Shown here: in pieces, positions 1 to 64,000 of the stretch
How positions within the stretch are numbered: the first letter of the stretch is position 1
Layout: each line of letters begins with the position of its first letter
DNA from: Piezodorus guildinii
Taxonomy: Eukaryota; Arthropoda; Insecta; Hemiptera; Pentatomidae
Reading direction: 5' to 3'
Assembly: GCA_023052935.1 (NCBI GenBank)
Contig: CM041294.1
Coordinates: 17,056,635 to 17,120,634, forward strand
Length of the DNA: 64,000 nt
The notes under the pieces: generated by a model
The model's database searches: none
Seen by the model: the letters and a program-made list of their open reading frames with translations, nothing else
Told to the model about the DNA's origin: nothing
Translations under genes and position numbers: made by a program

Positions 1-424
1 GGACACTGTAGGGCAGGATGTCATAGGTTTTCGACGAAGGGTAAAATTAATTTGTTGGGATTTATTAGAATTGATTTTAATTCTCCAATTCTGACACCAT
101 ACCTCAAGGTCTCTGATGTGGGAGATTGGAGAGTTTGAGAAGCAATTTTAGGTTCGTTATTAACCGATAACACGCAAGTGTCATCGGCATAGGTAGAAAG
201 GAATGGGTTGGGATGGGTTGGGATATCAGCTGTATAGACTGTGTAAAGAATGGGTCCTAGGATACTACCTTGAGGAACCCAGCAGAATGGGTGAAGAGAG
301 ATGAATAGGAACTATTGTGGTTTATTTTGAAGGATCTTTCAGAGAGGTAAGACTGGATAATTGGGAAGTATGTAGGAGGAAGGAATTTACGGAGTTTGTA
401 CAACAGTCCCGGGTGCCAGACTAA
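1..424 (-). pseudogene. Jockey-type reverse transcriptase fragment (family A-prime), runs off window start
   Basis: Read on the minus strand this gives the RT palm region: a WHPGLLYKLR-like segment near 424-385, SYLSERSF-like residues near 340, a PQGSILGPIL-like stretch near 285-245, the catalytic YADD box near 200-185 and the start of the thumb towards position 1. Several frameshifts and stops break it, so it is a dead fragment. The same segment order occurs at 8704-9626, 38277-39140 and 60835-62215, which defines the A-prime group. RT would copy the element RNA at the target site. Only the middle of the protein is present, and the C-terminus lies beyond the window edge. Confidence 0.8.
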
Positions 425-1249
425 TATATTTTAAAATTAAAACAGTGGAGGAACTTAAAGTATACTATAAATAGAGGTGAATAAAAAATAAATGTGATGG
501 ATCAGAATCAATTTTAGAAATATTCTAGTGCTAAAAAACACAAAAACATATAACTATTCTTGTTTCTCGCAATAGAGACTTTCTCATTTATGAATAGTCA
601 CTTATGGAGATAGTCGAATACTCAAATTAAAAGTATGGAGTTATTTTACTAAAGTACTAAGACAGTATAGCCAGTATATAAAACATTGATAAAATTGTTT
701 TTGGAATAATTCAAAAGGAATACATTTCCTGTAGTATCATAAGTACCCATTTAAAAAGTTGTTGAATTTCAAAGAATATTAAAAAAAAAAAAAAATGATC
801 TTAATCCGGCAGTAATAAGTTTTTCAACATATAAACAATACACTGAAGCATATTGAATTTCATATGTTTTTTTTTTTGTACAGATACCCTTGGAAAAATA
901 TTTAAAGTTTATTTGATTTTGAAAATTATATTAAGCGGCTAATGACCTTTTCACTATTATAACTCAGAAGAACTTAGTTCTAGAACCAACCCTACGAGAA
1001 ATCGTGTTTTCTTAAATTTTCAGCCACGAATGGGATTAATTATAGCGAAGTTATATGTCATATTGCTTCTACTACGGTAAACGTATACCTATATACATAG
1101 GTCATTCGACAAAAATGAAATATTTGCTAGCAGTGACGTGGGTAACAGCTATTATTATTAAAACTGGAAAAAATGGGCTTGAAATTTTTCTAAAAGTTTC
1201 GTATTTTTGTTTTCTTTTTCATCACTTTATTCAACTCACCTACCTATGA
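425..1249. other. AT-rich stretch without recognisable gene
   Basis: AT-rich sequence with A and T homopolymers (for example near 781-796). A short open frame of 64 codons at 1055-1249 has no recognisable motif and looks like chance. Nothing else seen. Confidence 0.5.
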
Positions 1250-1605
1250 CATCGCCAGTTTATCAGCGCCGCAGGAGAAGGAACAATGCGAGGTCTTCTT
1301 GAGGTAGATTTCCATTGGAAGAGGCCCCATTGTATAGGGCCATCCGTCAGCCTCCGCCCGCGCTCGATAATTTTATCAAGGCTGCCGCGGGTGTTATGAG
1401 CCCTGGAGAACATCCATCAAAGGGCTGACAATGCTGGAGGAGGCAGCTCCTTCGCAGCTAACGTATGTGCTTCGGTTCTCTTGTCTTGAAGGACTTGGAG
1501 GTGATGCATGGCGTCTTCTCGCGTGTCTTCTGAGGGCTGTTGGTCTTCGATCGCTCCACTTCTGATGGAAGGAGGATCTGGCACTTGAAAGTCATAACTC
1601 ATTCC
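1250..1605. other. GC-richer unassigned island
   Basis: A sharp shift to balanced base composition against AT-rich surroundings. A 61-codon frame on the minus strand (1417-1602) has no motif that I recognise. It could be an old repeat, an exon or a regulatory segment. I see no second copy in the window. Confidence 0.35.
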
Positions 1606-1824
1606 TCTGAAAGCTAAGCTTTTCAGGTCCTACAACAGTCCAATAATTAAGCTCGAAGTTGCTGACTAGAAAAAGCGAGACACTGTAACATATTTTTTTG
1701 TCCATCTTAATCATTATTATTATTAAAATGTTAAAAAAAAAATTTAGTCTTGAAAATGGGGAAAAAGCCCCGAAAAGTTGACTACTACATATGAAAATTT
1801 GTGTAACAATGAAAATAAAAAAGA

Positions 1825-2445
1825 TTACATCTTCCTTTTTCTCCAATGTTCTTTCATCTTACTGGACTGTTCCTCCTGCTCTTCCTTTGTCCGTTTTCTC
1901 CCCTGTTTCTTTGTTTTTCCTGTAAGAACCCCAACTTCTTTTATTTTCTTCCCGAAAAGCTCTCTATCTAAGCAGTCTATTTTCTTGATTTTTAACCTAT
2001 CGAGCTCCTCTTTTATTCGCTTTGCATAACCACCCACATTCTTATAGCCTAGAACTTTGTCAAAAATCTGTTTGTTCATTCTTACCATATGTCCATAAAA
2101 CCTCAGTCTCCTAGTTCTGATGACTACTTCAAGGTTTTCCAAATTTCTATATATTTCTTCATTGGATTTTAGCCTGTAACCCTCTTGTGTTATTTTGGGT
2201 CCATGAAGCCTCCTAAGATTTTTTTCTCTCAATCTTGAGAAATTTCTCAAGACTCGGAAGGCCAACTGTTTCCATACCATACAATATTGTTAGTCTTACT
2301 ACTGTACAGTAGTGCCTTATTTTTGCATTGGAGGATAAACTTTTCTTACTGTACAACCTTCTAGTTGCAAAGTACAGACTTTCTAGTTTGGCTAATCTTT
2401 TATCTAGGCCTGCTTTATCTATCCCGTTGTAGCATATTATCTCCG
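1825..2445 (-). pseudogene. RTE-like non-LTR retrotransposon, RT C-terminal region
   Basis: On the minus strand, from about 2445 downwards, the reading is NGIDKAGLDKRLAKLESLYF, then KIRHYCTVVRLTILYGME. A frameshift follows near 2280 into a 151-codon frame containing RRLHGPKITQEGYRL, SNEEIYRNLE and RRLRFYGHMVRMN, ending in a basic tail KMKEHWRKRKM. The pattern LYG.E followed by a ..YRLRSN..LY and R.LRF.GH..RM block is typical of the C-terminus of RTE-like and craniofacial-development-protein-2-like RT proteins. N-terminal endonuclease and palm are missing. A related basic tail occurs at 45606-45870. Dead fragment; the clade call is an inference from motif style. Confidence 0.7.
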
Positions 2446-3019
2446 GTAAGGATTTGGAATTTTTGGTTACTTTTATTTGTCCATATTATTTGTCCACAAT
2501 TAAATAGGTATGGGCATTTATTGACGTGAAGAAAACCCAGTTCCTAAACGCAATAAAGAAATGTATATTGGAAGAAATTATAAATGCTGATTGCTACTCA
2601 TTAAATATTTAGTAATGATGTGGTGGTTCTGGCTGTATGGAGAGCTCCAGTTTAATGTATGGAGGAAGCTTAAAATATTATTTTAATTTTTTAAATAGAG
2701 TTTTCTTTACTTTCACTTTTTTTTTATTGATATTTACAACTGATATAAATATACTAGTATATGTGAACAACACGATAATATGCTTGATAAACTATTGTTA
2801 AGAAACTGTCTTGTTTTATCACTATAATATTTACTTACGTCGGTAGTTCTCGGACAGCATATTTTGCCTATGAGTTTACCCAAGGTAGGTAGATATATGA
2901 ATCCCGATATAATTTTTTTATGTATAATATTTTATCAAAAAAAATACTATATAAAATAATTATTATTTTACACAAAAAAATAGAAATTTCACAGTAAGTA
3001 TCAAGTTCAAAGGCATTAA
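2446..3019. other. AT-rich stretch, no gene seen
   Basis: AT-rich, with A/T runs and no coding signal or recognised repeat. Confidence 0.45.
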
Positions 3020-3292
3020 AAAAGAAAAACCCTTTACCTCTACAACCCCTTAAATGTATTAGGTTCAGTACTTAAGATTTGTATTGTTTCATGACCGCCA
3101 GGTTTCTTCTCTCATTTTTGGATACCCACTTTATACAGGCTGGTTATGCCCCAGTAGGGTATTAATACCTCAGGGTCGCTCTACGGTGGAAATAACAAAA
3201 TAAATAATTCTGCCTAATAAATAACAAAATAAATAATACGAACCCGGGACCTGGAAAACAGTAGACTAATGCTCTACGCAGACAACGCCACT
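3020..3292 (-). repeat. SINE-1, degenerate copy
   Basis: Read on the minus strand, this shares a tRNA-like head, a middle segment with a data-matching TATAAAGTGGGTA-like block, and a tail ending in a CTAATACATTTAAGGGGTTG-like region with the clean copies at 30692-31002 and 52592-52913. The internal B-box survives as CCCGGGTTCG. The copy is shortened and carries an internal repeat of an AATAAATAATAC-type segment, so it is old. Confidence 0.75.
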
Positions 3293-3305
3293 CCCAAACA
3301 ATCCT

Positions 3306-3386
3306 TTAGTCACCTGATAGGTTCGATCCTGCGACCTTGGGCATGAGAGCCATTTGTGCTAACCAATACACCACAGGTGACCTCTG
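3306..3386 (-). repeat. tRNA-like head of SINE-2 type
   Basis: Minus-strand reading begins GGTCACCTGTGGTGTATTGG, continues with GTTAGCACAAATGGC and has a B-box-like GGATCGAACC. The layout matches the tRNA-derived head of the SINE-2 copy at 42199-42479 (GGTCACC, TGGTTAGCA, GGTTCGAAC). It directly abuts a SINE-1 relic. There is no body after the head and cloverleaf pairing is imperfect, so this is not called as a functional tRNA. Confidence 0.6.
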
Positions 3387-5090
3387 TTTTAATACATACT
3401 TATTTAAAACCTTTATAGTGATTAATGTACTGTGTTACTTATTGATTTTCAGATCCCGGTTTAGAGTGCGGCTTTGGCAGGTTAATTATTTAATTTCTTA
3501 TGTCAGATGAGTGTCTATTGAGATTCCTAGATCCTTTTGTCGGCTTATGTATGTTTCCTGTACGTAATTCGAGGTTAAGTTCTGCGGCTGGGCGTGATCT
3601 CTCTCTTTAATCGCCTCCTTGATTTTCGCCTAGAAATAGAATAATTACTATGTATCGAATTCAAACCCTTCCTATGTTGTATTGGTCCATGTTTTTTCTT
3701 TTTTTTTTCATTCTAAATATTAAATAGAATAAAAAAAAAAATGGTTCATATTCTAGTCATATTTTTCAGTTCAACGAACCAAGGTAAATTATCGTGTCAA
3801 ATATATAATTGAATGAGTAAAAAATTAATATGTATTTTCCTTCTACAGATATTTACTTTTAATTTATAACTGTATTTTCAAGATTAGAGAGAAGTTTAAT
3901 TAAAATATCCTGAAAGCTGACCGATGAGGTGTTAAACGAGAGTTAGCTATCAGCTACCGGTTCCCAAAACGTTGATTGATTGCAACAAAATGATCTTGAT
4001 TCAGTAACGTTGGGTAAATAAATAAATATTTTTATTTATTTTCGAATGTTTCACATTCATTAAAAACCCCTTAACCTTCTTGAATATTTAACAATTATAG
4101 AATAATATGCGTTTATCGATGGATATCCGAATATTATTTATAAATTACTATTTAATATGCTTTTTTGAGGAAATATCCATTTTAATATAAAAATACTACT
4201 CTAGTGTGTTGTTTCAATACAATAGATTCAGAGTAATGAAACGTAAGTCACATCATTGGACACGGATATGTAATTGTTATTAAAGCACATGTGAGTTTAA
4301 TTTATTATGGGTCACAGCTCGTTCGGTTCATGTCAATACAGACGTCAACATCTGAAATTGAATACCTGTCTAATGTGTTACATGCATCCAATTTGAATAT
4401 GATCCATCTCGCGGATTTTAGAAGGTGATCATGTTACATCGCTATTAATTTATGATGGTATAATCTAATCCAATTCTGTATTTATAGCATATTTCAAATT
4501 TAGTACTAAAATATGAAAATTAAATGTAAAAAAAAAAAAAAAGATAAATCATCCAGGCCCTTGACAGTTTTCAAACCATTAACCTTTAATCTAATTATCT
4601 ATTTGAAATTAAAATAGCCAAATATGTATTATATAGAAAGTTCGTTTGTAATATATAAACATAATGTAAATCCGAAGCATATAATATTAAAGCAACTCAA
4701 ATTGAGAGTAAAAATTATTTATGTACATTATGTATATTTAAAAAACTATTACATGATGTATAGAAATTAGTCCGAAAAATGTCGTAAAGTGGTAAAATTT
4801 TAGGTTGCACACATTTACACAATCACTACTTTAATGCCACAGAAGCTAATGAGAGTATCCTATGTACTTCAATTATGATGGATAAAATATCGTAAAGTAT
4901 AGTTTATCATTTTCGAATCCGATTTTCAAACAAAGTATCTAATCTTAGTTCCTCTGAGTCATAGAAACTAAGTTTTACAAAGTGCTTCTGTGTGTCTCAC
5001 TCAAAAAGAAAAATCGTGCAAAACCTTTATACATAAAATGATATGTATATATTTGAGAGTTTATAGGAACAACTTTACCAAAATCGTCTT
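3387..5090. other. AT-rich intergenic DNA
   Basis: 1.7 kb of AT-rich sequence with scattered homopolymers (for example near 4524-4541). No frame with a recognisable motif, no RNA gene and no repeat copy that I could match elsewhere in the window. Confidence 0.45.

Positions 5091-5093
<3 letters not shown>

Positions 5094-5163
<70 letters not shown>
5094..5163. repeat. (TA)n microsatellite, about 70 bp
   Basis: An uninterrupted alternating TA tract of about 35 units. Open frames read through it on both strands as Tyr-Ile repeats. These are artefacts of the repeat. Confidence 0.98.
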
Positions 5164-5168
<5 letters not shown>

Positions 5169-5199
5169 ATATGAACGTCTTTTCTTCAATATGAATGTT

Positions 5200-5450
5200 T
5201 CCTCAACCAAACTCCTGCCTAGCGGTCTGAGAAAATATGGATGAGTATGGAAGTTCCATCTGTGAGGTAAGAAGAAATAATTAAGAAGTATGAAGGAGAA
5301 GGGAATCGCCGGAGTTTGTAAAGCAGTCTTAGGTGCCAAACTCGATGAAAAGCCTGTTCAACGTCAAGAAACATACATTCCTTGCTCCAATTTGGCAGAC
5401 GTTACGTCTACCACACGGTAACACTGTTGTATAGTAGAATGGGATGTTCG
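5200..5450 (-). pseudogene. Jockey-type RT fragment (A-prime group)
   Basis: Minus-strand reading from 5450 gives a HSTIQQCYRVVD-like segment, then the region of RT palm motif A in broken form, then APKTALQTP (corresponding to the WH.GLLYKLR stretch elsewhere) and a SYLTDRSF-like end. It is interrupted by stops and frameshifts and followed on that side by the TA microsatellite. It corresponds to the RT part just upstream of the segment seen at 1-424. Dead. Confidence 0.65.
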
Positions 5451-5534
5451 GTCTGATACTTTAAACAGATTTTATGATAGAAATTCGGTTACATTAAAAA
5501 AATCACCTCTACATAGTGTCTACTGTTATATATA

Positions 5535-6733
5535 TTTGGTTGTTTGTCATGTAATGTCCGTTTTTTATAGTTTCTGAAATACATAAAGGAATTTAGACAA
5601 CTTCGTCAAAGGAAAACTTTTTGAAAATGATGATCAAGTGAAAAGTGCATTTTCAGATTTTGTTTCACTTCAAAGCTCAGAGTTTTTCAGTTTGGGGATA
5701 AAAAAGTTGGTGTCACGTTGGGAAAAATCTGGTGCGGGCAACACACGACTTTCACTTACCTCGATTTTTAAAATCAATGAAAGAATTTTCAAATACAGTT
5801 AGAGATAAAAATACGTGAAACTATTAAGGAATTAATCAAATTGAATTTATATAGAAACATGTGTTTTATTAAAAAATCTATTATATTATTATCTAAAATA
5901 ATCAGTTAGTTTTATCTTCTTATCATCACTCTCTATTAACTTTTAAAAGCTTTTGTATGAGATGATATTTTTTCTACAATCTTTAGCTTTCCAACGGTAT
6001 ATCATACATGTATATTACTGCTCTTATGTTCAAAAACGAAAAATTTCATTAAAAAAATATTTTTTCTGTTTTCTCCTTTAGTTGGGTATCGAATTTATTC
6101 AATTTATATATTTACCTGTTTTTCATCAGCGTTAACAAGATAATCTAGTTATTATTATTGAATCTAAAAAATTAAAGGTACTTTAGGAGAAGAAAATTTA
6201 AAATATCGGCATTTAAGCCCTGTCAGACCATTTTTATCCAAATAAAACCTACATGATATTAAAGCCCAATAAATTTTACATCAATATAGCGAGTTTAATC
6301 AAAATCGTCGGAACCATTTTCGAGAAAATCGAAAAAAGGTGCAAAATGCATGGTTTAAAGTGCCTCTTCTGTTAAGCTCATTTTGATGTAACAAGTTTTG
6401 TCACGTCTCGGGCGTATAGTTGTGTTAAATATGAAATTTCAGTTTCATAGGACTTAACGTTTCTGCCCGGGAGTTACCACACACACAGACCTTTTTGCGG
6501 GACTTGGTTATTTGGACTCAGGGGATCCTAAAAACGTGTATTTCCGTTGAAAACTGGAATTAGAAAATTTTCACGATCGCAATACTTCCCCTTACTATAT
6601 ATAGTAAGTGAAAGTAAAAATGTGTAGAAAAAGAAGGTAAATACTTCGAATAAAATTATCTTGTTTTCATGTCGTATTTTTAATAAAAATTCTTTACCTT
6701 GAAAACGGACATTTCTTGTGACACAACCCAATA
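5535..6733 (+). mobile_element. Deleted mariner copy interrupted by a Helentron-like insert
   Basis: The left end matches the mariner terminal inverted repeat (TTGGTTGTTTG and AATGTCCG), and the right end carries AAAACGGACATTTC and ACACAACCCAA. After about 45 bp of the 5' end the sequence jumps to the transposase C-terminus (frame encoding NFVKGKLFENDDQ-like residues at about 5590-5727). The 3' remainder resumes at 6621 with GTGTAGAAAAAGAAGG. The 892 bp between is the H element described separately. This copy has lost nearly all of the transposase and cannot code. Flanking TA dinucleotides fit mariner target choice. Confidence 0.9.
5729..6620 (+). mobile_element. Helentron-associated (HINE/DINE-like) element, copy H1
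   Basis: Starts CTGGTGCGGGCAACACACG with a 12-bp sub-terminal repeat ACTTTCACTTAC at 5748-5759. Ends with an 18-bp perfect palindrome (6591-6608) overlapping the inverted copy GTAAGTGAAAGT at 6604-6615. A CA/TG microsatellite lies internally near 6475-6490. No coding region. Sub-terminal inverted repeats, a hairpin just inside the 3' end, an internal microsatellite and no clear long target duplication match the published description of Helentron-associated interspersed elements. That assignment is inference from structure. The boundaries are supported because the insert splits a mariner whose unsplit copies show the empty site. Confidence 0.75.
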
Positions 6734-6739
6734 TATATA

Positions 6740-7175
6740 TACTACACTACGGTTAAGTTCGGTAGTACGTTAATATGGGATGAATAGACTACTTCTCGGC
6801 TCGTTTATAATATTACAAAGTTACAAGGTGGCACACTAATAAGGAGACTGATCACTAATTAGTGAGCGGATGAAGGAGGGAGGATATATCAGGAGGATGT
6901 GAGCCTATTCACTAACACCCTCTTACACACCTCTCTTGATTAATCTCCTCTGCACCAGGTTTTCCCACCAGCTTCTGATTTGCTTAATATGATGAGGGTA
7001 ACCTGATAAGCTCTCTTTAGCTGTGTTGATAGAGGAAATGCTGCTCCCGGTGACTGTGTCGAAACAATGATATTCAAAGTTTAATAAAATTTAATGAATT
7101 TCACTGTATCTTTGGTAAAAAAAAAATTAAGACAGTTTGGCAAAAATTAAGGCAGCTTAATCACTTAATTAATTC
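6740..7175. other. Unassigned sequence, moderately complex
   Basis: More balanced composition than the surroundings from about 6820 to 7060. No open frame with motifs and no second copy seen. Confidence 0.35.
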
Positions 7176-7182
7176 TTCAAGT

Positions 7183-7385
7183 ATGTCCCTTCGACTGAAG
7201 ATATCAATATATAAGGACATTGTACGCGTCCAACTCTGTTATATGGTGCTCCACTCTTTTCGCATGTTGCTAAGTCGACCGAAAAACGTTTACAATCCAA
7301 AATGGCGTACTGCGGAAAGTTGTAAAAGGAACTTCATTTCAAAGATCCAAAACCTCAAGAATTCACGAGGAATTAAAAATTGACA
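7183..7385 (+). pseudogene. Jockey-type RT C-terminal fragment
   Basis: The frame begins with LRLKISIYKDIVR, corresponding to the K..IYK.IIRP block of Jockey RT thumbs. A frameshift near 7235 leads into a LCYMVLHSF/LYGAPLFSHVAKSTE-like stretch, then KRLQSKMAY. Only about 65 codons remain. A related scrap is at 35830-36010. Confidence 0.6.
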
Positions 7386-7389
7386 AACT

Positions 7390-8185
7390 TTCCGAATTCG
7401 TTACTAAGAGAAATAATTATTAATTAATAACTTATTAACAATCCGATATACAGTAAGAATAATACAGAAGGTGTTAGTTCTGGATTACCTCAACGATGGC
7501 AGAATATTAAGATTTAGCTTTTAGTATTAGGTTAAGGTTCTACTTAAACCAAAAGGTGAGCCGCATCACCTCATTATAGATTCATAGAATATAATTATAT
7601 ATTACAGAGATTATAGAGATATCTGACATCCTTAAAATCCATAAATGCAGAAAAAGGAGAAAATTCAAAGACTAAGCTTTTAAGAAGGGCTAACAAAAGG
7701 GGCTATAAAAAAAAAATAAATAAAAAAATTGAATTTTACTTTAACTTAGATTTAAATGGGAAAGTATTAAAGATATAAATGTTTCCAAATACGAGTTTTA
7801 AACGGAAATAATCAGGCTTAAGGTCCCCTGATTTTTTATTATAATGATTTCTTACATAATAATTTTTTCTATTAGAATCTTTACAAACAAGCTGGATATA
7901 GATTCAGAGGAATGTTAGTTTATGTTTTAAAACAGTTACTACAATATTAGTTTTCTTCCTTTCTTTTTTTTAGAATGTATAAGACCGAAAGTTATAATTA
8001 TATATTTCGATGAATTTATTTTAAATTATTGGTACCTGATACAATAACGTACGCTATATACGTATGTTCCAAAATATTTCTTATCACAACAAAATACAAG
8101 TTCACAAATTTCTTAAAAAAGCTTTCTGCATCACCGCATCACCTTCTTAATCGAGATTGATAGTTTAAATTTACCAATCCTTACA
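7390..8185. other. AT-rich stretch, no gene seen
   Basis: Low-complexity AT-rich DNA with poly(A)/poly(T) runs. No motif recognised. Confidence 0.45.
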
Positions 8186-8189
8186 ATAG

Positions 8190-8472
8190 GCCAGCCTAAA
8201 GAATTAACTTCTAGTTACCTTCTGATCACACTCACTAGTTGCATTTTCAAGTTATTGGAAGGAATAATCGCAAATCATTTAAAATGGTTTATTTGAAGAA
8301 TTAATATATTAAAAGATTGGAAAAGTGGCTTTCGGTCTAGAAGATCGACATCAGACAATTTAATAAAGCTAGAAACTGACCTTTTAGGAGCCCTTAGACA
8401 GAAAAACATTCTAGCTGTCTTTTCGGATTTTGAAAATGTGTTTAAATCTGTAAATCTTACTAGATAGACGCT
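8190..8472 (+). pseudogene. Non-LTR RT fingers/palm fragment, distinct family
   Basis: Plus-strand reading gives a YRPITLTSC-like start in worn form, KLLEGIIANHLKWF, then after a stop KSGFRSRRSTSDNLIKLE and LAVFSDFENVFKSVNL, i.e. RT motifs 2 and A (F.D.E.AFDSV). The wording differs from the A, B, C and D families in the window and recalls R1/CR1/Jockey-like RTs that carry RSTSDNL. It breaks off where an A-prime fragment begins. Confidence 0.65.
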
Positions 8473-8473
8473 C

Positions 8474-8703
8474 AAACCTTCCACTTAGCTACAAAAGGCT
8501 CATCTACATGACCATCATAAGGCCTATATGGACTTACGGATTTGAGCTTTGGAGCTCTACTAAATCATCGTATCCAATCTTCACAATCCAAAATCCTTCG
8601 TAAAATCCTCAACGCTCCTTACTTTGTCACAAATAAAATCATCCATAAAGACCTAAATGTTAAATATGTTGCTGATTTGGCCAGAACCAGATATCAATCC
8701 TTG
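8474..8703 (+). pseudogene. A-prime Jockey fragment, RT thumb/C-terminus
   Basis: Encodes a worn copy of SNLPLSYKRLIYMTIIRP, then WTYGFELWSSTK, QSSQSKILRKILNAPYFVTN and KDLNVKYVADLARTRYQS. The same protein stretch occurs again 700 bp downstream in the next copy. It is cut at 8703, in mid-domain, by the start of that copy. Confidence 0.8.
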
Positions 8704-9626
8704 GCAGGATGGCAGGTGTTCCTCAAGGCAGTATTCTAGGACCCATCCTTTACACAGTTTATACAGCTGATATCCCATCCCATCCTAGCACTTTCCTTTC
8801 TACCTATGCTGATGACACTTGTGTGTTATCAGTCAACAACGATCCAACTATTGCCTCCCAAACTCTCCAATCACACATCAAAGACCTTGAAGTATGGTGT
8901 CAGAATTGGAGAATAAAAACAAATTCCTATAAATCCCACCAAATCACCTTTACTCTTCGTCGTAAACCTATGACATCCTGCCCGACAGTATCCTTCAATA
9001 ATACTCCTCTTGTCTGGGTTGAACAGATTCGATACCTAGGACTGCACCTGGACAAACGTCTCACTTGGAACCCTCATACAAGACTGAAAAGACAAGAAAA
9101 TGCCCGACGTTTTCGACTCTTCAACACTTACTGGACAAACGCTCTAACCTTTCACTTAAGTACAAAAGGCTCATCTACATGACTATCATCAGACCAATAT
9201 GGACTTACGGAGTAGAAATTTGGGGCTCTACTGAACCGTAAAATTCTTCCCGTCTCCAATCCTTGGAATTAAAAATCCTTCGAAAAATCCTCAATGCTCC
9301 TTATTTTGTCACAAATAAACTCATCCATAAAGACCTTAACGTTTCCTATGTTGCTGACTTGGCGCGAACCAGGTACCACTCCTTTCATGACAAACTCAAT
9401 TCCCACCCCAACCAACTAGTTTCAACCCTAGCTTTCTGTTCGATTCCTGATAATCCTCCGAGGCGTCTGAAAAGAAGATGGTCTCAAGACCTACTTGTTT
9501 AAAATAGTTACTGGAGTGCTACCGTTGGGTTGTTCCTCTACAAGTCTTTCTCATTTGATATTTCTTTTAGCATATTTACTTGTTGTAATATAAATTACAG
9601 TAAATTTCAATAAATTAAAAAAAAAA
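8704..9626 (+). mobile_element. A-prime Jockey copy, 5'-truncated, with 3' end and poly(A)
   Basis: Begins inside ORF2 at GVPQGSILGPILYTVYTADIP, runs through STYADDTCVLS (catalytic YADD), ITFTLRRKPMTSCP, RYLGLHLDKRLTWNPHTRLK, a frameshift near 9120, then LNAPYFVTNKLIHKDLN and PPRRLKRRWSQDLLV with a stop at about 9502. A 3' UTR of about 115 bp ends in CAATAAATT and an A tract at 9617-9626. 5' truncation inside the RT is the usual outcome of incomplete target-primed reverse transcription. It lies head-to-tail behind another A-prime scrap. Confidence 0.85.
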
Positions 9627-9639
9627 ATCTGTAGATAAA

Positions 9640-9960
9640 ACAAATATTTTGGGAAAATTGACGAAAATTGGGATTTGTGTTTCAACTGTTTCAATTCATT
9701 TCACACTTTTTAAGTAATAGAAGGTTTTCCTTGAAATCCAGCAGTGTTGTATCAGACGAATTGGAACAGTTTAGCGTTGCTCTACAAGGGAGCGTACTTT
9801 GTCCACTCCTATTTAGCCTGGCCATTGATGGAGTTGCTAAAACCCTTAAGTTCCCAGCTACAGCTTTAGTTAGTGATCTATGTGCAGAGTAAAGTTTCTA
9901 CGCATATACCTTATATTTTACAGGAATATCTATCTGGCATTACATCTTGGTTAGATCTCC
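9640..9960 (+). pseudogene. Non-LTR RT palm fragment
   Basis: Encodes FISHFLSNRRFS, KSSSVVSDELEQFSVALQGS (motif B with the usual P of PQGS replaced by L), VLCPLLFSLAIDGVAKTLKF and then a worn LVSDLC where the YADD region should be. It is broken by frameshifts. Family differs from A-D. Confidence 0.65.
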
Positions 9961-10002
9961 ACGGCTTTAGAATATCAATGCCCGAATCTTAGGCGATTCT
10001 GT

Positions 10003-10930
10003 TTAATAATAATAATAATTTCTTTATTTATTCTGGGACAAGTCCCTTCAGAATAATACATATGAAAGTAAATAAAGTCTTAGATGTCTTAGAGTAATAA
10101 TGGAAGAAAAAAAAATACAGTGATAAAGTAAAAAATAAATACAGAAGACAAAGATAACATATAAAACCAAACTGATGGATATAATAAATCGACTTCTCAT
10201 TCCAGTTCGAGTGAGAAAAACAAAAAAAAATAATATATATGTACATAAAACTAATTTAGATGATAGTTAAAAAAAAAAAATAAAATTATCCTTCTGTTCC
10301 TGTGCAGAGCTTTGATCAAAAAATAATTATATACAATTCCTATCTAATTAAAAAAAAAAAACAGGAGAAAAAAATAAAATTAACGATTCTATGATTTTTT
10401 TTTTAAATTTATTTATTTATTATTATTATTTTTTTTATTTGAACATTCTCATTTAAAATTGGTTATTGTCGAGATTCCTAGGAAATGGAATGGATAGGAA
10501 GTAATTGACTAGACGGGATCTAAAGGTTGGAAGGGTATTAGAGTTACGGATATGAGAAAGGGATAGAGTTCCATACGGAAAATGATCGGATAATGAAAGA
10601 TCTTCGAAAGTTGCGGTTCTGATCGGGCGGGATATACAAATCAGAAGGCCGTGCACGAGTGTTGCGGGAATGAATCGAGGATTTGAATAGTAGGAGGTCA
10701 GAGATGTATGATGGACGGCGCGATCGGATTACTTGATATAGGAAGAATGTCAAGAAGTACTTGCGACGACAGGAAGGATAAAGCCACTTTAACTCTTCGT
10801 AGAATCGAGTGACAGAGGTGTCTCTGGAGATTCCAAAGATGAATCGGATGAAACAATTAAATAGACTTTTTAGTTTTTCCTCAAGATCTCCAGAGACACC
10901 CCCAAATACCGTACAGCAATAATCAAAGTT
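10003..10930 (-). pseudogene. R1/I-like non-LTR element C-terminus with 3' UTR and TAA-type tail
   Basis: The minus-strand protein reads GVSGDLEEKLKSLFNCFIRF, GISRDTSVTRFYEELKWLYP, RRKYFLTFFLYQVI, RPSYISDLLLFKSSIHSRNT and FIIRSFSVWNSIPFSYP over about 10930-10500. This is the typical end of I/R1/CR1-type ORF2 (L..LFN.F.R.I...DTSVT, then WNSIP). A 3' UTR of about 430 bp follows and ends near 10003-10020 in repeated TTA/ATT units on the minus strand instead of poly(A), as is known for I-like elements. A relative of the protein is at 46740-47560. Confidence 0.75.
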
Positions 10931-11035
10931 TACTTACTTGGCGTAATTCTTGACCTCTCTCTTTTTTGGACTTCTCATATTAAACAAGTTAGGTCGAATT
11001 GTTTTCACGCCTTTAATATTTTTTAAATTATGACC
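10931..11035 (+). pseudogene. Small RT fragment (YLGV..D block)
   Basis: Encodes KFTYLGVILDLSLFWTSHIK and VRSNCFHAFNIF, matching the YLG..LD..L.W..HI block after the RT palm. It lies opposite in strand to the preceding fragment. Confidence 0.5.
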
Positions 11036-11059
11036 GATCATAACTGGGGTCATAACTCG

Positions 11060-11400
11060 TATACCTCCCAAAATGGAATATGCCTGTATAGTATATAGAA
11101 AAACCGAGCCAAAAAAATAACCATATCATGTTGTTAGCATTGATGAAAAACGGTAACTATATAAGTTTGACAAATTTGATAATCGGCTATAGGAGAAAAG
11201 AACAAACATATCTTTTTATGTAATCTTTGTTTTGTTTTTTAAGATAAAAACAGTAATATAAAAGTATAATATACCCTTGGAAATGATTTTAGAAAAAAAT
11301 ATTATCATCTACACAAAGGTGTAAAATGCAATAGAGAGTGATGAAGAGCGGATAGAACTAACTTATTGTTGTAGATAACAATTTTATATTTTTAAAGTAT
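11060..11400 (-). repeat. Diverged Helentron-like (H family) core
   Basis: Shares an ordered string of short matches with other H copies read in the same orientation: TTAGCATTGATGAAAAACGG, AGGAGAAAAGAACA, ACAGTAATATA, ACCCTTGGAAA and AATAGAGAGTGATGAA. No termini are visible. Confidence 0.6.
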
Positions 11401-11469
11401 TGTGCTGTAGTGTTCCTAACTTAACGCCATACTCAGAACAACTAAATTCCCTTTACAATGGAAATACTC

Positions 11470-12772
11470 GTACATAACAATGATCCACAGACCGAACAAA
11501 AATACAGACACCCCCTTCGCATATAGACCTATTAGCCTGCTCCCTATTTGTTCAAAAAATTTTGAGAAACTACTCTACATAAGACTTTTTGAGACACTTA
11601 CAAACAGTAACACAATACCCGACCATCAATTTGGATTCCGCACACAACACTCAAACCACTCACCAACTACATAGATTGACTGACTACATTGCATCAGCAC
11701 TAGAGCAGAATTCGTATGCAACAGGAGTATTTCTGAATGTCGCTCAAGCATTTGATCGGGTCTGGCATCACGGGCTTCTCTTCAAACTAAAACTATACTC
11801 TCTCCTACATACTTTCTGATCATTCAGTCTTTTCTTTGCGATAGATTTTTCTCTGTCTGTCATGGCACGGAAATATCTTTAATTAGACCAGTCTTTGCAG
11901 GAGTACCTCAAGGGTCGGTTCTCGCACCACTACTTTACATAATATACAAACACAACATGTTAACCACCTCCGAAACTCTAACAGCGACATACGCAGACGA
12001 TACATCAATCATAACAAAACATCCCTATCCTACGCACGCCTCACAGACGTTACAACACCACCTAACACAATTCCATGACTGGTGCAAACTTTGGAGGAAA
12101 AATTCCAACATATTACTTTCACTCTTCGACATAACACCTGCCCGCCAGTATACCTTGACAACATCCAAATTCCACAGACAGACACCCACAAATATCTGGG
12201 CTTCACATTCGACAGAAGAATGACATGGGACCCACACACCAAGAACAAACAGATAACGCTAAACAAAAGACTAAAACTTTTATACTCACTACTCTCAAGA
12301 CGTTCAAAATTAAAACTTAAAAATAAACTAAACACTCCACTTACCTACTGAAGCCCATTTGGACTTACGCCTAACAGATATACGGGACTGCCAAAAAGAC
12401 ACACATACGCAAATTTTTTTATCCAAAACTCTCAGAACTATTGCAAACTCACCATGGTACATTAGCAACACTACTTTACATACTGACCTTCATATGCCAA
12501 CAGTCAACCGAACAGGGGCATACTAACAATCTAATACGAAGCATGGCCACTAGTAACATGCCGGACAATACTCGCAGAAGACTGAAAAGAAGTTGGATGA
12601 GGAACCTTCTAAGCTAAATCCGTAATAGGAAGCACGCCAGGAAGAGGTGCCGCTGGGCATCTTCTCTCCATCATGCCTACACGCCAAATATCATTCCTTC
12701 ATCATCACATTCGCTGATTGTCAATCATTTATTGACAGATGTGAATGAAAACATTTGAAGATAAAAAAAAAA
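11470..12772 (+). mobile_element. Jockey-type element, family B, 5'-truncated copy
   Basis: Encodes the RT from FAYRPISLLPICSKNFEKLL through PDHQFGFRTQHS, GVFLNVAQAFDRVWHHGLLF, GVPQGSVLAPLLYIIYK, ATYADDTSIITK (catalytic YADD), ITFTLRHNTCPPVYLDN, YLGFTFDRRMTWDPHTKNK, then SPWYISNTTLHTDLHMP and RRRLKRSWMRNLLS with a stop at about 12617. At least five frameshifts or stops break it (near 11655, 11820, 12105, 12345, 12410). A 3' UTR of about 150 bp contains a GCTGATTGTCAATCATTTAT block shared with the other B copies, and ends in an A tract near 12764-12772. The endonuclease and ORF1 are absent. Confidence 0.85.
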
Positions 12773-14407
12773 TATATATTTAATCTAAAACTTATGTTTC
12801 CAACAAAACCAAATATGATTCTGTAAACCTTTTTGAACTCTATTTAGAATAGAAAGTATGTTTTATTCTGGGACTGGGTGAGTTGTACAGTTTATAATAT
12901 ACAACATGTCTGACCAACAGAAAAAATGAACATAATTAACTATATTACAATTACGGATAAATAAACAAATAAAAAATAAATATTAAAATAAAAACAATCC
13001 TCAGAAAATAATTGTGTTGAACAAAATGAAAAATAAATTAGTTCAAATATAGAACAAAAATGAGATAAATAAATGAATGAATATTTACTTTATTATGATG
13101 CTTAGTCTTCTAAGAATAATAATAATCTATTAGTCCTAAATTGAATTTAACAATCAAGATAAGTGAAAGTTGTGTGCTCCCGTACCAGATATTTCTAATA
13201 AATATACATTATAAAATTAAGGAAATTAAGAGATAGTTTTTGACAAATTTGAAAATGTAAATGACAAAAATGTAGTACGAAAGCTGAAGTGCAAAAATTA
13301 AAAAAAAAAAAAAATTGTCTGAGCTAATTTGACTTTACATATTCCAATATACCATAGTTGTGCTACATAAGAACAAATCTGTGAAAATATTTCCAAGAAA
13401 CAATAGATTTACTATCTAAATCGAAATATATATGAAGAAAATAAGCATTAGTACTTAGTACTTAGTACTAGGATTGAGTCTGGTTCTGGCAAATTATGTT
13501 ATAATTCTTTTATATGAAACGTTGATCAGTCCTGGGTTAGGTTTTTCCTTCGTAATGATCCATCCTGATACTGAACCTGTTACCCGTAACTTGGAAACCT
13601 GATGAATTGTACAATCATCAACAGATTGTCCCAAAGATTTCCCATAATTCTACAATCTGTTTATAAAGAAAGCACTATTGTGAAATCATGTGAATTTCAC
13701 ATGACCATAATTTAATATTATTGATAATATATAGTAGAATATATTGAGTTTTCCAGTATTGTAAATAGTTCAAAATCTTGTGAAACTAAGAGAACAAAAA
13801 AATAAGGTTTTCGTAATAGAAGCTATTTTGATATTACTTTTTTACAATTATCCTTCATAAATTATTTTAATTTTTCACTTTACTGTCTAATAAAGCACTA
13901 TTCTGTTTACTAGTAAAAAGCACTGATTGATTTAGAGTTTGTCGCTTTGAGATTAAAAGTTCATCGTTAAAAAAGTGCACTTAGCAAAAATATATTCTAT
14001 TTCTTTTATAACGTCTATTAATTACTATAATTAATCTTGGCAGCTTTGAGGAACATAAATTGGCCAATAAACTCATATTTTAGAGTTTAATATACGAACT
14101 GTTGAAATTCCTTTTTCGTGAACATTATGGAAACATATGTTTATAAGTTTATGGGTTTATATCAACTTTCTACCAACGCGTTTGTTTCATATTATCTTTA
14201 CTAAAATATTGCACTTTCCAACGCTATATTATACTTAGATTATCTTTTAGAAAGGAATTTTTTGATATATTGACCACAGACATTCTGATTCTCCCATCAT
14301 ACCAAGATCCTAATTGCAATCTATTTTGCTAATAAACCTTCAGGAATGATAGATAAAACCGTATCAAAATCTTTCTTGTGGTTAAGAAGAAGTTAGCAGA
14401 AACCAAG
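12773..14407. other. AT-rich intergenic DNA
   Basis: Low-complexity sequence with A runs and a short TTAGTACTTAGTACTTAGTA repeat near 13445-13471. Apart from the H-family terminus at 13152-13193 no element or gene is recognised. A stretch near 12850-12990 weakly resembles the 3' UTR of the TAA-tailed element at 10003-10930. Confidence 0.45.
13152..13193 (-). repeat. Helentron-like element terminus (H family)
   Basis: Contains AAGTGAAAGTTGTGTGCTCC and CGTACCAGATAT, the 5' terminus of the H family in minus orientation. The rest of the element is not recognisable. Confidence 0.6.
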
Positions 14408-14799
14408 AGTCGTAAATTTTTTTTTTTTTTTAGAAACAATTCTTTATTGAACAATATTAGAAGAAGAAGAAAATAAACTTTATTTACATTTTTACATATT
14501 GACAAAAATTATAAATGATTTCGGATGAGACATCCTTACAATCATCAAATGTTTGGTTCATTTGGTAGTTATAATCTAATTATCTAATCTATAATTAGTG
14601 GTAAAATTAAATTGATATTAACTATGGTAGTAGGAAAAACTAAATAAAAAACCTACATATAAAAAAAAACAAAAAAAACAGATAACACAATTGATAATAT
14701 AAAATTAGAAATTAAGATAAACTAGTTTAAGTTAGCAACACATGTTTAGTTCTTTTATGAGTGTAGCGTTTTAGAGATGCTTTATTATAGTTACCGATT

Positions 14800-17397
14800 T
14801 CCTTTATTAAACTGGTGTTTTACTGAAGTAAGAAGCTGTTTGAGTATGGACAAAATGTTTAATTGTTGGAAGCTGTAAGTCCTGGAGCATAGATGATATT
14901 TTAGTGTAGCGGGGGTAGTTGTTAATTATCCGCATTGAAAGATTTTGAATTCTTTCAAGTTTTTGGTAGTTAGTCAAGCAGGTTGAGCTCCAGACTGGCG
15001 AGGCGTATGTGATTAACGGGCGAATAACTGATTTGTATATTATTAATTTGTTATGAGAGCTCAAATGGGATTTTTTGTTGAAGTATGGGAACATTTTAAA
15101 TATTAGTTTTTTGGCTTTATCGATTTTTCTATTGATATGGTCTGTGAATGTAAGAGATTTGTCTAATGTTATGCCTAGGTACTGTACGGATTTTGACCAA
15201 GGGATGAGAGCTGAATTTATCTTGATTTGGTTTGGTTGATTTGTGGGCGACGTTTAGTGAAAAGAATTGCTTCGGATTTGGTGGGATTAATTTTCAATTT
15301 CCATTTTATGCAATATTTGTGAAATTTTTTAAAATATTGTTGAAGCGATTCACTATTGTATCGATGCGATATGATGAGGTATAAATGCTGTATCATCAGC
15401 GTATAATGACCTCGTCACAAATGGATGGGCTGGTAAGTCAGAAATGAATAAATTAAATAGGATTGGAGATAGGCAAGAGCCTTGAGGAAGACCCGCTGAG
15501 ATGGGGAGGATGTCGGAAGTAGATGTGCCAACTTGAACATAAAACTGTCTATTTGTTAAATAGGAGTGTATGATGTGAATCAGGTATGGTGGGAAGTTGA
15601 ATGAGATTAATTTGTATATGAGCCCGGAGTGCCAAATGGTATCAAATGCTTTTTCGAGGTCTAGAAGGAGCATGCCGGTATGTTTGCGTTCGTTAAAGGC
15701 TTTTGTGATGAAGTCAGTAAGTCGTGCTAATTGGTCAATAGTGCAGTGGCTGATTTCTAAAACTAAATTGTTCATCTATTAGGAGGTTCTTTACTCTAAT
15801 GTGCTTGTTAATTCTTTTGAGAATTAGTTTCTCCAGAATTTTAGAAAGTATATTTAGTAGACTTATAGGTCTGTAGTTCGAAACATTACTATGGTCTTTA
15901 TTCGGTTTTTTTATTACTATAGTTTTGGAAGTTTTCCAGATGATAGGAAAGTAGCTATATCTCAATGTGCAATTAAATATTTAGTTAAAAAATAAATCGA
16001 TTTTCGGCTTAGATTTTTAATAACTAAGGAGGGGATGCTGTCATCACCTGGGGCTTTTTTTGGTTTCAATTCTTTAATGATATTTGCGATTTCTTTCGGA
16101 GAGATGGGAGAGAAATTAACAATAAAAGGTGATTTTAAATAATCGCGGACGGATTTTAGAATTTTACGGTTGTGGTGATTTGAACCAAGGAGAGAGGTGA
16201 TTGAATGAGTTGTCTGGAAATGCTTGACTAATAGCTGAGCTTTTTCCCTGTCCAGATATGCGTAGCCGTCGTTATTTTTTAAAGGTGGAATTTTCGGGGA
16301 CTGCTTAGTTAAATTTTTGTGAATTTTCCACATGTTATTGTCCCTGGCTGACAAGATTTCAAAACCGTAGCCCAGTTTTCGTTTTTCCAGTCATGGAGAC
16401 GTTTTTTAATGTAACTGTTTAGTTTATTATAGACTAATTTGGTTTTTGGAGTTTTGTTACGCTGGAAATATCTTTTTAATCTATTTTTTAAATATATTAA
16501 TGCTCTGAGTCGATATGGTAAATTATTATGACAATACGGGTGGTAATATTGTTGTGGAATGGATAAGGACATGGATAATTTTATATGTTCATAAAAAGCG
16601 ATTAGTGTGGTATCGATTTCTTCGAATTATTTATGGTTGGGTTTATATTGATTCGGGAATCTAGCTCTTTCCTGAACTTTGGCCAGTCAGCGTCTTTGAG
16701 CGAAAATTTGAGTATTTTGGAAATTTTTGGTAAAGGAGATTGTATACGAAAAATCACGGGATTGTGGTCCGAATTTAAACATGGTAAAGCAATAAGAGGT
16801 GATAAGTTGTAAATATTTTTTGTAAGAGCCAAATCGATGATGCTAGGTTTGTAATTACGTTGAGTCGGTATATGGGTTGGTTCAGACGGACTGTGTAATT
16901 GAATATGGTTTTTTACGATAAAATTTAGAATTAATTTACCGTTTTTATTTGTTCTGTTACAGTTCCACTGTGTGGTGTTTGGCGTTTAGATCGCCAAAAA
17001 TGATAACTTGTTTATTTAAATTAAATAGTTTACTAATATCTGGGATATTTATTTTATTTGGTGGGATATATACAGATATTACAGTGGTTGACTTGTTGTT
17101 AATAATTGTATTAATAGCGACGGCTTCGGTAAACATTAAGTCAGGAACGTGTATAAAATGATGCTGAATATCGGACCGCACTAAAAGCATGACCCCCCCT
17201 CCAGCTCTACTACGGTCACGTCTGTAAATGACATATCCCGGAAGAGAGAAACGATCAGTTTCAGAAAGACGTGTTTCACAAACAGAGACTAAATGGGGTT
17301 GATTATGATTTAAAAATAATTTAAATTCTACATCGTTTCCGCGAATAGTTTGTGCGTTCCACATCATAAGTTTAATTTTACTATTGGCACTAGTCAT
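14800..17397 (-). pseudogene. Element C ORF2: APE endonuclease and reverse transcriptase, broken
   Basis: Starts MTSANSKIKLMMWNAQTIRG. Endonuclease signatures follow: VCETRLSETD, SVYIPPNK, FGDLNAKH, then after a frameshift near 16960 SDHNPVIF. The RT follows in several frames: LKPKKAPGDDSIPS near 16070, NYRPISLLNILSKILEKL near 15870, LLLDLEKAFDTIWHSGLIYK near 15640, GLPQGSCLSPILFNLF near 15490 and SLYADDTAFIP (catalytic YADD) near 15400. After a gap the C-terminal block KLIIYKSVIRPLITYASPVW and LERIQNLSMRIINNYPRY ends at about 14800. At least five frame changes. In an intact form it would nick the target and copy the RNA there. Confidence 0.85.
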
Positions 17398-17649
17398 TAG
17401 AATTTTCCGAATGAGTTGTAGCCCCTATTGTAATGTAAACAAGAAAGTATGTTGTAAAAGAGTACGGGATATAAAGATCGCTGATAATTATTATTGTGAA
17501 ATTGAAGCTAAGGCTAAAGTTGTTCGTACAGCAGCTTATACAATAGGAATTTAGCAAGACACTGTGTATAAACAACTTTACATCGCTAACACTCATAAGA
17601 GATTTGAACAAATAAATATTACGAATATTTTTGCATAATAGAATGACCA

Positions 17650-18787
17650 TTAATCCAACATAGAAAGTAATCCTTCTACGAGAATAAAGATTTTTGACAT
17701 GCCATCTTCGGCGCTTTTTAGTTGTAATAAAATTTTTTTAAAGTTTGTAATTAATTTACTTACATTAAATAAATTGAATATATTTTTTATCTCTTTAAAA
17801 CAATCAGACATGGTAGGTTCGTTAGAGGTGTTGTTGGCGGTTTTCGGAGAGAATGTGTTTTGAGGCCACGGAGATTTCGGGGTTGGTAGAACTGGAAATT
17901 CTTGGTCGGTTTGTTTAAATGTTTTTCGTGGGATAGCTCGAAGTGCTGGATTTTTTTTGCTTAACTGTAATTCGAGATTTCTTTGATATTTCGTACATTC
18001 CGTGGAATTTGAAAAATGTTCATCGGAGCAATTACAACATTTGGGTTTGAATCCGTCGATTAATGTATTTGGGCAGTCCTTTGAAAGATGGTCTTCGGCA
18101 CATTTCAGACATTTTGGATTTTTAAAGCAATTACGTGCCACGTGGTTAAATTCTTGACACTTGTAACATAGAGTTAAAGTTTTGTTGGATCTATATTTTT
18201 TCCCATTTTATTACAATGTTACAACTATAGCGAATGTTATTTAATTTGGCTAGCTGTTCTTTATTGTCTAAAATTACTATTAATATCGGAAGCTTTATAG
18301 ACCCGTTGGCAGATTTTTTCTCCATTTGGTAGATTTTATGAATGGCTAAACCTTGATTTTGTAGGTCAGTCGAAATTTCTTCAATGGGGAACTGAGGAGG
18401 CATACCTTTTAAAATAATTTTAGGTTTCGTTTCACTTTTTGGAGTGAACGTGTGAAAGCCGAGATTGAGATCTTTTAAGAAATTTTTTACAAGTTCAAAG
18501 TCTTCACTATTTTGAACATAGATTGTGGTTTTGTTCATATTATATTTTATATTTAAGTCTTTCACTTCTAATTTTAAATTGTTAATAGCACCACTGATGT
18601 TGTTGTAAGATGAATTTACTATTATGGGGGGATATTGACTTTTGCTCTGTTTTTGACTTATTATGTTTTTTAAGATTTCGGTATCTTCTTCATCTAAATC
18701 GGAAAGTATATCATAACTATTGGAGGTTTCAATGTTGAACTCACCTCTTTTACGTTTTGTTGACGTGCTGGCTGTCTGTTCGGCCAT
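17650..18787 (-). pseudogene. Element C ORF1: gag-like zinc-knuckle protein with one frameshift
   Basis: The likely start is MAEQTASTSTKRKRGE at 18787. An in-frame Met upstream at 18874 adds only a hydrophobic leader that looks like 5' UTR. Acidic NSYDILSDLDEEDTEILKN precedes a PRE-C2HC-like region, and two or three CCHC-type knuckles follow: CYKCQEFNHVARNC, CLKCAEDHLSKDC and a CCNC...C block. The product would bind element RNA. The only break seen is near 18195, where a run of six A shifts the frame after IKWEK. One base fewer would keep a single frame. ORF1 ends at 17650, and about 250 bp of non-coding spacer separates it from ORF2. Confidence 0.8.
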
Positions 18788-19223
18788 AGTTCGTGCTTGG
18801 CCCCCGACCGGGGCACTCTTGTTTGTATTTGTTTGATTGGTGAACAATTTGAGTAACAAACAAATGAGAAACACAAAATAAAAGATTTTTCGAAAGAAAA
18901 AAGAATGACTGTAATAAAATCACTGACTAAAGGAGAGACTGATTAGACCACTGAACTGTACCCTACGGCTGCTAGACGTGGACTTGAACAATATTACAAT
19001 CTGTCCAATTTAGGACATTTTTAATAGGGATAAAGTACAACATTCATACTGCATTCACACGATATATACAAAAAATAAATTTATATAATAATAATACAAT
19101 ATAAATAAATACAAAACAAAATCAATAAAATATATACAAAAGTCACTCATACCTATATACAATTCACAAGCATACAGCACGTGAGTGGAGAATCTAGCCA
19201 ATGCTAGAACTCCAATATACATT

Positions 19224-21905
19224 TTACAAGAGGTCTCGAGGCCACTGCCGTTTCAACCTTCTAGGAGGATGGTAAGGATGTGTGGAGCTGGATAAGGATT
19301 GAGCTAGGGGATTAGGGTGATGGATAAGGTTTTGATGGAATTTAGAGAATTTTAATGGTATAAGGTTTAAAATAAATGGAATATTTAGGTCGCGGTGTAA
19401 GGTATGGTTGGATACATAATAAGGAGCATTAACTATTGTTCGGAGGACTTTTGATTGGAAGGATTGAATGCGTTTGATGTTAGAAAATTTAGCTGTCCCC
19501 CACAGTTCAAGTCCGTAGGTCCAGATAGGTTTCAGTACTGTCTTGTATATTAGCAGTTTGTTCTCGATAGATAATTTAGAATTTCTGTTCAGTAGTCTGT
19601 ATAATTGTCCAAATCGTCGATTAAGTTCTTGTCGTTTAAGTCTAGTATGCGGGTTCCAAGTTATTCTTTTGTCCAGAAGGAAGCCAAGATACCGGACTGT
19701 GTCGGAGAAAGGAAGCGGAACGGAGTTAAAGAGAACTGGAGGGCAGGATTGTCTTCGAAGGGTAAAGGTGACATGTCTGCATTTGGATTGATTTACTTTG
19801 ATTCTCCAGTGTTACACCAGTCTTCAATTTGAGAAAGGTGTGTTTGGAGGCCTGTAGATGCAATTTCGGGATCTAAGTGAGAGGATAGGATAGCTGTGTC
19901 ATCAGCGTACGTTGCTAGGAAGGTATTAGGGCAAAGATGAATATCAGCCGTGTATATATGTAGAGGATAGGACCAAGGACACTACCCTGAGGAACACCGG
20001 ATTCGACTGGATAATAATTGGAATATTCTGCACCACAACGAACTCGGAAGGAGCGGTTTGATAGATAGGATCGGAGGACTAGGTATAAGGATAGAGGTAA
20101 ATGGTTTTTGAGCTTAAAGAGCAATCCCGGGTGCCACACCCGGTCAAATGCTTGCGTTATGTCCAGAAATGCACCCGAGCAGTACTCCTTGTTCTCAAGG
20201 GCAGAGGAAATATGGTCAACGACTCGGAGCCCTTGCTGAACGGTTGAATGTTGGGAACGGAATCCAAACTGATGGGAAGGAATAGTGTGGGATTCTAATA
20301 ACGGTAATATTCGTTTGAGGAGGATTTTTTCAAAGATTTTTGAAAGGATTGGGAGTAGGCTGATAGGTCTATATGATGTCGTAGTGTAGGAGGTTTACCT
20401 GGTTTTAGGAAGAGAATTATTGTGGAATGTTTCCATAAGAGAGGAAAATGAGTAATGCGTAGAATGGAGTTGTAAATATATGTAAGAAATATAACGGCTT
20501 TAGATGGAAGCTGTCTGAGAATCTGAGGAGTGAGGAGATCGTATCCAGGAGATTTACGGAGTGCAAGTTTTCGGAGAAGATACTTGACCTCAGAGGGATT
20601 AACTGCTTTAGGAGGTAATGAAAGCGGGATTGGAGACTGAAGGAACTGTTCCACTACTGAAGTGTGGTTTGGATTGGATTCTGGATGAGGTGTGAAGACT
20701 TGGGAAACGTATTTGGCAAGTTCCTCGGCTTTGTCTTCATCAGACGCAGCCCAGGAAACATTACTACGACGGAGGGGATGGGAAATATGGTGGGATTTTA
20801 GAATTTTCTTGGTGACATTCCACAGGGAATTGTCACAAGCCGAAAGAGAAGAAAGGAAGGAACTAAAGGATTGGGAACGGAAGGTCGCCAACTCCCTCTT
20901 TAATTGTCTACAATAAAAGTTATAGGAGCGGCGATCTGTGGGGTGACGGGTGCGTTGCCATAAGGATCTGGATCGGCGTTTGGTGCGGATGAGGTCTATG
21001 AGGTGTTGTGGTAAATGATTTTGGTTATGACTTATCTGGGAGTGCTTGGGAGAGGAGGCAGTCCAAACAGCTTGTTGAATAGCGATGGTGAAGGAGTTTA
21101 CGGCATCGTCAAGGTCATCTGGAGTTTTGAGTTTCACTCTGAGGTCAATATCACTGGTCAGGATTTGGCGAAAAAGGTCTCAGTTTACTGGTCCTCTGAT
21201 AAATGACGGTGGGGTGGGTTTAGGAATAGGAATTAGGGATACTTTAAGGAGCAATGGACTATGGTCAGAGGACAGTTCATCAAGGCGAGCCACCGACATG
21301 TTTAGGGAGCCTAATCCGCTGTGAATGAAGAAGTCAAGGATGTCAGGATTACGGTTAGGATCAGTTGGCCAGTAGGTAGGGGAGTCAGGAGGCAGGAGGT
21401 TGAAACGTCTAGAGCTGAGTGCAGACTGTAAATTCCGCCCACGACAATTCGTGGATCTGCAACCCCATTGTTGGTTCTTAGCATTCATGTCTGCACCCAG
21501 AATGAAGTGGTTTCCTAAGGCATTGAGGAAGGATTCGAATAGAATGTTGGAGATGGAATGTTTAGGAGGGCAGTACGCTGATGCGAGGGTGATCGGAAAA
21601 GAAAAAGTCTTGATTACTATGGCGGTGCATTGTAGGAAATCATAGGAGGGAACTGGGAGTATATGGTGGGAGAGGGACTGGTGCACAATGACAGCAGTAC
21701 CGGCATGGGCTTTTCCGTCTGGGTGGTCTGTACGGTATGTTACGTATTGAGGTATTTTAAAGAACTGTTTAGTGGTTAGTCTAGTTTCAGTACTTAGTGC
21801 TACATCAACGTTTTTGTCTTGCAATAAAGCTGTAAGTTCGTCAGTATGATTTCTAACACCATTCGCATTCCAAAGGAGAATGGACAAGGAGTTAGGTGTA
21901 GTCAT
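19224..21905 (-). pseudogene. A2 ORF2: endonuclease and reverse transcriptase, broken
   Basis: The start at 21905 overlaps nothing and directly follows the ORF1 stop (21906-21908). The endonuclease is intact for 241 codons: LLWNANGVRNHTDE, STETRL, SAYCPPKHS, LGADMNAKNQQWG, LDELSSDHSPLL. A TGG-to-TGA change at about 21180, just after FIRGPVN, truncates it. The RT continues from 21137 (NSFTIAIQQAVW, SRSLWQRTRHPTDRRSYNF, LALRKSPGYDLLTPQIL) to a frameshift near 20380, then HPGLLFKLKNHLP, GVPQGSVLGPILY and further broken pieces to RQWPRDLL with the stop at 19224. Best compared with A1 ORF2. Confidence 0.9.
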
Positions 21906-22912
21906 TTAAGGATTTTTTAAGGAAGGGATTAAATTTGATAGGAGATTAGTAAGTAGTGATATTAGCGGCATAACAAGAGATTTGATTTCAGTGATGAAGG
22001 ATGTCATCAAACTTGTAAGGTCTGTGACATTTGATGGAGGAGGAATATGAGAAATTTGATGCGGATGAGGTTTTTGAGGGTTGGGTAAATTTTGAGGAAT
22101 AGGTGTTGTGGAAGGGGTTCAGGATTTTGAGGTATGCGTTGTTCCGGCAGGGCCTCTTTGTTCTGGTTCCCACCTCCAAGTAGATGGGCAAATGTTAATT
22201 GGAATCAATTGTTTTTGAAGGTTGTCTTCTGCTTCTGATCGGTTCAGCTGTTTCCCTCCAGATTCTGAGGTTTTTGGTATCTGCTTTTGAGGTTCTTGTA
22301 GATTCGACATCCCTTGTAGTTAGCCGGGTGGTCCTCTAGGCACAGGGCACATACAGCGGGTGTTGATCTTAATCGTGTACATTCTTCTGATTTATGTTGC
22401 TCACCGCATTTCACACAGCGTGGTGTGTGGTGGCAGTAAGTTCTCGTATGACCATATGCCTGACAATATGGCACTGAACTATTTCTTTCTTAGTGTAAGG
22501 TTTCTCAACTCTTACACTAGTATAGTACAACCTATTGAGGTCGTAAATTTTTTCAACTCCTGCTGTTGGTTCCAAGTCCACGAAGAATAGAGGCAGTGGA
22601 ATTTTATCTTTCAGGACATTGGTCACTTGCCGCACTTAATAGCCTATCTCCGTCAGTTCTTCTTTGATAGCTGTAACTGTGTCGAAGGGTGTAGGTTTTT
22701 AATTACAACCCTTAAAGCTCTCTCCTGGCGCAACTGATAGGTATGAAAATCAGCTTTGGTCTCAGTCAGATATTTCACTATTTTTCTGTAGCTTTCGGCG
22801 GTAGTCGGGGATATTTTAGTATCACTGGTTCTACTTATACAAGAATAACTATTAGGATCAGTTACTTTGTTTAAATGCGCACACATCAGTTGAAAATTTT
22901 TAATATTTTTAA

Positions 22913-25095
22913 AACAATAGATATTAAACCATTTTTAAAATGTCCCCTTCCGACTCTTACACCAGGTCCTGTTGATTGGAAACGCTTTCGAAAAATATTA
23001 GACAAATCAATATCGCTTAACACTATCCTCTGAACTCCAGAAGATGTTGATAATGCAGTGCAACTATTGACAAATGCTATCCAACAAGCGGCTTGGAATT
23101 CTTCTTGCCCCCAAAAACATGTTAATGAGATAAACCAAAGAAATTCTGTCATTCCAGAATCTATTAGATTTCTTATACAAGAGAAAAGAAAAGCGCGTAA
23201 AAAGTGGCAGAGAACTCGTTATCCCTCTGATAAGTATATTTTTCGTCAACTTTCAGTGCAAGTACATGACGAACTGAAGCGTTTTAAAACGGAAAATTTT
23301 AATAACCTCCTAACAAGTTTAAATAACAATGATAGATCGATATGGCGGATTACAAAGCGTTTATTGGGTCACCGCGTTGTATCACACCCCGTTCGGAACC
23401 CTAATAATTCGTGGGCTAAATCTGATGCCGAAAAAGCGGAAATGTTTTCATGTCACTTGGAAAATACCTTTGCGCCTCACAGTGACTTGCAAGATTCACT
23501 CAGTGCAAGATTAGTTGAGCAACAATTAGAAACCCCTTTGCAGATGACTCTACCGCCGAAAGCTTTTCATCCTAACGAAACATATACTATTATACAAGGT
23601 TCACCTAACCATAAATCTCCCGGTTATGACCTAATCACAAATTACGTTTAAAAAATTTATCAAAAAAGGTCAATCTTTTTAACTAACATTTTCAATTCTA
23701 TCATAAAAACTACCCATTTTCCAGCTTTATGGAAGTACTCAATAGTAATTATGTTACCTAAGCCCAATAAACCAACTGACGATCCAAATTCCTACCGCCC
23801 AATCAGTCTTTTACCATCTTTATCCAAAATATTCGAAAAACTTCTGTTTCGACGTCTAAATTCAATTAATTCTTTTGATATTATTCCAAATTTCCAGTAT
23901 GGTTTTAAACAAAATCATTCTACAATACAACAGTGTTACCGATTGGTTGATTATATTTCTTTTTCGTTGGAATCAAAACATTACTGTCCGGGAGTGTTTT
24001 TGGATATGAGTCAGGCCTTTGACAGAATATGGCACGATGGTTTGCTCGCTAAGTTAAAAACATTTCTTAGTCCAACATATTATTTAATTTTACATTCGTA
24101 CTTAAAAGATAGGTTTTTCCGTGTAAGAGTAGGTTCTGAGTTCTCTAATATTAAACAAATAAAAGCAGGTGTACCTCAAGGCAGTGTTTTAGGTCCAACA
24201 CTTTTTAATATATATTGCTCTGACATCCCACAGCATCCAGAAACACTTATAGCAACCTTTGCTGACGATTCAGCTATCCTGACATCCAACAAAGATGCCT
24301 CTAAGGCTTCTAAGGCACTCCAAGAACATCTGGACGACATAGCTTGCTGGGCAAAAACATGGAAAATAAAAATGAATCAATCAAAGAGCCTGTTCGTCAC
24401 ATTTTCTTTAAAACATAACTCCTGCCCCCAGGTCTTTTACGATACTATTCCTATGCCAGTTTCTGACACAGTACGTTACTTAGGACTTTACCTTGACAAA
24501 CGACTAACATGGGCATACCACCTTAAACGAAAAAGAAAAGAACTAAATCAACGATATGGACTTCTTTCAAGGTTACTAGACAAACATTCAAAATTATCAT
24601 TGACGAACAAATTAACTATTTATAAAGTACTAATAAAACCCATTTGGACTTATGGCATTGAGTTATGGGGAACAGCAAAAAAGTCAAACATCAAAATTAT
24701 TCATTATTTCAATCAAAATTACTTAGGAAAATTATAAATGCCCCTTTTTACGTATCTAACGAGACACTACATACTGACCTAGACATTCCATTCGTCATTG
24801 CAACTGCCACTGATCGCTACAATAAATTTCATGACAGACTGACCCTAAATTCAAACCCGCTGACTCAAAACCTATCAACTGCCACAAACCCATATAATCT
24901 GCCCAGAAGACTATCGAGGCGCTGGCCAAGAGACCTGAAATATTGAAAGTTATTAGTTTTTTTTTTAATCTATGTAGTTTGTTACATCTGTTGTTAGCAT
25001 ATTTGCTTATTGCAAAAAAAAAAAGCAGATAGCAAATACAATTGTAATGCCAAAAAAACTTCTATGAATAAATAAATAAATAAAAAAATAAAATA
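22913..25095 (+). mobile_element. Jockey-type element D, 5'-truncated, inserted in A2 ORF1
   Basis: Bounded by the 11-bp direct repeat AATATTTTTAA (22902-22912 and 25096-25106), which rejoins the A2 ORF1 sequence when one copy is removed. The insert begins at the end of the endonuclease domain and continues through the RT to a stop at 24946, a 3' UTR and a tail of AATA/AAATAAA units. Orientation is opposite to A2. The protein is related to A and B but clearly distinct. Confidence 0.9.
22930..24946 (+). pseudogene. Element D ORF2 remainder: RT
   Basis: Reads PGPVDWKRFRKILDKSISLN, a stop near 23035, NAIQQAAWNSSCPQKH, KARKKWQRTRYPSDKY, HKSPGYDLITN with a frameshift near 23645, then one open stretch of 328 codons from 23751: PNSYRPISLLPSLSKIFEKL, NFQYGFKQNHSTIQQCYRLV, GVFLDMSQAFDRIWHDGLLA, AGVPQGSVLGPTLFNIYC, ATFADDSAILTS (catalytic FADD), YLGLYLDKRLTWAYHLK. 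A frameshift near 24700 leads to INAPFYVSNETLHTDLDIPF and RRLSRRWPRDLKY. The RT core is whole between 23751 and 24737, so it is one of the better-kept RTs in the window. Confidence 0.9.
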
Positions 25096-25749
25096 AATAT
25101 TTTTAACAAATATTGGTGGAGGTAGTGGTTCCCTGGGTATAGGAGAAGATTCCATGGTTTCTTTTTCATTTTGGAGGATCTGAAATGGATTCGGTGTAAA
25201 AAACGGCGATTCATCAGTTAATCCTTGTGATGATGTGCTAGGCTGTGGTTCAGATCCTAAAGAGGTAGCTGAAGCGGTCGCTGGTGGAATCATTTTTTTA
25301 TTATTTTCACGGCGAGGTCTCTGTTTTGTAGGAGACGAGTTTGAACCTGCAGATCTAGATCTTTTACTTGTAGCTTTTGAGGACATAACTTGATGGAAAT
25401 ATCTCATTGATTAGAAGAAAAAAAAATAACAATAAATAAATAATGAGATGAGAATGAGAAGGAAAGATAATAAAAGAAAGATAACTTAAAGAAAAGCAAG
25501 CCCGAGCTTGCCGAGCTAGCGGCGATCAGCTGATCAGTGACCCTCCTTTCACTTTTCGCGATTCTACAAAGTAAATTATAACTTTGCTTACCGATATTTC
25601 TCCAATATTCACTGCTGTGGTTTTCTTGAAGTCTAGTGATGTTTTCCAGACTGAACTCAAGCGAATTCCTACTGAAAAGAGCAAAAATCTGAGAGACGAA
25701 GTAACGTATGACTGTTATCATCGAGCGCATCAGCTGTTCTAGTCGTAAA

Positions 25750-26840
25750 ATTAATTTCTATACAGTGATATTGTTATAAATTAATTTTCTATCATATAAT
25801 AACCTTTAGTATGTTTTGTTTTTAATATTTGTTTATGTTACTTTTTTTTTTTACATATTTCTTGTCATTTTACAAATAATTTAGTAAAATAATTTTATTC
25901 CAATTATATATATATTGTAATGTATTGAGGATACTGAGGGGAGTTCATAATTAAATAATTTTAATATTAAACAATAAGAGATAGAGAAACCTTTGTCGGC
26001 AAATCATCAAAAGGCGTTTACCTCCATGAGACCCCCAGCAATATGTACCTCGGGAAACTTCTTCGACACTAGGACAAAGGACCACCGGCATGGGGCACTT
26101 TCCAGATCAGTCCCGCCCGAGGTGACGACGATGAGGAGAAGATTGGAAAGAGGCAGTCCTCAAGAAGAGGGAGTCGGGTTCCATCTACAAGAAGAGGAGG
26201 TGGCCGTCGGGGTTCTGAGAGCAGCTGGAGGATGATGCCGAGAAAGGGGACTTAAGACTGATTTCACCTTTGCCAGCCGGTTAAGTGTTTCAAAGGTATA
26301 TCGTTATTTGTAATATTGTATGGCAAATGTAGTAGTGAAAATGTCCCTCAGTATTCTCAATCAAAGTTCTAGGCAATGTGTTAATATAATGCATATGTGT
26401 AAATTAATAATTATAATAACGTATTAATCGAATCTTGTTTACTTTAATCTTACCCTGCATGCCACCTCTTGGATTGGTAAACACGATACCTTTGGAAAGG
26501 AGATCTAATGGTATCATTAAATATAGTTTATATATTGACTAAATATAGTAAGTAAGCTAGTTTTTGAAGCTACCGCTTCCTTAGAAAAGCAGCCGGTTAT
26601 AAACATAGCAATATATATATGAACCTAAAACTTCTACAATAACCTGAATGATATTCCTCAAAAGTCGTTTATAGTGGATAGATAAACAGACAGTTTTTTA
26701 TTTTTTTAAATTATTTCTGTTTATTTCAATTATGAAAATCATATGAAAACGAAATCATAATATTTTGTGGCCTTCACTCTGTCATTATAATTTCCTCTTC
26801 AAATCCGAAATTATGTTTTATGGAATCTTCGTATCTTATC
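25750..26840. other. AT-rich flanks around a GC-richer unassigned island
   Basis: Between about 25990 and 26280 the composition turns GC-rich and purine-rich. The 80-codon frame at 25993-26235 reads like chance, with runs of Glu and Val but no domain. No matching copy was found in the window. Flanks are AT-rich. Confidence 0.35.
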
Positions 26841-26846
26841 TATATA

Positions 26847-27691
26847 TTGGGTTGTTTCACATGAAATGTCCGTTTTTATAGTTTATGAAATATGTCAAGG
26901 ATTTTGCAAGTCTCTGTTGTTTTCTTCCGAATGTTTACATATTTAAAGTAAAGAGTTACTAATTCTCTACCTTTGTATTATAAACATTAGCTTCCCAATC
27001 AATTACCCACTTTTTAGCATACCTCCAAATATGAACATGGAAACAGGCGATTTTCGAATAATATTTTTGTACGAGTTTAAACTGGGCCAATCATTAGCTG
27101 AGGCCGCTAGAAATATTTGCAAGGCGTTTGCGGAAGGGAGTGTTAATGAACGGACCATTTGTCGTTGGTTTGCTAAGTTTAGAGCTGGGGATACCGACTT
27201 GGAAAACTTGCCCCGAGGAAGACCTCGGTCCGTAATAGACAATGATGTCCTCAAACATACAGTAGAAGAAAACCCCTACCAAACAGTTAAAGGACTCTCA
27301 GCACACCTAGTGCATCTACCGTTCCCAGATATTTAAAGTGTATTGGGAAAGTAAAAAAGCTCGATACATGGGTACCTCATGATCCCACTGAGCGGCAGCA
27401 AGACCCTATGTTTCAAAACATACCGTGCAAAAATTGAAAGAACTGAGCTACGAAGTTCTTTCACTCCCACTTTTTGAAAATTATGATCAAGTGAAAAGTG
27501 CGTTTTCAGATTTTGTTTCACTTCAAAGCTCAGATTTTTTCAGTTCGGGGGTAAAATAGTTGATGTCACGTTGGGAAAAATGTGTAGAAAAAGAAGGTAA
27601 ATACTTCGAATAAAATTATCTTGTTTTCATATCGTATTTTTATTAATAATCCTTTACCTTGAAAACGGACATATCATGTGACACAACCCAA
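26847..27691 (+). mobile_element. mariner deletion derivative, 845 bp
   Basis: Terminal inverted repeats TTGGGTTGTTTCACATGAAA (left) and its counterpart ending ACACAACCCAA (right), flanked by TA on both sides. It contains the transposase N-terminus and a piece of the C-terminus and shares the internal deletion junction of the copies at 47566 and 49740. About 80 bp shorter than they are because of further loss near 27325 and 27470. Confidence 0.92.
27031..27600 (+). pseudogene. mariner transposase remnant
   Basis: The frame opens MNMETGDFRIIFLYEFKLG, then the paired helix-turn-helix region EAARNICKAFAEGSVNERTI and RWFAKFRAGDTDLENLPRGR. It is broken at about 27325 and again at the shared deletion after the WVPHD.TERQ region. 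The C-terminal FSSGV..L..RWEKCVEKEG tail is still legible near 27530-27600. The first two catalytic Asp residues are absent because the middle is deleted, and here the third (PDLSPTDYHLF region) is lost too. Non-functional. Confidence 0.9.
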
Positions 27692-27699
27692 TAGTATTT

Positions 27700-28450
27700 A
27701 TTATAGAGAAATTGTTTATAGAAGTAAATGGTTATTAACAAAAATTACTTCCGTTCAGAATTAAAAATTTCGTTTCTCCAGATGATTAAGTAAGCGAGTA
27801 ATATATTTCTAAGGACATTATGCAAATGACCTGACAGAGATCGAGGAAATAGCTTATAATTTGCTGATGTATAAAGTTGAGGCGGTGGATTTATTTCAGT
27901 CAGCAGAAAAAAAAAGTTTAAAGATTTAAATTCTGTAATTGAGGGGATGCAGCTTAAGAGCCCGAGGCCTACCGATAAGCCCCAAGACATAAATCATTTT
28001 GGTGAGGGGGGAGGACTCCCAGCAGTCCCTATAGGAAAAACATTTTTCCAAACTCAGTCTAGTACTTCATCTTGTTGCTAAGCCTGTTGGTCATTGTTTC
28101 TCACAGTCTATATATAAATGAGCTAAATAGTCAATACTGAAGGAAATATTAACAAATAAAATATTATTTGAACTTTAAATTAAAATCATAAGTAGTAATA
28201 TTGGTGGTTCTGGTGCTCCAAGAATTTTCATCCCATTTAAAAAATGGTTCTAATCAGAATCAGCCGAATTATGGACCCGTAATAAAAATTCCTGTTTTAA
28301 ATATATAGCAGTAATTAAAAAAAAAATCATATTATACCAAAAGAAAGATCATTGTATAGATTATTAAGTGCTGGGTATAGGGAAATATTGTAAGAAAAAA
28401 CAGTCATATGAAACTGAAATCGCATATTTAGAGCTGGGTTAGGCAGATGT
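27700..28450. other. AT-rich stretch, no gene seen
   Basis: No recognisable coding or repeat signal. A slightly GC-richer patch near 27940-28030 has no match in the window. Confidence 0.4.
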
Positions 28451-28455
28451 TACTA

Positions 28456-29733
28456 TTTTTACTTTCACTTAATATGTATAGTAAGGAAAGTATTCCGATC
28501 GTGAAAATTTTCTAATTCCAGTTTTCAACGGAAATACACGTTTTAGGGTCCCCTGAGTCTAAAAAATCAAGTCCCGCAAAAAGGTCTGTGTTTGTGTGTG
28601 TGTAAAAAAGACAAGTATACGCCCGAGACGTGACAAAATTTTTTTCATCAAAATGAGCTTACCAGAAGAGGTACTTTATACCATACATTTTGCACCTTTT
28701 TTCGATTTTCTCGAAAACGGTTCTGACGATTTTGATTAAACTCGCTATATCGATGTAACATTTAATGAGCTTTAATATCAAGTAGGTTTTATTTGGATAA
28801 AAATTGTCTGACAGGGCCTAAATGCCGATATTTTAAATTTTCTTCCCCTAAAGTACCTTTAATTTTGTAGATTCAATAAAAATAACTAGATTATCTTGTT
28901 AACGCTGATAAAAAACAGGTAAATATATAAATTGAATAAATTCGATACCCAACTAAAGGAGAAAACAGAAAATATATTTTTTTATTCGTTAATTATCAAG
29001 CCGATTTGCAAAAGAAATTCTTGGATATTTTTTTAAAACACTTTATTTATTCCAGTATCGCGACGTTTCAGACATTTTTAAAAAAATTATGACGACGCTG
29101 GTGAAAAGCGGTAAAATTAAAAGATAACTGAGATGGATATGCATGGTAGGTGACAAAATTATTAAAAATAATTTTTTATATGTTGTTGTAATTGAATTGT
29201 TGGAAAAATATATAAATGCAATAAGATTTTAATTGATTTACAGAAGCTTGAAAATGGCCCTAGAGGCTGAAACGTCGCGATACTGGAATAAATAAAGTGT
29301 TTTAAAAAAATATCCAAGAATTTCTTTTGCAAATCGGCCTGATAATTAACGAACAAATATTAGAACAAAAGAAAAATGACGACAATGATGAAAAAAATAT
29401 ATTTTTTTAACGCAATTTTTCGTTTTTGAATATAAGAGCAGTAATATACATGTATGATATACTGTTGGAAAGCTAATGATTTTTGAAAAAATATTATCTT
29501 ATACACAAGCTTTGAAAAGTTAATAGAGAGCGATGAAATGAACATAAAACTAACTGATTATTTTAGATAATAATATAATAGATTTTTTAATGAAACACAA
29601 GTTTCTATAGAAATTTAATTTAATTAATTCCTTAATAGTTTCACGTATTTTTATCAACTGTATTTGAAAATTCTTTCATTGATTTTAAAAATGGAGGTAA
29701 ATGAAAGTCGTGTGTTGCCCGCACCAGATTTTT
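28456..29733 (-). mobile_element. Helentron-like element, copy H3, with a MITE inside
   Basis: Minus-orientation copy of the H family: 3' end ACTTTCACTTAATATGTATA near 28461, hairpin region slightly degraded, TG microsatellite near 28590-28605, and 5' end GTCGTGTGTTGCCCGCACCA at 29708-29725. It is about 380 bp longer than H1 because a separate element with 87-bp inverted repeats sits at 28985-29353. Confidence 0.8.
28985..29353. mobile_element. MITE with 87-bp terminal inverted repeats
   Basis: The left arm 28985-29071 and right arm 29267-29353 are reverse complements with about one mismatch. Outer ends read TTCGTTAATTATCAA and the inner ends CGCGACGTTTCAG. The 195-bp centre has no coding capacity. 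It interrupts the H3 copy. I cannot assign a superfamily because no unambiguous target duplication could be read in the AT-rich flanks. Confidence 0.88.
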
Positions 29734-29739
29734 ATACTA

Positions 29740-30670
29740 TATTCAACATCACTACAGGTATCGATGTATAATTGATGTACAAAAGTGATCTTAAATATCA
29801 ATAAATAAATAAATTTCATCCTGAGAGTACTAACCATTGCCTATCAGAGCTTAAATGGAGTTTTATGACGACCCACAAGGGTAGAGGCTTAATAAATAAA
29901 TAAATTTAGTCTACCTTCTAAGCATGATCGTATTAACTTAAAATAACTGTAATTGGTTTAAGCCAGTTATTGTTTTTATTTTCTTCCTATGTGCTATTCT
30001 TAGGATGACTCACTCGGCCGAAATTTTAAATGTTAATTTTTTTTTTCCTATGATCCAACAGTACACTTTTCAAATTGATCATGGGGAATGAATTTATGAA
30101 AGTTGATGATGGTAGGATGTTAAGAAACACTCATATGCGCTAAGGAGTTGTTTGTAAATAAGGATGTGTGTAAGGTTTAAATATGAATGGTGCATTGAGA
30201 TTTCAGACAATTTCCATACAAGATCATTAATGGATAAACGGATGAATTCATTAATGCAGAATTTTGAAGCGTTAAAATTAATTATTAATAGCCAAATGCG
30301 TCTCCCGAGGAATGCGAAAGTATTTATTCAATCATAGAATTTTGTTCCTTAATTTAACCCTTTTAGTCCCGGACGAAAAATGAGTGCCTATGCGAACCGA
30401 CTGTATTTGACAAATTTGCAAAGATTTGGAAAAACTCTTATAAAAACCAAACTACAAATGATATTTACATGCTTAAAAATTCTACGTATTCGGGACGAAA
30501 TGGAGAATAAAGCAATGGAAAGATTCTACAATATCAATTATAAATAATATAAAAATTGAGTTCTATTCATCATAAACAGTTCGACTTTGGACTTAAAAGA
30601 GTGTCTGGTGTCGTGTTCCATCTCTGTCTTTATAGTTAATGAATCGTTAATTGTTGTTTGTTTAAATCTC
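29740..30670. other. AT-rich stretch, no gene seen
   Basis: Contains two AATAAATAAATAAATTT stretches (about 29799-29815 and 29890-29906) bracketing some 75 bp. That could be a tiny retroposed fragment but is not interpretable alone. Nothing else recognised. Confidence 0.4.
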
Positions 30671-30691
30671 ACTATTACCATTGTTTACTAA

Positions 30692-31002
30692 AAAAAACCT
30701 GTACCACTACAACCCATGGAGGGCCTTGGGCTCAGTACATATAGAGATTCGTACTGTTTCAAGGCCAACGGCAGTGCAATGAGGTGATAAGGCCTTAATC
30801 GTGCTCAGCCGCCAGGTTTTTCCCCAATTAATTTGGGTACCCACTTTATAGAGGTTGGGTCTGCCACAGGAGGGTCTCCATACCCTAGGATCGCCCCCCG
30901 ACCGAATTAACAGAATAAATAACATTCCGCCACAGCCTGGATTCGAACCCAGGACCCGGAGCACAGCAGACTAGCGCTCTATCCACCAGACCACGCCGCT
31001 TC
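30692..31002 (-). repeat. SINE-1, tRNA-derived, with target-site duplication
   Basis: Minus-strand reading: tRNA-like head with A-box TGGTCTGGTGGATAGAGCGC and B-box GGTTCGAATCC near 30945-30955, a body with CTATAAAGTGGGTACCC, and a tail ending GGTTGTAGTGGTACAGG. Flanked by CCATTGTTTACTAA (30678-30691) and CCATTGTTAACTAA (31003-31016), a 14-bp duplication with one mismatch. RNA polymerase III would be expected to use the A and B boxes. Mobilisation would need a non-LTR RT in trans. Confidence 0.92.
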
Positions 31003-31019
31003 CCATTGTTAACTAAGAT

Positions 31020-32420
31020 AGACTGAATTAGCACTGAGTAAAGGAACTAGAAAAAAAAATATAATAAGATAATTATAAAAAACACTCTATTAATTTATCA
31101 TTAGTTTTATAGTTTACATATTTACTTTTTTTCCTGTTATTTTATTGAAGTGTGTTATAGCTGTCTAGGAAACTTACAATCTTCAATGTAATCTAGGATA
31201 TTGATGATGTAGATAACGATAACGTACAAAGATTTCACTCCGTCCGCGGCCTATTTATTTTATAGGGATGAAAAATAAAAAATAAATAAATAAAGGAACA
31301 GTACAGGTTTCACAAGTATACCTTTGGTGATATTTTTTGAGATGAATAGTTCTAAACATTCTCCAGCTTTAAATATTTAAATAAAACCGCTTTCGGCTAT
31401 GTAAAATAAAGTACAAGAAACGGTCTACAAGAGGTAACTACCATTGAGACGGAAAAACAGATTGAATCTTATAAATCAAAAGAAAACGAGGAACCTTAGC
31501 GTATGACCCATTTATGAGGGAAATAAATATTTCCCTTTAATGGGCGGCTTCCTGCCTTGGGCACAGGATCCTCGGCTAGAACAGCCCTCCTAGGCCACTA
31601 ACTTATTATTATGGGATATCCCTGTCAGCTCAAGGTCTCACTACGGTACCACTCTCGCCTCTTTTTCAGATTTGACATAAATTTAGCGCTGAGAGACCAA
31701 GATGGTATGTGGCACTGGCTTCGGTTCATGATGCACGCTGCCAATCCAGCTAATCGAACCCCATTGGATAAAGTGAAATTAAAATAATTACAGTTGTTTT
31801 TGTGTTCTTTTCTTTTTGAATCCTCATTTGTAAACGCCCATACAGTTATTAAAACCAACGTATTGAATAAATATCGAAAAAGGACATTGAGGAAACATTT
31901 ATTAGTTAAACATATACGCTGAAAACCAACAGTGTGTGTGTATGAAAACCAACAGGTAATGTTAATTACCTGCCTTTATTTACGTTTATGTTTATAAATA
32001 ATTTATTTTGTTTTACTTTAAAATTGTGTATTTTTAAAAAAAGTTTTTTTGCAGTACTGAGGTAGCTAAATGTGTGGCGTATCAAATGATGTATATAGCA
32101 ACCAGATTGATGTTTATTTATTTGTTAGGGCTTTGAAGAGTAAAACATCATGATCATTAACGCCTACAGGGATGCTTATATGTATGTCGTCTTTAAAAAG
32201 GAATACATTATATTAATACGAATATGAAATAAGAAGTATATATAGAAAAAATTAATTAAGTATGAATGTAAAAGAAACGGTAACAAGTTAAAAATGAATA
32301 TGAAAAACCATGAAAAGAACAACAATAAGGCTTGTTATGTATTGAGGATGCTGAGGGCTCTAAATTTATTATTAAATAATTAATATATTAATAAAGTAAA
32401 TATTAATAATAAATTAATAC
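31020..32420. other. Unassigned, with a more complex patch near 31490-31760
   Basis: Mostly AT-rich. The patch 31490-31760 is more balanced in composition and holds a 77-codon minus-strand frame with no recognised motif. It could be an ancient repeat or an exon. Confidence 0.35.
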
Positions 32421-32424
32421 AACT

Positions 32425-32795
32425 TTGTAAAAGGTTGTTACGTATAATACGGGCATTTTTGGAAGATGTGAGCAATCGAGAGGGCTCCACTGCAATTTCG
32501 GCACCGGGGCAAAGGCTGTCGAGCAAAAAGGTAAGAATGTGTCAATCGGGAGTGTCCTACACGCAGTCGAGTCAATGCTACTTCCTCCCTGCGGCTTTTA
32601 CGGTTAGATGTGGACCAGGGCTTTATGGGCTATTTTTGTAATATTTAATTCCCTCTTCGGACGCTCGTCCCACATTGCCTGCCAGTTGTACTCTATTTGT
32701 TTCTTGAGTGATCTACTAAGCTCAGACGGGGTTAAGAAGCCAGATGTATATATGTAGTAACATATAATGATTATGTTGGAAGCAGTTAACAATTT
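32425..32795 (-). pseudogene. I-like non-LTR element, RNase H/C-terminal tail
   Basis: Minus-strand reading: LKKQIEYNWQAMWDERPKRE, then a frameshift near 32620, RREEVALTRLRVGHSRLTHS, YLFARQPLPRCRNC and LSIAHIFQKCPYY. The order W..W, R.E....R.R.GHT.LTH, then a C..C...H.....C knuckle is the standard end of ORF2 in I, Nimb and related elements with an RNase H domain. Only about 120 codons survive. This is the only trace of an RNase H-bearing element in the window. Confidence 0.75.
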
Positions 32796-32799
32796 GTAT

Positions 32800-34530
32800 G
32801 ATGTTTGCTGAAATATTTACAAAAATCCATGATTATGTTTGGTTTTGTAAAAGATATTAACAAAATCGGTTATTTATTATTATTATTTTTTTTGTAAAAT
32901 ATATTGAAAAAGAAAAGGGAAATCTTTTATTTCTCGATGTAAAAAAATACATCATTTGTAATAGCTTTTTTCGTGCTTTACGTTTTATGACTTAAAATAG
33001 TCAACTTATGTTGTAAATGACTATAATTACTCAATTGTTTGCAGTATTAAATATATGGATAATACCTACCAAAGTTTTTCAATAAGTCATTCTTCTTGTT
33101 AATATTCCATGAAATTCGAGAACGTGTTGAGGTATCTTGGACAGAAGCCGAAACAGGGCAGGAGAAGCGACCAACTGTTATAGGCCGGCAGTAAACCGAG
33201 ATAGCTGTTAAACTGCCGAACCCGGGTTGCCATGTGGTCGTAAAACCGGCGGGTGCAGGTGAGTGTTGGCCAACCACTCTGTTCGCTCTGTCCGCAACCG
33301 ATGCACCATTCCTCTCTAACTTTTACCAATGCCTATATATTCACATCAACCTAAATAATTTATCAATTGTCTTTAATCAACTCTAAATTTATTATTTCAG
33401 TGAGATTTCAACGATGAGAATAAATAATTAAGCGATTAAGAGTATATATCATAAAGCCTGAATATTTATCTATTACTATAACACTAAAAAAAAAAAAAAA
33501 ACCGTTTTCTAAAATCAATTTTTTAGAACGTCTTCCCATCTACGACCAGGTCGATCCTTAAAATATCCACTAAAAATATATGTTAAGACCGAAAATATTA
33601 TGAGTCGCAAGAGTTTTTTTTTTTTTTTTTTTTTGCGTTTATCTATTAATCAAAATTGTCGCGGTTAATCTCTTTTTGAATTCTTCAGTTCGTTCAATTT
33701 TATTTTTTATTAAATATGCAAATATAGCAGTCAACAGACTCTTTCTAAATTTCAACATAAGAATTATCAAGATTGGTGTTTGAGCCTGAACATTATATAT
33801 ATATATATATATATTGTTTTTACCTGTATATTTTGTTTAGAATTTAAAAATAAATTAAATTAAAAATAGTTTTTTTTAATGAGGAAAATATTTTTTTTGT
33901 TAGTTTTGTTCCATTTACATATATTTTATATTCATTAGTGTAGGGATTAGGCAGATAAGAGTGCCCCCTTGCCCTCAAGCCAGTACCGATCACACTAGTA
34001 AGCTGAGAGCATGCTTTTCTCGATTGGCATCTTCAAACCATTTTTGATCAGGACTTCGTCTCGTCTTTTTGAAGAAAGTATTTATGGACAGATAACTATC
34101 CCTGATAATTTTTTTTCTCTCATTATATTTGTTCATTTTTTTGTACCATTCGTAGTAGTACTAACATACTAACCCAATTTTTAAACTTATTTTTTTTACA
34201 GTTTGGTTAATAGAAAAAATTTTAAATTTTTTTTTATAAATCAAATGGTTTTTATATTTTTGTAAATTTTCCTAATTTTTTATTAAACTTTTATTTATTT
34301 GTTTCTTTTAATTTTATCTTTTTATTTAATATTACCTTTTTTTTTTAATGTCAAGTACTCAAGAACAGCTCTTTTCGAAACGGGATCGAGTCTACGTTAG
34401 CCCATCTTTCTTTTATTTCTTTTTAACCTCACTCATCCCAACAATTGGTTTTTACAGTAATTTCATGAGACACATCTGTGTCTCCATTAGACAAAGTAGC
34501 TGGAAAATTATTTTGTTACGCAGAATGAAG
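32800..34530. other. AT-rich DNA with an unassigned island at 33100-33330
   Basis: Homopolymer-rich (A15 near 33487, T21 near 33614). The island 33100-33330 is GC-richer and has two overlapping minus-strand frames without motifs. No copy elsewhere in the window. Confidence 0.35.
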
Positions 34531-34533
34531 CAA

Positions 34534-34537
<4 letters not shown>

Positions 34538-34574
<37 letters not shown>
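34538..34574. repeat. (AT)n microsatellite
   Basis: Alternating AT tract of about 37 bp. Confidence 0.95.
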
Positions 34575-34578
<4 letters not shown>

Positions 34579-34599
34579 TATTATTATTTTTTTTATTTG

Positions 34600-35825
34600 T
34601 ACGCTAGCAAAGTCTCTTTTAGTTAAGTTTTTCAGTTAAATCAAAGGCTGTTAACGGCAAATTTACGATTGCTGAATTAATGATGTTATGACGGCCAAGA
34701 TATGGATGGCGTGACAATACCTTTAGGCTGCTTTCACATTCTAAGAAGTTCTTCCTTCTTTTGCGCTGTATATTCAAGAGCATTTAGTCCCAATCTATAG
34801 TTCCATTTAGAAGATTTATAATAAAATTAAAAATCGGAAGAAAAATATATTAATATATTGTATGTATATTGATATGCTGAATGTATAGGCTACATAGAGC
34901 ACAGGTCCTTTGACAGTCAATGAAAAAATAGAATAATCTGATATTTGACTGGATAATCAAAAGGACTCAGTATGTAAATGAGAGAAGAAAAAGGCTTAAA
35001 AGTAATGTAGCGGCAGTGATCCAAGAAACCAGGACTTTAGACGGATCTCCGACCATTACACGGTGGAAGAGCAGGAGGAGAGGCGCTTGGATGTGCGACC
35101 ATCAGTAATTTGTCCGGCCCACTGTTTCCAATTTAACTTTAGCCCTATTCTCGGCCCAAACGGTTTTTAACATGGTCTGGATAAAACTTCTTTAACCGAA
35201 AGAAAATAGTAGAACTGAGGCCTTTTTTTTTTTTTTAAACTCCTGCTTATTTAAATTCAAATCGACATTTAAAAGTTTGAATTGGACTTTGTTAGCAAAG
35301 AGGAGGGATTAGTAACTTTATTTATGGTCTCTCAGATGTCTTAGAATCATTACAAATATGCAAATGGAGAAAGTCCTTTTCTAGCCTTCTAATCATCTGA
35401 TGGTTGGCAATTTCTTAAAAATAAAAAAAACCTAAAAGTCTGATAGCTGAAGTAAAAATGTCACTATTGAGAGATAAGGCTATATAATATTGGATTTTTT
35501 GTTGATAGTAATTTTTTTTTTACTTTGACAGATATTCAATTATTTTTAGAATAGAAAGAAACTTAATCATGACACAAGGTCACTTGAGAATAATATAAAT
35601 ATTTGTTTAGGACTGTAAAGCAGTTAATAGGAAAAAATTAAATTAATGTGAAAAGAAAAATTCTATAAGAAAATAGATATATGAAACGTTTTTTTTGGAC
35701 GATATCTGCTGATGATGACCGTACAACTAGTTTTTTATCCATTAACGGACTCTAGTAACTAGTATAAATACAGTACTAATGTAATAAACATATGAAATAA
35801 GACACCTGATACTTTACGCACATAT
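34600..35825. other. AT-rich stretch, no gene seen
   Basis: No recognisable coding or repeat signal. A short balanced patch near 35020-35160 has no match in the window. Confidence 0.4.
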
Positions 35826-35829
35826 TTAG

Positions 35830-36010
35830 GAGAAGACAAGGACATTCAGAAGAAAATCACATCGCCTCAAACACTTACTCACGACCAGCTGCACTTTTAC
35901 TCCGATTGAAACTGCAGATCTACATACGTATCCTACGGCCGGCGTTATTGTACGGAGTCGTTCTTTTTACCCACTAACATCGTCACCTACAACGTTTCAA
36001 GACTCTATCC
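35830..36010 (+). pseudogene. Jockey-type RT C-terminal scrap
   Basis: Encodes LRLKLQIYIRILRPALLYGV and a worn QRFKTLSLEKM segment, the K.QIYK.IIRPALLYG block of RT thumbs. Related to the scrap at 7183-7385. About 50 codons. Confidence 0.55.
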
Positions 36011-36361
36011 TTAGAAAAATGGTAAGTACCACATCTTAGAAGATAAATAAGCCAGTAGGTTTACAAACACTATTTGACCTAATAATTTCAAATTTCATCC
36101 AAAGAAGAAACATAAAATTTCTGGTCTCTAAATTACCGAACATATTCCCTCTTAAAAATCCTGACGCCAGTGTCACGAACACGTAGATGGAAGGAAAGGT
36201 CTTAATTAAGATTTTTTTTATATATAAAAAATATACATCACAAAACATCCTTAAAATCAAGCTATGCTTCAGCAAAAAGAGGCATTTATAAAAATTTATA
36301 TATACATATGAATAAATCTTTTGTTTCAGGGACTTTTAAAAGTAATTCAATAAAAAAAAAA

Positions 36362-37197
36362 CCTGGTGCGACAACACACGACTTTTACTTACCTCTGTTT
36401 TCAAAATTGATTAAAAAAATTTCAAATACACTTAGAAATAAAAATGAATGAAATCATTACAGAATTAATATAGAAACATGAGTTTTATTAAAAACTATTA
36501 TATTGTTATCTAAAATAATCACTTAGTTTTATCGGCTTTTTAACTATCTTTATTGACTATTACAAGCTTGTGTATAAGATGATATTTTTTCTAAAATTGT
36601 TCTCTTTCCAACAGTATATAATACGTCTATATTACTGTTCTTATTTTTAAAACCAAAAAACTGCATTGAAATAATATTTTTTCGGTTTTCTCCTATAGTT
36701 GTTTTTCAAATTCGGACAACTTACATATTTAGCTGTCATTTATCAATGCTAACAAGATAATTTGGTTATTTTTATTGAATCTACAAAATTGAAGGTATTT
36801 TAGAAGAAGAGAATTTAAAATATCGGTATTTAAGCCCTGTCAGATTATCTTAATCAGAATGGAACCTACATGATATTAAAGCCTATTAAATTCCACATCA
36901 ATATAGCGAGTTTAATTAAAATCGTCGTAACCGTTTTTGAGAAAATCGAAAAAATGTGTAAAATGCATGGTATAAAGTGGCTCTTCTGGTAAGCTCATTT
37001 TGATGAAAAAGATTTTGTAACATCTCGGGCGTATATTTGTCTTAAATATGAAATTTCAGTTTCATAGGACTTTTCGTTTACGCGCGAGAGTTACCACACA
37101 TACACACACAGACCTTTTTGCGGGACTTGGTTATTTGGACTCAGGGGACCCTAAAATGTCTATTTCCGTTGAAACCTTGAATTCGAAAATTTTCACT
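36362..37197 (+). mobile_element. Helentron-like element, copy H4, 3' end missing
   Basis: Starts CTGGTGCGACAACACACGAC, runs co-linearly with H1 including the CA microsatellite near 37098-37110, and stops at AAAATTTTCAC about 40 bp before the expected hairpin. It is therefore truncated at its 3' terminus. Confidence 0.8.
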
Positions 37198-37284
37198 TTA
37201 TAGAGACTGTGTGATCTCAAGAATAATGCAATATTCAACATCATGAAATAATGTATAACCTTCTTCTTTTTTTTTTTTAATTCA

Positions 37285-37460
37285 GTGAGAAGAAGGCTTA
37301 AGAGAAGCTGGATGAGAGACCTCCTCTGCTAAATTAAAGTCTACGAAAGAGTGCTGCTGGGCACTTACCTTCCCCATGCCTATGTCTTATCTTACTTTTT
37401 ATAATGCACATTTTTTGATAGTTAGACAGGTGCGAATGAAGACATATGAATAAAAAAAAA
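37285..37460 (+). pseudogene. Family-B Jockey 3' end
   Basis: Encodes RRRLKRSWMRDLLC and a stop, followed by the family-B 3' UTR (GCTGGGCACTTACC, GACAGGTGCGAATGAAGACA) and an A tract at 37451-37459. Extreme 5' truncation leaves only the last codons of ORF2. Confidence 0.8.
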
Positions 37461-37464
37461 TAAA

Positions 37465-37955
37465 CAATGAATGGATTCGACGAAAAATTATTAATTTTTA
37501 TCCGAGGTTTCTATATAAAAATACTATTGCTTTCTCACAAAAATATTTTTACTTCGGTTGTTTTAATATTATATTTAGCAAATATTTTGAACTATTGACT
37601 ATCGAACCAAGAAGAAATTTATTTTATCCAGCTTTAGATATTGACTGACCGAACTTATATAATATAATCTTCTCAATCGACCAATCATGTCTGAAAATAT
37701 CTCGAATCCATATCAAATAATAAGAGTGGAACGATTGAACTGTAAAGAAAATGTATCCAACCGTAAGGGAAATGTATTTTTAGGACGGTACTCGCTCTTA
37801 AGCCTTCGGGCACAATAATGTCCTGATATAATTCGGGCTAGCTTTTCCCTGTATTTATTTATTTATTTTTTCATAGTTATAAATACACCGTTAGTTATTG
37901 ATGAATATATTTTTATTAAATATTTTTGTTTTTGTTTGGGTAAATGCACATTTAG
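37465..37955. other. AT-rich stretch, no gene seen
   Basis: No coding or repeat signal recognised. Confidence 0.45.
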
Positions 37956-37959
37956 TTGT

Positions 37960-39619
37960 TACTTTTACTTTCCTTTAATTTTTAATTATTAACATATAAT
38001 TCATGCTATACATAGTAAGGGAAAGTATTGCGATCATGAAAATTTTCGAATTCCAGATTTCAACGGAAATACACATTTTAGGGTCCCCTGAGTCCAAATA
38101 ACCAAGTCCCGCAAAAAGGTCTGTGTGTAGAGCCACATTATGCCATGCATATTGCACCTTTTTATGATTTTCTCAAAAACGGTTCCAACGATTTTGATTA
38201 AACTCGTTATATCGATGTAAAATTTAATAGGCTTTAATGTCATATAGATTTTATTCTGATTAATGGTCTAAATGGGTTTTTTTATTTATTTATTTATTGT
38301 AATTTACAACTGTACTAAAGAATACAATAAGTAAATATGTAGAATCAATATAAAAAGTCATGAAAATGTCTTGAGAAAGAACCACCCAGTGGTAGCACTT
38401 CACTAACTATTTTAATACAGTAGGTCCCGAGGCCACCTTCTTTTCAGTCGCCTTGGAGGGTTATCAGGGATATCTGATGAAGATAAATTACGGACAAGTG
38501 GGTTTGTATGGGCAGGGAGTTTAGAATAAAAAGAGGAATATCTATCACGGGCTATGTCTGCAACAAATGGGATGTTTAAGTCTTTATGGAGGAGTTGATT
38601 TGTGACAAAATAAGGAGCATTCAGGATTTTGCGAAGGATTTTGGATTGTATGGACTGGATGCGGGAGGAATTGGATGGTTTCGTAGAGCCCCAAAGCTCG
38701 ATTCCATATGTCCAAATAGGTCTGATAATTGTGATGTAGATAAGTCTCTTGTAATGTACTGCAAGTTATGAACGTTTGTCTAGTAAGTGTTGTAGTAATC
38801 GATATCTTCGAGCAGTTTCTTGTCGTTTCAGTCTTGTGTGAGGATTCCAAGTAAGGCGCTTGTCAAGTTGGAGACCTAGGTATCGGATTTGTTCTACAGA
38901 AGTAAGGGTAATGTTATTAAAGGATACTGGGGGGCAGGAAGTCATCGGTTTGCGACGAAGGGTAAAGGTGATTTGGTGGGATTTGTTGGGATTTATTTTA
39001 ATCCTCCAATTTTGACACCATTCTTCAATAGCTTTGATGTGGGACTGAAGGGTTTGGGATGCAGTAGTTGGATCATTATGGACGGATAAGACACACGTGT
39101 CATCAGCATAAGTATTGAGGACAGTGCGAGGATGGAGTGGAATGGTCTGACAGGGTTTAAATGCCGATTTATTTAATTGTCTTCCCATAAAGTACCTTTA
39201 ATTTTGTAGATTTTATAAAAATAACTATATTATCTTGGTACCACTGTTGAAAAACAGGTAAATATATGAGTTGAACGAATTCGATACTAACTAAAGGAGA
39301 AAACTGAAAAAAATATTTTTTTAATGCATTTTTTATTTTTATTTTGAACATAGCAACAGTAATATACATCTATATTATACCGATGGAAAGCTAAAGATTT
39401 TAGAAAAAAAGATTATCTAATACACAAACTTGTAAAAGTTAATAGAGAGTGGTGAAAGGCCGATGAAACTAAGTGATTATTTTAGATCAATCGATAATAT
39501 AATAGATTTTTTAATAAAACACATGTTTCTATAGAAATTCCATTTAATTAATTCTTTAATGGTTTCACTCATTTTTATCTTTTACTAAGTGTGAAAGTCG
39601 TGTGTTGCCCGCACTAGAT
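37960..39619 (-). mobile_element. Helentron-like element, copy H5, split by a retrotransposon
   Basis: Minus-orientation H copy. The 3' part runs 37960-38276 (ACTTTCCTTTAATTT start with an expanded AT-rich hairpin zone) and the 5' part 39141-39619 (ending GTCGTGTGTTGCCCGCACTA). The two parts join exactly across the retrotransposon at 38277-39140 when one duplication copy is removed. Confidence 0.85.
38277..39140 (-). mobile_element. A-prime Jockey insertion, 5'-truncated, with target-site duplication
   Basis: Begins within the RT at about 39140 with LNTYADDTCVLSVHNDPTTA (catalytic YADD), QTLQSHIKAIEEWCQNWRIK, ITFTLRRKPMTSCPPVSFNN and RYLGLQLDKRLTWNPHTRLK. A frameshift near 38770 follows, then LNAPYFVTN, the PPRRLKRRW end near 38440 and a 3' UTR ending in AATAAATAAATAAATAAA before 38277. 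Flanked by AATGGTCTAAATGGG (38262-38276) and AATGGTCTGACAGGG (39141-39155), a 15-bp duplication with three or four differences. Confidence 0.9.
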
Positions 39620-39734
39620 GTTTTCTGTTTTTTATCTTATTTTACTATTATATTTTTCTGAGATATGATTTTCGTATAATTATTTTAAAATTTTTAATAT
39701 TAAATCATGATAAGTAAAAACATATCACATTAGC

Positions 39735-40400
39735 ACTTCGACAAAGTATTTGCCCACCAATTTTAGTCGGCGACAACCAGATTCCTCAGACTAACTCTGT
39801 ACATTACCTAGGACTAACACTAGATCGAAGGATGACTTGGGGTCCACACCTCAAGATGAATAGAAAAACTCTTAGCCAGCGACTGAATGTACTATACTCT
39901 CTTTTATCCAAATCATCGAAATTAAAAATTAGACAAAAACTGAATACAAATACCTACTAACTTAAACCGATATGGACTTACGCCTCACAAATTTATAGTT
40001 CAGCAAAGAAGACTCACATACAAAAACTGGACTTGTTTCATTAAAAATGTTAAGACTCATAACGACAGCTCCTTGGTACGTAAATAACTAAACTCGACAT
40101 ACGGACTTACAACAACAAAAAATTGAAGAACATATACGAACTATTTATTCACGTTTTCATAGCAAATTACACGGACACGACAATAGACTCATAAAGGAAA
40201 TGCCATTAACTGAAATTACTGTTAGAAGAAGGCTGAGAAGAAGAGAGACCTTCTCTCTTAAATTAAAGCCTAGAAAGGCTTTTCAGAAGCACTTATCCTC
40301 TGCATGCCCATCATGACAGCTGCTTATTTTTATAAAGCACATTTGCTTATTGTCAATTATTGCGTTTGACAGGTACGAATAATATATATAAAGTTAAAAG
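39735..40400 (+). pseudogene. Family-B Jockey fragment, RT thumb to 3' UTR
   Basis: Encodes YLGLTLDRRMTWGPHLKMNR, LNVLYSLLSKSSKLKIRQKL, a stop, KPIWTYASQIYSSAKKTHI, a frameshift, LRLITTAPWYVNN and RRRLRRR, followed by the family-B 3' UTR with CTTATTGTCAATTATTG. It starts mid-RT and has several breaks. A pure poly(A) is not evident. Confidence 0.8.
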
Positions 40401-40409
40401 AAAAATAAG

Positions 40410-41860
40410 TTAATATTTTAGTATAGCTAAATAAGATGAACTTATGAATAGCTCTTACTTATAGCTACGAAGACGGTTTTTAAGTTTATTAACATTATGA
40501 ATTATTGTCTCAATATCCACTTGTTTATATTGATGTTTTAGAATTTTATATATATGAATGTTGATGTTTCAGGAATTCTAAATATGTTACTTCTTGTTGA
40601 AATGCTGTGTGAAGATTATTTTAAGGACGTTGATCTCTTCGACAGTAATGCATTATAAATAATGCAGAGGGCAGGGTGTCTAAGGCTTAGGACAAAGTTG
40701 TTTTCTTCTTTAGGGACATTTTCTTTTCTGGGATCTGTACCGACAGGATTCTGTTCTGTTTGCCCAAAGAACATATTTATCTATCTATTAATCAGAACTA
40801 TCAAACTATGTACTCATCATCACTTTAATCATTCATTAGCATTATACATAAATATTCATAATTCCTTAACCTTTTGATGTTACTTTTTGTGTAATTGTAG
40901 TTTTGTCGTTCTTTTTAAACTTTTGTAATCATTATTGGTCCTAATTTACTTTTTAATAATTTTTAATACTCTAATTTCAGGATCAATTCTAAATCAAGGA
41001 GTTCGTTCAAGAGCTCGTTTAGATAGCAGAGTAAATAAATAATTGGAAGAATAAACTTTAATCTAAAATAAAACCGTATATCTGTTTATGGTGATTAGCA
41101 TAAACAAGGATTTTTTGTAATAAAATAATGTTTTATATGAAAACATAAAGTTTTATATATACGTATATCCTAACTAAATAGGTGTGGGCACATAACAAGC
41201 TTAAATATTGAAATATAAAACAATTTAAATTTATCGAGGATGGGTGTCGTAAGAAAGCTAACTCTAAAACTTATTTTAGAATTTGGTAATATGGAAGAGG
41301 TGATATATCTAAAAAAAAAAAAAAAAAATGGTATAGGTACTATTTGACTTAAAATGGCTTAAAAAAATTAGTATTTGCAGGTAAATGTTTTATCTGTGGT
41401 TTAAATTTTAAAAAATGATACATAATGTTGTTAAAAAAAAACCTTGAAAACTCAAAATATTGTGTGGAAAATATAGCCTGGACGATTTTGAATGGATTTA
41501 AATGTCTTTGAATCATTGAGGAGCCATAAGAAAACTTGACCAGCATAACCTTTGTGCTGCGCAGGTTTAGTTTGGTACATCAAGTGTAGGCGAAAGACAC
41601 ACATATAAGTTTTTTATTTATTTTTTATTTTTTATTTATTTTTTTTCTAAGTCTACAAATTTATAATACTAAACAAAAAAATACAGAGGAATATGTAAAC
41701 AAGCAACGATTTTCCTTCTTTTATTTTAAGATTATTATATTATACATATTCCTATGTATATGTAACAAATCAGTTTTTAGTAAATGCAGAGTAATTTATC
41801 TCAATTTAATTCAATAATTATAAACTGTCAAACATTTCTTTTTAGTCTTAATGTTTTTCC
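40410..41860. other. AT-rich stretch, no gene seen
   Basis: Short frames (for example 40662-40877 plus, 41349-41546 minus) have no motif. A17 run near 41312. Confidence 0.45.
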
Positions 41861-41864
41861 CACC

Positions 41865-42530
41865 TTTAAACTTCATGGACAACCAGTGAATTCGGTGGTG
41901 TAGGTTTGATCTTGTGATGTGTTAGACGTGATCGATAGAATTATAGAATTCCTATCCATGACAGGAGGTCCCTCATCCAACTTCTTTTCAGCCTTCGATG
42001 GATGCATGGAGGAAAGGCATGGCCACAAGGGCCCTGTTGCTTATTTATGTGTTAGTATGTCCGTGTAAGCTGTCATGAAAACGTTTGTAGAGAGTCTTGA
42101 TCTGTTCGTTTACTCATGACATACGAAGGTCTGTGTGTAGAGTATTGTTGCTTACGTACCACGGACAATTTGTTATAGTTTTATAGTTGGAAAATTTGTT
42201 TGTTTATTCGTTTAACGTCACTTTTATGCTACTATGGCTAATCGGACGATGCTACAGTGGGAGAAATTTTGCCTATCCAGGTTTTATTAAGATAATGATC
42301 TTTAACGAGTACCTGACATCGTACAGGCTCGGGACTACCTTTTAACGTCCCCTCCGAATTACGGTATAACTGAGAATTTTTCACTCCCGTTAAAAAATCC
42401 TAGGGCCACCCGCGGGTTCGAACCCGTGACCTTTGGCGTAGAAAGCTGTTATGCTAACCACTACGCTATGGGTGACCCCGTTGGAAAATTTGAATTTTAG
42501 GTAAATTTGTCTTTTTTTAGTGTACCGTCG
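41865..42530 (-). pseudogene. Family-B Jockey 3' fragment interrupted by SINE-2
   Basis: Minus-strand reading from about 42530 across the SINE to 41865: worn QLDLFQ-like residues, NCPWYVSNNTLHTDL, YKRFHDSLHGHTN and RRLKRSWMRDLLS, then part of the 3' UTR. Equivalent to 12380-12660. The SINE insertion is separately described. Confidence 0.7.
42199..42479 (-). repeat. SINE-2, tRNA-derived, with perfect 13-bp target duplication
   Basis: Minus-strand head GGTCACCCATAGCGTAGTGG, TTAGCATAACAGC, B-box GGGTTCGAACC. The acceptor arms GGTCACC and GGTGGCC can pair with one G-T wobble. A body of about 200 bp follows, unrelated to SINE-1. The duplication GTTGGAAAATTTG stands at 42186-42198 and 42480-42492. 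The T-arm does not pair cleanly, so this is a retroposed derivative and not a tRNA gene. Confidence 0.88.
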
Positions 42531-42784
42531 ATCTGTGATGTGTGTACGTGTTAAATTTCTGTTTAAGTTTTAATTTTGAACGTCTTGAAAGAAGTAAACA
42601 TTAAATAGTTCTTCATTTAGTTTTAATGATAAATAATTAAATGCTTAATTTTATTATCAATAAATAAATATAACTTTATTTACCCTACATTACTTAGGAT
42701 TTATTTTCATAATGGTGTTTTTGTTTGGTTTTATTGATAAAATACATTATTTAAAAAGTAAAAGTTTTATTGTTTTTTTAATCT

Positions 42785-43095
42785 TCAAAATTTTGTATTC
42801 ACACCTGTCAATAAATGTTGACAATCAGTGAATGTGATGATGAAGGAATGATAGTTGGCGTGGTAGGCATTGCCCAGCGGCACCTCTTTCTGGCGTGCTT
42901 CCTATTACGGATTTAGCTTAGAATATCCCTCATCCAACTTCTTTTCAGTCTTCAGCGAGTATTGTCCGGCATGTTACTAGTGGCCATGCTTCGTATTAGA
43001 TTGTTTGTATGTCAGTGTAAGTTTTTGTGAAAACGTTTGTAGAGGGTCCGAATCTGTTCGTTGACTGTTGGCATGTGAAGGTCTGTATTTAAAGA
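42785..43095 (-). pseudogene. Family-B Jockey 3' fragment
   Basis: Reverse-complement match to 12480-12720: HMPTVNEQIRTLYKRFHKN-like codons, a NMPDNTR segment, KRSWMRDIL and the 3' UTR with GAAAGAGGTGCCGCTGGGCA and ATTGTCAACATTTATTGACA. 5'-truncated. Confidence 0.8.
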
Positions 43096-43194
43096 AGAGC
43101 AAAAAAATAAAATAAAATAAAAGTTAATGAATAAAATTTATTTTGATTATCTTCTACTGTTGTATGTTCTATATATTTTTCTCTTCATATTTTT

Positions 43195-43810
43195 TTCATT
43201 CGTAGCTAACAGCTCTCTATCAGTAAATGTGCTGTAAAAGACATGGGGAAGGAAAGTGCCCAGCAGCACCGCTTCCTATGTTTTAATTTAGCAGAGGAGG
43301 TCTCTCATCTTCTGACTAGCATTTCAGCTATTGACATGCTGTTAATCAGTCAATTGTCATGTCCGTCTAGCTTACTGTGAAAACGAGAATAGAGTGTTCG
43401 TATATGTTCGTTAATTGTTAGTTGTCTTAATTCTGTATGTAGGGTTTTCTTGTTTACCTACCAATGAGCTGACGTTATGAGTCCTAAGATTTTTGATTGA
43501 AATTATTGCAGTTTTTGCATATGAGTATTTTTTGCTGAGCCATAAATCTGTGAAGCGTAAGTCCATATTGGTTTAAGTAGGTCTGTGTATGCATTCAGTT
43601 TCTGTCTAATTTCTTATTTTGATGATTTAGATAAAAGAGAGTATAGTACTTCCAGTCGGTGGTTGAGAGTCTTTCTAGTCATCCTTCAATCGAGTGTCAG
43701 TCCTTGTTAATGTACACAGTTTGTCTGAGGAATTAGGTTATTGTCGATAAAAAATGGTGGGTAAGTGTTTTGTTGTAGTGTGAACGTTACATGCTTTGAG
43801 TTACAATTAA
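43195..43810 (-). pseudogene. Family-B-like Jockey fragment, RT thumb to 3' UTR
   Basis: Minus-strand reading gives ITFTLQQNTYPPFFIDNN near 43790, a worn LD.R.TRKTLNHRLEVLYSLL segment, KPIWTYASQIYGSAKNTHMQ near 43540, NNFNQKS-like residues, LHTELRQLTINEHIRTLYSR near 43410 and LLC. Divergent from the other B copies and frame-broken. Confidence 0.75.
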
Positions 43811-43860
43811 TTTATAAATATAAACATCAGAAAGGGGATTTAATGGTAAAAAAAAACTAG

Positions 43861-44260
43861 TTGGTTGGGCAGCGTTTACCTTACAATTCATTTATTTCTC
43901 ATATCAATATCGCCTCCTTCCGATACGAGAGTTATAAAAACTGTCAGGATAATGGAACGACTTCCATACATATTAATTTGTCAAGTAATTCAATTGAACG
44001 GAAACGGAAATACAAAAAAATTATGAGGAGTTATAGTTTAGATAGAGCAGATGGAGAGAGGTGGGAGTATAAAAAAGACTGGAAAGGGTTTTTGCCCTCA
44101 TACATCTAACGATAGGGCTGAAACATCAGCTTGGGATCTAATGTTTTCTCAATGGACAAAAAGTAGATGCGGCACCTGGCCACCGTCTGGAGGATAAACT
44201 CCTATACTTAGTCTCCTATCGCTTTAGCCATCACATTTAAATAAATCCCGTTTTCTGGCT
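43861..44260. other. Unrecognised sequence with an 82-codon frame
   Basis: The plus-strand frame 43861-44109 has no motif known to me and a basic middle (SIERKRKYKKIMRSYSLDR). It could be chance, an exon or part of an old element. Nothing nearby supports a gene. Confidence 0.25.
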
Positions 44261-44579
44261 CCTTTCCAGAATGTTGATTAGATTTTATAAATATGTTCAC
44301 TTTTAATAGGTTTTAGCTAATGTTGCAAGATAATAATTGTTTACTAAATTTATACTAATGGTATCACAAGCGCGTCAAATTACTTTGAGGTAACCTAAAC
44401 TTTTGGGGCAATTTTAGAAATATCTTTGGGTAGCATAGTATAATAATAGAGATTAAATTTTGGGAAAATATTTTTCAGTAAATTCAATATTATAGTTCTA
44501 ACTTAAAAATGAAATGATAGTCAACATGCACCTTAAACTACTTTATTCACTTTTTCCATATTAAAACTGAAAAAGAAAC

Positions 44580-44582
<3 letters not shown>

Positions 44583-44617
<35 letters not shown>
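44583..44617. repeat. (AT)n microsatellite
   Basis: Alternating AT tract of about 35 bp. Confidence 0.95.
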
Positions 44618-44623
<6 letters not shown>

Positions 44624-44792
44624 CTGACTCAATACACACAAACATAAGGCATAGCAAAAATTACTCACTTAAAAAATCCTGCGATTTTTTTAATAAAAAA
44701 TTTCACGACTTTACGTACAAAACTTTAGATACTTAATTACACTTACCAACTGTGGGCGAACACATAAGGAGTCTTTCATACTATTTCTTTTT

Positions 44793-45605
44793 TTACTTTC
44801 ACTTACTATATATAGTAAGGGGAAGTATTGCGATCGTGAAAATTTTCGGATTCCAGTTTTCAACGGAAATACACGTTTTAGGGTCCCCTGTGTCCAAATA
44901 AGCAAGTCCCGCAAAAAGGTCTGTGTGTGTGTGGTAACTCCCGGGTGGAAACGGTAAGTTCTATGAAACTGAAATTTCATATTTAAGACAACTATACGCC
45001 CGAGACGTGACAAAACTTTTTTCAACAAAATGAGCTTACCAGAAGACGCACTTTATACCATGCATTTTGCACCTTTTTTCGATTTTCTTAAAACCGGCTC
45101 CGACGATTTTGATTAAACTCTCTATATCGATGTAAAATTTAATGTGCTTTAATATCTTGTAGGTTTATTCTGATTAAAATGGTCTGACAGAGCTTATATG
45201 GCAATATTTTAAATTTTCTTCCTCTAAAGTACCTTTAATTTTGTAGATTAAATAAAAATAACTATATTATCTTCTTAACGCTGATGAAAAACTGGTAAAT
45301 ATATAAATTGAATAAATTCGATACCCAACTAAAGGAGAAAACAGAAAAAAAAATATTTTTTTAATGAAATTTTTCGTTTTTGAACATAAGAGCAGTAATA
45401 TACATGTATGATATACCGTTGGAAAGCTAAAGATTTTAGAAAAAATATTATCTCATACACAAGCTTTTAAATGTTAATAGAGAGTGATGAAATGAACATA
45501 AAACTAACTGATTATTTTAAATAATAATATAATGGATTTTTTAATAAAACACATGTCTCTATATAAATTCAATTTAATTAATTCCTTAATACTTTCACGT
45601 ATTTG
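44793..45605 (-). mobile_element. Helentron-like element, copy H6, 5' end missing
   Basis: Its 3' terminus is the best kept of the minus-orientation copies: ACTTTCACTTACTATATATA and the hairpin at about 44803-44820, TG microsatellite near 44920-44932. It is co-linear with H1 until TACTTTCACGTATTTG at 45605 and then lost. About 115 bp of the 5' end is missing. Confidence 0.85.
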
Positions 45606-45870
45606 TTTTGGCGTGAAAAGGCCTTAAAGATCACGCGGATATCATGTTTTCGTCCTCAACTTTTCCTTACTTCCCTCATGAGCTCGGCGTGTTTGCGCTT
45701 CCTTTCCTCCGACCACGCATAATTCCTTTTTTGGCGTTTTTTGTCCACGAAGACCTTCATATTGTTCAGTGACCTTCTGTAGGTCTCTCTATCCACACAG
45801 TCTGAGTCTTCAGTCCTCCTGAATCCATGTCGATCCTGATCTGCTTGAAAAAAGTCTATTTCAAGTCTAT
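45606..45870 (-). pseudogene. RTE-like RT C-terminal tail
   Basis: Minus-strand reading HGFRRTEDSDCVDRETYRRS, LNNMKVFVDKKRQKRN and WSEERKRKHAELMREVRKS. A D...W..D...RE..R..V block followed by W.EERK..HSERMK.FW closes many RTE-like ORF2 proteins. It resembles the tail of the fragment at 1825-2445 in style. Only the last 75 or so codons remain. Confidence 0.55.
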
Positions 45871-45984
45871 GCGATTCATAATTAACTTAAGGAAATACAT
45901 AAGAAGATACGGCTACAACCGACATATGCATATGAATTTGAGGGGGGATTAAAACTGTTTCGGATGGAGATATCCTAAGTTGAC

Positions 45985-46110
45985 TAATAATGGATCATGT
46001 CAAGGAAGGCATGCTGCTGGGTACTGATCCTTCCTCAAGCCTCACATATCAACATTCTCTACTTGGTTCTTCACATTTGCTGATTGTCCTGATTGAAAAG
46101 GACTAATTTC
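45985..46110 (+). pseudogene. Worn family-B Jockey 3' end
   Basis: GCATGCTGCTGGGTACTGAT and CACATTTGCTGATTGTCCTG align with the family-B 3' UTR. A LKRSWRWRYPK-like residue of the C-terminus precedes it. Very degraded. Confidence 0.45.
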
Positions 46111-46179
46111 ACTATTTCGTAGGATATGCCTGATTTTCACATTTAAGGACTGTTTTTTTTATTTTATTTATTCTAAGTT

Positions 46180-46276
46180 AAGTTCGCCTTTCCGGTTGAA
46201 AGGATTCAAGGAAAGGACGATCGGAATATTTCCCCTTACTACATACTTCATGTATGGGTTAGTGAAAGTAAATATA
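46180..46276 (+). repeat. Helentron-like element 3' terminus (H family)
   Basis: Contains CGATCGGAATATTTCCCCTT, a modified hairpin zone and GGGTTAGTGAAAGTAAATAT, matching the 3' end of H1. The rest of the element is absent. Confidence 0.7.
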
Positions 46277-46384
46277 ACCTTCCTCTTCATCTTTATCTTC
46301 AAAAATTAAACAGAAATTAGATATCATATCTGATTTTATTCAATTAAGTATATCATGTTACAATACATAATTCATTAAGATGCC

Positions 46385-46510
46385 TACTTTGTAGAGGCTG
46401 AAAATACCACAGGAAGGGATCCTATGGTCAAAATCAATGAATAATTAATTATTCTGACAGGGTCGAGCTTCAAACTAATGCCCCATCGACTGAACAACGC
46501 CGCTCCCAGA
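46385..46510 (-). repeat. SINE-1, degenerate partial copy
   Basis: Minus-strand reading starts GGGAGCGGCGTTGTTCAGTC and contains a worn B-box and CTACAAAGTAGGCA. It is a shortened relative of 30692-31002 with a decayed head and no tail. Confidence 0.6.
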
Positions 46511-46739
46511 TACATAATGTAGTTACGATTGAAACCGCAAAATTTCAATAATAATGTTAAATATATCATCAAACATACCAATTTGATAATTAATGTCTTT
46601 ATTAAAAAACAAAACAAACTATTAACGTTAAAATGTATTTTAAGCTAGGAGATGTGAGGAGGCGTGACCCGGAATTTTAATAATGATTCTGCACCTGATT
46701 TCAATGTTCTGTTATGAATTGATCAATAAGTCTTTTGTA

Positions 46740-47560
46740 GGATTTGCCAATATTCAGGAAGGCCTGGATAGAATCTGTGCCTAGGCAAACCTGAAAACTA
46801 AGGCTAAATGCTATGAAAACTCAGGCCATTGTTATAAGTTACAATTTCCTCCCCAGATCTTATACTACATTTCCTAGTATAACCTTAAATTATCACTCAA
46901 TCACCTTCACTTTCTCTGTCAAAAATCTAGGTATTACCACTTGACCAAACCCTTTTCTAGAAACTCCATATTGCCCAAATCTCCCTAAGAACAATAAGTA
47001 CCCTCAAACTTTTCCATCGCTCCCGCCATCTTCCTGTCCACTAAGCTCATTTATTCCCCCCCCCCTCTTAGACTATTGCTGTGTGGTATATGGTGGCCTC
47101 TCGACTGTGCTCGAGTACAAGCTAGAGCGAATTATGAACATATTTTTAAGATTTGTCCTTGGTACACCGAAGAGGTCTCATGTCACCCATTTATACAGTA
47201 AGTTAAAGTGGTTTCTTCCTTCTATCCGCAGACAATATTTTCAAGAATTATATCTTTACCAAAACATCAACTCCCAGCTACCTCCCTATATTCACAGACT
47301 TCTGCAATTTAAATCGTCAGTTCACTCCCTCCAAACAAGATCGCGTCATTCAGACCTTCACAATCCTACCCATAAAACAACTTTTGATCATTCCTTTCTT
47401 CTCCACTGTACTACTCTCTGGAATTCCCTACCTACTCATATCCGCTATGCTTTTTTCCTACCATCATTCCAGTACCTACTGTCATCCCAAATAGACGTCC
47501 TATTAAGCTTAAAATTTCAAATGAAGTATCAATTAAAGAAGAACATTTTTTATTTATTGT
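46740..47560 (+). pseudogene. R1/I-like RT C-terminal fragment
   Basis: Reads LDRICAW-like and MKTQAIVIS segments, ITFTFSVKNLGI, several frame breaks, then 47083-47560 open: LEYKLERIMNIFLRFVLGTP, KRSHVTHLYSKLKWFLPSIR, YLYQNINSQLPPYIHRLL, LQTRSRHSDLHNPTHK and LLHCTTLWNSLPTHIRY. The HVT.LY..L.WL....RR and LWNSLP blocks place it with the element at 10003-10930. A mariner inserted at its 3' side (47566). Confidence 0.75.
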
Positions 47561-47565
47561 TTATA

Positions 47566-48486
47566 TTGGGTTGTGCCACATAAAATTTCCGTTTTCAAGG
47601 TAAAGGATTTTTATTAAAAATACGACTATAAAAACAATATAATTTTATTCGAAGTATTTACCTCCTTTTTCTACACATTTTTCCCAACGAGACACCAAAT
47701 TTGTTATCCCCGAACTGAAAAACTCAGCTTTGAAGTGAAACAAAATCTGAAAAAGCACTTTTCCTTGATCGTCATTTTCAAAAAGTTTCCCTTTGACGAA
47801 GTAGTTTATATTTCTGAATAGGTGGTAATCTGTTGGAGACAAGTCGGGAGAATATGGTGGGTGCGGAAGAACTTCGTAGCCCAGTTCTTTCAATTTTTGC
47901 ATGGTATGTTTTGAAACATGGGTCTTGCTGCCGCTCAGTGATATCATGAGGTACCCATACATCGAGCTTTTTTACTTTCCCAATGCACTTTAAATGTCTG
48001 GAAACGGTAGATGCACTCGCATTTAGTTGTGCTGAGAGGTCTTTAACTGTTTGGTAGGAGTTTCCTTCTACTGTATGTTTGAGGACATCGTTGTCTATCA
48101 CGGACGGAGGTCTTCCTCGGAGCAAGTTTTCCAAGTCGGTATCCATAGCTGAAAACTTAGCAAACCAATGGCGAATGGCCCGTTCATTAACACTCCCTTC
48201 CCCAAACGCCTTGCAAATATTTCTAGCGGCCTCAGCTGCTGAATGGCCGAGTTTAAATTTGTACAAAAGTATTACTCGAAAATCGCGTGTTTCCATGTTC
48301 ATATTTGGAGGTATACTAAAAAGTGGGTAATTGATTGGGAAGCTAATGTTTATAATTAAAAAGTAAAGGATTAGAATCAGTTTACTTTAAAAATGTAAAC
48401 ATTCGGAAGAAAACAACAGAGATCTGCAAAATCCTATATGTATTTAAGAAACTATAAAAACAGACATTTAATGTGAAACAACCCAA
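47566..48486 (-). mobile_element. mariner deletion derivative, 921 bp
   Basis: TIRs TTGGGTTGTGCCACATAAAA (left) and GTGAAACAACCCAA (right), flanked by TA. Its length equals that of the copy at 49740-50660, and it carries the same internal deletion. It inserted next to an R1/I-like RT remnant. Confidence 0.93.
47645..48302 (-). pseudogene. mariner transposase, middle deleted
   Basis: The frame from 48302 reads MNMETRDFRVILLYKFKLGH, EAARNICKAFGEGSVNERAI, RHWFAKFSAMDTDLENLLRG, VKDLSAQLNASASTVSRHLK and KKLDVWVPHDITERQ: a mariner-type paired HTH DNA-binding region. At about residue 125 the sequence jumps, out of frame, to THVSKHTMQKLKELGYEVLP, PPYSPDLSPTDYHLFRN and GITNLVSRWEKCVEKGGKYF. The segment that should carry the first two catalytic Asp residues is missing, while the third Asp region (PDLSPTDYHLF) is kept. 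It could at most bind the TIRs. Confidence 0.92.
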
Positions 48487-49207
48487 TATTTTACATAGAT
48501 AATGGATTTATTATTATGAATCAGTTTCAATGTTTAGTTTTGTTCAACGATTTAATCTATCAGAAGTTATTTATTTATTTTACCCTTTTCTTCATATATC
48601 ATTGTGAATAAGAATTAATTATAATCCTTTGGTCTTGTGGCTAGATAAATTGTATATCTTAATTGTACATATCAACTATTTTTAAGGGGCTATTAAGGAG
48701 CTATGTCCAGAGTATTTTTTTTTCTATTATATTCTAAATTTTTTTATTTCCCAAAAATGATGCGGAAGCCATATTTTAATTTTTTATCTTATTTCAATAT
48801 GTTGTTATTTATTGTTTTATACTGATAAATCGACAGTGTAGTAGCACCGACAGAAAAACAGGATAGAATACATGTGTACCCAGCCATTACTGAGAAACCT
48901 GAGAGCTATGGCTCCTGCGAGCAGGGAAGGGAAGGGAGGGTCGGAAGTCTCTCAGAGGTAGATATAAAGTTTCCCCTCTTACTGTAATTTCTTAGACTGA
49001 AAAACATTTCGGTAGGCCATAAACAATATTTGGAAATCTCAAATAAATCTATTTTTTTTTTTTTTTTTTAGTGAGAACGAAATTTCAGAAATTCAATCAT
49101 TTTTAACATCAATTCAATAGTTATAGTAAGCTATGTGCTATAATAAATCTATGCCAGAATATGAGGCTTATTTTACGAATTAAAAATGTATAACAGTCTA
49201 AAAAAAA

Positions 49208-49660
49208 ATCTGGTGTGAGCAACACACGACTTTCCCTTATCTTGTTAGTATAAATTTATTTAGAAACTTTTAAATTAAGTAAGAGTTTATAATAAATTAT
49301 ATAAAGTATCGTTAGAAACATATTTTACAGTAAAAAATAATTCAATAATAGAAATTATTACCAGCAATAATCAGTTAGATTTAAGACGTTTTTCGGTTTA
49401 GAGTCGTGAGACTTTTAGAACAGTTTCATAATATAACTCATTACTATCCATTACCTTTTACAACTTTGTAAAAACAATAACAAAGTGTTTCTTAAAATTT
49501 TAGTTTTCCAACGATATTTTGTACTTTGATTATTACTGTTCTTATGTTTAAGGGAAAAAAAAACGAAACAAATATGTCTGAAACTTTTTACCTTTAGGTT
49601 GATATCAAATTCGTTTAAATTATATATTTACCCGTTTTTATCTATACAATATTTAAAAAT
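49208..49660 (+). mobile_element. Helentron-like element, diverged copy H8
   Basis: Starts ATCTGGTGTGAGCAACACAC with CGACTTTCCCTTATC at the sub-terminal repeat position, then follows the H order with many substitutions (AATAATCAGTTAGATTT, TTAGTTTTCCAACGATAT, TATATATTTACCCGTTTTTA). It lacks the 3' half, being cut at the tandem duplication boundary. Confidence 0.7.
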
Positions 49661-49739
49661 CTCAAGTAAATCAATTGTGATTGATATTTCCCTTTAGTGA
49701 TTTCTTTTTATCAGAGTTGCAGAAATTCAGTTATTTTTA

Positions 49740-50660
49740 TTGGGTTGTTTCCCATGAAATGTCCGTTTTTATAGTATCTGAAATACTATAGGATTTTGCA
49801 GGTCTCTGTTGTTTTCTTCCGAATGTTTACATATTTAAAGTAAACAGTTACTAATCCTCTACCTTTGTATCATAAACATTAGCTTCCCAATCAATTACCC
49901 ACTTTTTAGTATACCTCCAAATATGAACATGGAAACAGGCGATTTTCGAGTAATATTTTTGTACGAGTTTAAACTCGGCCATTCAGCAGCTGAGGCCGCT
50001 AGAAATATTTGCAAGGCGTTTGGGGAAGGGAGTGTTAATGTACGGACCATTCGCCGTTGGTTTGCTAAGTTTTCAGCTGGGGATACCGACTTTGAAAACT
50101 TGCCCCGAGGAAGACCTCCGTCCGTAATAGATAACGATGTCCTCAAACACACAGTAGAAGTAAACCCCTACCAAACAGTTAAAGGACTCTCAGCACAACT
50201 AAATGCAAGTGCATCTACCGTTTCCAGACATTTAAAGTGTATTGGGAAAGTAAAAAAGCTCGATACATGGTTACCTCATGATCTCACTGAGCGGCAGGAA
50301 GACCCCATGTTTCAAAACATACCGTGCAAAAATTGAAAGAACTGGGCTACGAAGTTCTTCCGCACCCACCATATTCTCCAGACTTGTCTCCAACATATTA
50401 CCACCTGTTCAGGAATTTGGCAACTTCGTCAAAAGAAAACTTTTTGAAAATGATAATCAAGTGAAAAGTGCGTTTTCAGAATTTGTTTCACTTCAAAGCT
50501 CAGAGTTTTTCAGTTCGGGAATAAAAAAGTTGGTGTCACGTTGGAAAAAATGTGTAGAAAAATAAGGTAAATATTTCGAATAAAATTATATTGTTTTCAT
50601 ATAGATTTTTAATAAAAATCCTTTATCTTGAAAACGGACATTTCATGTGACACAGCCCAA
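49740..50660 (+). mobile_element. mariner deletion derivative, 921 bp
   Basis: TIRs TTGGGTTGTTTCCCATGAAA and GTGACACAGCCCAA with flanking TA. The internal deletion junction is identical in position to that in 47566-48486 and 26847-27691. The empty site is visible in unit 1 of the surrounding tandem duplication (near 49110). Confidence 0.93.
49923..50565 (+). pseudogene. mariner transposase, middle deleted
   Basis: 137-codon frame MNMETGDFRVIFLYEFKLGH, EAARNICKAFGEGSVNVRTI, RRWFAKFSAGDTDFENLPRG, SVIDNDVLKHTVEVNPYQTV, KGLSAQLNASASTVSRHLKC, KKLDTWLPHDLTERQ, i.e. both HTH sub-domains and the W.PH.LTE.Q motif. It then shifts frame at the deletion, with LKELGYEVLPHPPYSPDLSP legible near 50340-50390 and FSSGIKKLVSRWKKCVEK near 50510-50565. 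First and second catalytic Asp regions are missing. The best-kept copy of the DNA-binding part in the window. Confidence 0.92.
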
Positions 50661-50756
50661 TAAAATTCAATTCAATAATTATGGCAAGCTATGTATCATA
50701 AAAAATCTATGCCAGAATATGAGGCTTATTTTACAAAACGAAAATGTATACGGCTA

Positions 50757-50830
50757 AAAAAATGTTATGTGGGCAACACACGACTTTCCCTTACCTCATT
50801 AGTTTGAATTAAATTAAGAACTTATTTATT
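50757..50830 (+). repeat. Helentron-like 5' terminus, partial
   Basis: GTGGGCAACACACGACTTTC followed by CCTTACCTCATTAG, the H-family 5' end in the second tandem unit. The remainder is absent. Confidence 0.65.
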
Positions 50831-51720
50831 TATAGGCTACTAAATATATGAAATTTATCGAGGTATCCCCAAATTATATTAGAAGTTAATATTGTATGTA
50901 TGTACTACTACCTATGTACTGTACATATGTAATTAATATTTTTTTAAACCCCTAATCATTAAGATAATATACAAATCCACAGTATGTGCGAAATCAAGTA
51001 GTTATATTATACGAAATATATATTTTATTTATTTACATTAATTTATTTAAATTTTTGTTTTATTATGCATGAAAATTTATGTAAAACGGTGCAATGTATT
51101 CGGAAATAGAACCATTCTCCAGTATAAATGTTAGGGAAAAGTGAACGGATACTTGTTATATTTGAAGGAAGGGTTGGCTGAAGTAAGGCGCAAAATGCGA
51201 TCATATATAGAGGTGATGAGTTCGCTGAAGCAGGATATTAAAGGTAGTTTCTAGAGGCGGGTTATTACCTGTTGAACGCATTAATAAACTCCCAGGGCCT
51301 CTTCACAACTCTCCTCTTTTAAACCTTCCATATCTTCCTCCTCTACCGGGGGTTGGTTCACTGTCAGTCCTGATCAATCTCTTGGTATCGTTGTCAGAAA
51401 GGTCTCAACTATTAAATAATCTTCTGTATTTATCATCGGATAGATTCATATTTTCAATTGGATGTCGGAATATGATCAATTTGGGTAAATTAGAGGTATA
51501 TCAGTAGCCATAAATGTATAAAGGATAATTTATTATTAAAATAAATATGTACAAATGAGTTAGACCCTACTTAAATGCTCTCTTCAGTAGAGAAATTACT
51601 TGTATATTGAGTGCTATATTGCTCCATCAGACAATAAATTAAAAAAGTATGTATATATATTTATATTTTGCACAATCCTAATTATATCATTCATGTGATT
51701 TTAAGAGTACTTTATATAGT
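50831..51720. other. AT-rich stretch with one balanced patch
   Basis: The patch 51240-51420 is less AT-rich and pyrimidine-rich. No coding motif or repeat match was found. Confidence 0.4.
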
Positions 51721-51735
51721 GTTTTTACTTCTCAG

Positions 51736-51901
51736 TAGAGGTGGGCATAATAGAATGACGATTATCGGATCATTCGATTATGTCAATAATTCAAATTAAT
51801 CGATTATCGGCTTAATCGGTTTGGAGAAACAAATGATCATTCGAACTGAATTTTTGTAGGATAATCGAGGGATTATATGGAGCTCGGATAATCGAACGAC
51901 C

Positions 51902-51963
<62 letters not shown>

Positions 51964-52109
51964 TATCACATAAATTATAGGCTGGTCAGCCACATTATCG
52001 AGATGGGTTAGAGGGTTAGAGTCATAGAGACGGCAATTGTGGCTTATCGTCTCTCAGAATGCATATTAGTCATCCGATTATGACGATCAATCGATTAAAC
52101 CCACCCCTA
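51736..52109. mobile_element. hAT-type MITE with 8-bp target duplication and a 57-T tract
   Basis: Ends TAGAGGTGGGC and, inverted, TAGGGGTGGG. The 8-bp direct repeat CTTCTCAG stands at 51728-51735 and 52110-52117. An 8-bp duplication with a (T/C)AGRGGTGGGC terminus is characteristic of hAT transposons. The inside is non-coding and rich in ATCGATTA/ATTATCGG words near both ends, so the whole can fold back. It interrupts a Jockey 3' UTR. Confidence 0.85.
51904..51960. repeat. Poly(T) tract, 57 bp
   Basis: Uninterrupted T run inside the MITE. The Lys-rich frame on the opposite strand is an artefact. Confidence 0.98.
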
Positions 52110-52117
52110 CTTCTCAG

Positions 52118-52550
52118 AGAGGACCAGTGACGCGGCTGAGAGCGAGGCGCTAGGATCTCTTGGATTCCCCTTTTTCCTCCACAAGTGGAGGGAAAAGCCC
52201 AGTCTGGGGTCCATATAACAGTTGTATATATTGTATATAGTTATGTTAGTTTGTATGATGTTTATTTATTTACCAACTTTTTAGTAACTTAATTATAGGT
52301 TGGTGTTTTGATTTGTTTTGTTTTTATATTTGTTATTATTTAATTCTATATATATATCATTTATTTGTATTTATCTCAATTATAGGTTGTTGTTTGTTTT
52401 TTATTTTGTATATATATTATATTTTATTTAATTTGACTTTATCATTGTATACTGTAATATTGTGTGAATGGGATCTTATATCACTATTACTAATGTTCAT
52501 ATAGAAACAAATTGTAATATATCTCAATAAATAAATATTAAATTTTGGAG
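52118..52550 (+). pseudogene. Jockey 3' UTR fragment (relative of 62300-63139)
   Basis: GTGACGCGGCTGA and GAGGCGCT...GGATCTC are shared with 62767-62800. The end AAATTGTAATATATCTCAAT followed by AAATAAATATT corresponds to the A-family 3' terminus (GACAGATTGTAAAATTTTCT, CAATAAA). No ORF2 codons are left, so it is either an extreme 5' truncation or the part beyond the MITE insertion. Confidence 0.65.
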
Positions 52551-52591
52551 CTATGATCTTATTTACAATATTATTATGCTTTGTATTGATT

Positions 52592-52913
52592 GAGGAGCGA
52601 AGTGGTCAGGTGGATAGAGCACTAGTCTACTGTTCTCCCCGGAGGACCCGTCCTGGGTTCGAATCCTGGCTGTGGCGGAATATTATTTGTTCTGTTATTT
52701 CAGTGGGGGGGGGGAGGGGCGACCCTTAGGGTATGGATACCCTCCTGGGGCAGACCCAGCCTCTATAAAGTGGGTGCCCAAATTTGGGAAAAACCTGACG
52801 GCTGAGTGTGATCTCAGCCTAATCACCTCATTGCACTGCCGTTGGCCTAGATACAGTACGAATCTCTATATGTACTAGGGCCCAAGACCCTTCATGGGTT
52901 GTAGTAATACAGG
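52592..52913 (+). repeat. SINE-1, tRNA-derived, with perfect 12-bp target duplication
   Basis: A-box TGGTCAGGTGGATAGAGCAC near 52610, B-box GGTTCGAATCC near 52656, a body with CTATAAAGTGGGTGCCC, tail GGGTTGTAGTAATACAGG. The duplication TTTGTATTGATT stands at 52580-52591 and 52914-52925. The clearest SINE-1 copy and usable as the local reference. A run of nine or more G near 52706 distinguishes it from the 30692 copy. Confidence 0.94.
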
Positions 52914-52929
52914 TTTGTATTGATTAACG

Positions 52930-53545
52930 AAACTAAGGCACCCATCATCAATAAAGATACAATGCATCCGTTGTGAATGAATCAATTTACTGCGTGATTT
53001 AAAGTCAGATCTAGTTGCGTGACTATTGCTTGACTTAAACTCGGAAGAGCTTCGAACATTAAATACGCACAAGGGGTTATGGACTTAGATTTAGTTTATA
53101 AAGGAAGGTGGAGCATTTTCTCCAATTAACGGCAACCTTCATTAATTGAAGCCCCGATTTAATACCGCCGTGTTTCGGTTTAATTGCTTTGGAGTTGTTC
53201 TTTCAGACTATTTCCAATTGTGTTAAAGTAAACTCGAGAGAGCGTTTCCATTGTGGGGGTGTAAACACTCTGCTGTTACAATAGTCATTGTATAGGATCC
53301 TCCGGGGGCCGGAGCCCTCATTGGTCGCCGCGGGCTAAGCCGTCAAGTTAACTAGTCTCCCCCCGGCTTTACTTTACTTTCTTTCACGGACCACTCCCTT
53401 TCAGAATTTTCACAGCCTTTGGGTCCGCTTTCTTAGCCGTTGTAATGGCATAACTGTTGAAAAAGATCGTTGTGAATCCTCTATAAATCTTTGATCCATC
53501 TATTTAAATAGGTTGAATTTACTTATTCTGGCTTTGAAGGATAAT
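52930..53545. other. Unassigned island, GC-richer at about 53100-53480
   Basis: Complex, non-repetitive sequence with CpG-bearing words (GGTCGCCGCGGGCTAAGCCG near 53322) amid AT-rich DNA. No open frame with motifs and no second copy in the window. Could be a conserved non-coding segment, a promoter region or an old non-LTR 5' UTR. Confidence 0.35.
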
Positions 53546-53546
53546 T

Positions 53547-54345
53547 TTGATTTATTCATATTTATTTTCTTTTAAATTAGACGTTACCCCGAACATCATC
53601 ACTCAAATAAATTTAGAAAAACAATATATGGATATTATTCGGGCTAATATGAAATTTGAAAAAATAAAATATACATATAATAAACATGGAATCCTGGATG
53701 TAAGCTCTAACCTTCCAGTTAAAGACTTATCTATATCTCCACTAAAAGGCCTACCTGACAGAGTTGAGCTTTCGAGCTCTACTAAGCCATTAAATTCTTC
53801 CAGTATTCAATCCTTACAATCCAAAAACCTTCGAAAAATCCTCAACGCTCCTTACTTTGTCACTAATAAACTCATCCATAAAGACTTTAATGTTCCATAT
53901 GTGGCTTTGAAACGACAAGAAACTGCCCACCGCTTTCTGCTACTTCAACACTTACTGGACAGACGCTCTAACCTTCCACTTAAATACAAAAGGCTCATCT
54001 ATATCACCGTCATAATGGCTGTCTTGACTTACGCAATTGAACTTTGGGGCTCAACTAAACCATCAAATTCTTCCATTATTCAATCCTTACAATCCAAAAT
54101 CCTTCGAATAATCCTCAATGCTCCTCATTTTGTCACAAATAAACTCATCCCTAAAGACCGTAATGTAATGTCCATATGATGCTGATTTGGCCTGAACCAG
54201 GGGTCAATCCTTCTATGATAAAACTCCACGTCTGCTTCAACACACTAGTTTTAATACTGGCTTCCTCTTGCATTCCAGACAATCCTCAGAGGCGTCTGAA
54301 AAGAAGATGGACTCGATACCTAGTTTAGATTACCTACTCGAGTGC
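53547..54345 (+). pseudogene. Chimeric A-prime Jockey remnant with duplicated C-terminal module
   Basis: One open frame (53547-54179) joins about 50 unrecognised codons (QINLEKQYMDIIRANMKFEK) to an A-prime RT end STKPLNSSSIQSLQSKNLRK, LNAPYFVTNKLIHKDFNVPY. It then jumps back to LKRQETAHRFLLLQHLLDRR, LTYAIELWGSTKPSNSSIIQ and a second LNAPHFVTNKLIPKD. The tail continues out of frame to RRLKRRWTRYL near 54320 and a short 3' UTR. So the LNAP module occurs twice in tandem. It lacks the RT active site. Confidence 0.75.
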
Positions 54346-54409
54346 TGTGAATGAGCATTTTCTCTCCATGCCTTTTTCATGTATTTCACTAGCTTTTTAT
54401 TTTTATACA

Positions 54410-54673
54410 TCTAATTAATTAGTTTCTTTCCTTTTTTAATTTTTTGGAAGTTTTTTCTTAATATAAACACTTAAAAGAGCACACATTGACTTCCATTTGC
54501 CACTCAATTACTTTATTTCATAAACCTTGCATATCTGTTGACGTTTCGGGGCTGTTTCCTTTTCCTGTTTAGGAAACAGCCCCGAAACGTCGAAAAAAAA
54601 AAGCTTATGAAATAAAGTAATTAAGTGACAAATGGAAGTCAATGTGTGCTCTTTTAATTGTCTAATTAATTAG
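54410..54673. repeat. Foldback (palindromic) sequence, MITE-like
   Basis: Outer arms 54471-54523 and 54605-54657 are near-perfect reverse complements. Inner arms 54540-54560 and 54571-54591 (GACGTTTCGGGGCTGTTTCC and its complement) leave a 10-bp loop. The sequence TCTAATTAATTAG stands at 54410-54422 and 54661-54673. Because CTAATTAATTAG is its own reverse complement, it may be either a target duplication or the tips of the arms. No coding capacity. Confidence 0.8.
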
Positions 54674-54988
54674 ATGGCGCTCGATGATAACAGTCATACG
54701 TTACATCGTCTCTCAGATTTTTGCTTTTTTCAGTAGGAATTCGCTAGAATTCAGTCTGGAGAACATCACTAGACCTCAGGAATATTACGGCAGTGAATAT
54801 TGGAGAAGTTTCGGTAAGCAAAGTTATAATTTACTTTGTACAATCACGAAAAAGTGAAAGAAGGGTCACTGATCAGCTGATTGCCGCTAGCTCGGCAAGC
54901 TAGGGCTTGCTTTTCTTTTAATTATCTTTCTTTTATCTTTAATTCTTATCTCATTATTTATTTATTATTATTATTATTTTCTTAATCA

Positions 54989-56305
54989 ATGAGATATTTT
55001 CATCAAGTCATGTCCTCAAAGTCCGCAAGTAAAAGATCTAGATCTGCAGGTTCGAACTCGTCTCCCACAAAACAGAGACCCCGCCGTGAACAAAATAAAA
55101 AAATGATTCCACCAGCGACCGCGTCAGCTACCTCATTAGGATCTGAACCACAGCCCAGCACATCATCACAAGAAATAACTGATGAATCTCCGTTTTTTAC
55201 ACCGAATCCATTTCAGATCCTCCAAAATGAAAAAGAAACCATAGAATCTTCTCCTATACCCAGAGAACCACTACCTCCACCAATATTTGTTAAAAATATT
55301 AAAAATTTTAAACTGATGTGTGCGCATTTAAACAAAGTAACAGATCCTAATAGTTATTATTGTATAAGTAGAACCAATGATACTAAAATATCTCCGACTA
55401 CTGCTGAAACCTACAGAAAGATTGTAAAATATCTGACTGAGACCAAAGCTGACTTTCATACTTATCAGCTGCGCCAAGAGAGAGCATTAAGGGTCGTAAT
55501 CAGAAACCTACATTCCTCAACACCCGTTGAAGCAATCAAAGAAGAACTGACAGAATTAGGATTCCAAGTGAGGCAAGTCACCAACGTTCTAAAAGATAAA
55601 AGTCCACTGCCTCTATTCTTCGTGGACTTGGAACCATCAGCAGGAGTCGAAAAAATCTATGACCTCAGTAGACTGTACTATACCCGTGTAAAAGTTGAAA
55701 AACCTTACACAAAGAAAGAAATAGTCCAGTGCCATAACTGTCAGGCATATGGTCATACCAAAAGTTATTGCCATCACATACCACGCTGTGTGAAATGCGG
55801 TGAACAGCATAAAACAGAAGAATGTACAAGATCAAGATCAACACCCGCTGTATGTGCTCTGTGCCTCAAGGACCACCCGGCTAACTACAAGGGATGTGAA
55901 ATCTACAAGAAACTCAGAACCAGATACCAAAAACCTCAGGATCAGAATGAAACAGCTGTACCAACCAGAAGCAGAAGAGAACCATCTAAACTTGTAAATT
56001 CTAACGTGTCATTTGCCCACTTGCTTGGAGGTGGTAACCAGAATCATGAAGTCGAGGCACTGCCGGAACAACATTTTCCTCAACATTCTCAATCTATTGT
56101 ACAAGAATCTATCCCTCAAAGTTTACCTAATCTTCAAAAAACTCCTCAACATCAAATTTCTCATATCCCTCCACCATCAAACGTCACAGATCTTACCAGT
56201 CTAATGACATCGTTCATCTCCGAAATCAAATCTCTTGTTATGCCGCTTATATCACTCCTTACAAATCTAGTATCGAATCTAATCCCTGCCTTAAAAAATC
56301 CTTAA
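54989..56305 (+). CDS. A1 ORF1: gag-like zinc-knuckle nucleocapsid protein, intact
   Basis: 438 codons. Residues 1-100 are Ser/Pro-rich and basic (SASKRSRSAGSNSSP, PSTSSQEITDESPFF), which is likely disordered. About 165-246 is the PRE-C2HC-type region (ERALRVVIRNLHSSTPVEAI, FFVDLEPSAGVEKIYDLSRL). Three knuckles follow: C248-C251-H256-C261, C267-C270-H274-C279, and C289-C292 with D/H and C303, the Jockey pattern. The tail ends hydrophobic (LTSLMTSFISEIKSLVMPLI). It would package element RNA and aid its return to the nucleus. A second Met at residue 8 (MSSKS) is an alternative start. The stop TAA abuts the ORF2 ATG (56306). Confidence 0.92.
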   Translation: MRYFHQVMSSKSASKRSRSAGSNSSPTKQRPRREQNKKMIPPATASATSLGSEPQPSTSSQEITDESPFFTPNPFQILQNEKETIESSPIPREPLPPPIFVKNIKNFKLMCAHLNKVTDPNSYYCISRTNDTKISPTTAETYRKIVKYLTETKADFHTYQLRQERALRVVIRNLHSSTPVEAIKEELTELGFQVRQVTNVLKDKSPLPLFFVDLEPSAGVEKIYDLSRLYYTRVKVEKPYTKKEIVQCHNCQAYGHTKSYCHHIPRCVKCGEQHKTEECTRSRSTPAVCALCLKDHPANYKGCEIYKKLRTRYQKPQDQNETAVPTRSRREPSKLVNSNVSFAHLLGGGNQNHEVEALPEQHFPQHSQSIVQESIPQSLPNLQKTPQHQISHIPPPSNVTDLTSLMTSFISEIKSLVMPLISLLTNLVSNLIPALKNP

Positions 56306-58988
56306 ATGACTTCACCTACTCCTTATCCATTCTCCTTTGGAATGCGAATGGTGTTAGAAATCATACTGACGAACTGACAGCGTTGTTGCAAGACAAAACA
56401 ATCGATGTTGCACTTATAACTGAAACAAGACTAACGGCTAAACAGTACTTCAAAATACCGCAATACATGACATACCGTACTGACCACCCAGACGGTAAAG
56501 CCCATGCCGGTTCTGCTATCATTGTCCACCAATCCCTCTCTCATCATTTACTCCCACTTCCCACCTATGATTTCCTACAAGCCACAGCCATAGTAATCAA
56601 GACTTTTTCCTTTCCGGTAACCCTCACATCTGCATATTGCCCTCCTAAACATTCCATTTTTAATTCTGAATTTGTATCCTTCCTGGATTCCTTAGGAAAT
56701 CGTTTCATTCTGGGTGCAGACTTAAACGCCAAGCATCAGCAGTGGGGTTCCAGAACCACGAATTCTCGGGGACGAAATTTGCTGTCTGCACTCAACTCCC
56801 GAAATTTCAATATCCTGCCTCCTGACTCCCCTACCTACTGGCCAACCGATCCTAACCGCAATCCTGACATCCTCGACTTCTTTATCCACAGCGGATTAGG
56901 CTCTCTCAACTTGTCTTTAACTCGCCTTGATGAACTATCCTCAGACCATAGTCCACTGATCCTAAAAGTATCTCTCACTCCAATTCCAAAACCCATTCCA
57001 CCATCATTCATCCGAGGCCCTGTCAACTGGAACCTTTTCCGCCAAATCCTGACCGATAATATTGACCTCAGAGTAACCCTCAAAACCCAAGATGACCTAG
57101 ATAATTCCGTCTATTCCTTTACCACCGCCATCCAACAAGCTGTCTGGACTGCTTCCTCTCCTAAACACTCCAATATAAATCCAGACCAAAATCATTTTCC
57201 ACAACCTATTATAGACCTTATCCACACCAAACGCCGAGCAAGATCATTATGGCAGCGCACCCGACACCCAACAGATCGCCGCTCCTATAACTTCTATTGT
57301 AGACAATTGAAGAGGGAGTTGGCGAACTTCCGTTCCCAGTCCTTCAATTCCTACCTCTCCTCTCTATCAGCTCGTGATAATTCCCTGTGGAATGTCACGA
57401 AAAAGATCCTAAAATACCATCATGTTTCCCATCCTCTCCGACGTGGTGATGACTCCTGGCTCCGTCTGATGAAGATAAAGCCGAGGAATTCGCCACACAC
57501 CTCTCCAAAGTTTTCACTCCTCACCCGGAATCCCACATCAATCACACCGCAAAAGTGCAAGACTTTCTTATGTCACCGATTCCACTTTCCCTACCTCCTA
57601 AAGCTATTAATCCCTCTGAGGTCAAATATCTTCTCCAAAAACTGACTTTCCGCAAATCTCCTGGACACGATCTCCTTACTCCCCAGATCCTCCGACAACT
57701 TCCGCAGAAAGCTATTATATTCCTTACTTATATTTACAACTGCATCCTCCGCACCACCTATTTTCCTCTGTTATGGAAACATTCCACCATCATCCTTTTT
57801 TTAAAACCAGGTAAACCTTCCAACAACACTTCATCCTACAGGCCTATTAGTCTACTCCCCATCCTCTCAAAAATCTTCGAAAGGCTTCTTCTTAAACGTA
57901 TCCTACCCATATTAGAATCTCAAAATCTTCCTTCCCATCAGTTTGGATTCCGTCCTCAGCATTCCACAGTTCAACAGGGGCTCCGAGTTGTAGACCATAT
58001 TTCCTCAGCTCTTGAATGCAAAGAGTATTGTTCTGGTGCGTTTCTGGACATTGCGCAAGCTTTTGACCGGGTATGGCACACTGGATTACTCTTCAAGCTG
58101 AAAACCCATTTACCTCAGTCTCTATACCTTATTCTCCGATCCTATCTCTCGAACCGTTCCTTCCGAGTTCGCTGTGGTGAAGAATTTTCTAACCTTTATC
58201 CCGTTGAGGCCGGTGTTCCTCAAGGCAGCGTCTTGGGACCCATCCTCTACATCCTTTACACTGCTGATATTCCTACACATCCTGATACCTTTCTGGCAAC
58301 TTTTGCAGACGACACCGCCATCCTGTCATCCAGTTCCAATCCTGAAACAGCATCCTTAAACCTTCAGAGACACCTTTTCCTTATCGAACACTGGTGTAAT
58401 AACTGGCGTGTAAAGGTGAACGAAGCCAAATGTAAACACATAACCTTTACTCTTAGACGAAAATCCTGTCCGCCAGTTTATTTCAACTCATTACCGATTC
58501 CTCTCTCAGATACAGTCCGGTATCTTGGCTTACTGTTAGACAAAAGATTGACTTGGAACCCACATACAAGACTTAAAAGACAAGAACTCAACCGACGATT
58601 CGGACAGTTATACCGACTACTCAACAGAAAATCCGAACTTACAGTTGACAACAAATTATTAATCTACAAGACAATACTGAAGCCCATCTGGACCTACGGA
58701 CTTGAACTGTGGGGGACAGCTAAACGTTCTAACATCAAACGCATTCAATCCTTTCAATCCAAAGTCCTCCGTACAATAGTAAATGCTCCTTATTATGTCT
58801 CCAATTATACCTTGCACCACGACCTTAATGTTCCATTTATTTCAGACCTAATTCCATCCAAATTTTCCAAATTCCACCAGAACCTCATTCATCATCCTAA
58901 TCCTTTAGCTCAATCCCTATCCAGCTCCACTCATCCATACAACCCACCTAGAAGGTTGAAACGGCAGTGGCCCCGCGACCTTTTGTAA
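56306..58988 (+). pseudogene. A1 ORF2: APE-type endonuclease plus reverse transcriptase, two single-base breaks
   Basis: The start follows the ORF1 stop without spacing. Compared with A2, one base is missing within the first 13 or so nucleotides and another near 57461 (just before RLMKIKPRN), so the 420-codon and 477-codon open parts lie in different frames. Endonuclease: WNANGVR, ITETRLTAKQYFKIPQY, SAYCPPKHS, LGADLNAKHQQWGS, DELSSDHSPLIL. RT: YRPISLLPILSKIFERLL, HQFGFRPQHSTVQQGLRV, AFLDIAQAFDRVWHTGLLF (motif A), GVPQGSVLGPILYILYTADI, TFADDTAILSS (catalytic FADD), YLGLLLDKRLTWNPHTRLK, then RRLKRQWPRDLL at the end. Length and order are those of Jockey ORF2. The breaks could be mutation or sequencing error. 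Confidence 0.92.
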
Positions 58989-59269
58989 ATATATTGGAGT
59001 TCTAGCACTGGCTAGATTCTCCACTCAATGTGATGTATGTATGAGTGTGTGTATGTGTATATAGGTATAAGTGAATTATTGACTTTTGTATTGATTCATT
59101 ATTGTGTATATATTTTATTGTAATTTTATGTTGTGTGAATATTGTATGAATGTAGTATGTTTGATGTCATTCAGCACTACTATTAATGTCCAAATTGGGA
59201 CAGATTGTAAAATTTTCTCAATAAAAATTGTTATTGTTCTAAAAAAAAAAAAAAATTAATTAGATGAAT

Positions 59270-59495
59270 GTTAGATGTTAAATTAATGATGTATTAACTA
59301 ATATAGTTATAAATTTCAATAAATAATCAAAAATATATATTTAAAATATAAAGAATAGTGATTGCAAATTACACCTATATAATAATACATTAAGTAAATG
59401 TGGGTAAAACCGGGAAAATACATGATACAAATGTAGAGAAACTACCCATTGGCAGTACCCCAAACTTAAATTTTGTTGGTATTTGTCTTGGTTTG
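59270..59495. other. AT-rich flank of A1
   Basis: AT-rich sequence downstream of A1 with no coding motif. Confidence 0.4.
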
Positions 59496-59499
59496 GTCA

Positions 59500-59665
59500 A
59501 ATTTTCTAAACTTTGCATCAATCGAGAAGGATTTTTTAGCCGTGTTGTGTTAGAGTTTCGGAACTGATTGTCATGTGTTTGTATATTATGTATTGTAGTA
59601 GAGCGAGAACTGACCCTTGAGGTACTCCAGAAGGAGTTATTATTGGAGAGGTTCCTACTAAAGTA
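59500..59665 (-). pseudogene. Family-B Jockey RT scrap
   Basis: Minus-strand reading TLVGTSPIITPSGVPQGSVL, ALLQYIIYKHMT and SSETLTQHG, matching the GVPQGSVLAPLLYIIYK segment at 11880-12000. About 50 codons, ending before the catalytic box. Confidence 0.65.
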
Positions 59666-59884
59666 AAAAATAACTAACCCTCTTAAATTTTGTAAATCAT
59701 TCCTGCAGAAAGGAAAGGTTTTAATTTATTACTAAATCTTACTCTAGTTTTACTAATCCTAATTTTGAATTTAGGCAATCATGACATTACACAACTGGTC
59801 TCCCTGACTGAACAAAATCACTTAATACTGATACAAATTAATACTCAATTCGATTTAATCAAGACAAATAAAAAAATGTAACGT

Positions 59885-59995
59885 TTAAAACACTCGAACA
59901 AATACGTAACAAAATAACGACAGCTCCTATTAATATTTCATATGGACTTACAACAACTAACAGTCGGCCAACGCATACGAATTGAAGTTTTATAC
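59885..59995 (+). pseudogene. Worn family-B Jockey C-terminal scrap
   Basis: ACGACAGCTCCT and TATGGACTTACAACAACTAA resemble 40060-40120 in the B copy at 39735-40400. Too short and degraded for certainty. Confidence 0.35.
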
Positions 59996-59999
59996 AGCA

Positions 60000-60830
60000 C
60001 ATTTACTGATTTTTAAGTGCTTCTAGATGGTTCAAATAAAAAATATGAAGAGATAAAAATCCTAATTTTAGAAAATATTTAATTGTAAACATTTACGTGA
60101 CTCAATAGGTATAAATATTTAAAAAACGCTGCAAATTATTACACAATGGTTTATTATTCCCACATAACTATATTAGGGTATAACTGTTAATATATATCTG
60201 GTAATAAGCCTTTAAGTAAAATGAAAAGCAATAAATAATCAAAAGGAAAATGGTATATCACCACTGTTCGTTTCAAAGCGCGATATATCTGCTAGTTCTG
60301 AACTAATTTCAACGATTTTTTTTTTCATTTTGTAGGAAATATAATTCGCTATGACGCCTTCTCGGTTTTTTTTTTAATTAGCTGAAACAGATTATTGTTA
60401 TTCTTTAACATAAACCCTCAAATTTTGAGGGAGATAATTTTTTTTATTTGTTTGGTCGATTACAAAAGTTCATTTTTGAAAATATTAAAGCAAAAGCATT
60501 TATACTAGACTGCCTTCAAATAATTCAAATAAAATTTAATAATTCGGTGTATTGATCTAGAAAATCTTTTCGATTTTTCTCTATATTCTATAATAACAGA
60601 GTTTGAGTGTAATTACATCTATTATAATTTGTAGCTTAAATATATTGATCAGTTTTTCTTGTTTTATTTTATTTTTGAATTTTTATCTCGTTTTACTTAT
60701 TATAAAATTATAAACATATTTAATTTTAACTATTAATTAACTATCTCCGTTTTCAAAAATAACTGAGTTATAGGCGTATTTATGAGTAAAATATTATTTT
60801 TTTGTCATTGCTTTTTTATGATTATTCGCG
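60000..60830. other. AT-rich DNA holding one copy of a dispersed repeat
   Basis: About 60400-60480 (CATAAACCCTCAAATTTTGA, TTTATTTGTTTGGTCGATTA) matches 63165-63245 in the same orientation. The rest is low-complexity. Confidence 0.55.
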
Positions 60831-60834
60831 TTTT

Positions 60835-62215
60835 TTTTAAGTAGTCGAAAACGTCGGGCAGTTTCTGGTCGTTTCAGTCTTGTGTGATCATTCCACGTAA
60901 GATGTTTGTCCAGATGGAGTCCTAGATATTGGATCTGTTTGACTGGGACAAGTGGAGTGTTATTGAAGAATACTGTAGGGCAGGATGTCATAGGTTTACG
61001 AGACGCAAGGTGAAGGTTATTTGGTGGGATTTATTGGAATTTATTTTTATCTTCTAATTCTGACACCATACTTTAAGCTCTCTGATGAGGGACTGAAGGG
61101 TTTGAGAGGCAATAGTGGGATCATTATTGACTGATAATACACAGGTGTCAGCAGCATCAGAACGGAAGGTAAATGGATGGGTTGGGATATCAGCTGTAAA
61201 GACAATGTTAACAATGGGTCCAAGAATTCAACACCAGCATGCTGAGTAAAAATGGAGAAATAGGAATTATTTTGAATTACTTTGAATGATCTATCAGTGA
61301 GGTAGGAGTGGATGATGAATAAGTATGTTGAAGGAAGTAATTTGCGGGGTTTGTAAAGCAATCCTGGGTACCATACTTGGTCCAAAGGCTTGTTCTACGT
61401 CGAGGAAGGCTCCCGTGAAGTACAATTTGCACTTAAATGCTGAGGAGATAACGTCCACCACACGATGGCATTACTGGATAGTTGAGTGGGTTGACCTGAA
61501 TCCAAACTGATGATCTTGAATAATGTGATTGGAATCCAGGAGGGGATGTATGCGTTTAAGCAGAAGTTTTCCAAGATTTTATCCATAATACATTGAAAGG
61601 AATGGGACGGTAGGAGGCTATTCTGGAGGCTTTTTAGGTTTAGGAATCATTTTCACTATGGATAACTTCCCGGGGTCAGGAAAATATGTAGTGCGGAGAA
61701 GAGAATTGTAAATGTAGGTGAGGTTTAGGCTGGCTTTTTAAGGAAGACTTTTTAAGATATAGGATGTGATTAGGTCATGCCCAGGAGCTTTGTGGGATAG
61801 TAAACTATAGATGATCTTTGATATTTTAGATGGATGAAATACTTTAGAAGGAATGGTCATTTGAAGAGGAGTATCCAGTTCAGATTCAATACATTCAAGG
61901 TGAAGAGGATTAAGGATATCAGGATGCGGGTCGTAAATTTAAAGAAATGCTGAGTAAATGTCAGACATTTGTTCCTCAGAGCTTGTCCAGGATTGGGATT
62001 CGTTTAGGAGAGGATGGTTAAAATATTTAAACTTTAGGAGCTTTTTAGTGGTCGTCTATAGTAATTTATCAGTGGTAGTCAAGTTAAGTAAAGTTTGAGT
62101 TTAGAATTTCCTGAGTTCTGATTTCGGTTTGTTGGTCGATTTGTGGTATAGTAAGTTTTACCTGATGGAAATCTGGTCCTATACCTCTTTGATCTTGCTC
62201 TGCGGAGTATAATTA
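60835..62215 (-). pseudogene. A-prime Jockey RT, long broken copy
   Basis: Minus-strand order from 62215: RARSKRYRTRFPSGKTYY linker, worn LSHKAPGHDLITSYI near 61790, PRKLSIVKMIPKPK near 61655, ILENFCLNAYIPSW and HYSRSSVWIQVN-like pieces near 61550-61490, DQVWYPGLLYKPRKLLPSTY near 61380, a decayed motif B near 61225, a decayed YADD zone near 61150 (DAADTC-like), QNWR-like residues, then TSCPTVFFNNTPLVPVKQIQ and YLGLHLDKHLTWNDHTRLKR near 60950-60890. Broken by many stops and lacking the C-terminal end and 3' UTR. Confidence 0.8.
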
Positions 62216-62299
62216 AAAAAAAAAAATGTCCAGTAGTTTTGGGAAAATGTCGCAGAAGGCGTATGGCGGACAAACGGATTTTTCAATATTTTGGACCTG

Positions 62300-63139
62300 A
62301 ACCTAAATACTCGACTTCAAGACAAGAGATCAAAAGAAGATACGGACAGTTATATAGACTACTGAACAGAACATCACAACTTTCTGTTGGAAACAAACTT
62401 TTAAACTAAATTTTCGAACATCCAATCCTTTCGGTCCAAAGTCCTTAGAACAATAGTCAATGCTCCCTATTATTATGCTCCCTACAAACAATACCTTACA
62501 TCATGACCTCAAGATCCCTTATGTCCTCGATCTCATCCTATCTAAATTCACAACCTTCCACCAGAAACTTACTCTTTTTCCTAATTCCTTGGCACAATCA
62601 CTATCTAGTACCAACCATCCTTACAACCCTCCTCGTAGGTTGAGGCGGCAGTGGCCGAGAGATCTCTTATAAATAATCAACTGGAGTGCTGGCAATGGCC
62701 AACTTCTCCACTCATGCCTGAGAGTGTGTGCTCTAGCGCCCTCACTCAGCCTCCACTGCCTAGACTGGTGACGCGGCTGACTGAGAGGCGCTGGGATCTC
62801 CTGACTTCGTGCCTCGGCATCCATTTATCCATTTTTGGATGCAGGGGTTCGATTCGGAGTTCCCAGGGGTAGTATGTAAATATTGTATATAGGTATGAAT
62901 GTGGCCAAGATTATAATTATTTTATTTTATTTCATATACTTTATTTAATTTTTTTTAATAATTTATTTATTTATTTTCTTTTTCATTTGTTATTTAGGTT
63001 AACTTATTTTATTTTATTATTTGTTTGTTTTACTTTGTATACATGGAATGAACGACTTATTTTATCTCTAATACTTATTGCCCGAGATAGTGGCAGATTG
63101 TATTATTTCTGAATAAAGCGCTATTAAAAAAAAAAAAAA
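62300..63139 (+). mobile_element. Jockey 3' end, A-like subfamily with GC-rich 3' UTR
   Basis: Begins with RQEIKRRYGQLYRLLNR-like codons, a stop near 62408, IQSFRSKVLRTIVNAPYYYA, then 62460-62672: NTLHHDLKIPYVLDLILSKF, LAQSLSSTNHPYNPPRRLRR, QWPRDLL and stop. A 3' UTR of about 465 bp with a GC-rich beginning (GTGACGCGGCTGACTGAGAG) ends with CTGAATAAAGCGCTATT and 16 A at about 63124-63139. The 3' UTR differs from A1 but matches 52118-52550. Confidence 0.85.
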
Positions 63140-64000
63140 AATTATATTCTTTTTTCGGGTTCTACGTATCTTAAAACATAAACCCTAAATTTTTGAGTGA
63201 GGGGAGAATTTTTTTATTTGTTTGGTCAATTAAAAAAGTTCATTATAATAATGATAATATAAAACTTAAATGCAATATGTGAAGGTGTGGGTCCTATCAG
63301 TGCCTTTATTTAATATTATAGTGTATATTTAAATTTTATTTAAGCTCTCATTACATCACGCTTTGGATTTGCTTATGAGCCTCCTTGAGCTGGCTTACTG
63401 CTGACTATATTATCATGGCTACATAAGCGGTTTCATTACCCCATCCAATGGCAAGTTGTAATTTAACTTGGATCTCGGTGGCTGCCGCAGAGCCTGAGGA
63501 ACATGACAGTTCTCTAATTGCTGCTATTCACCAACATCTGCTCTGCCAGTTCGCTTCAGGTGCTGCCTTCCCGGGCGTTCATAAGTCCTGTCGCCTCTGT
63601 CTTGTCGGGCCTAGCTTATCGATGATGAAGTGGTATAATGCTATATTGGCAAGAAAAGGTTTGAGCACAAAATGGACGATATTTACAGATAGAGTTTATT
63701 ATAGTTCGATTAAACTTTTAACTTATTAATTTCGATTATATATTTTATATTGCTATTCATGCAATGTAATAATAAATTTTGGTGTTCGTGCTCGTTATTG
63801 AAAAAAAAAAAATATTTTATTTATTCAAAAGTTACAAAATATCGATAATAACACTTTAAAAGACAATAATGACAATCTTGATAATAACAATATGGCTATA
63901 CTAGATCTGACATAGATTACGTACCGTAATTACTGCGAGGACTTGAAGAGAGAGTCCTGGGAGAAGGGACAGGGTATATAAAGGTTAATAGGACTGCTGA
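63140..64000. other. Unassigned end of the window
   Basis: 63165-63245 is the second copy of the dispersed repeat seen at 60400-60480. 63360-63640 is a balanced, complex patch with a 93-codon plus-strand frame (63448-63729: HQHLLCQFASGAAFPGVHKS, CRLCLVG) that I do not recognise. The remainder is AT-rich. Confidence 0.4.

What the first reader, a model, noticed from the sequence alone, without database searches (positions are those of the whole stretch)
14408..25749. Three-layer retrotransposon nest with every junction readable
Seen in sequence: A2 (minus) is bounded by AGTCGTAAA repeats. C sits in its 3' UTR between perfect TTGAACAATATTA copies. D sits in its ORF1 between AATATTTTTAA copies, in opposite orientation. 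Removing C, D and one duplication copy each leaves about 4.59 kb, matching the independent A1 copy (4.58 kb). This fixes the relative order A2 first, then C and D.
Basis: seen in the sequence. Interest (0 to 1): 0.75.

Follow-up and report, generated by a model that had tools for sequence, protein, structure and literature searches.

The report
Jockey-like retrotransposons nested in another
An old copy of an insect jumping gene was hit twice by other jumping genes of the same broad kind, leaving clean scars that show which came first; this is an ordinary, well-preserved case of a common process.

Summary
A2 (14417-25740, minus) is a decayed jockey-type non-LTR retrotransposon flanked by AGTCGTAAA. 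C (14460-18983, minus) lies in its 3' UTR between perfect 13-bp copies; D (22913-25095, plus, 5'-truncated) lies in its ORF1 between perfect 11-bp copies. A2's three pieces are co-linear with A1 (54677-59253); without C, D and one repeat copy each A2 is 4593 bp, A1 4577 bp. Three ordinary target-primed insertions explain this. Corrections: the nest is two levels deep, not three (C and D sit side by side), and nesting does not order C against D. Addition: A1 and A2 are not simple sister copies. They differ at 48 of 715 sites before A1 55393 but 613 of 3777 after it (0 of 300 block shuffles as strong), the break lying 93 bp past D's site; this suggests an exchanged 5' segment, unproven with two copies. 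C, younger by nesting, is no less decayed than A2 (difference not significant). The kind of structure is well known; interest is low.

The parts
14417..25740 (-). A2: full-length but decayed jockey-type non-LTR retrotransposon, interrupted by C and D; own sequence is 25740-25107, 22912-18984 and 14459-14417 (the last two pieces each end in one duplication copy of an insert)
   Evidence: Piecewise alignment to A1; Exo_endo_phos and RVT_1 Pfam matches in two of its ORF pieces; 10 frameshifts or stops in 3561 coding bases compared
14408..14416 (.). Target-site duplication of A2, left copy (AGTCGTAAA)
25741..25749 (.). Target-site duplication of A2, right copy
14460..18983 (-). C: 4524-bp jockey-type element with ORF1 (zinc knuckle), endonuclease and RT, ending in (TTC)4 and not poly(A); same orientation as A2, in the A2 3' UTR about 30 bp from its end
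   Evidence: zf-CCHC, Exo_endo_phos, RVT_1 in separate pieces; some listed RT relatives bear the names jockey, X-element and BS; blastn finds no second copy in the window
14447..14459 (.). Target-site duplication of C, left copy (TTGAACAATATTA)
18984..18996 (.). Target-site duplication of C, right copy
22913..25095 (+). D: 2183-bp 5'-truncated jockey-type element (starts after the endonuclease domain, RT to 3' end, A-rich AATA tail); opposite to A2, in its ORF1
   Evidence: RVT_1 E 3.3e-40; RT 57% identical to A1's over 358 aa; matches A1's endonuclease ORF only from residue 196 on; AATA repeat
22902..22912 (.). Target-site duplication of D, left copy (AATATTTTTAA)
25096..25106 (.). Target-site duplication of D, right copy
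54677..59253 (+). A1: uninterrupted relative of A2 used as yardstick; ORF1 with PRE_C2HC, endonuclease and RT with one frameshift, poly(A); duplication AATTAATTAGATG at 54664-54676 and 59254-59266

Best explanation
Three separate target-primed reverse-transcription events. First a jockey-type element A2 inserted in minus orientation and duplicated 9 bp. Later a nearly full-length element C inserted into A2's 3' UTR (13-bp duplication) and a 5'-truncated element D inserted into A2's ORF1 in the opposite orientation (11-bp duplication). The order A2 before C and before D is shown by the junctions; the mechanism (TPRT) is inferred from duplications, 3' tails, 5' truncation and the endonuclease-RT genes; the order of C and D is open. 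A1 and A2 descend from two subfamilies whose 5' ~0.7 kb is more closely related than the rest, probably through an exchange (template switch or conversion) before D inserted (inferred, separate from the 0.96 given for the nest itself).
For: Perfect duplications at all three pairs of ends. Breakpoints placed independently by alignment to A1, overlapping by 11 bp at D, with A1 holding the unoccupied 11-bp site at 55290-55300. Length 4593 against 4577 bp. Endonuclease and RT domains in A1, A2 and C, RT in D. 3' tails: poly(A) in A1 and A2, AATA repeats in D, (TTC)4 in C. Mosaic: change point at A1 55393, 48 of 715 against 613 of 3777 mismatches, 0 of 300 block shuffles as strong; third codon positions 15 of 134 differing at the start of ORF1 against 70 of 298 in the rest of ORF1 (p 0.003) and 170 of 469 in the second part of ORF2 (p 5e-9); the same ORF1 part is less conserved than the middle of ORF1 in 7 of 7 database relatives compared.
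Against: C, which must be younger than A2, shows 6-7 frameshifts or stops in 509-647 aligned codons (four references), A2 3 in 642 (one reference) and D 3-4 in 582-656 (four references); this runs against a simple age reading, though the differences are not significant (C against A2 p 0.34, against D p 0.22). The mosaic rests on two copies, is partly gradual, and has a second, weaker break further on (A1 56658, 13.4 to 17.6%); a constrained internal promoter could also keep the 5' UTR similar. Other copies in the genome could not be examined.
Confidence: 0.96

Rival explanations
1. The nest is an assembly artefact that joined unrelated retrotransposon fragments.
For: The region is repeat-rich and neither reads nor the rest of the assembly could be examined.
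Against: Perfect duplications of three different sequences sit where alignment to A1 places the breaks; a chimeric join would not create them.
Confidence: 0.02
2. C or D was moved into A2 by recombination or gene conversion and not by its own insertion.
For: A1 and A2 lie in the same window in opposite orientation and their divergence is mosaic.
Against: Each insert is bounded by its own 3' tail and a perfect target duplication; for D the same 11 bp stand once, unoccupied, in A1.
Confidence: 0.02
3. The closer similarity of A1 and A2 over the first 0.7 kb is functional constraint (internal promoter and ORF1 start), not exchange.
For: 5' UTRs of such elements hold promoters (recalled). The 5' UTR differs at 24 of 310 sites against 31 of 212 in the 3' UTR. 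Third-position divergence rises in steps along the element, 11, 24, 30, 36%, not in one clean step.
Against: Third codon positions of ORF1's start also differ little (15 of 134), and at protein level this part is less conserved than the middle of ORF1 and about as conserved as its end in the 7 relatives compared.
Confidence: 0.35

Closest known systems
Nested retroposon insertions (transpositions in transpositions, TinT: PMC3014933, abstract seen; TRANScendence: PMC5657132, abstract seen; a nested insertion in mouse agouti: PMC6677723, start of abstract in a listing)
   Same: Element-in-element insertions, used to order past activity.
   Different: The two methods work from many nests across a genome; here one host element with two inserts.
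Jockey-clade non-LTR retrotransposons (names seen in databases: mobile element jockey, X-element, BS)
   Same: ORF1 with PRE_C2HC or CCHC motif, AP endonuclease plus RT, target duplications of varying length, 5' truncation.
   Different: C ends in a TTC repeat and not poly(A); A, C and D are separate families (A1 RT 57% identical to D, 29% to C).

Membership tests
APE-type (jockey-like) non-LTR retrotransposon: A1/A2 | AP endonuclease domain upstream of RT | tested here: met
   Exo_endo_phos and Exo_endo_phos_2, then RVT_1, in A1; Exo_endo_phos and RVT_1 in separate pieces of A2
APE-type (jockey-like) non-LTR retrotransposon: A1/A2 | ORF1 with PRE_C2HC zinc-finger region | tested here: met
   PF07530 E 4.5e-12 in A1 ORF1; A2's disrupted ORF1 aligns to it; the one A2 ORF1 piece scanned alone (50 aa) gave no such match
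APE-type (jockey-like) non-LTR retrotransposon: A1/A2 | No RNase H domain after RT | tested here: met
   At E 0.001 only RVT_1 is reported in A1's 477-aa RT ORF, which ends the element's coding part
Jockey clade proper | RT groups with the jockey clade in a tree with curated references | not tested
   No curated reference set at hand; assignment rests on names that sources gave to some relatives and on domain layout
APE-type non-LTR retrotransposon: C | Endonuclease plus RT, CCHC ORF1 | tested here: met
   zf-CCHC (22.0 bits, cut-off 20.8), Exo_endo_phos, Exo_endo_phos_2 and RVT_1 in separate pieces
APE-type non-LTR retrotransposon: D | Endonuclease domain | tested here: inconclusive
   D is 5'-truncated and begins after the endonuclease; its RT is 57% identical to A1's
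Nested TPRT insertion | Target-site duplication at both ends of host and inserts | tested here: met
   9, 13 and 11 bp, all perfect

The most novel reading that the evidence does not exclude
A1 and A2 are chimeric relatives: a 5' UTR plus ORF1-start module of about 0.7 kb was passed between subfamilies of one jockey-type lineage, a 5' module swap that renewed the promoter end of the element.
Probability: 0.5. Interest if true: 0.25.

Novelty: new member of a known kind. Interest (0 to 1): 0.12.

Why it matters
It is a clean worked example: junctions, tails and an unoccupied reference site fix the order of insertions without dating assumptions. It also warns that nested order (A2 before C) and decay counts need not agree. 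It opens no new question about mechanism.

Tried and rejected
Scans of bacterial/archaeal genome contigs and of viral contigs with A1's RT confirmed no relative (11 and 2 stretches matched a pattern, none held up). Rfam gave no match at the gathering thresholds. Three paper searches on nested elements returned no paper for all or three of four of the terms. Other searches found TinT and TRANScendence. The 12 papers listed of 93 on modular exchange and the 12 listed of 1,621 on Hemiptera gave no title that I followed up; so I make no claim that 5' exchange in this lineage is unreported.

Rejected: a third nesting level. C and D lie apart in A2; blastn finds no second copy of C in the window, and for D only four weak partial hits of 35-246 columns to other RT fragments (run with C and D ends a few bases inside or outside the final boundaries). 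Rejected: an assembly chimera (perfect duplications). NCBIfam matches (group II RT, Drt2) lie far below their cut-offs and are only generic RT similarity; solved structures matched are LINE-1 ORF2p, R2 and similar, also generic.

Full report
Observation. The junctions described are all present at the stated positions. Target duplications are AGTCGTAAA at 14408-14416 and 25741-25749 (A2), TTGAACAATATTA at 14447-14459 and 18984-18996 (C), and AATATTTTTAA at 22902-22912 and 25096-25106 (D). The 13-mer occurs nowhere else in the window and was not found in any of 100 shuffles. The 9-mer and 11-mer are not rare in so AT-rich a window (shuffle means 0.56 and 0.91), so their weight comes from lying at independently placed breakpoints. 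The third copy of the 11-mer, on the minus strand at 55290-55300, is the unoccupied equivalent of D's site in A1.

A2's pieces align co-linearly to A1: A1 54677-55300 with 25728-25096 (91.2%), A1 55290-59214 with 22912-18990 (82.1%), overlapping by 11 bp at D. A 48-base stretch holding the last block (with 3 bases of C and 2 of A2's duplication) aligns to A1 59205-59257 with 44 identities, 3 mismatches and 7 gaps. A2 without C, D and one copy of each of their duplications is 4593 bp; A1 is 4577 bp. A2 carries 12 more bases at its 5' end than A1 (compare), so A1 may be slightly 5'-truncated or A2 slightly extended; I cannot tell which.

What the elements are. A1 has an ORF1 with PRE_C2HC, then endonuclease and RT, whose reading frame is broken by one frameshift. 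A2 has the same layout with 10 frameshifts or stops in 3561 coding bases compared (ORF1 and endonuclease against A1's, RT against P0001; about 330 bases between these stretches were not counted). C is 4524 bp, with zinc knuckle, endonuclease and RT in several broken pieces and a (TTC)4 3' end. D is 2183 bp, begins after the endonuclease domain and ends in AATA repeats. RTs: A1 and D are 57% identical, A1 and C 29%.

Host. The best of the 120 listed relatives of A1's RT (5297 in all at E 0.001) is 83% identical over 85% of the query and filed under 'Pantoea sp. Taur'; the next named ones are the bug Ranatra chinensis and aphids. A reverse-transcriptase-like protein of Pantoea sp. Taur, perhaps another record, stands in a table of PMC7643828, a commentary on database contamination (one passage seen). 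The window therefore probably comes from a true bug or another hemipteran (inference); a link of 'Taur' to the stink-bug genus Taurocerus is my guess (one search shows only that the genus exists, in Pentatomidae).

Mechanism. Target duplications of 9-13 bp, 3' tails, one 5'-truncated insert and encoded endonuclease-RT fit target-primed reverse transcription (established knowledge of this class, recalled). Shown: A2 is older than C and D. Not shown: C against D. Depth is two levels, not three.

Decay. Over RT stretches I counted frameshifts plus stops: A1 1 in 653 aligned codons (P0003), 0 in 405 (P0001) and 1 in 812 (P0033); A2 3 in 642 (P0003) and 3 in 402 (P0001); D 3 in 652, 3 in 582, 3 in 654 and 4 in 656 (P0003, P0007, P0008, P0033); C 6 in 509, 7 in 647, 7 in 602 and 6 in 647 (P0121, P0122, P0124, P0138). 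C is younger than A2 yet no less decayed; taking C as 7 in 647, the difference is not significant against A2 (p 0.34) or D (p 0.22), and against A1 p is 0.04. The references differ between elements and are only 36-57% identical in most cases, so the counts are rough. The reading that C followed A2 closely and D came later is therefore only a lean.

Mosaic relation of A1 and A2. Mismatches are 48 of 715 columns up to A1 55393 and 613 of 3777 after it; 0 of 300 block shuffles gave as strong a break; a second, weaker step lies near A1 56658 (13.4 to 17.6%). The main break lies 93 bp beyond D's site, so it is not caused by D. Third codon positions differ at 15 of 134 (ORF1 start), 70 of 298 (rest of ORF1), 106 of 356 and 170 of 469 (two parts of ORF2), so the change is partly gradual. 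At protein level A2 matches A1 at 126 of 135, 145 of 161 and 100 of 130 ungapped codons in three parts of ORF1. In 7 database relatives compared (chosen from the top of the 120 listed, 1490 in all) the first part is less conserved than the middle in 7 of 7 and about as conserved as the last part. An exchanged 5' segment is the likelier reading to me, constraint the main rival. Second codon positions differ at only 6-7% (27 of 436, 26 of 355, 29 of 475), so most of the A1-A2 divergence arose while both lineages were under selection, and neutral decay since insertion is at most about that much for the two copies together (inference).

Verdict. A correct and careful observation of an ordinary phenomenon. 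[quoted passage not shown]

Noticed in passing
5525-6741, with 5723-6620 inside: A repeat with copies at 26836-27701, 47561-48502 and 49738-50665 is interrupted by another repeat of about 0.9 kb that also occurs at 28450-29733, 36357-37196 and 44784-45604: a second nest. By eye the outer repeat looks like a mariner (recalled transposase motif, not tested).
   Followed up: partly
28981-29357: A 377-bp stretch with 91-bp inverted ends (98% alike) interrupts a copy of the 0.9-kb repeat at 28450-29733: a third nest, MITE-like.
   Followed up: partly
54458-54669: Imperfect 212-bp palindrome (83% alike) running into A1's left duplication, holding the sequence CCCGAAACGTC; recalled as reminiscent of Penelope-like elements, not tested.
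   Followed up: no
14460-14471: C ends in four TTC repeats and not in poly(A) or A-rich repeats.
   Followed up: no
8456-9496, 11423-12611, 38418-39143, 60824-61890, 62212-62669: Further RT fragments related to A1 (tblastn): the window is dense in decayed jockey-like elements.
   Followed up: no
25729-25740: A2 has 12 bases at its 5' end that A1 lacks, directly inside the target duplication.
   Followed up: no
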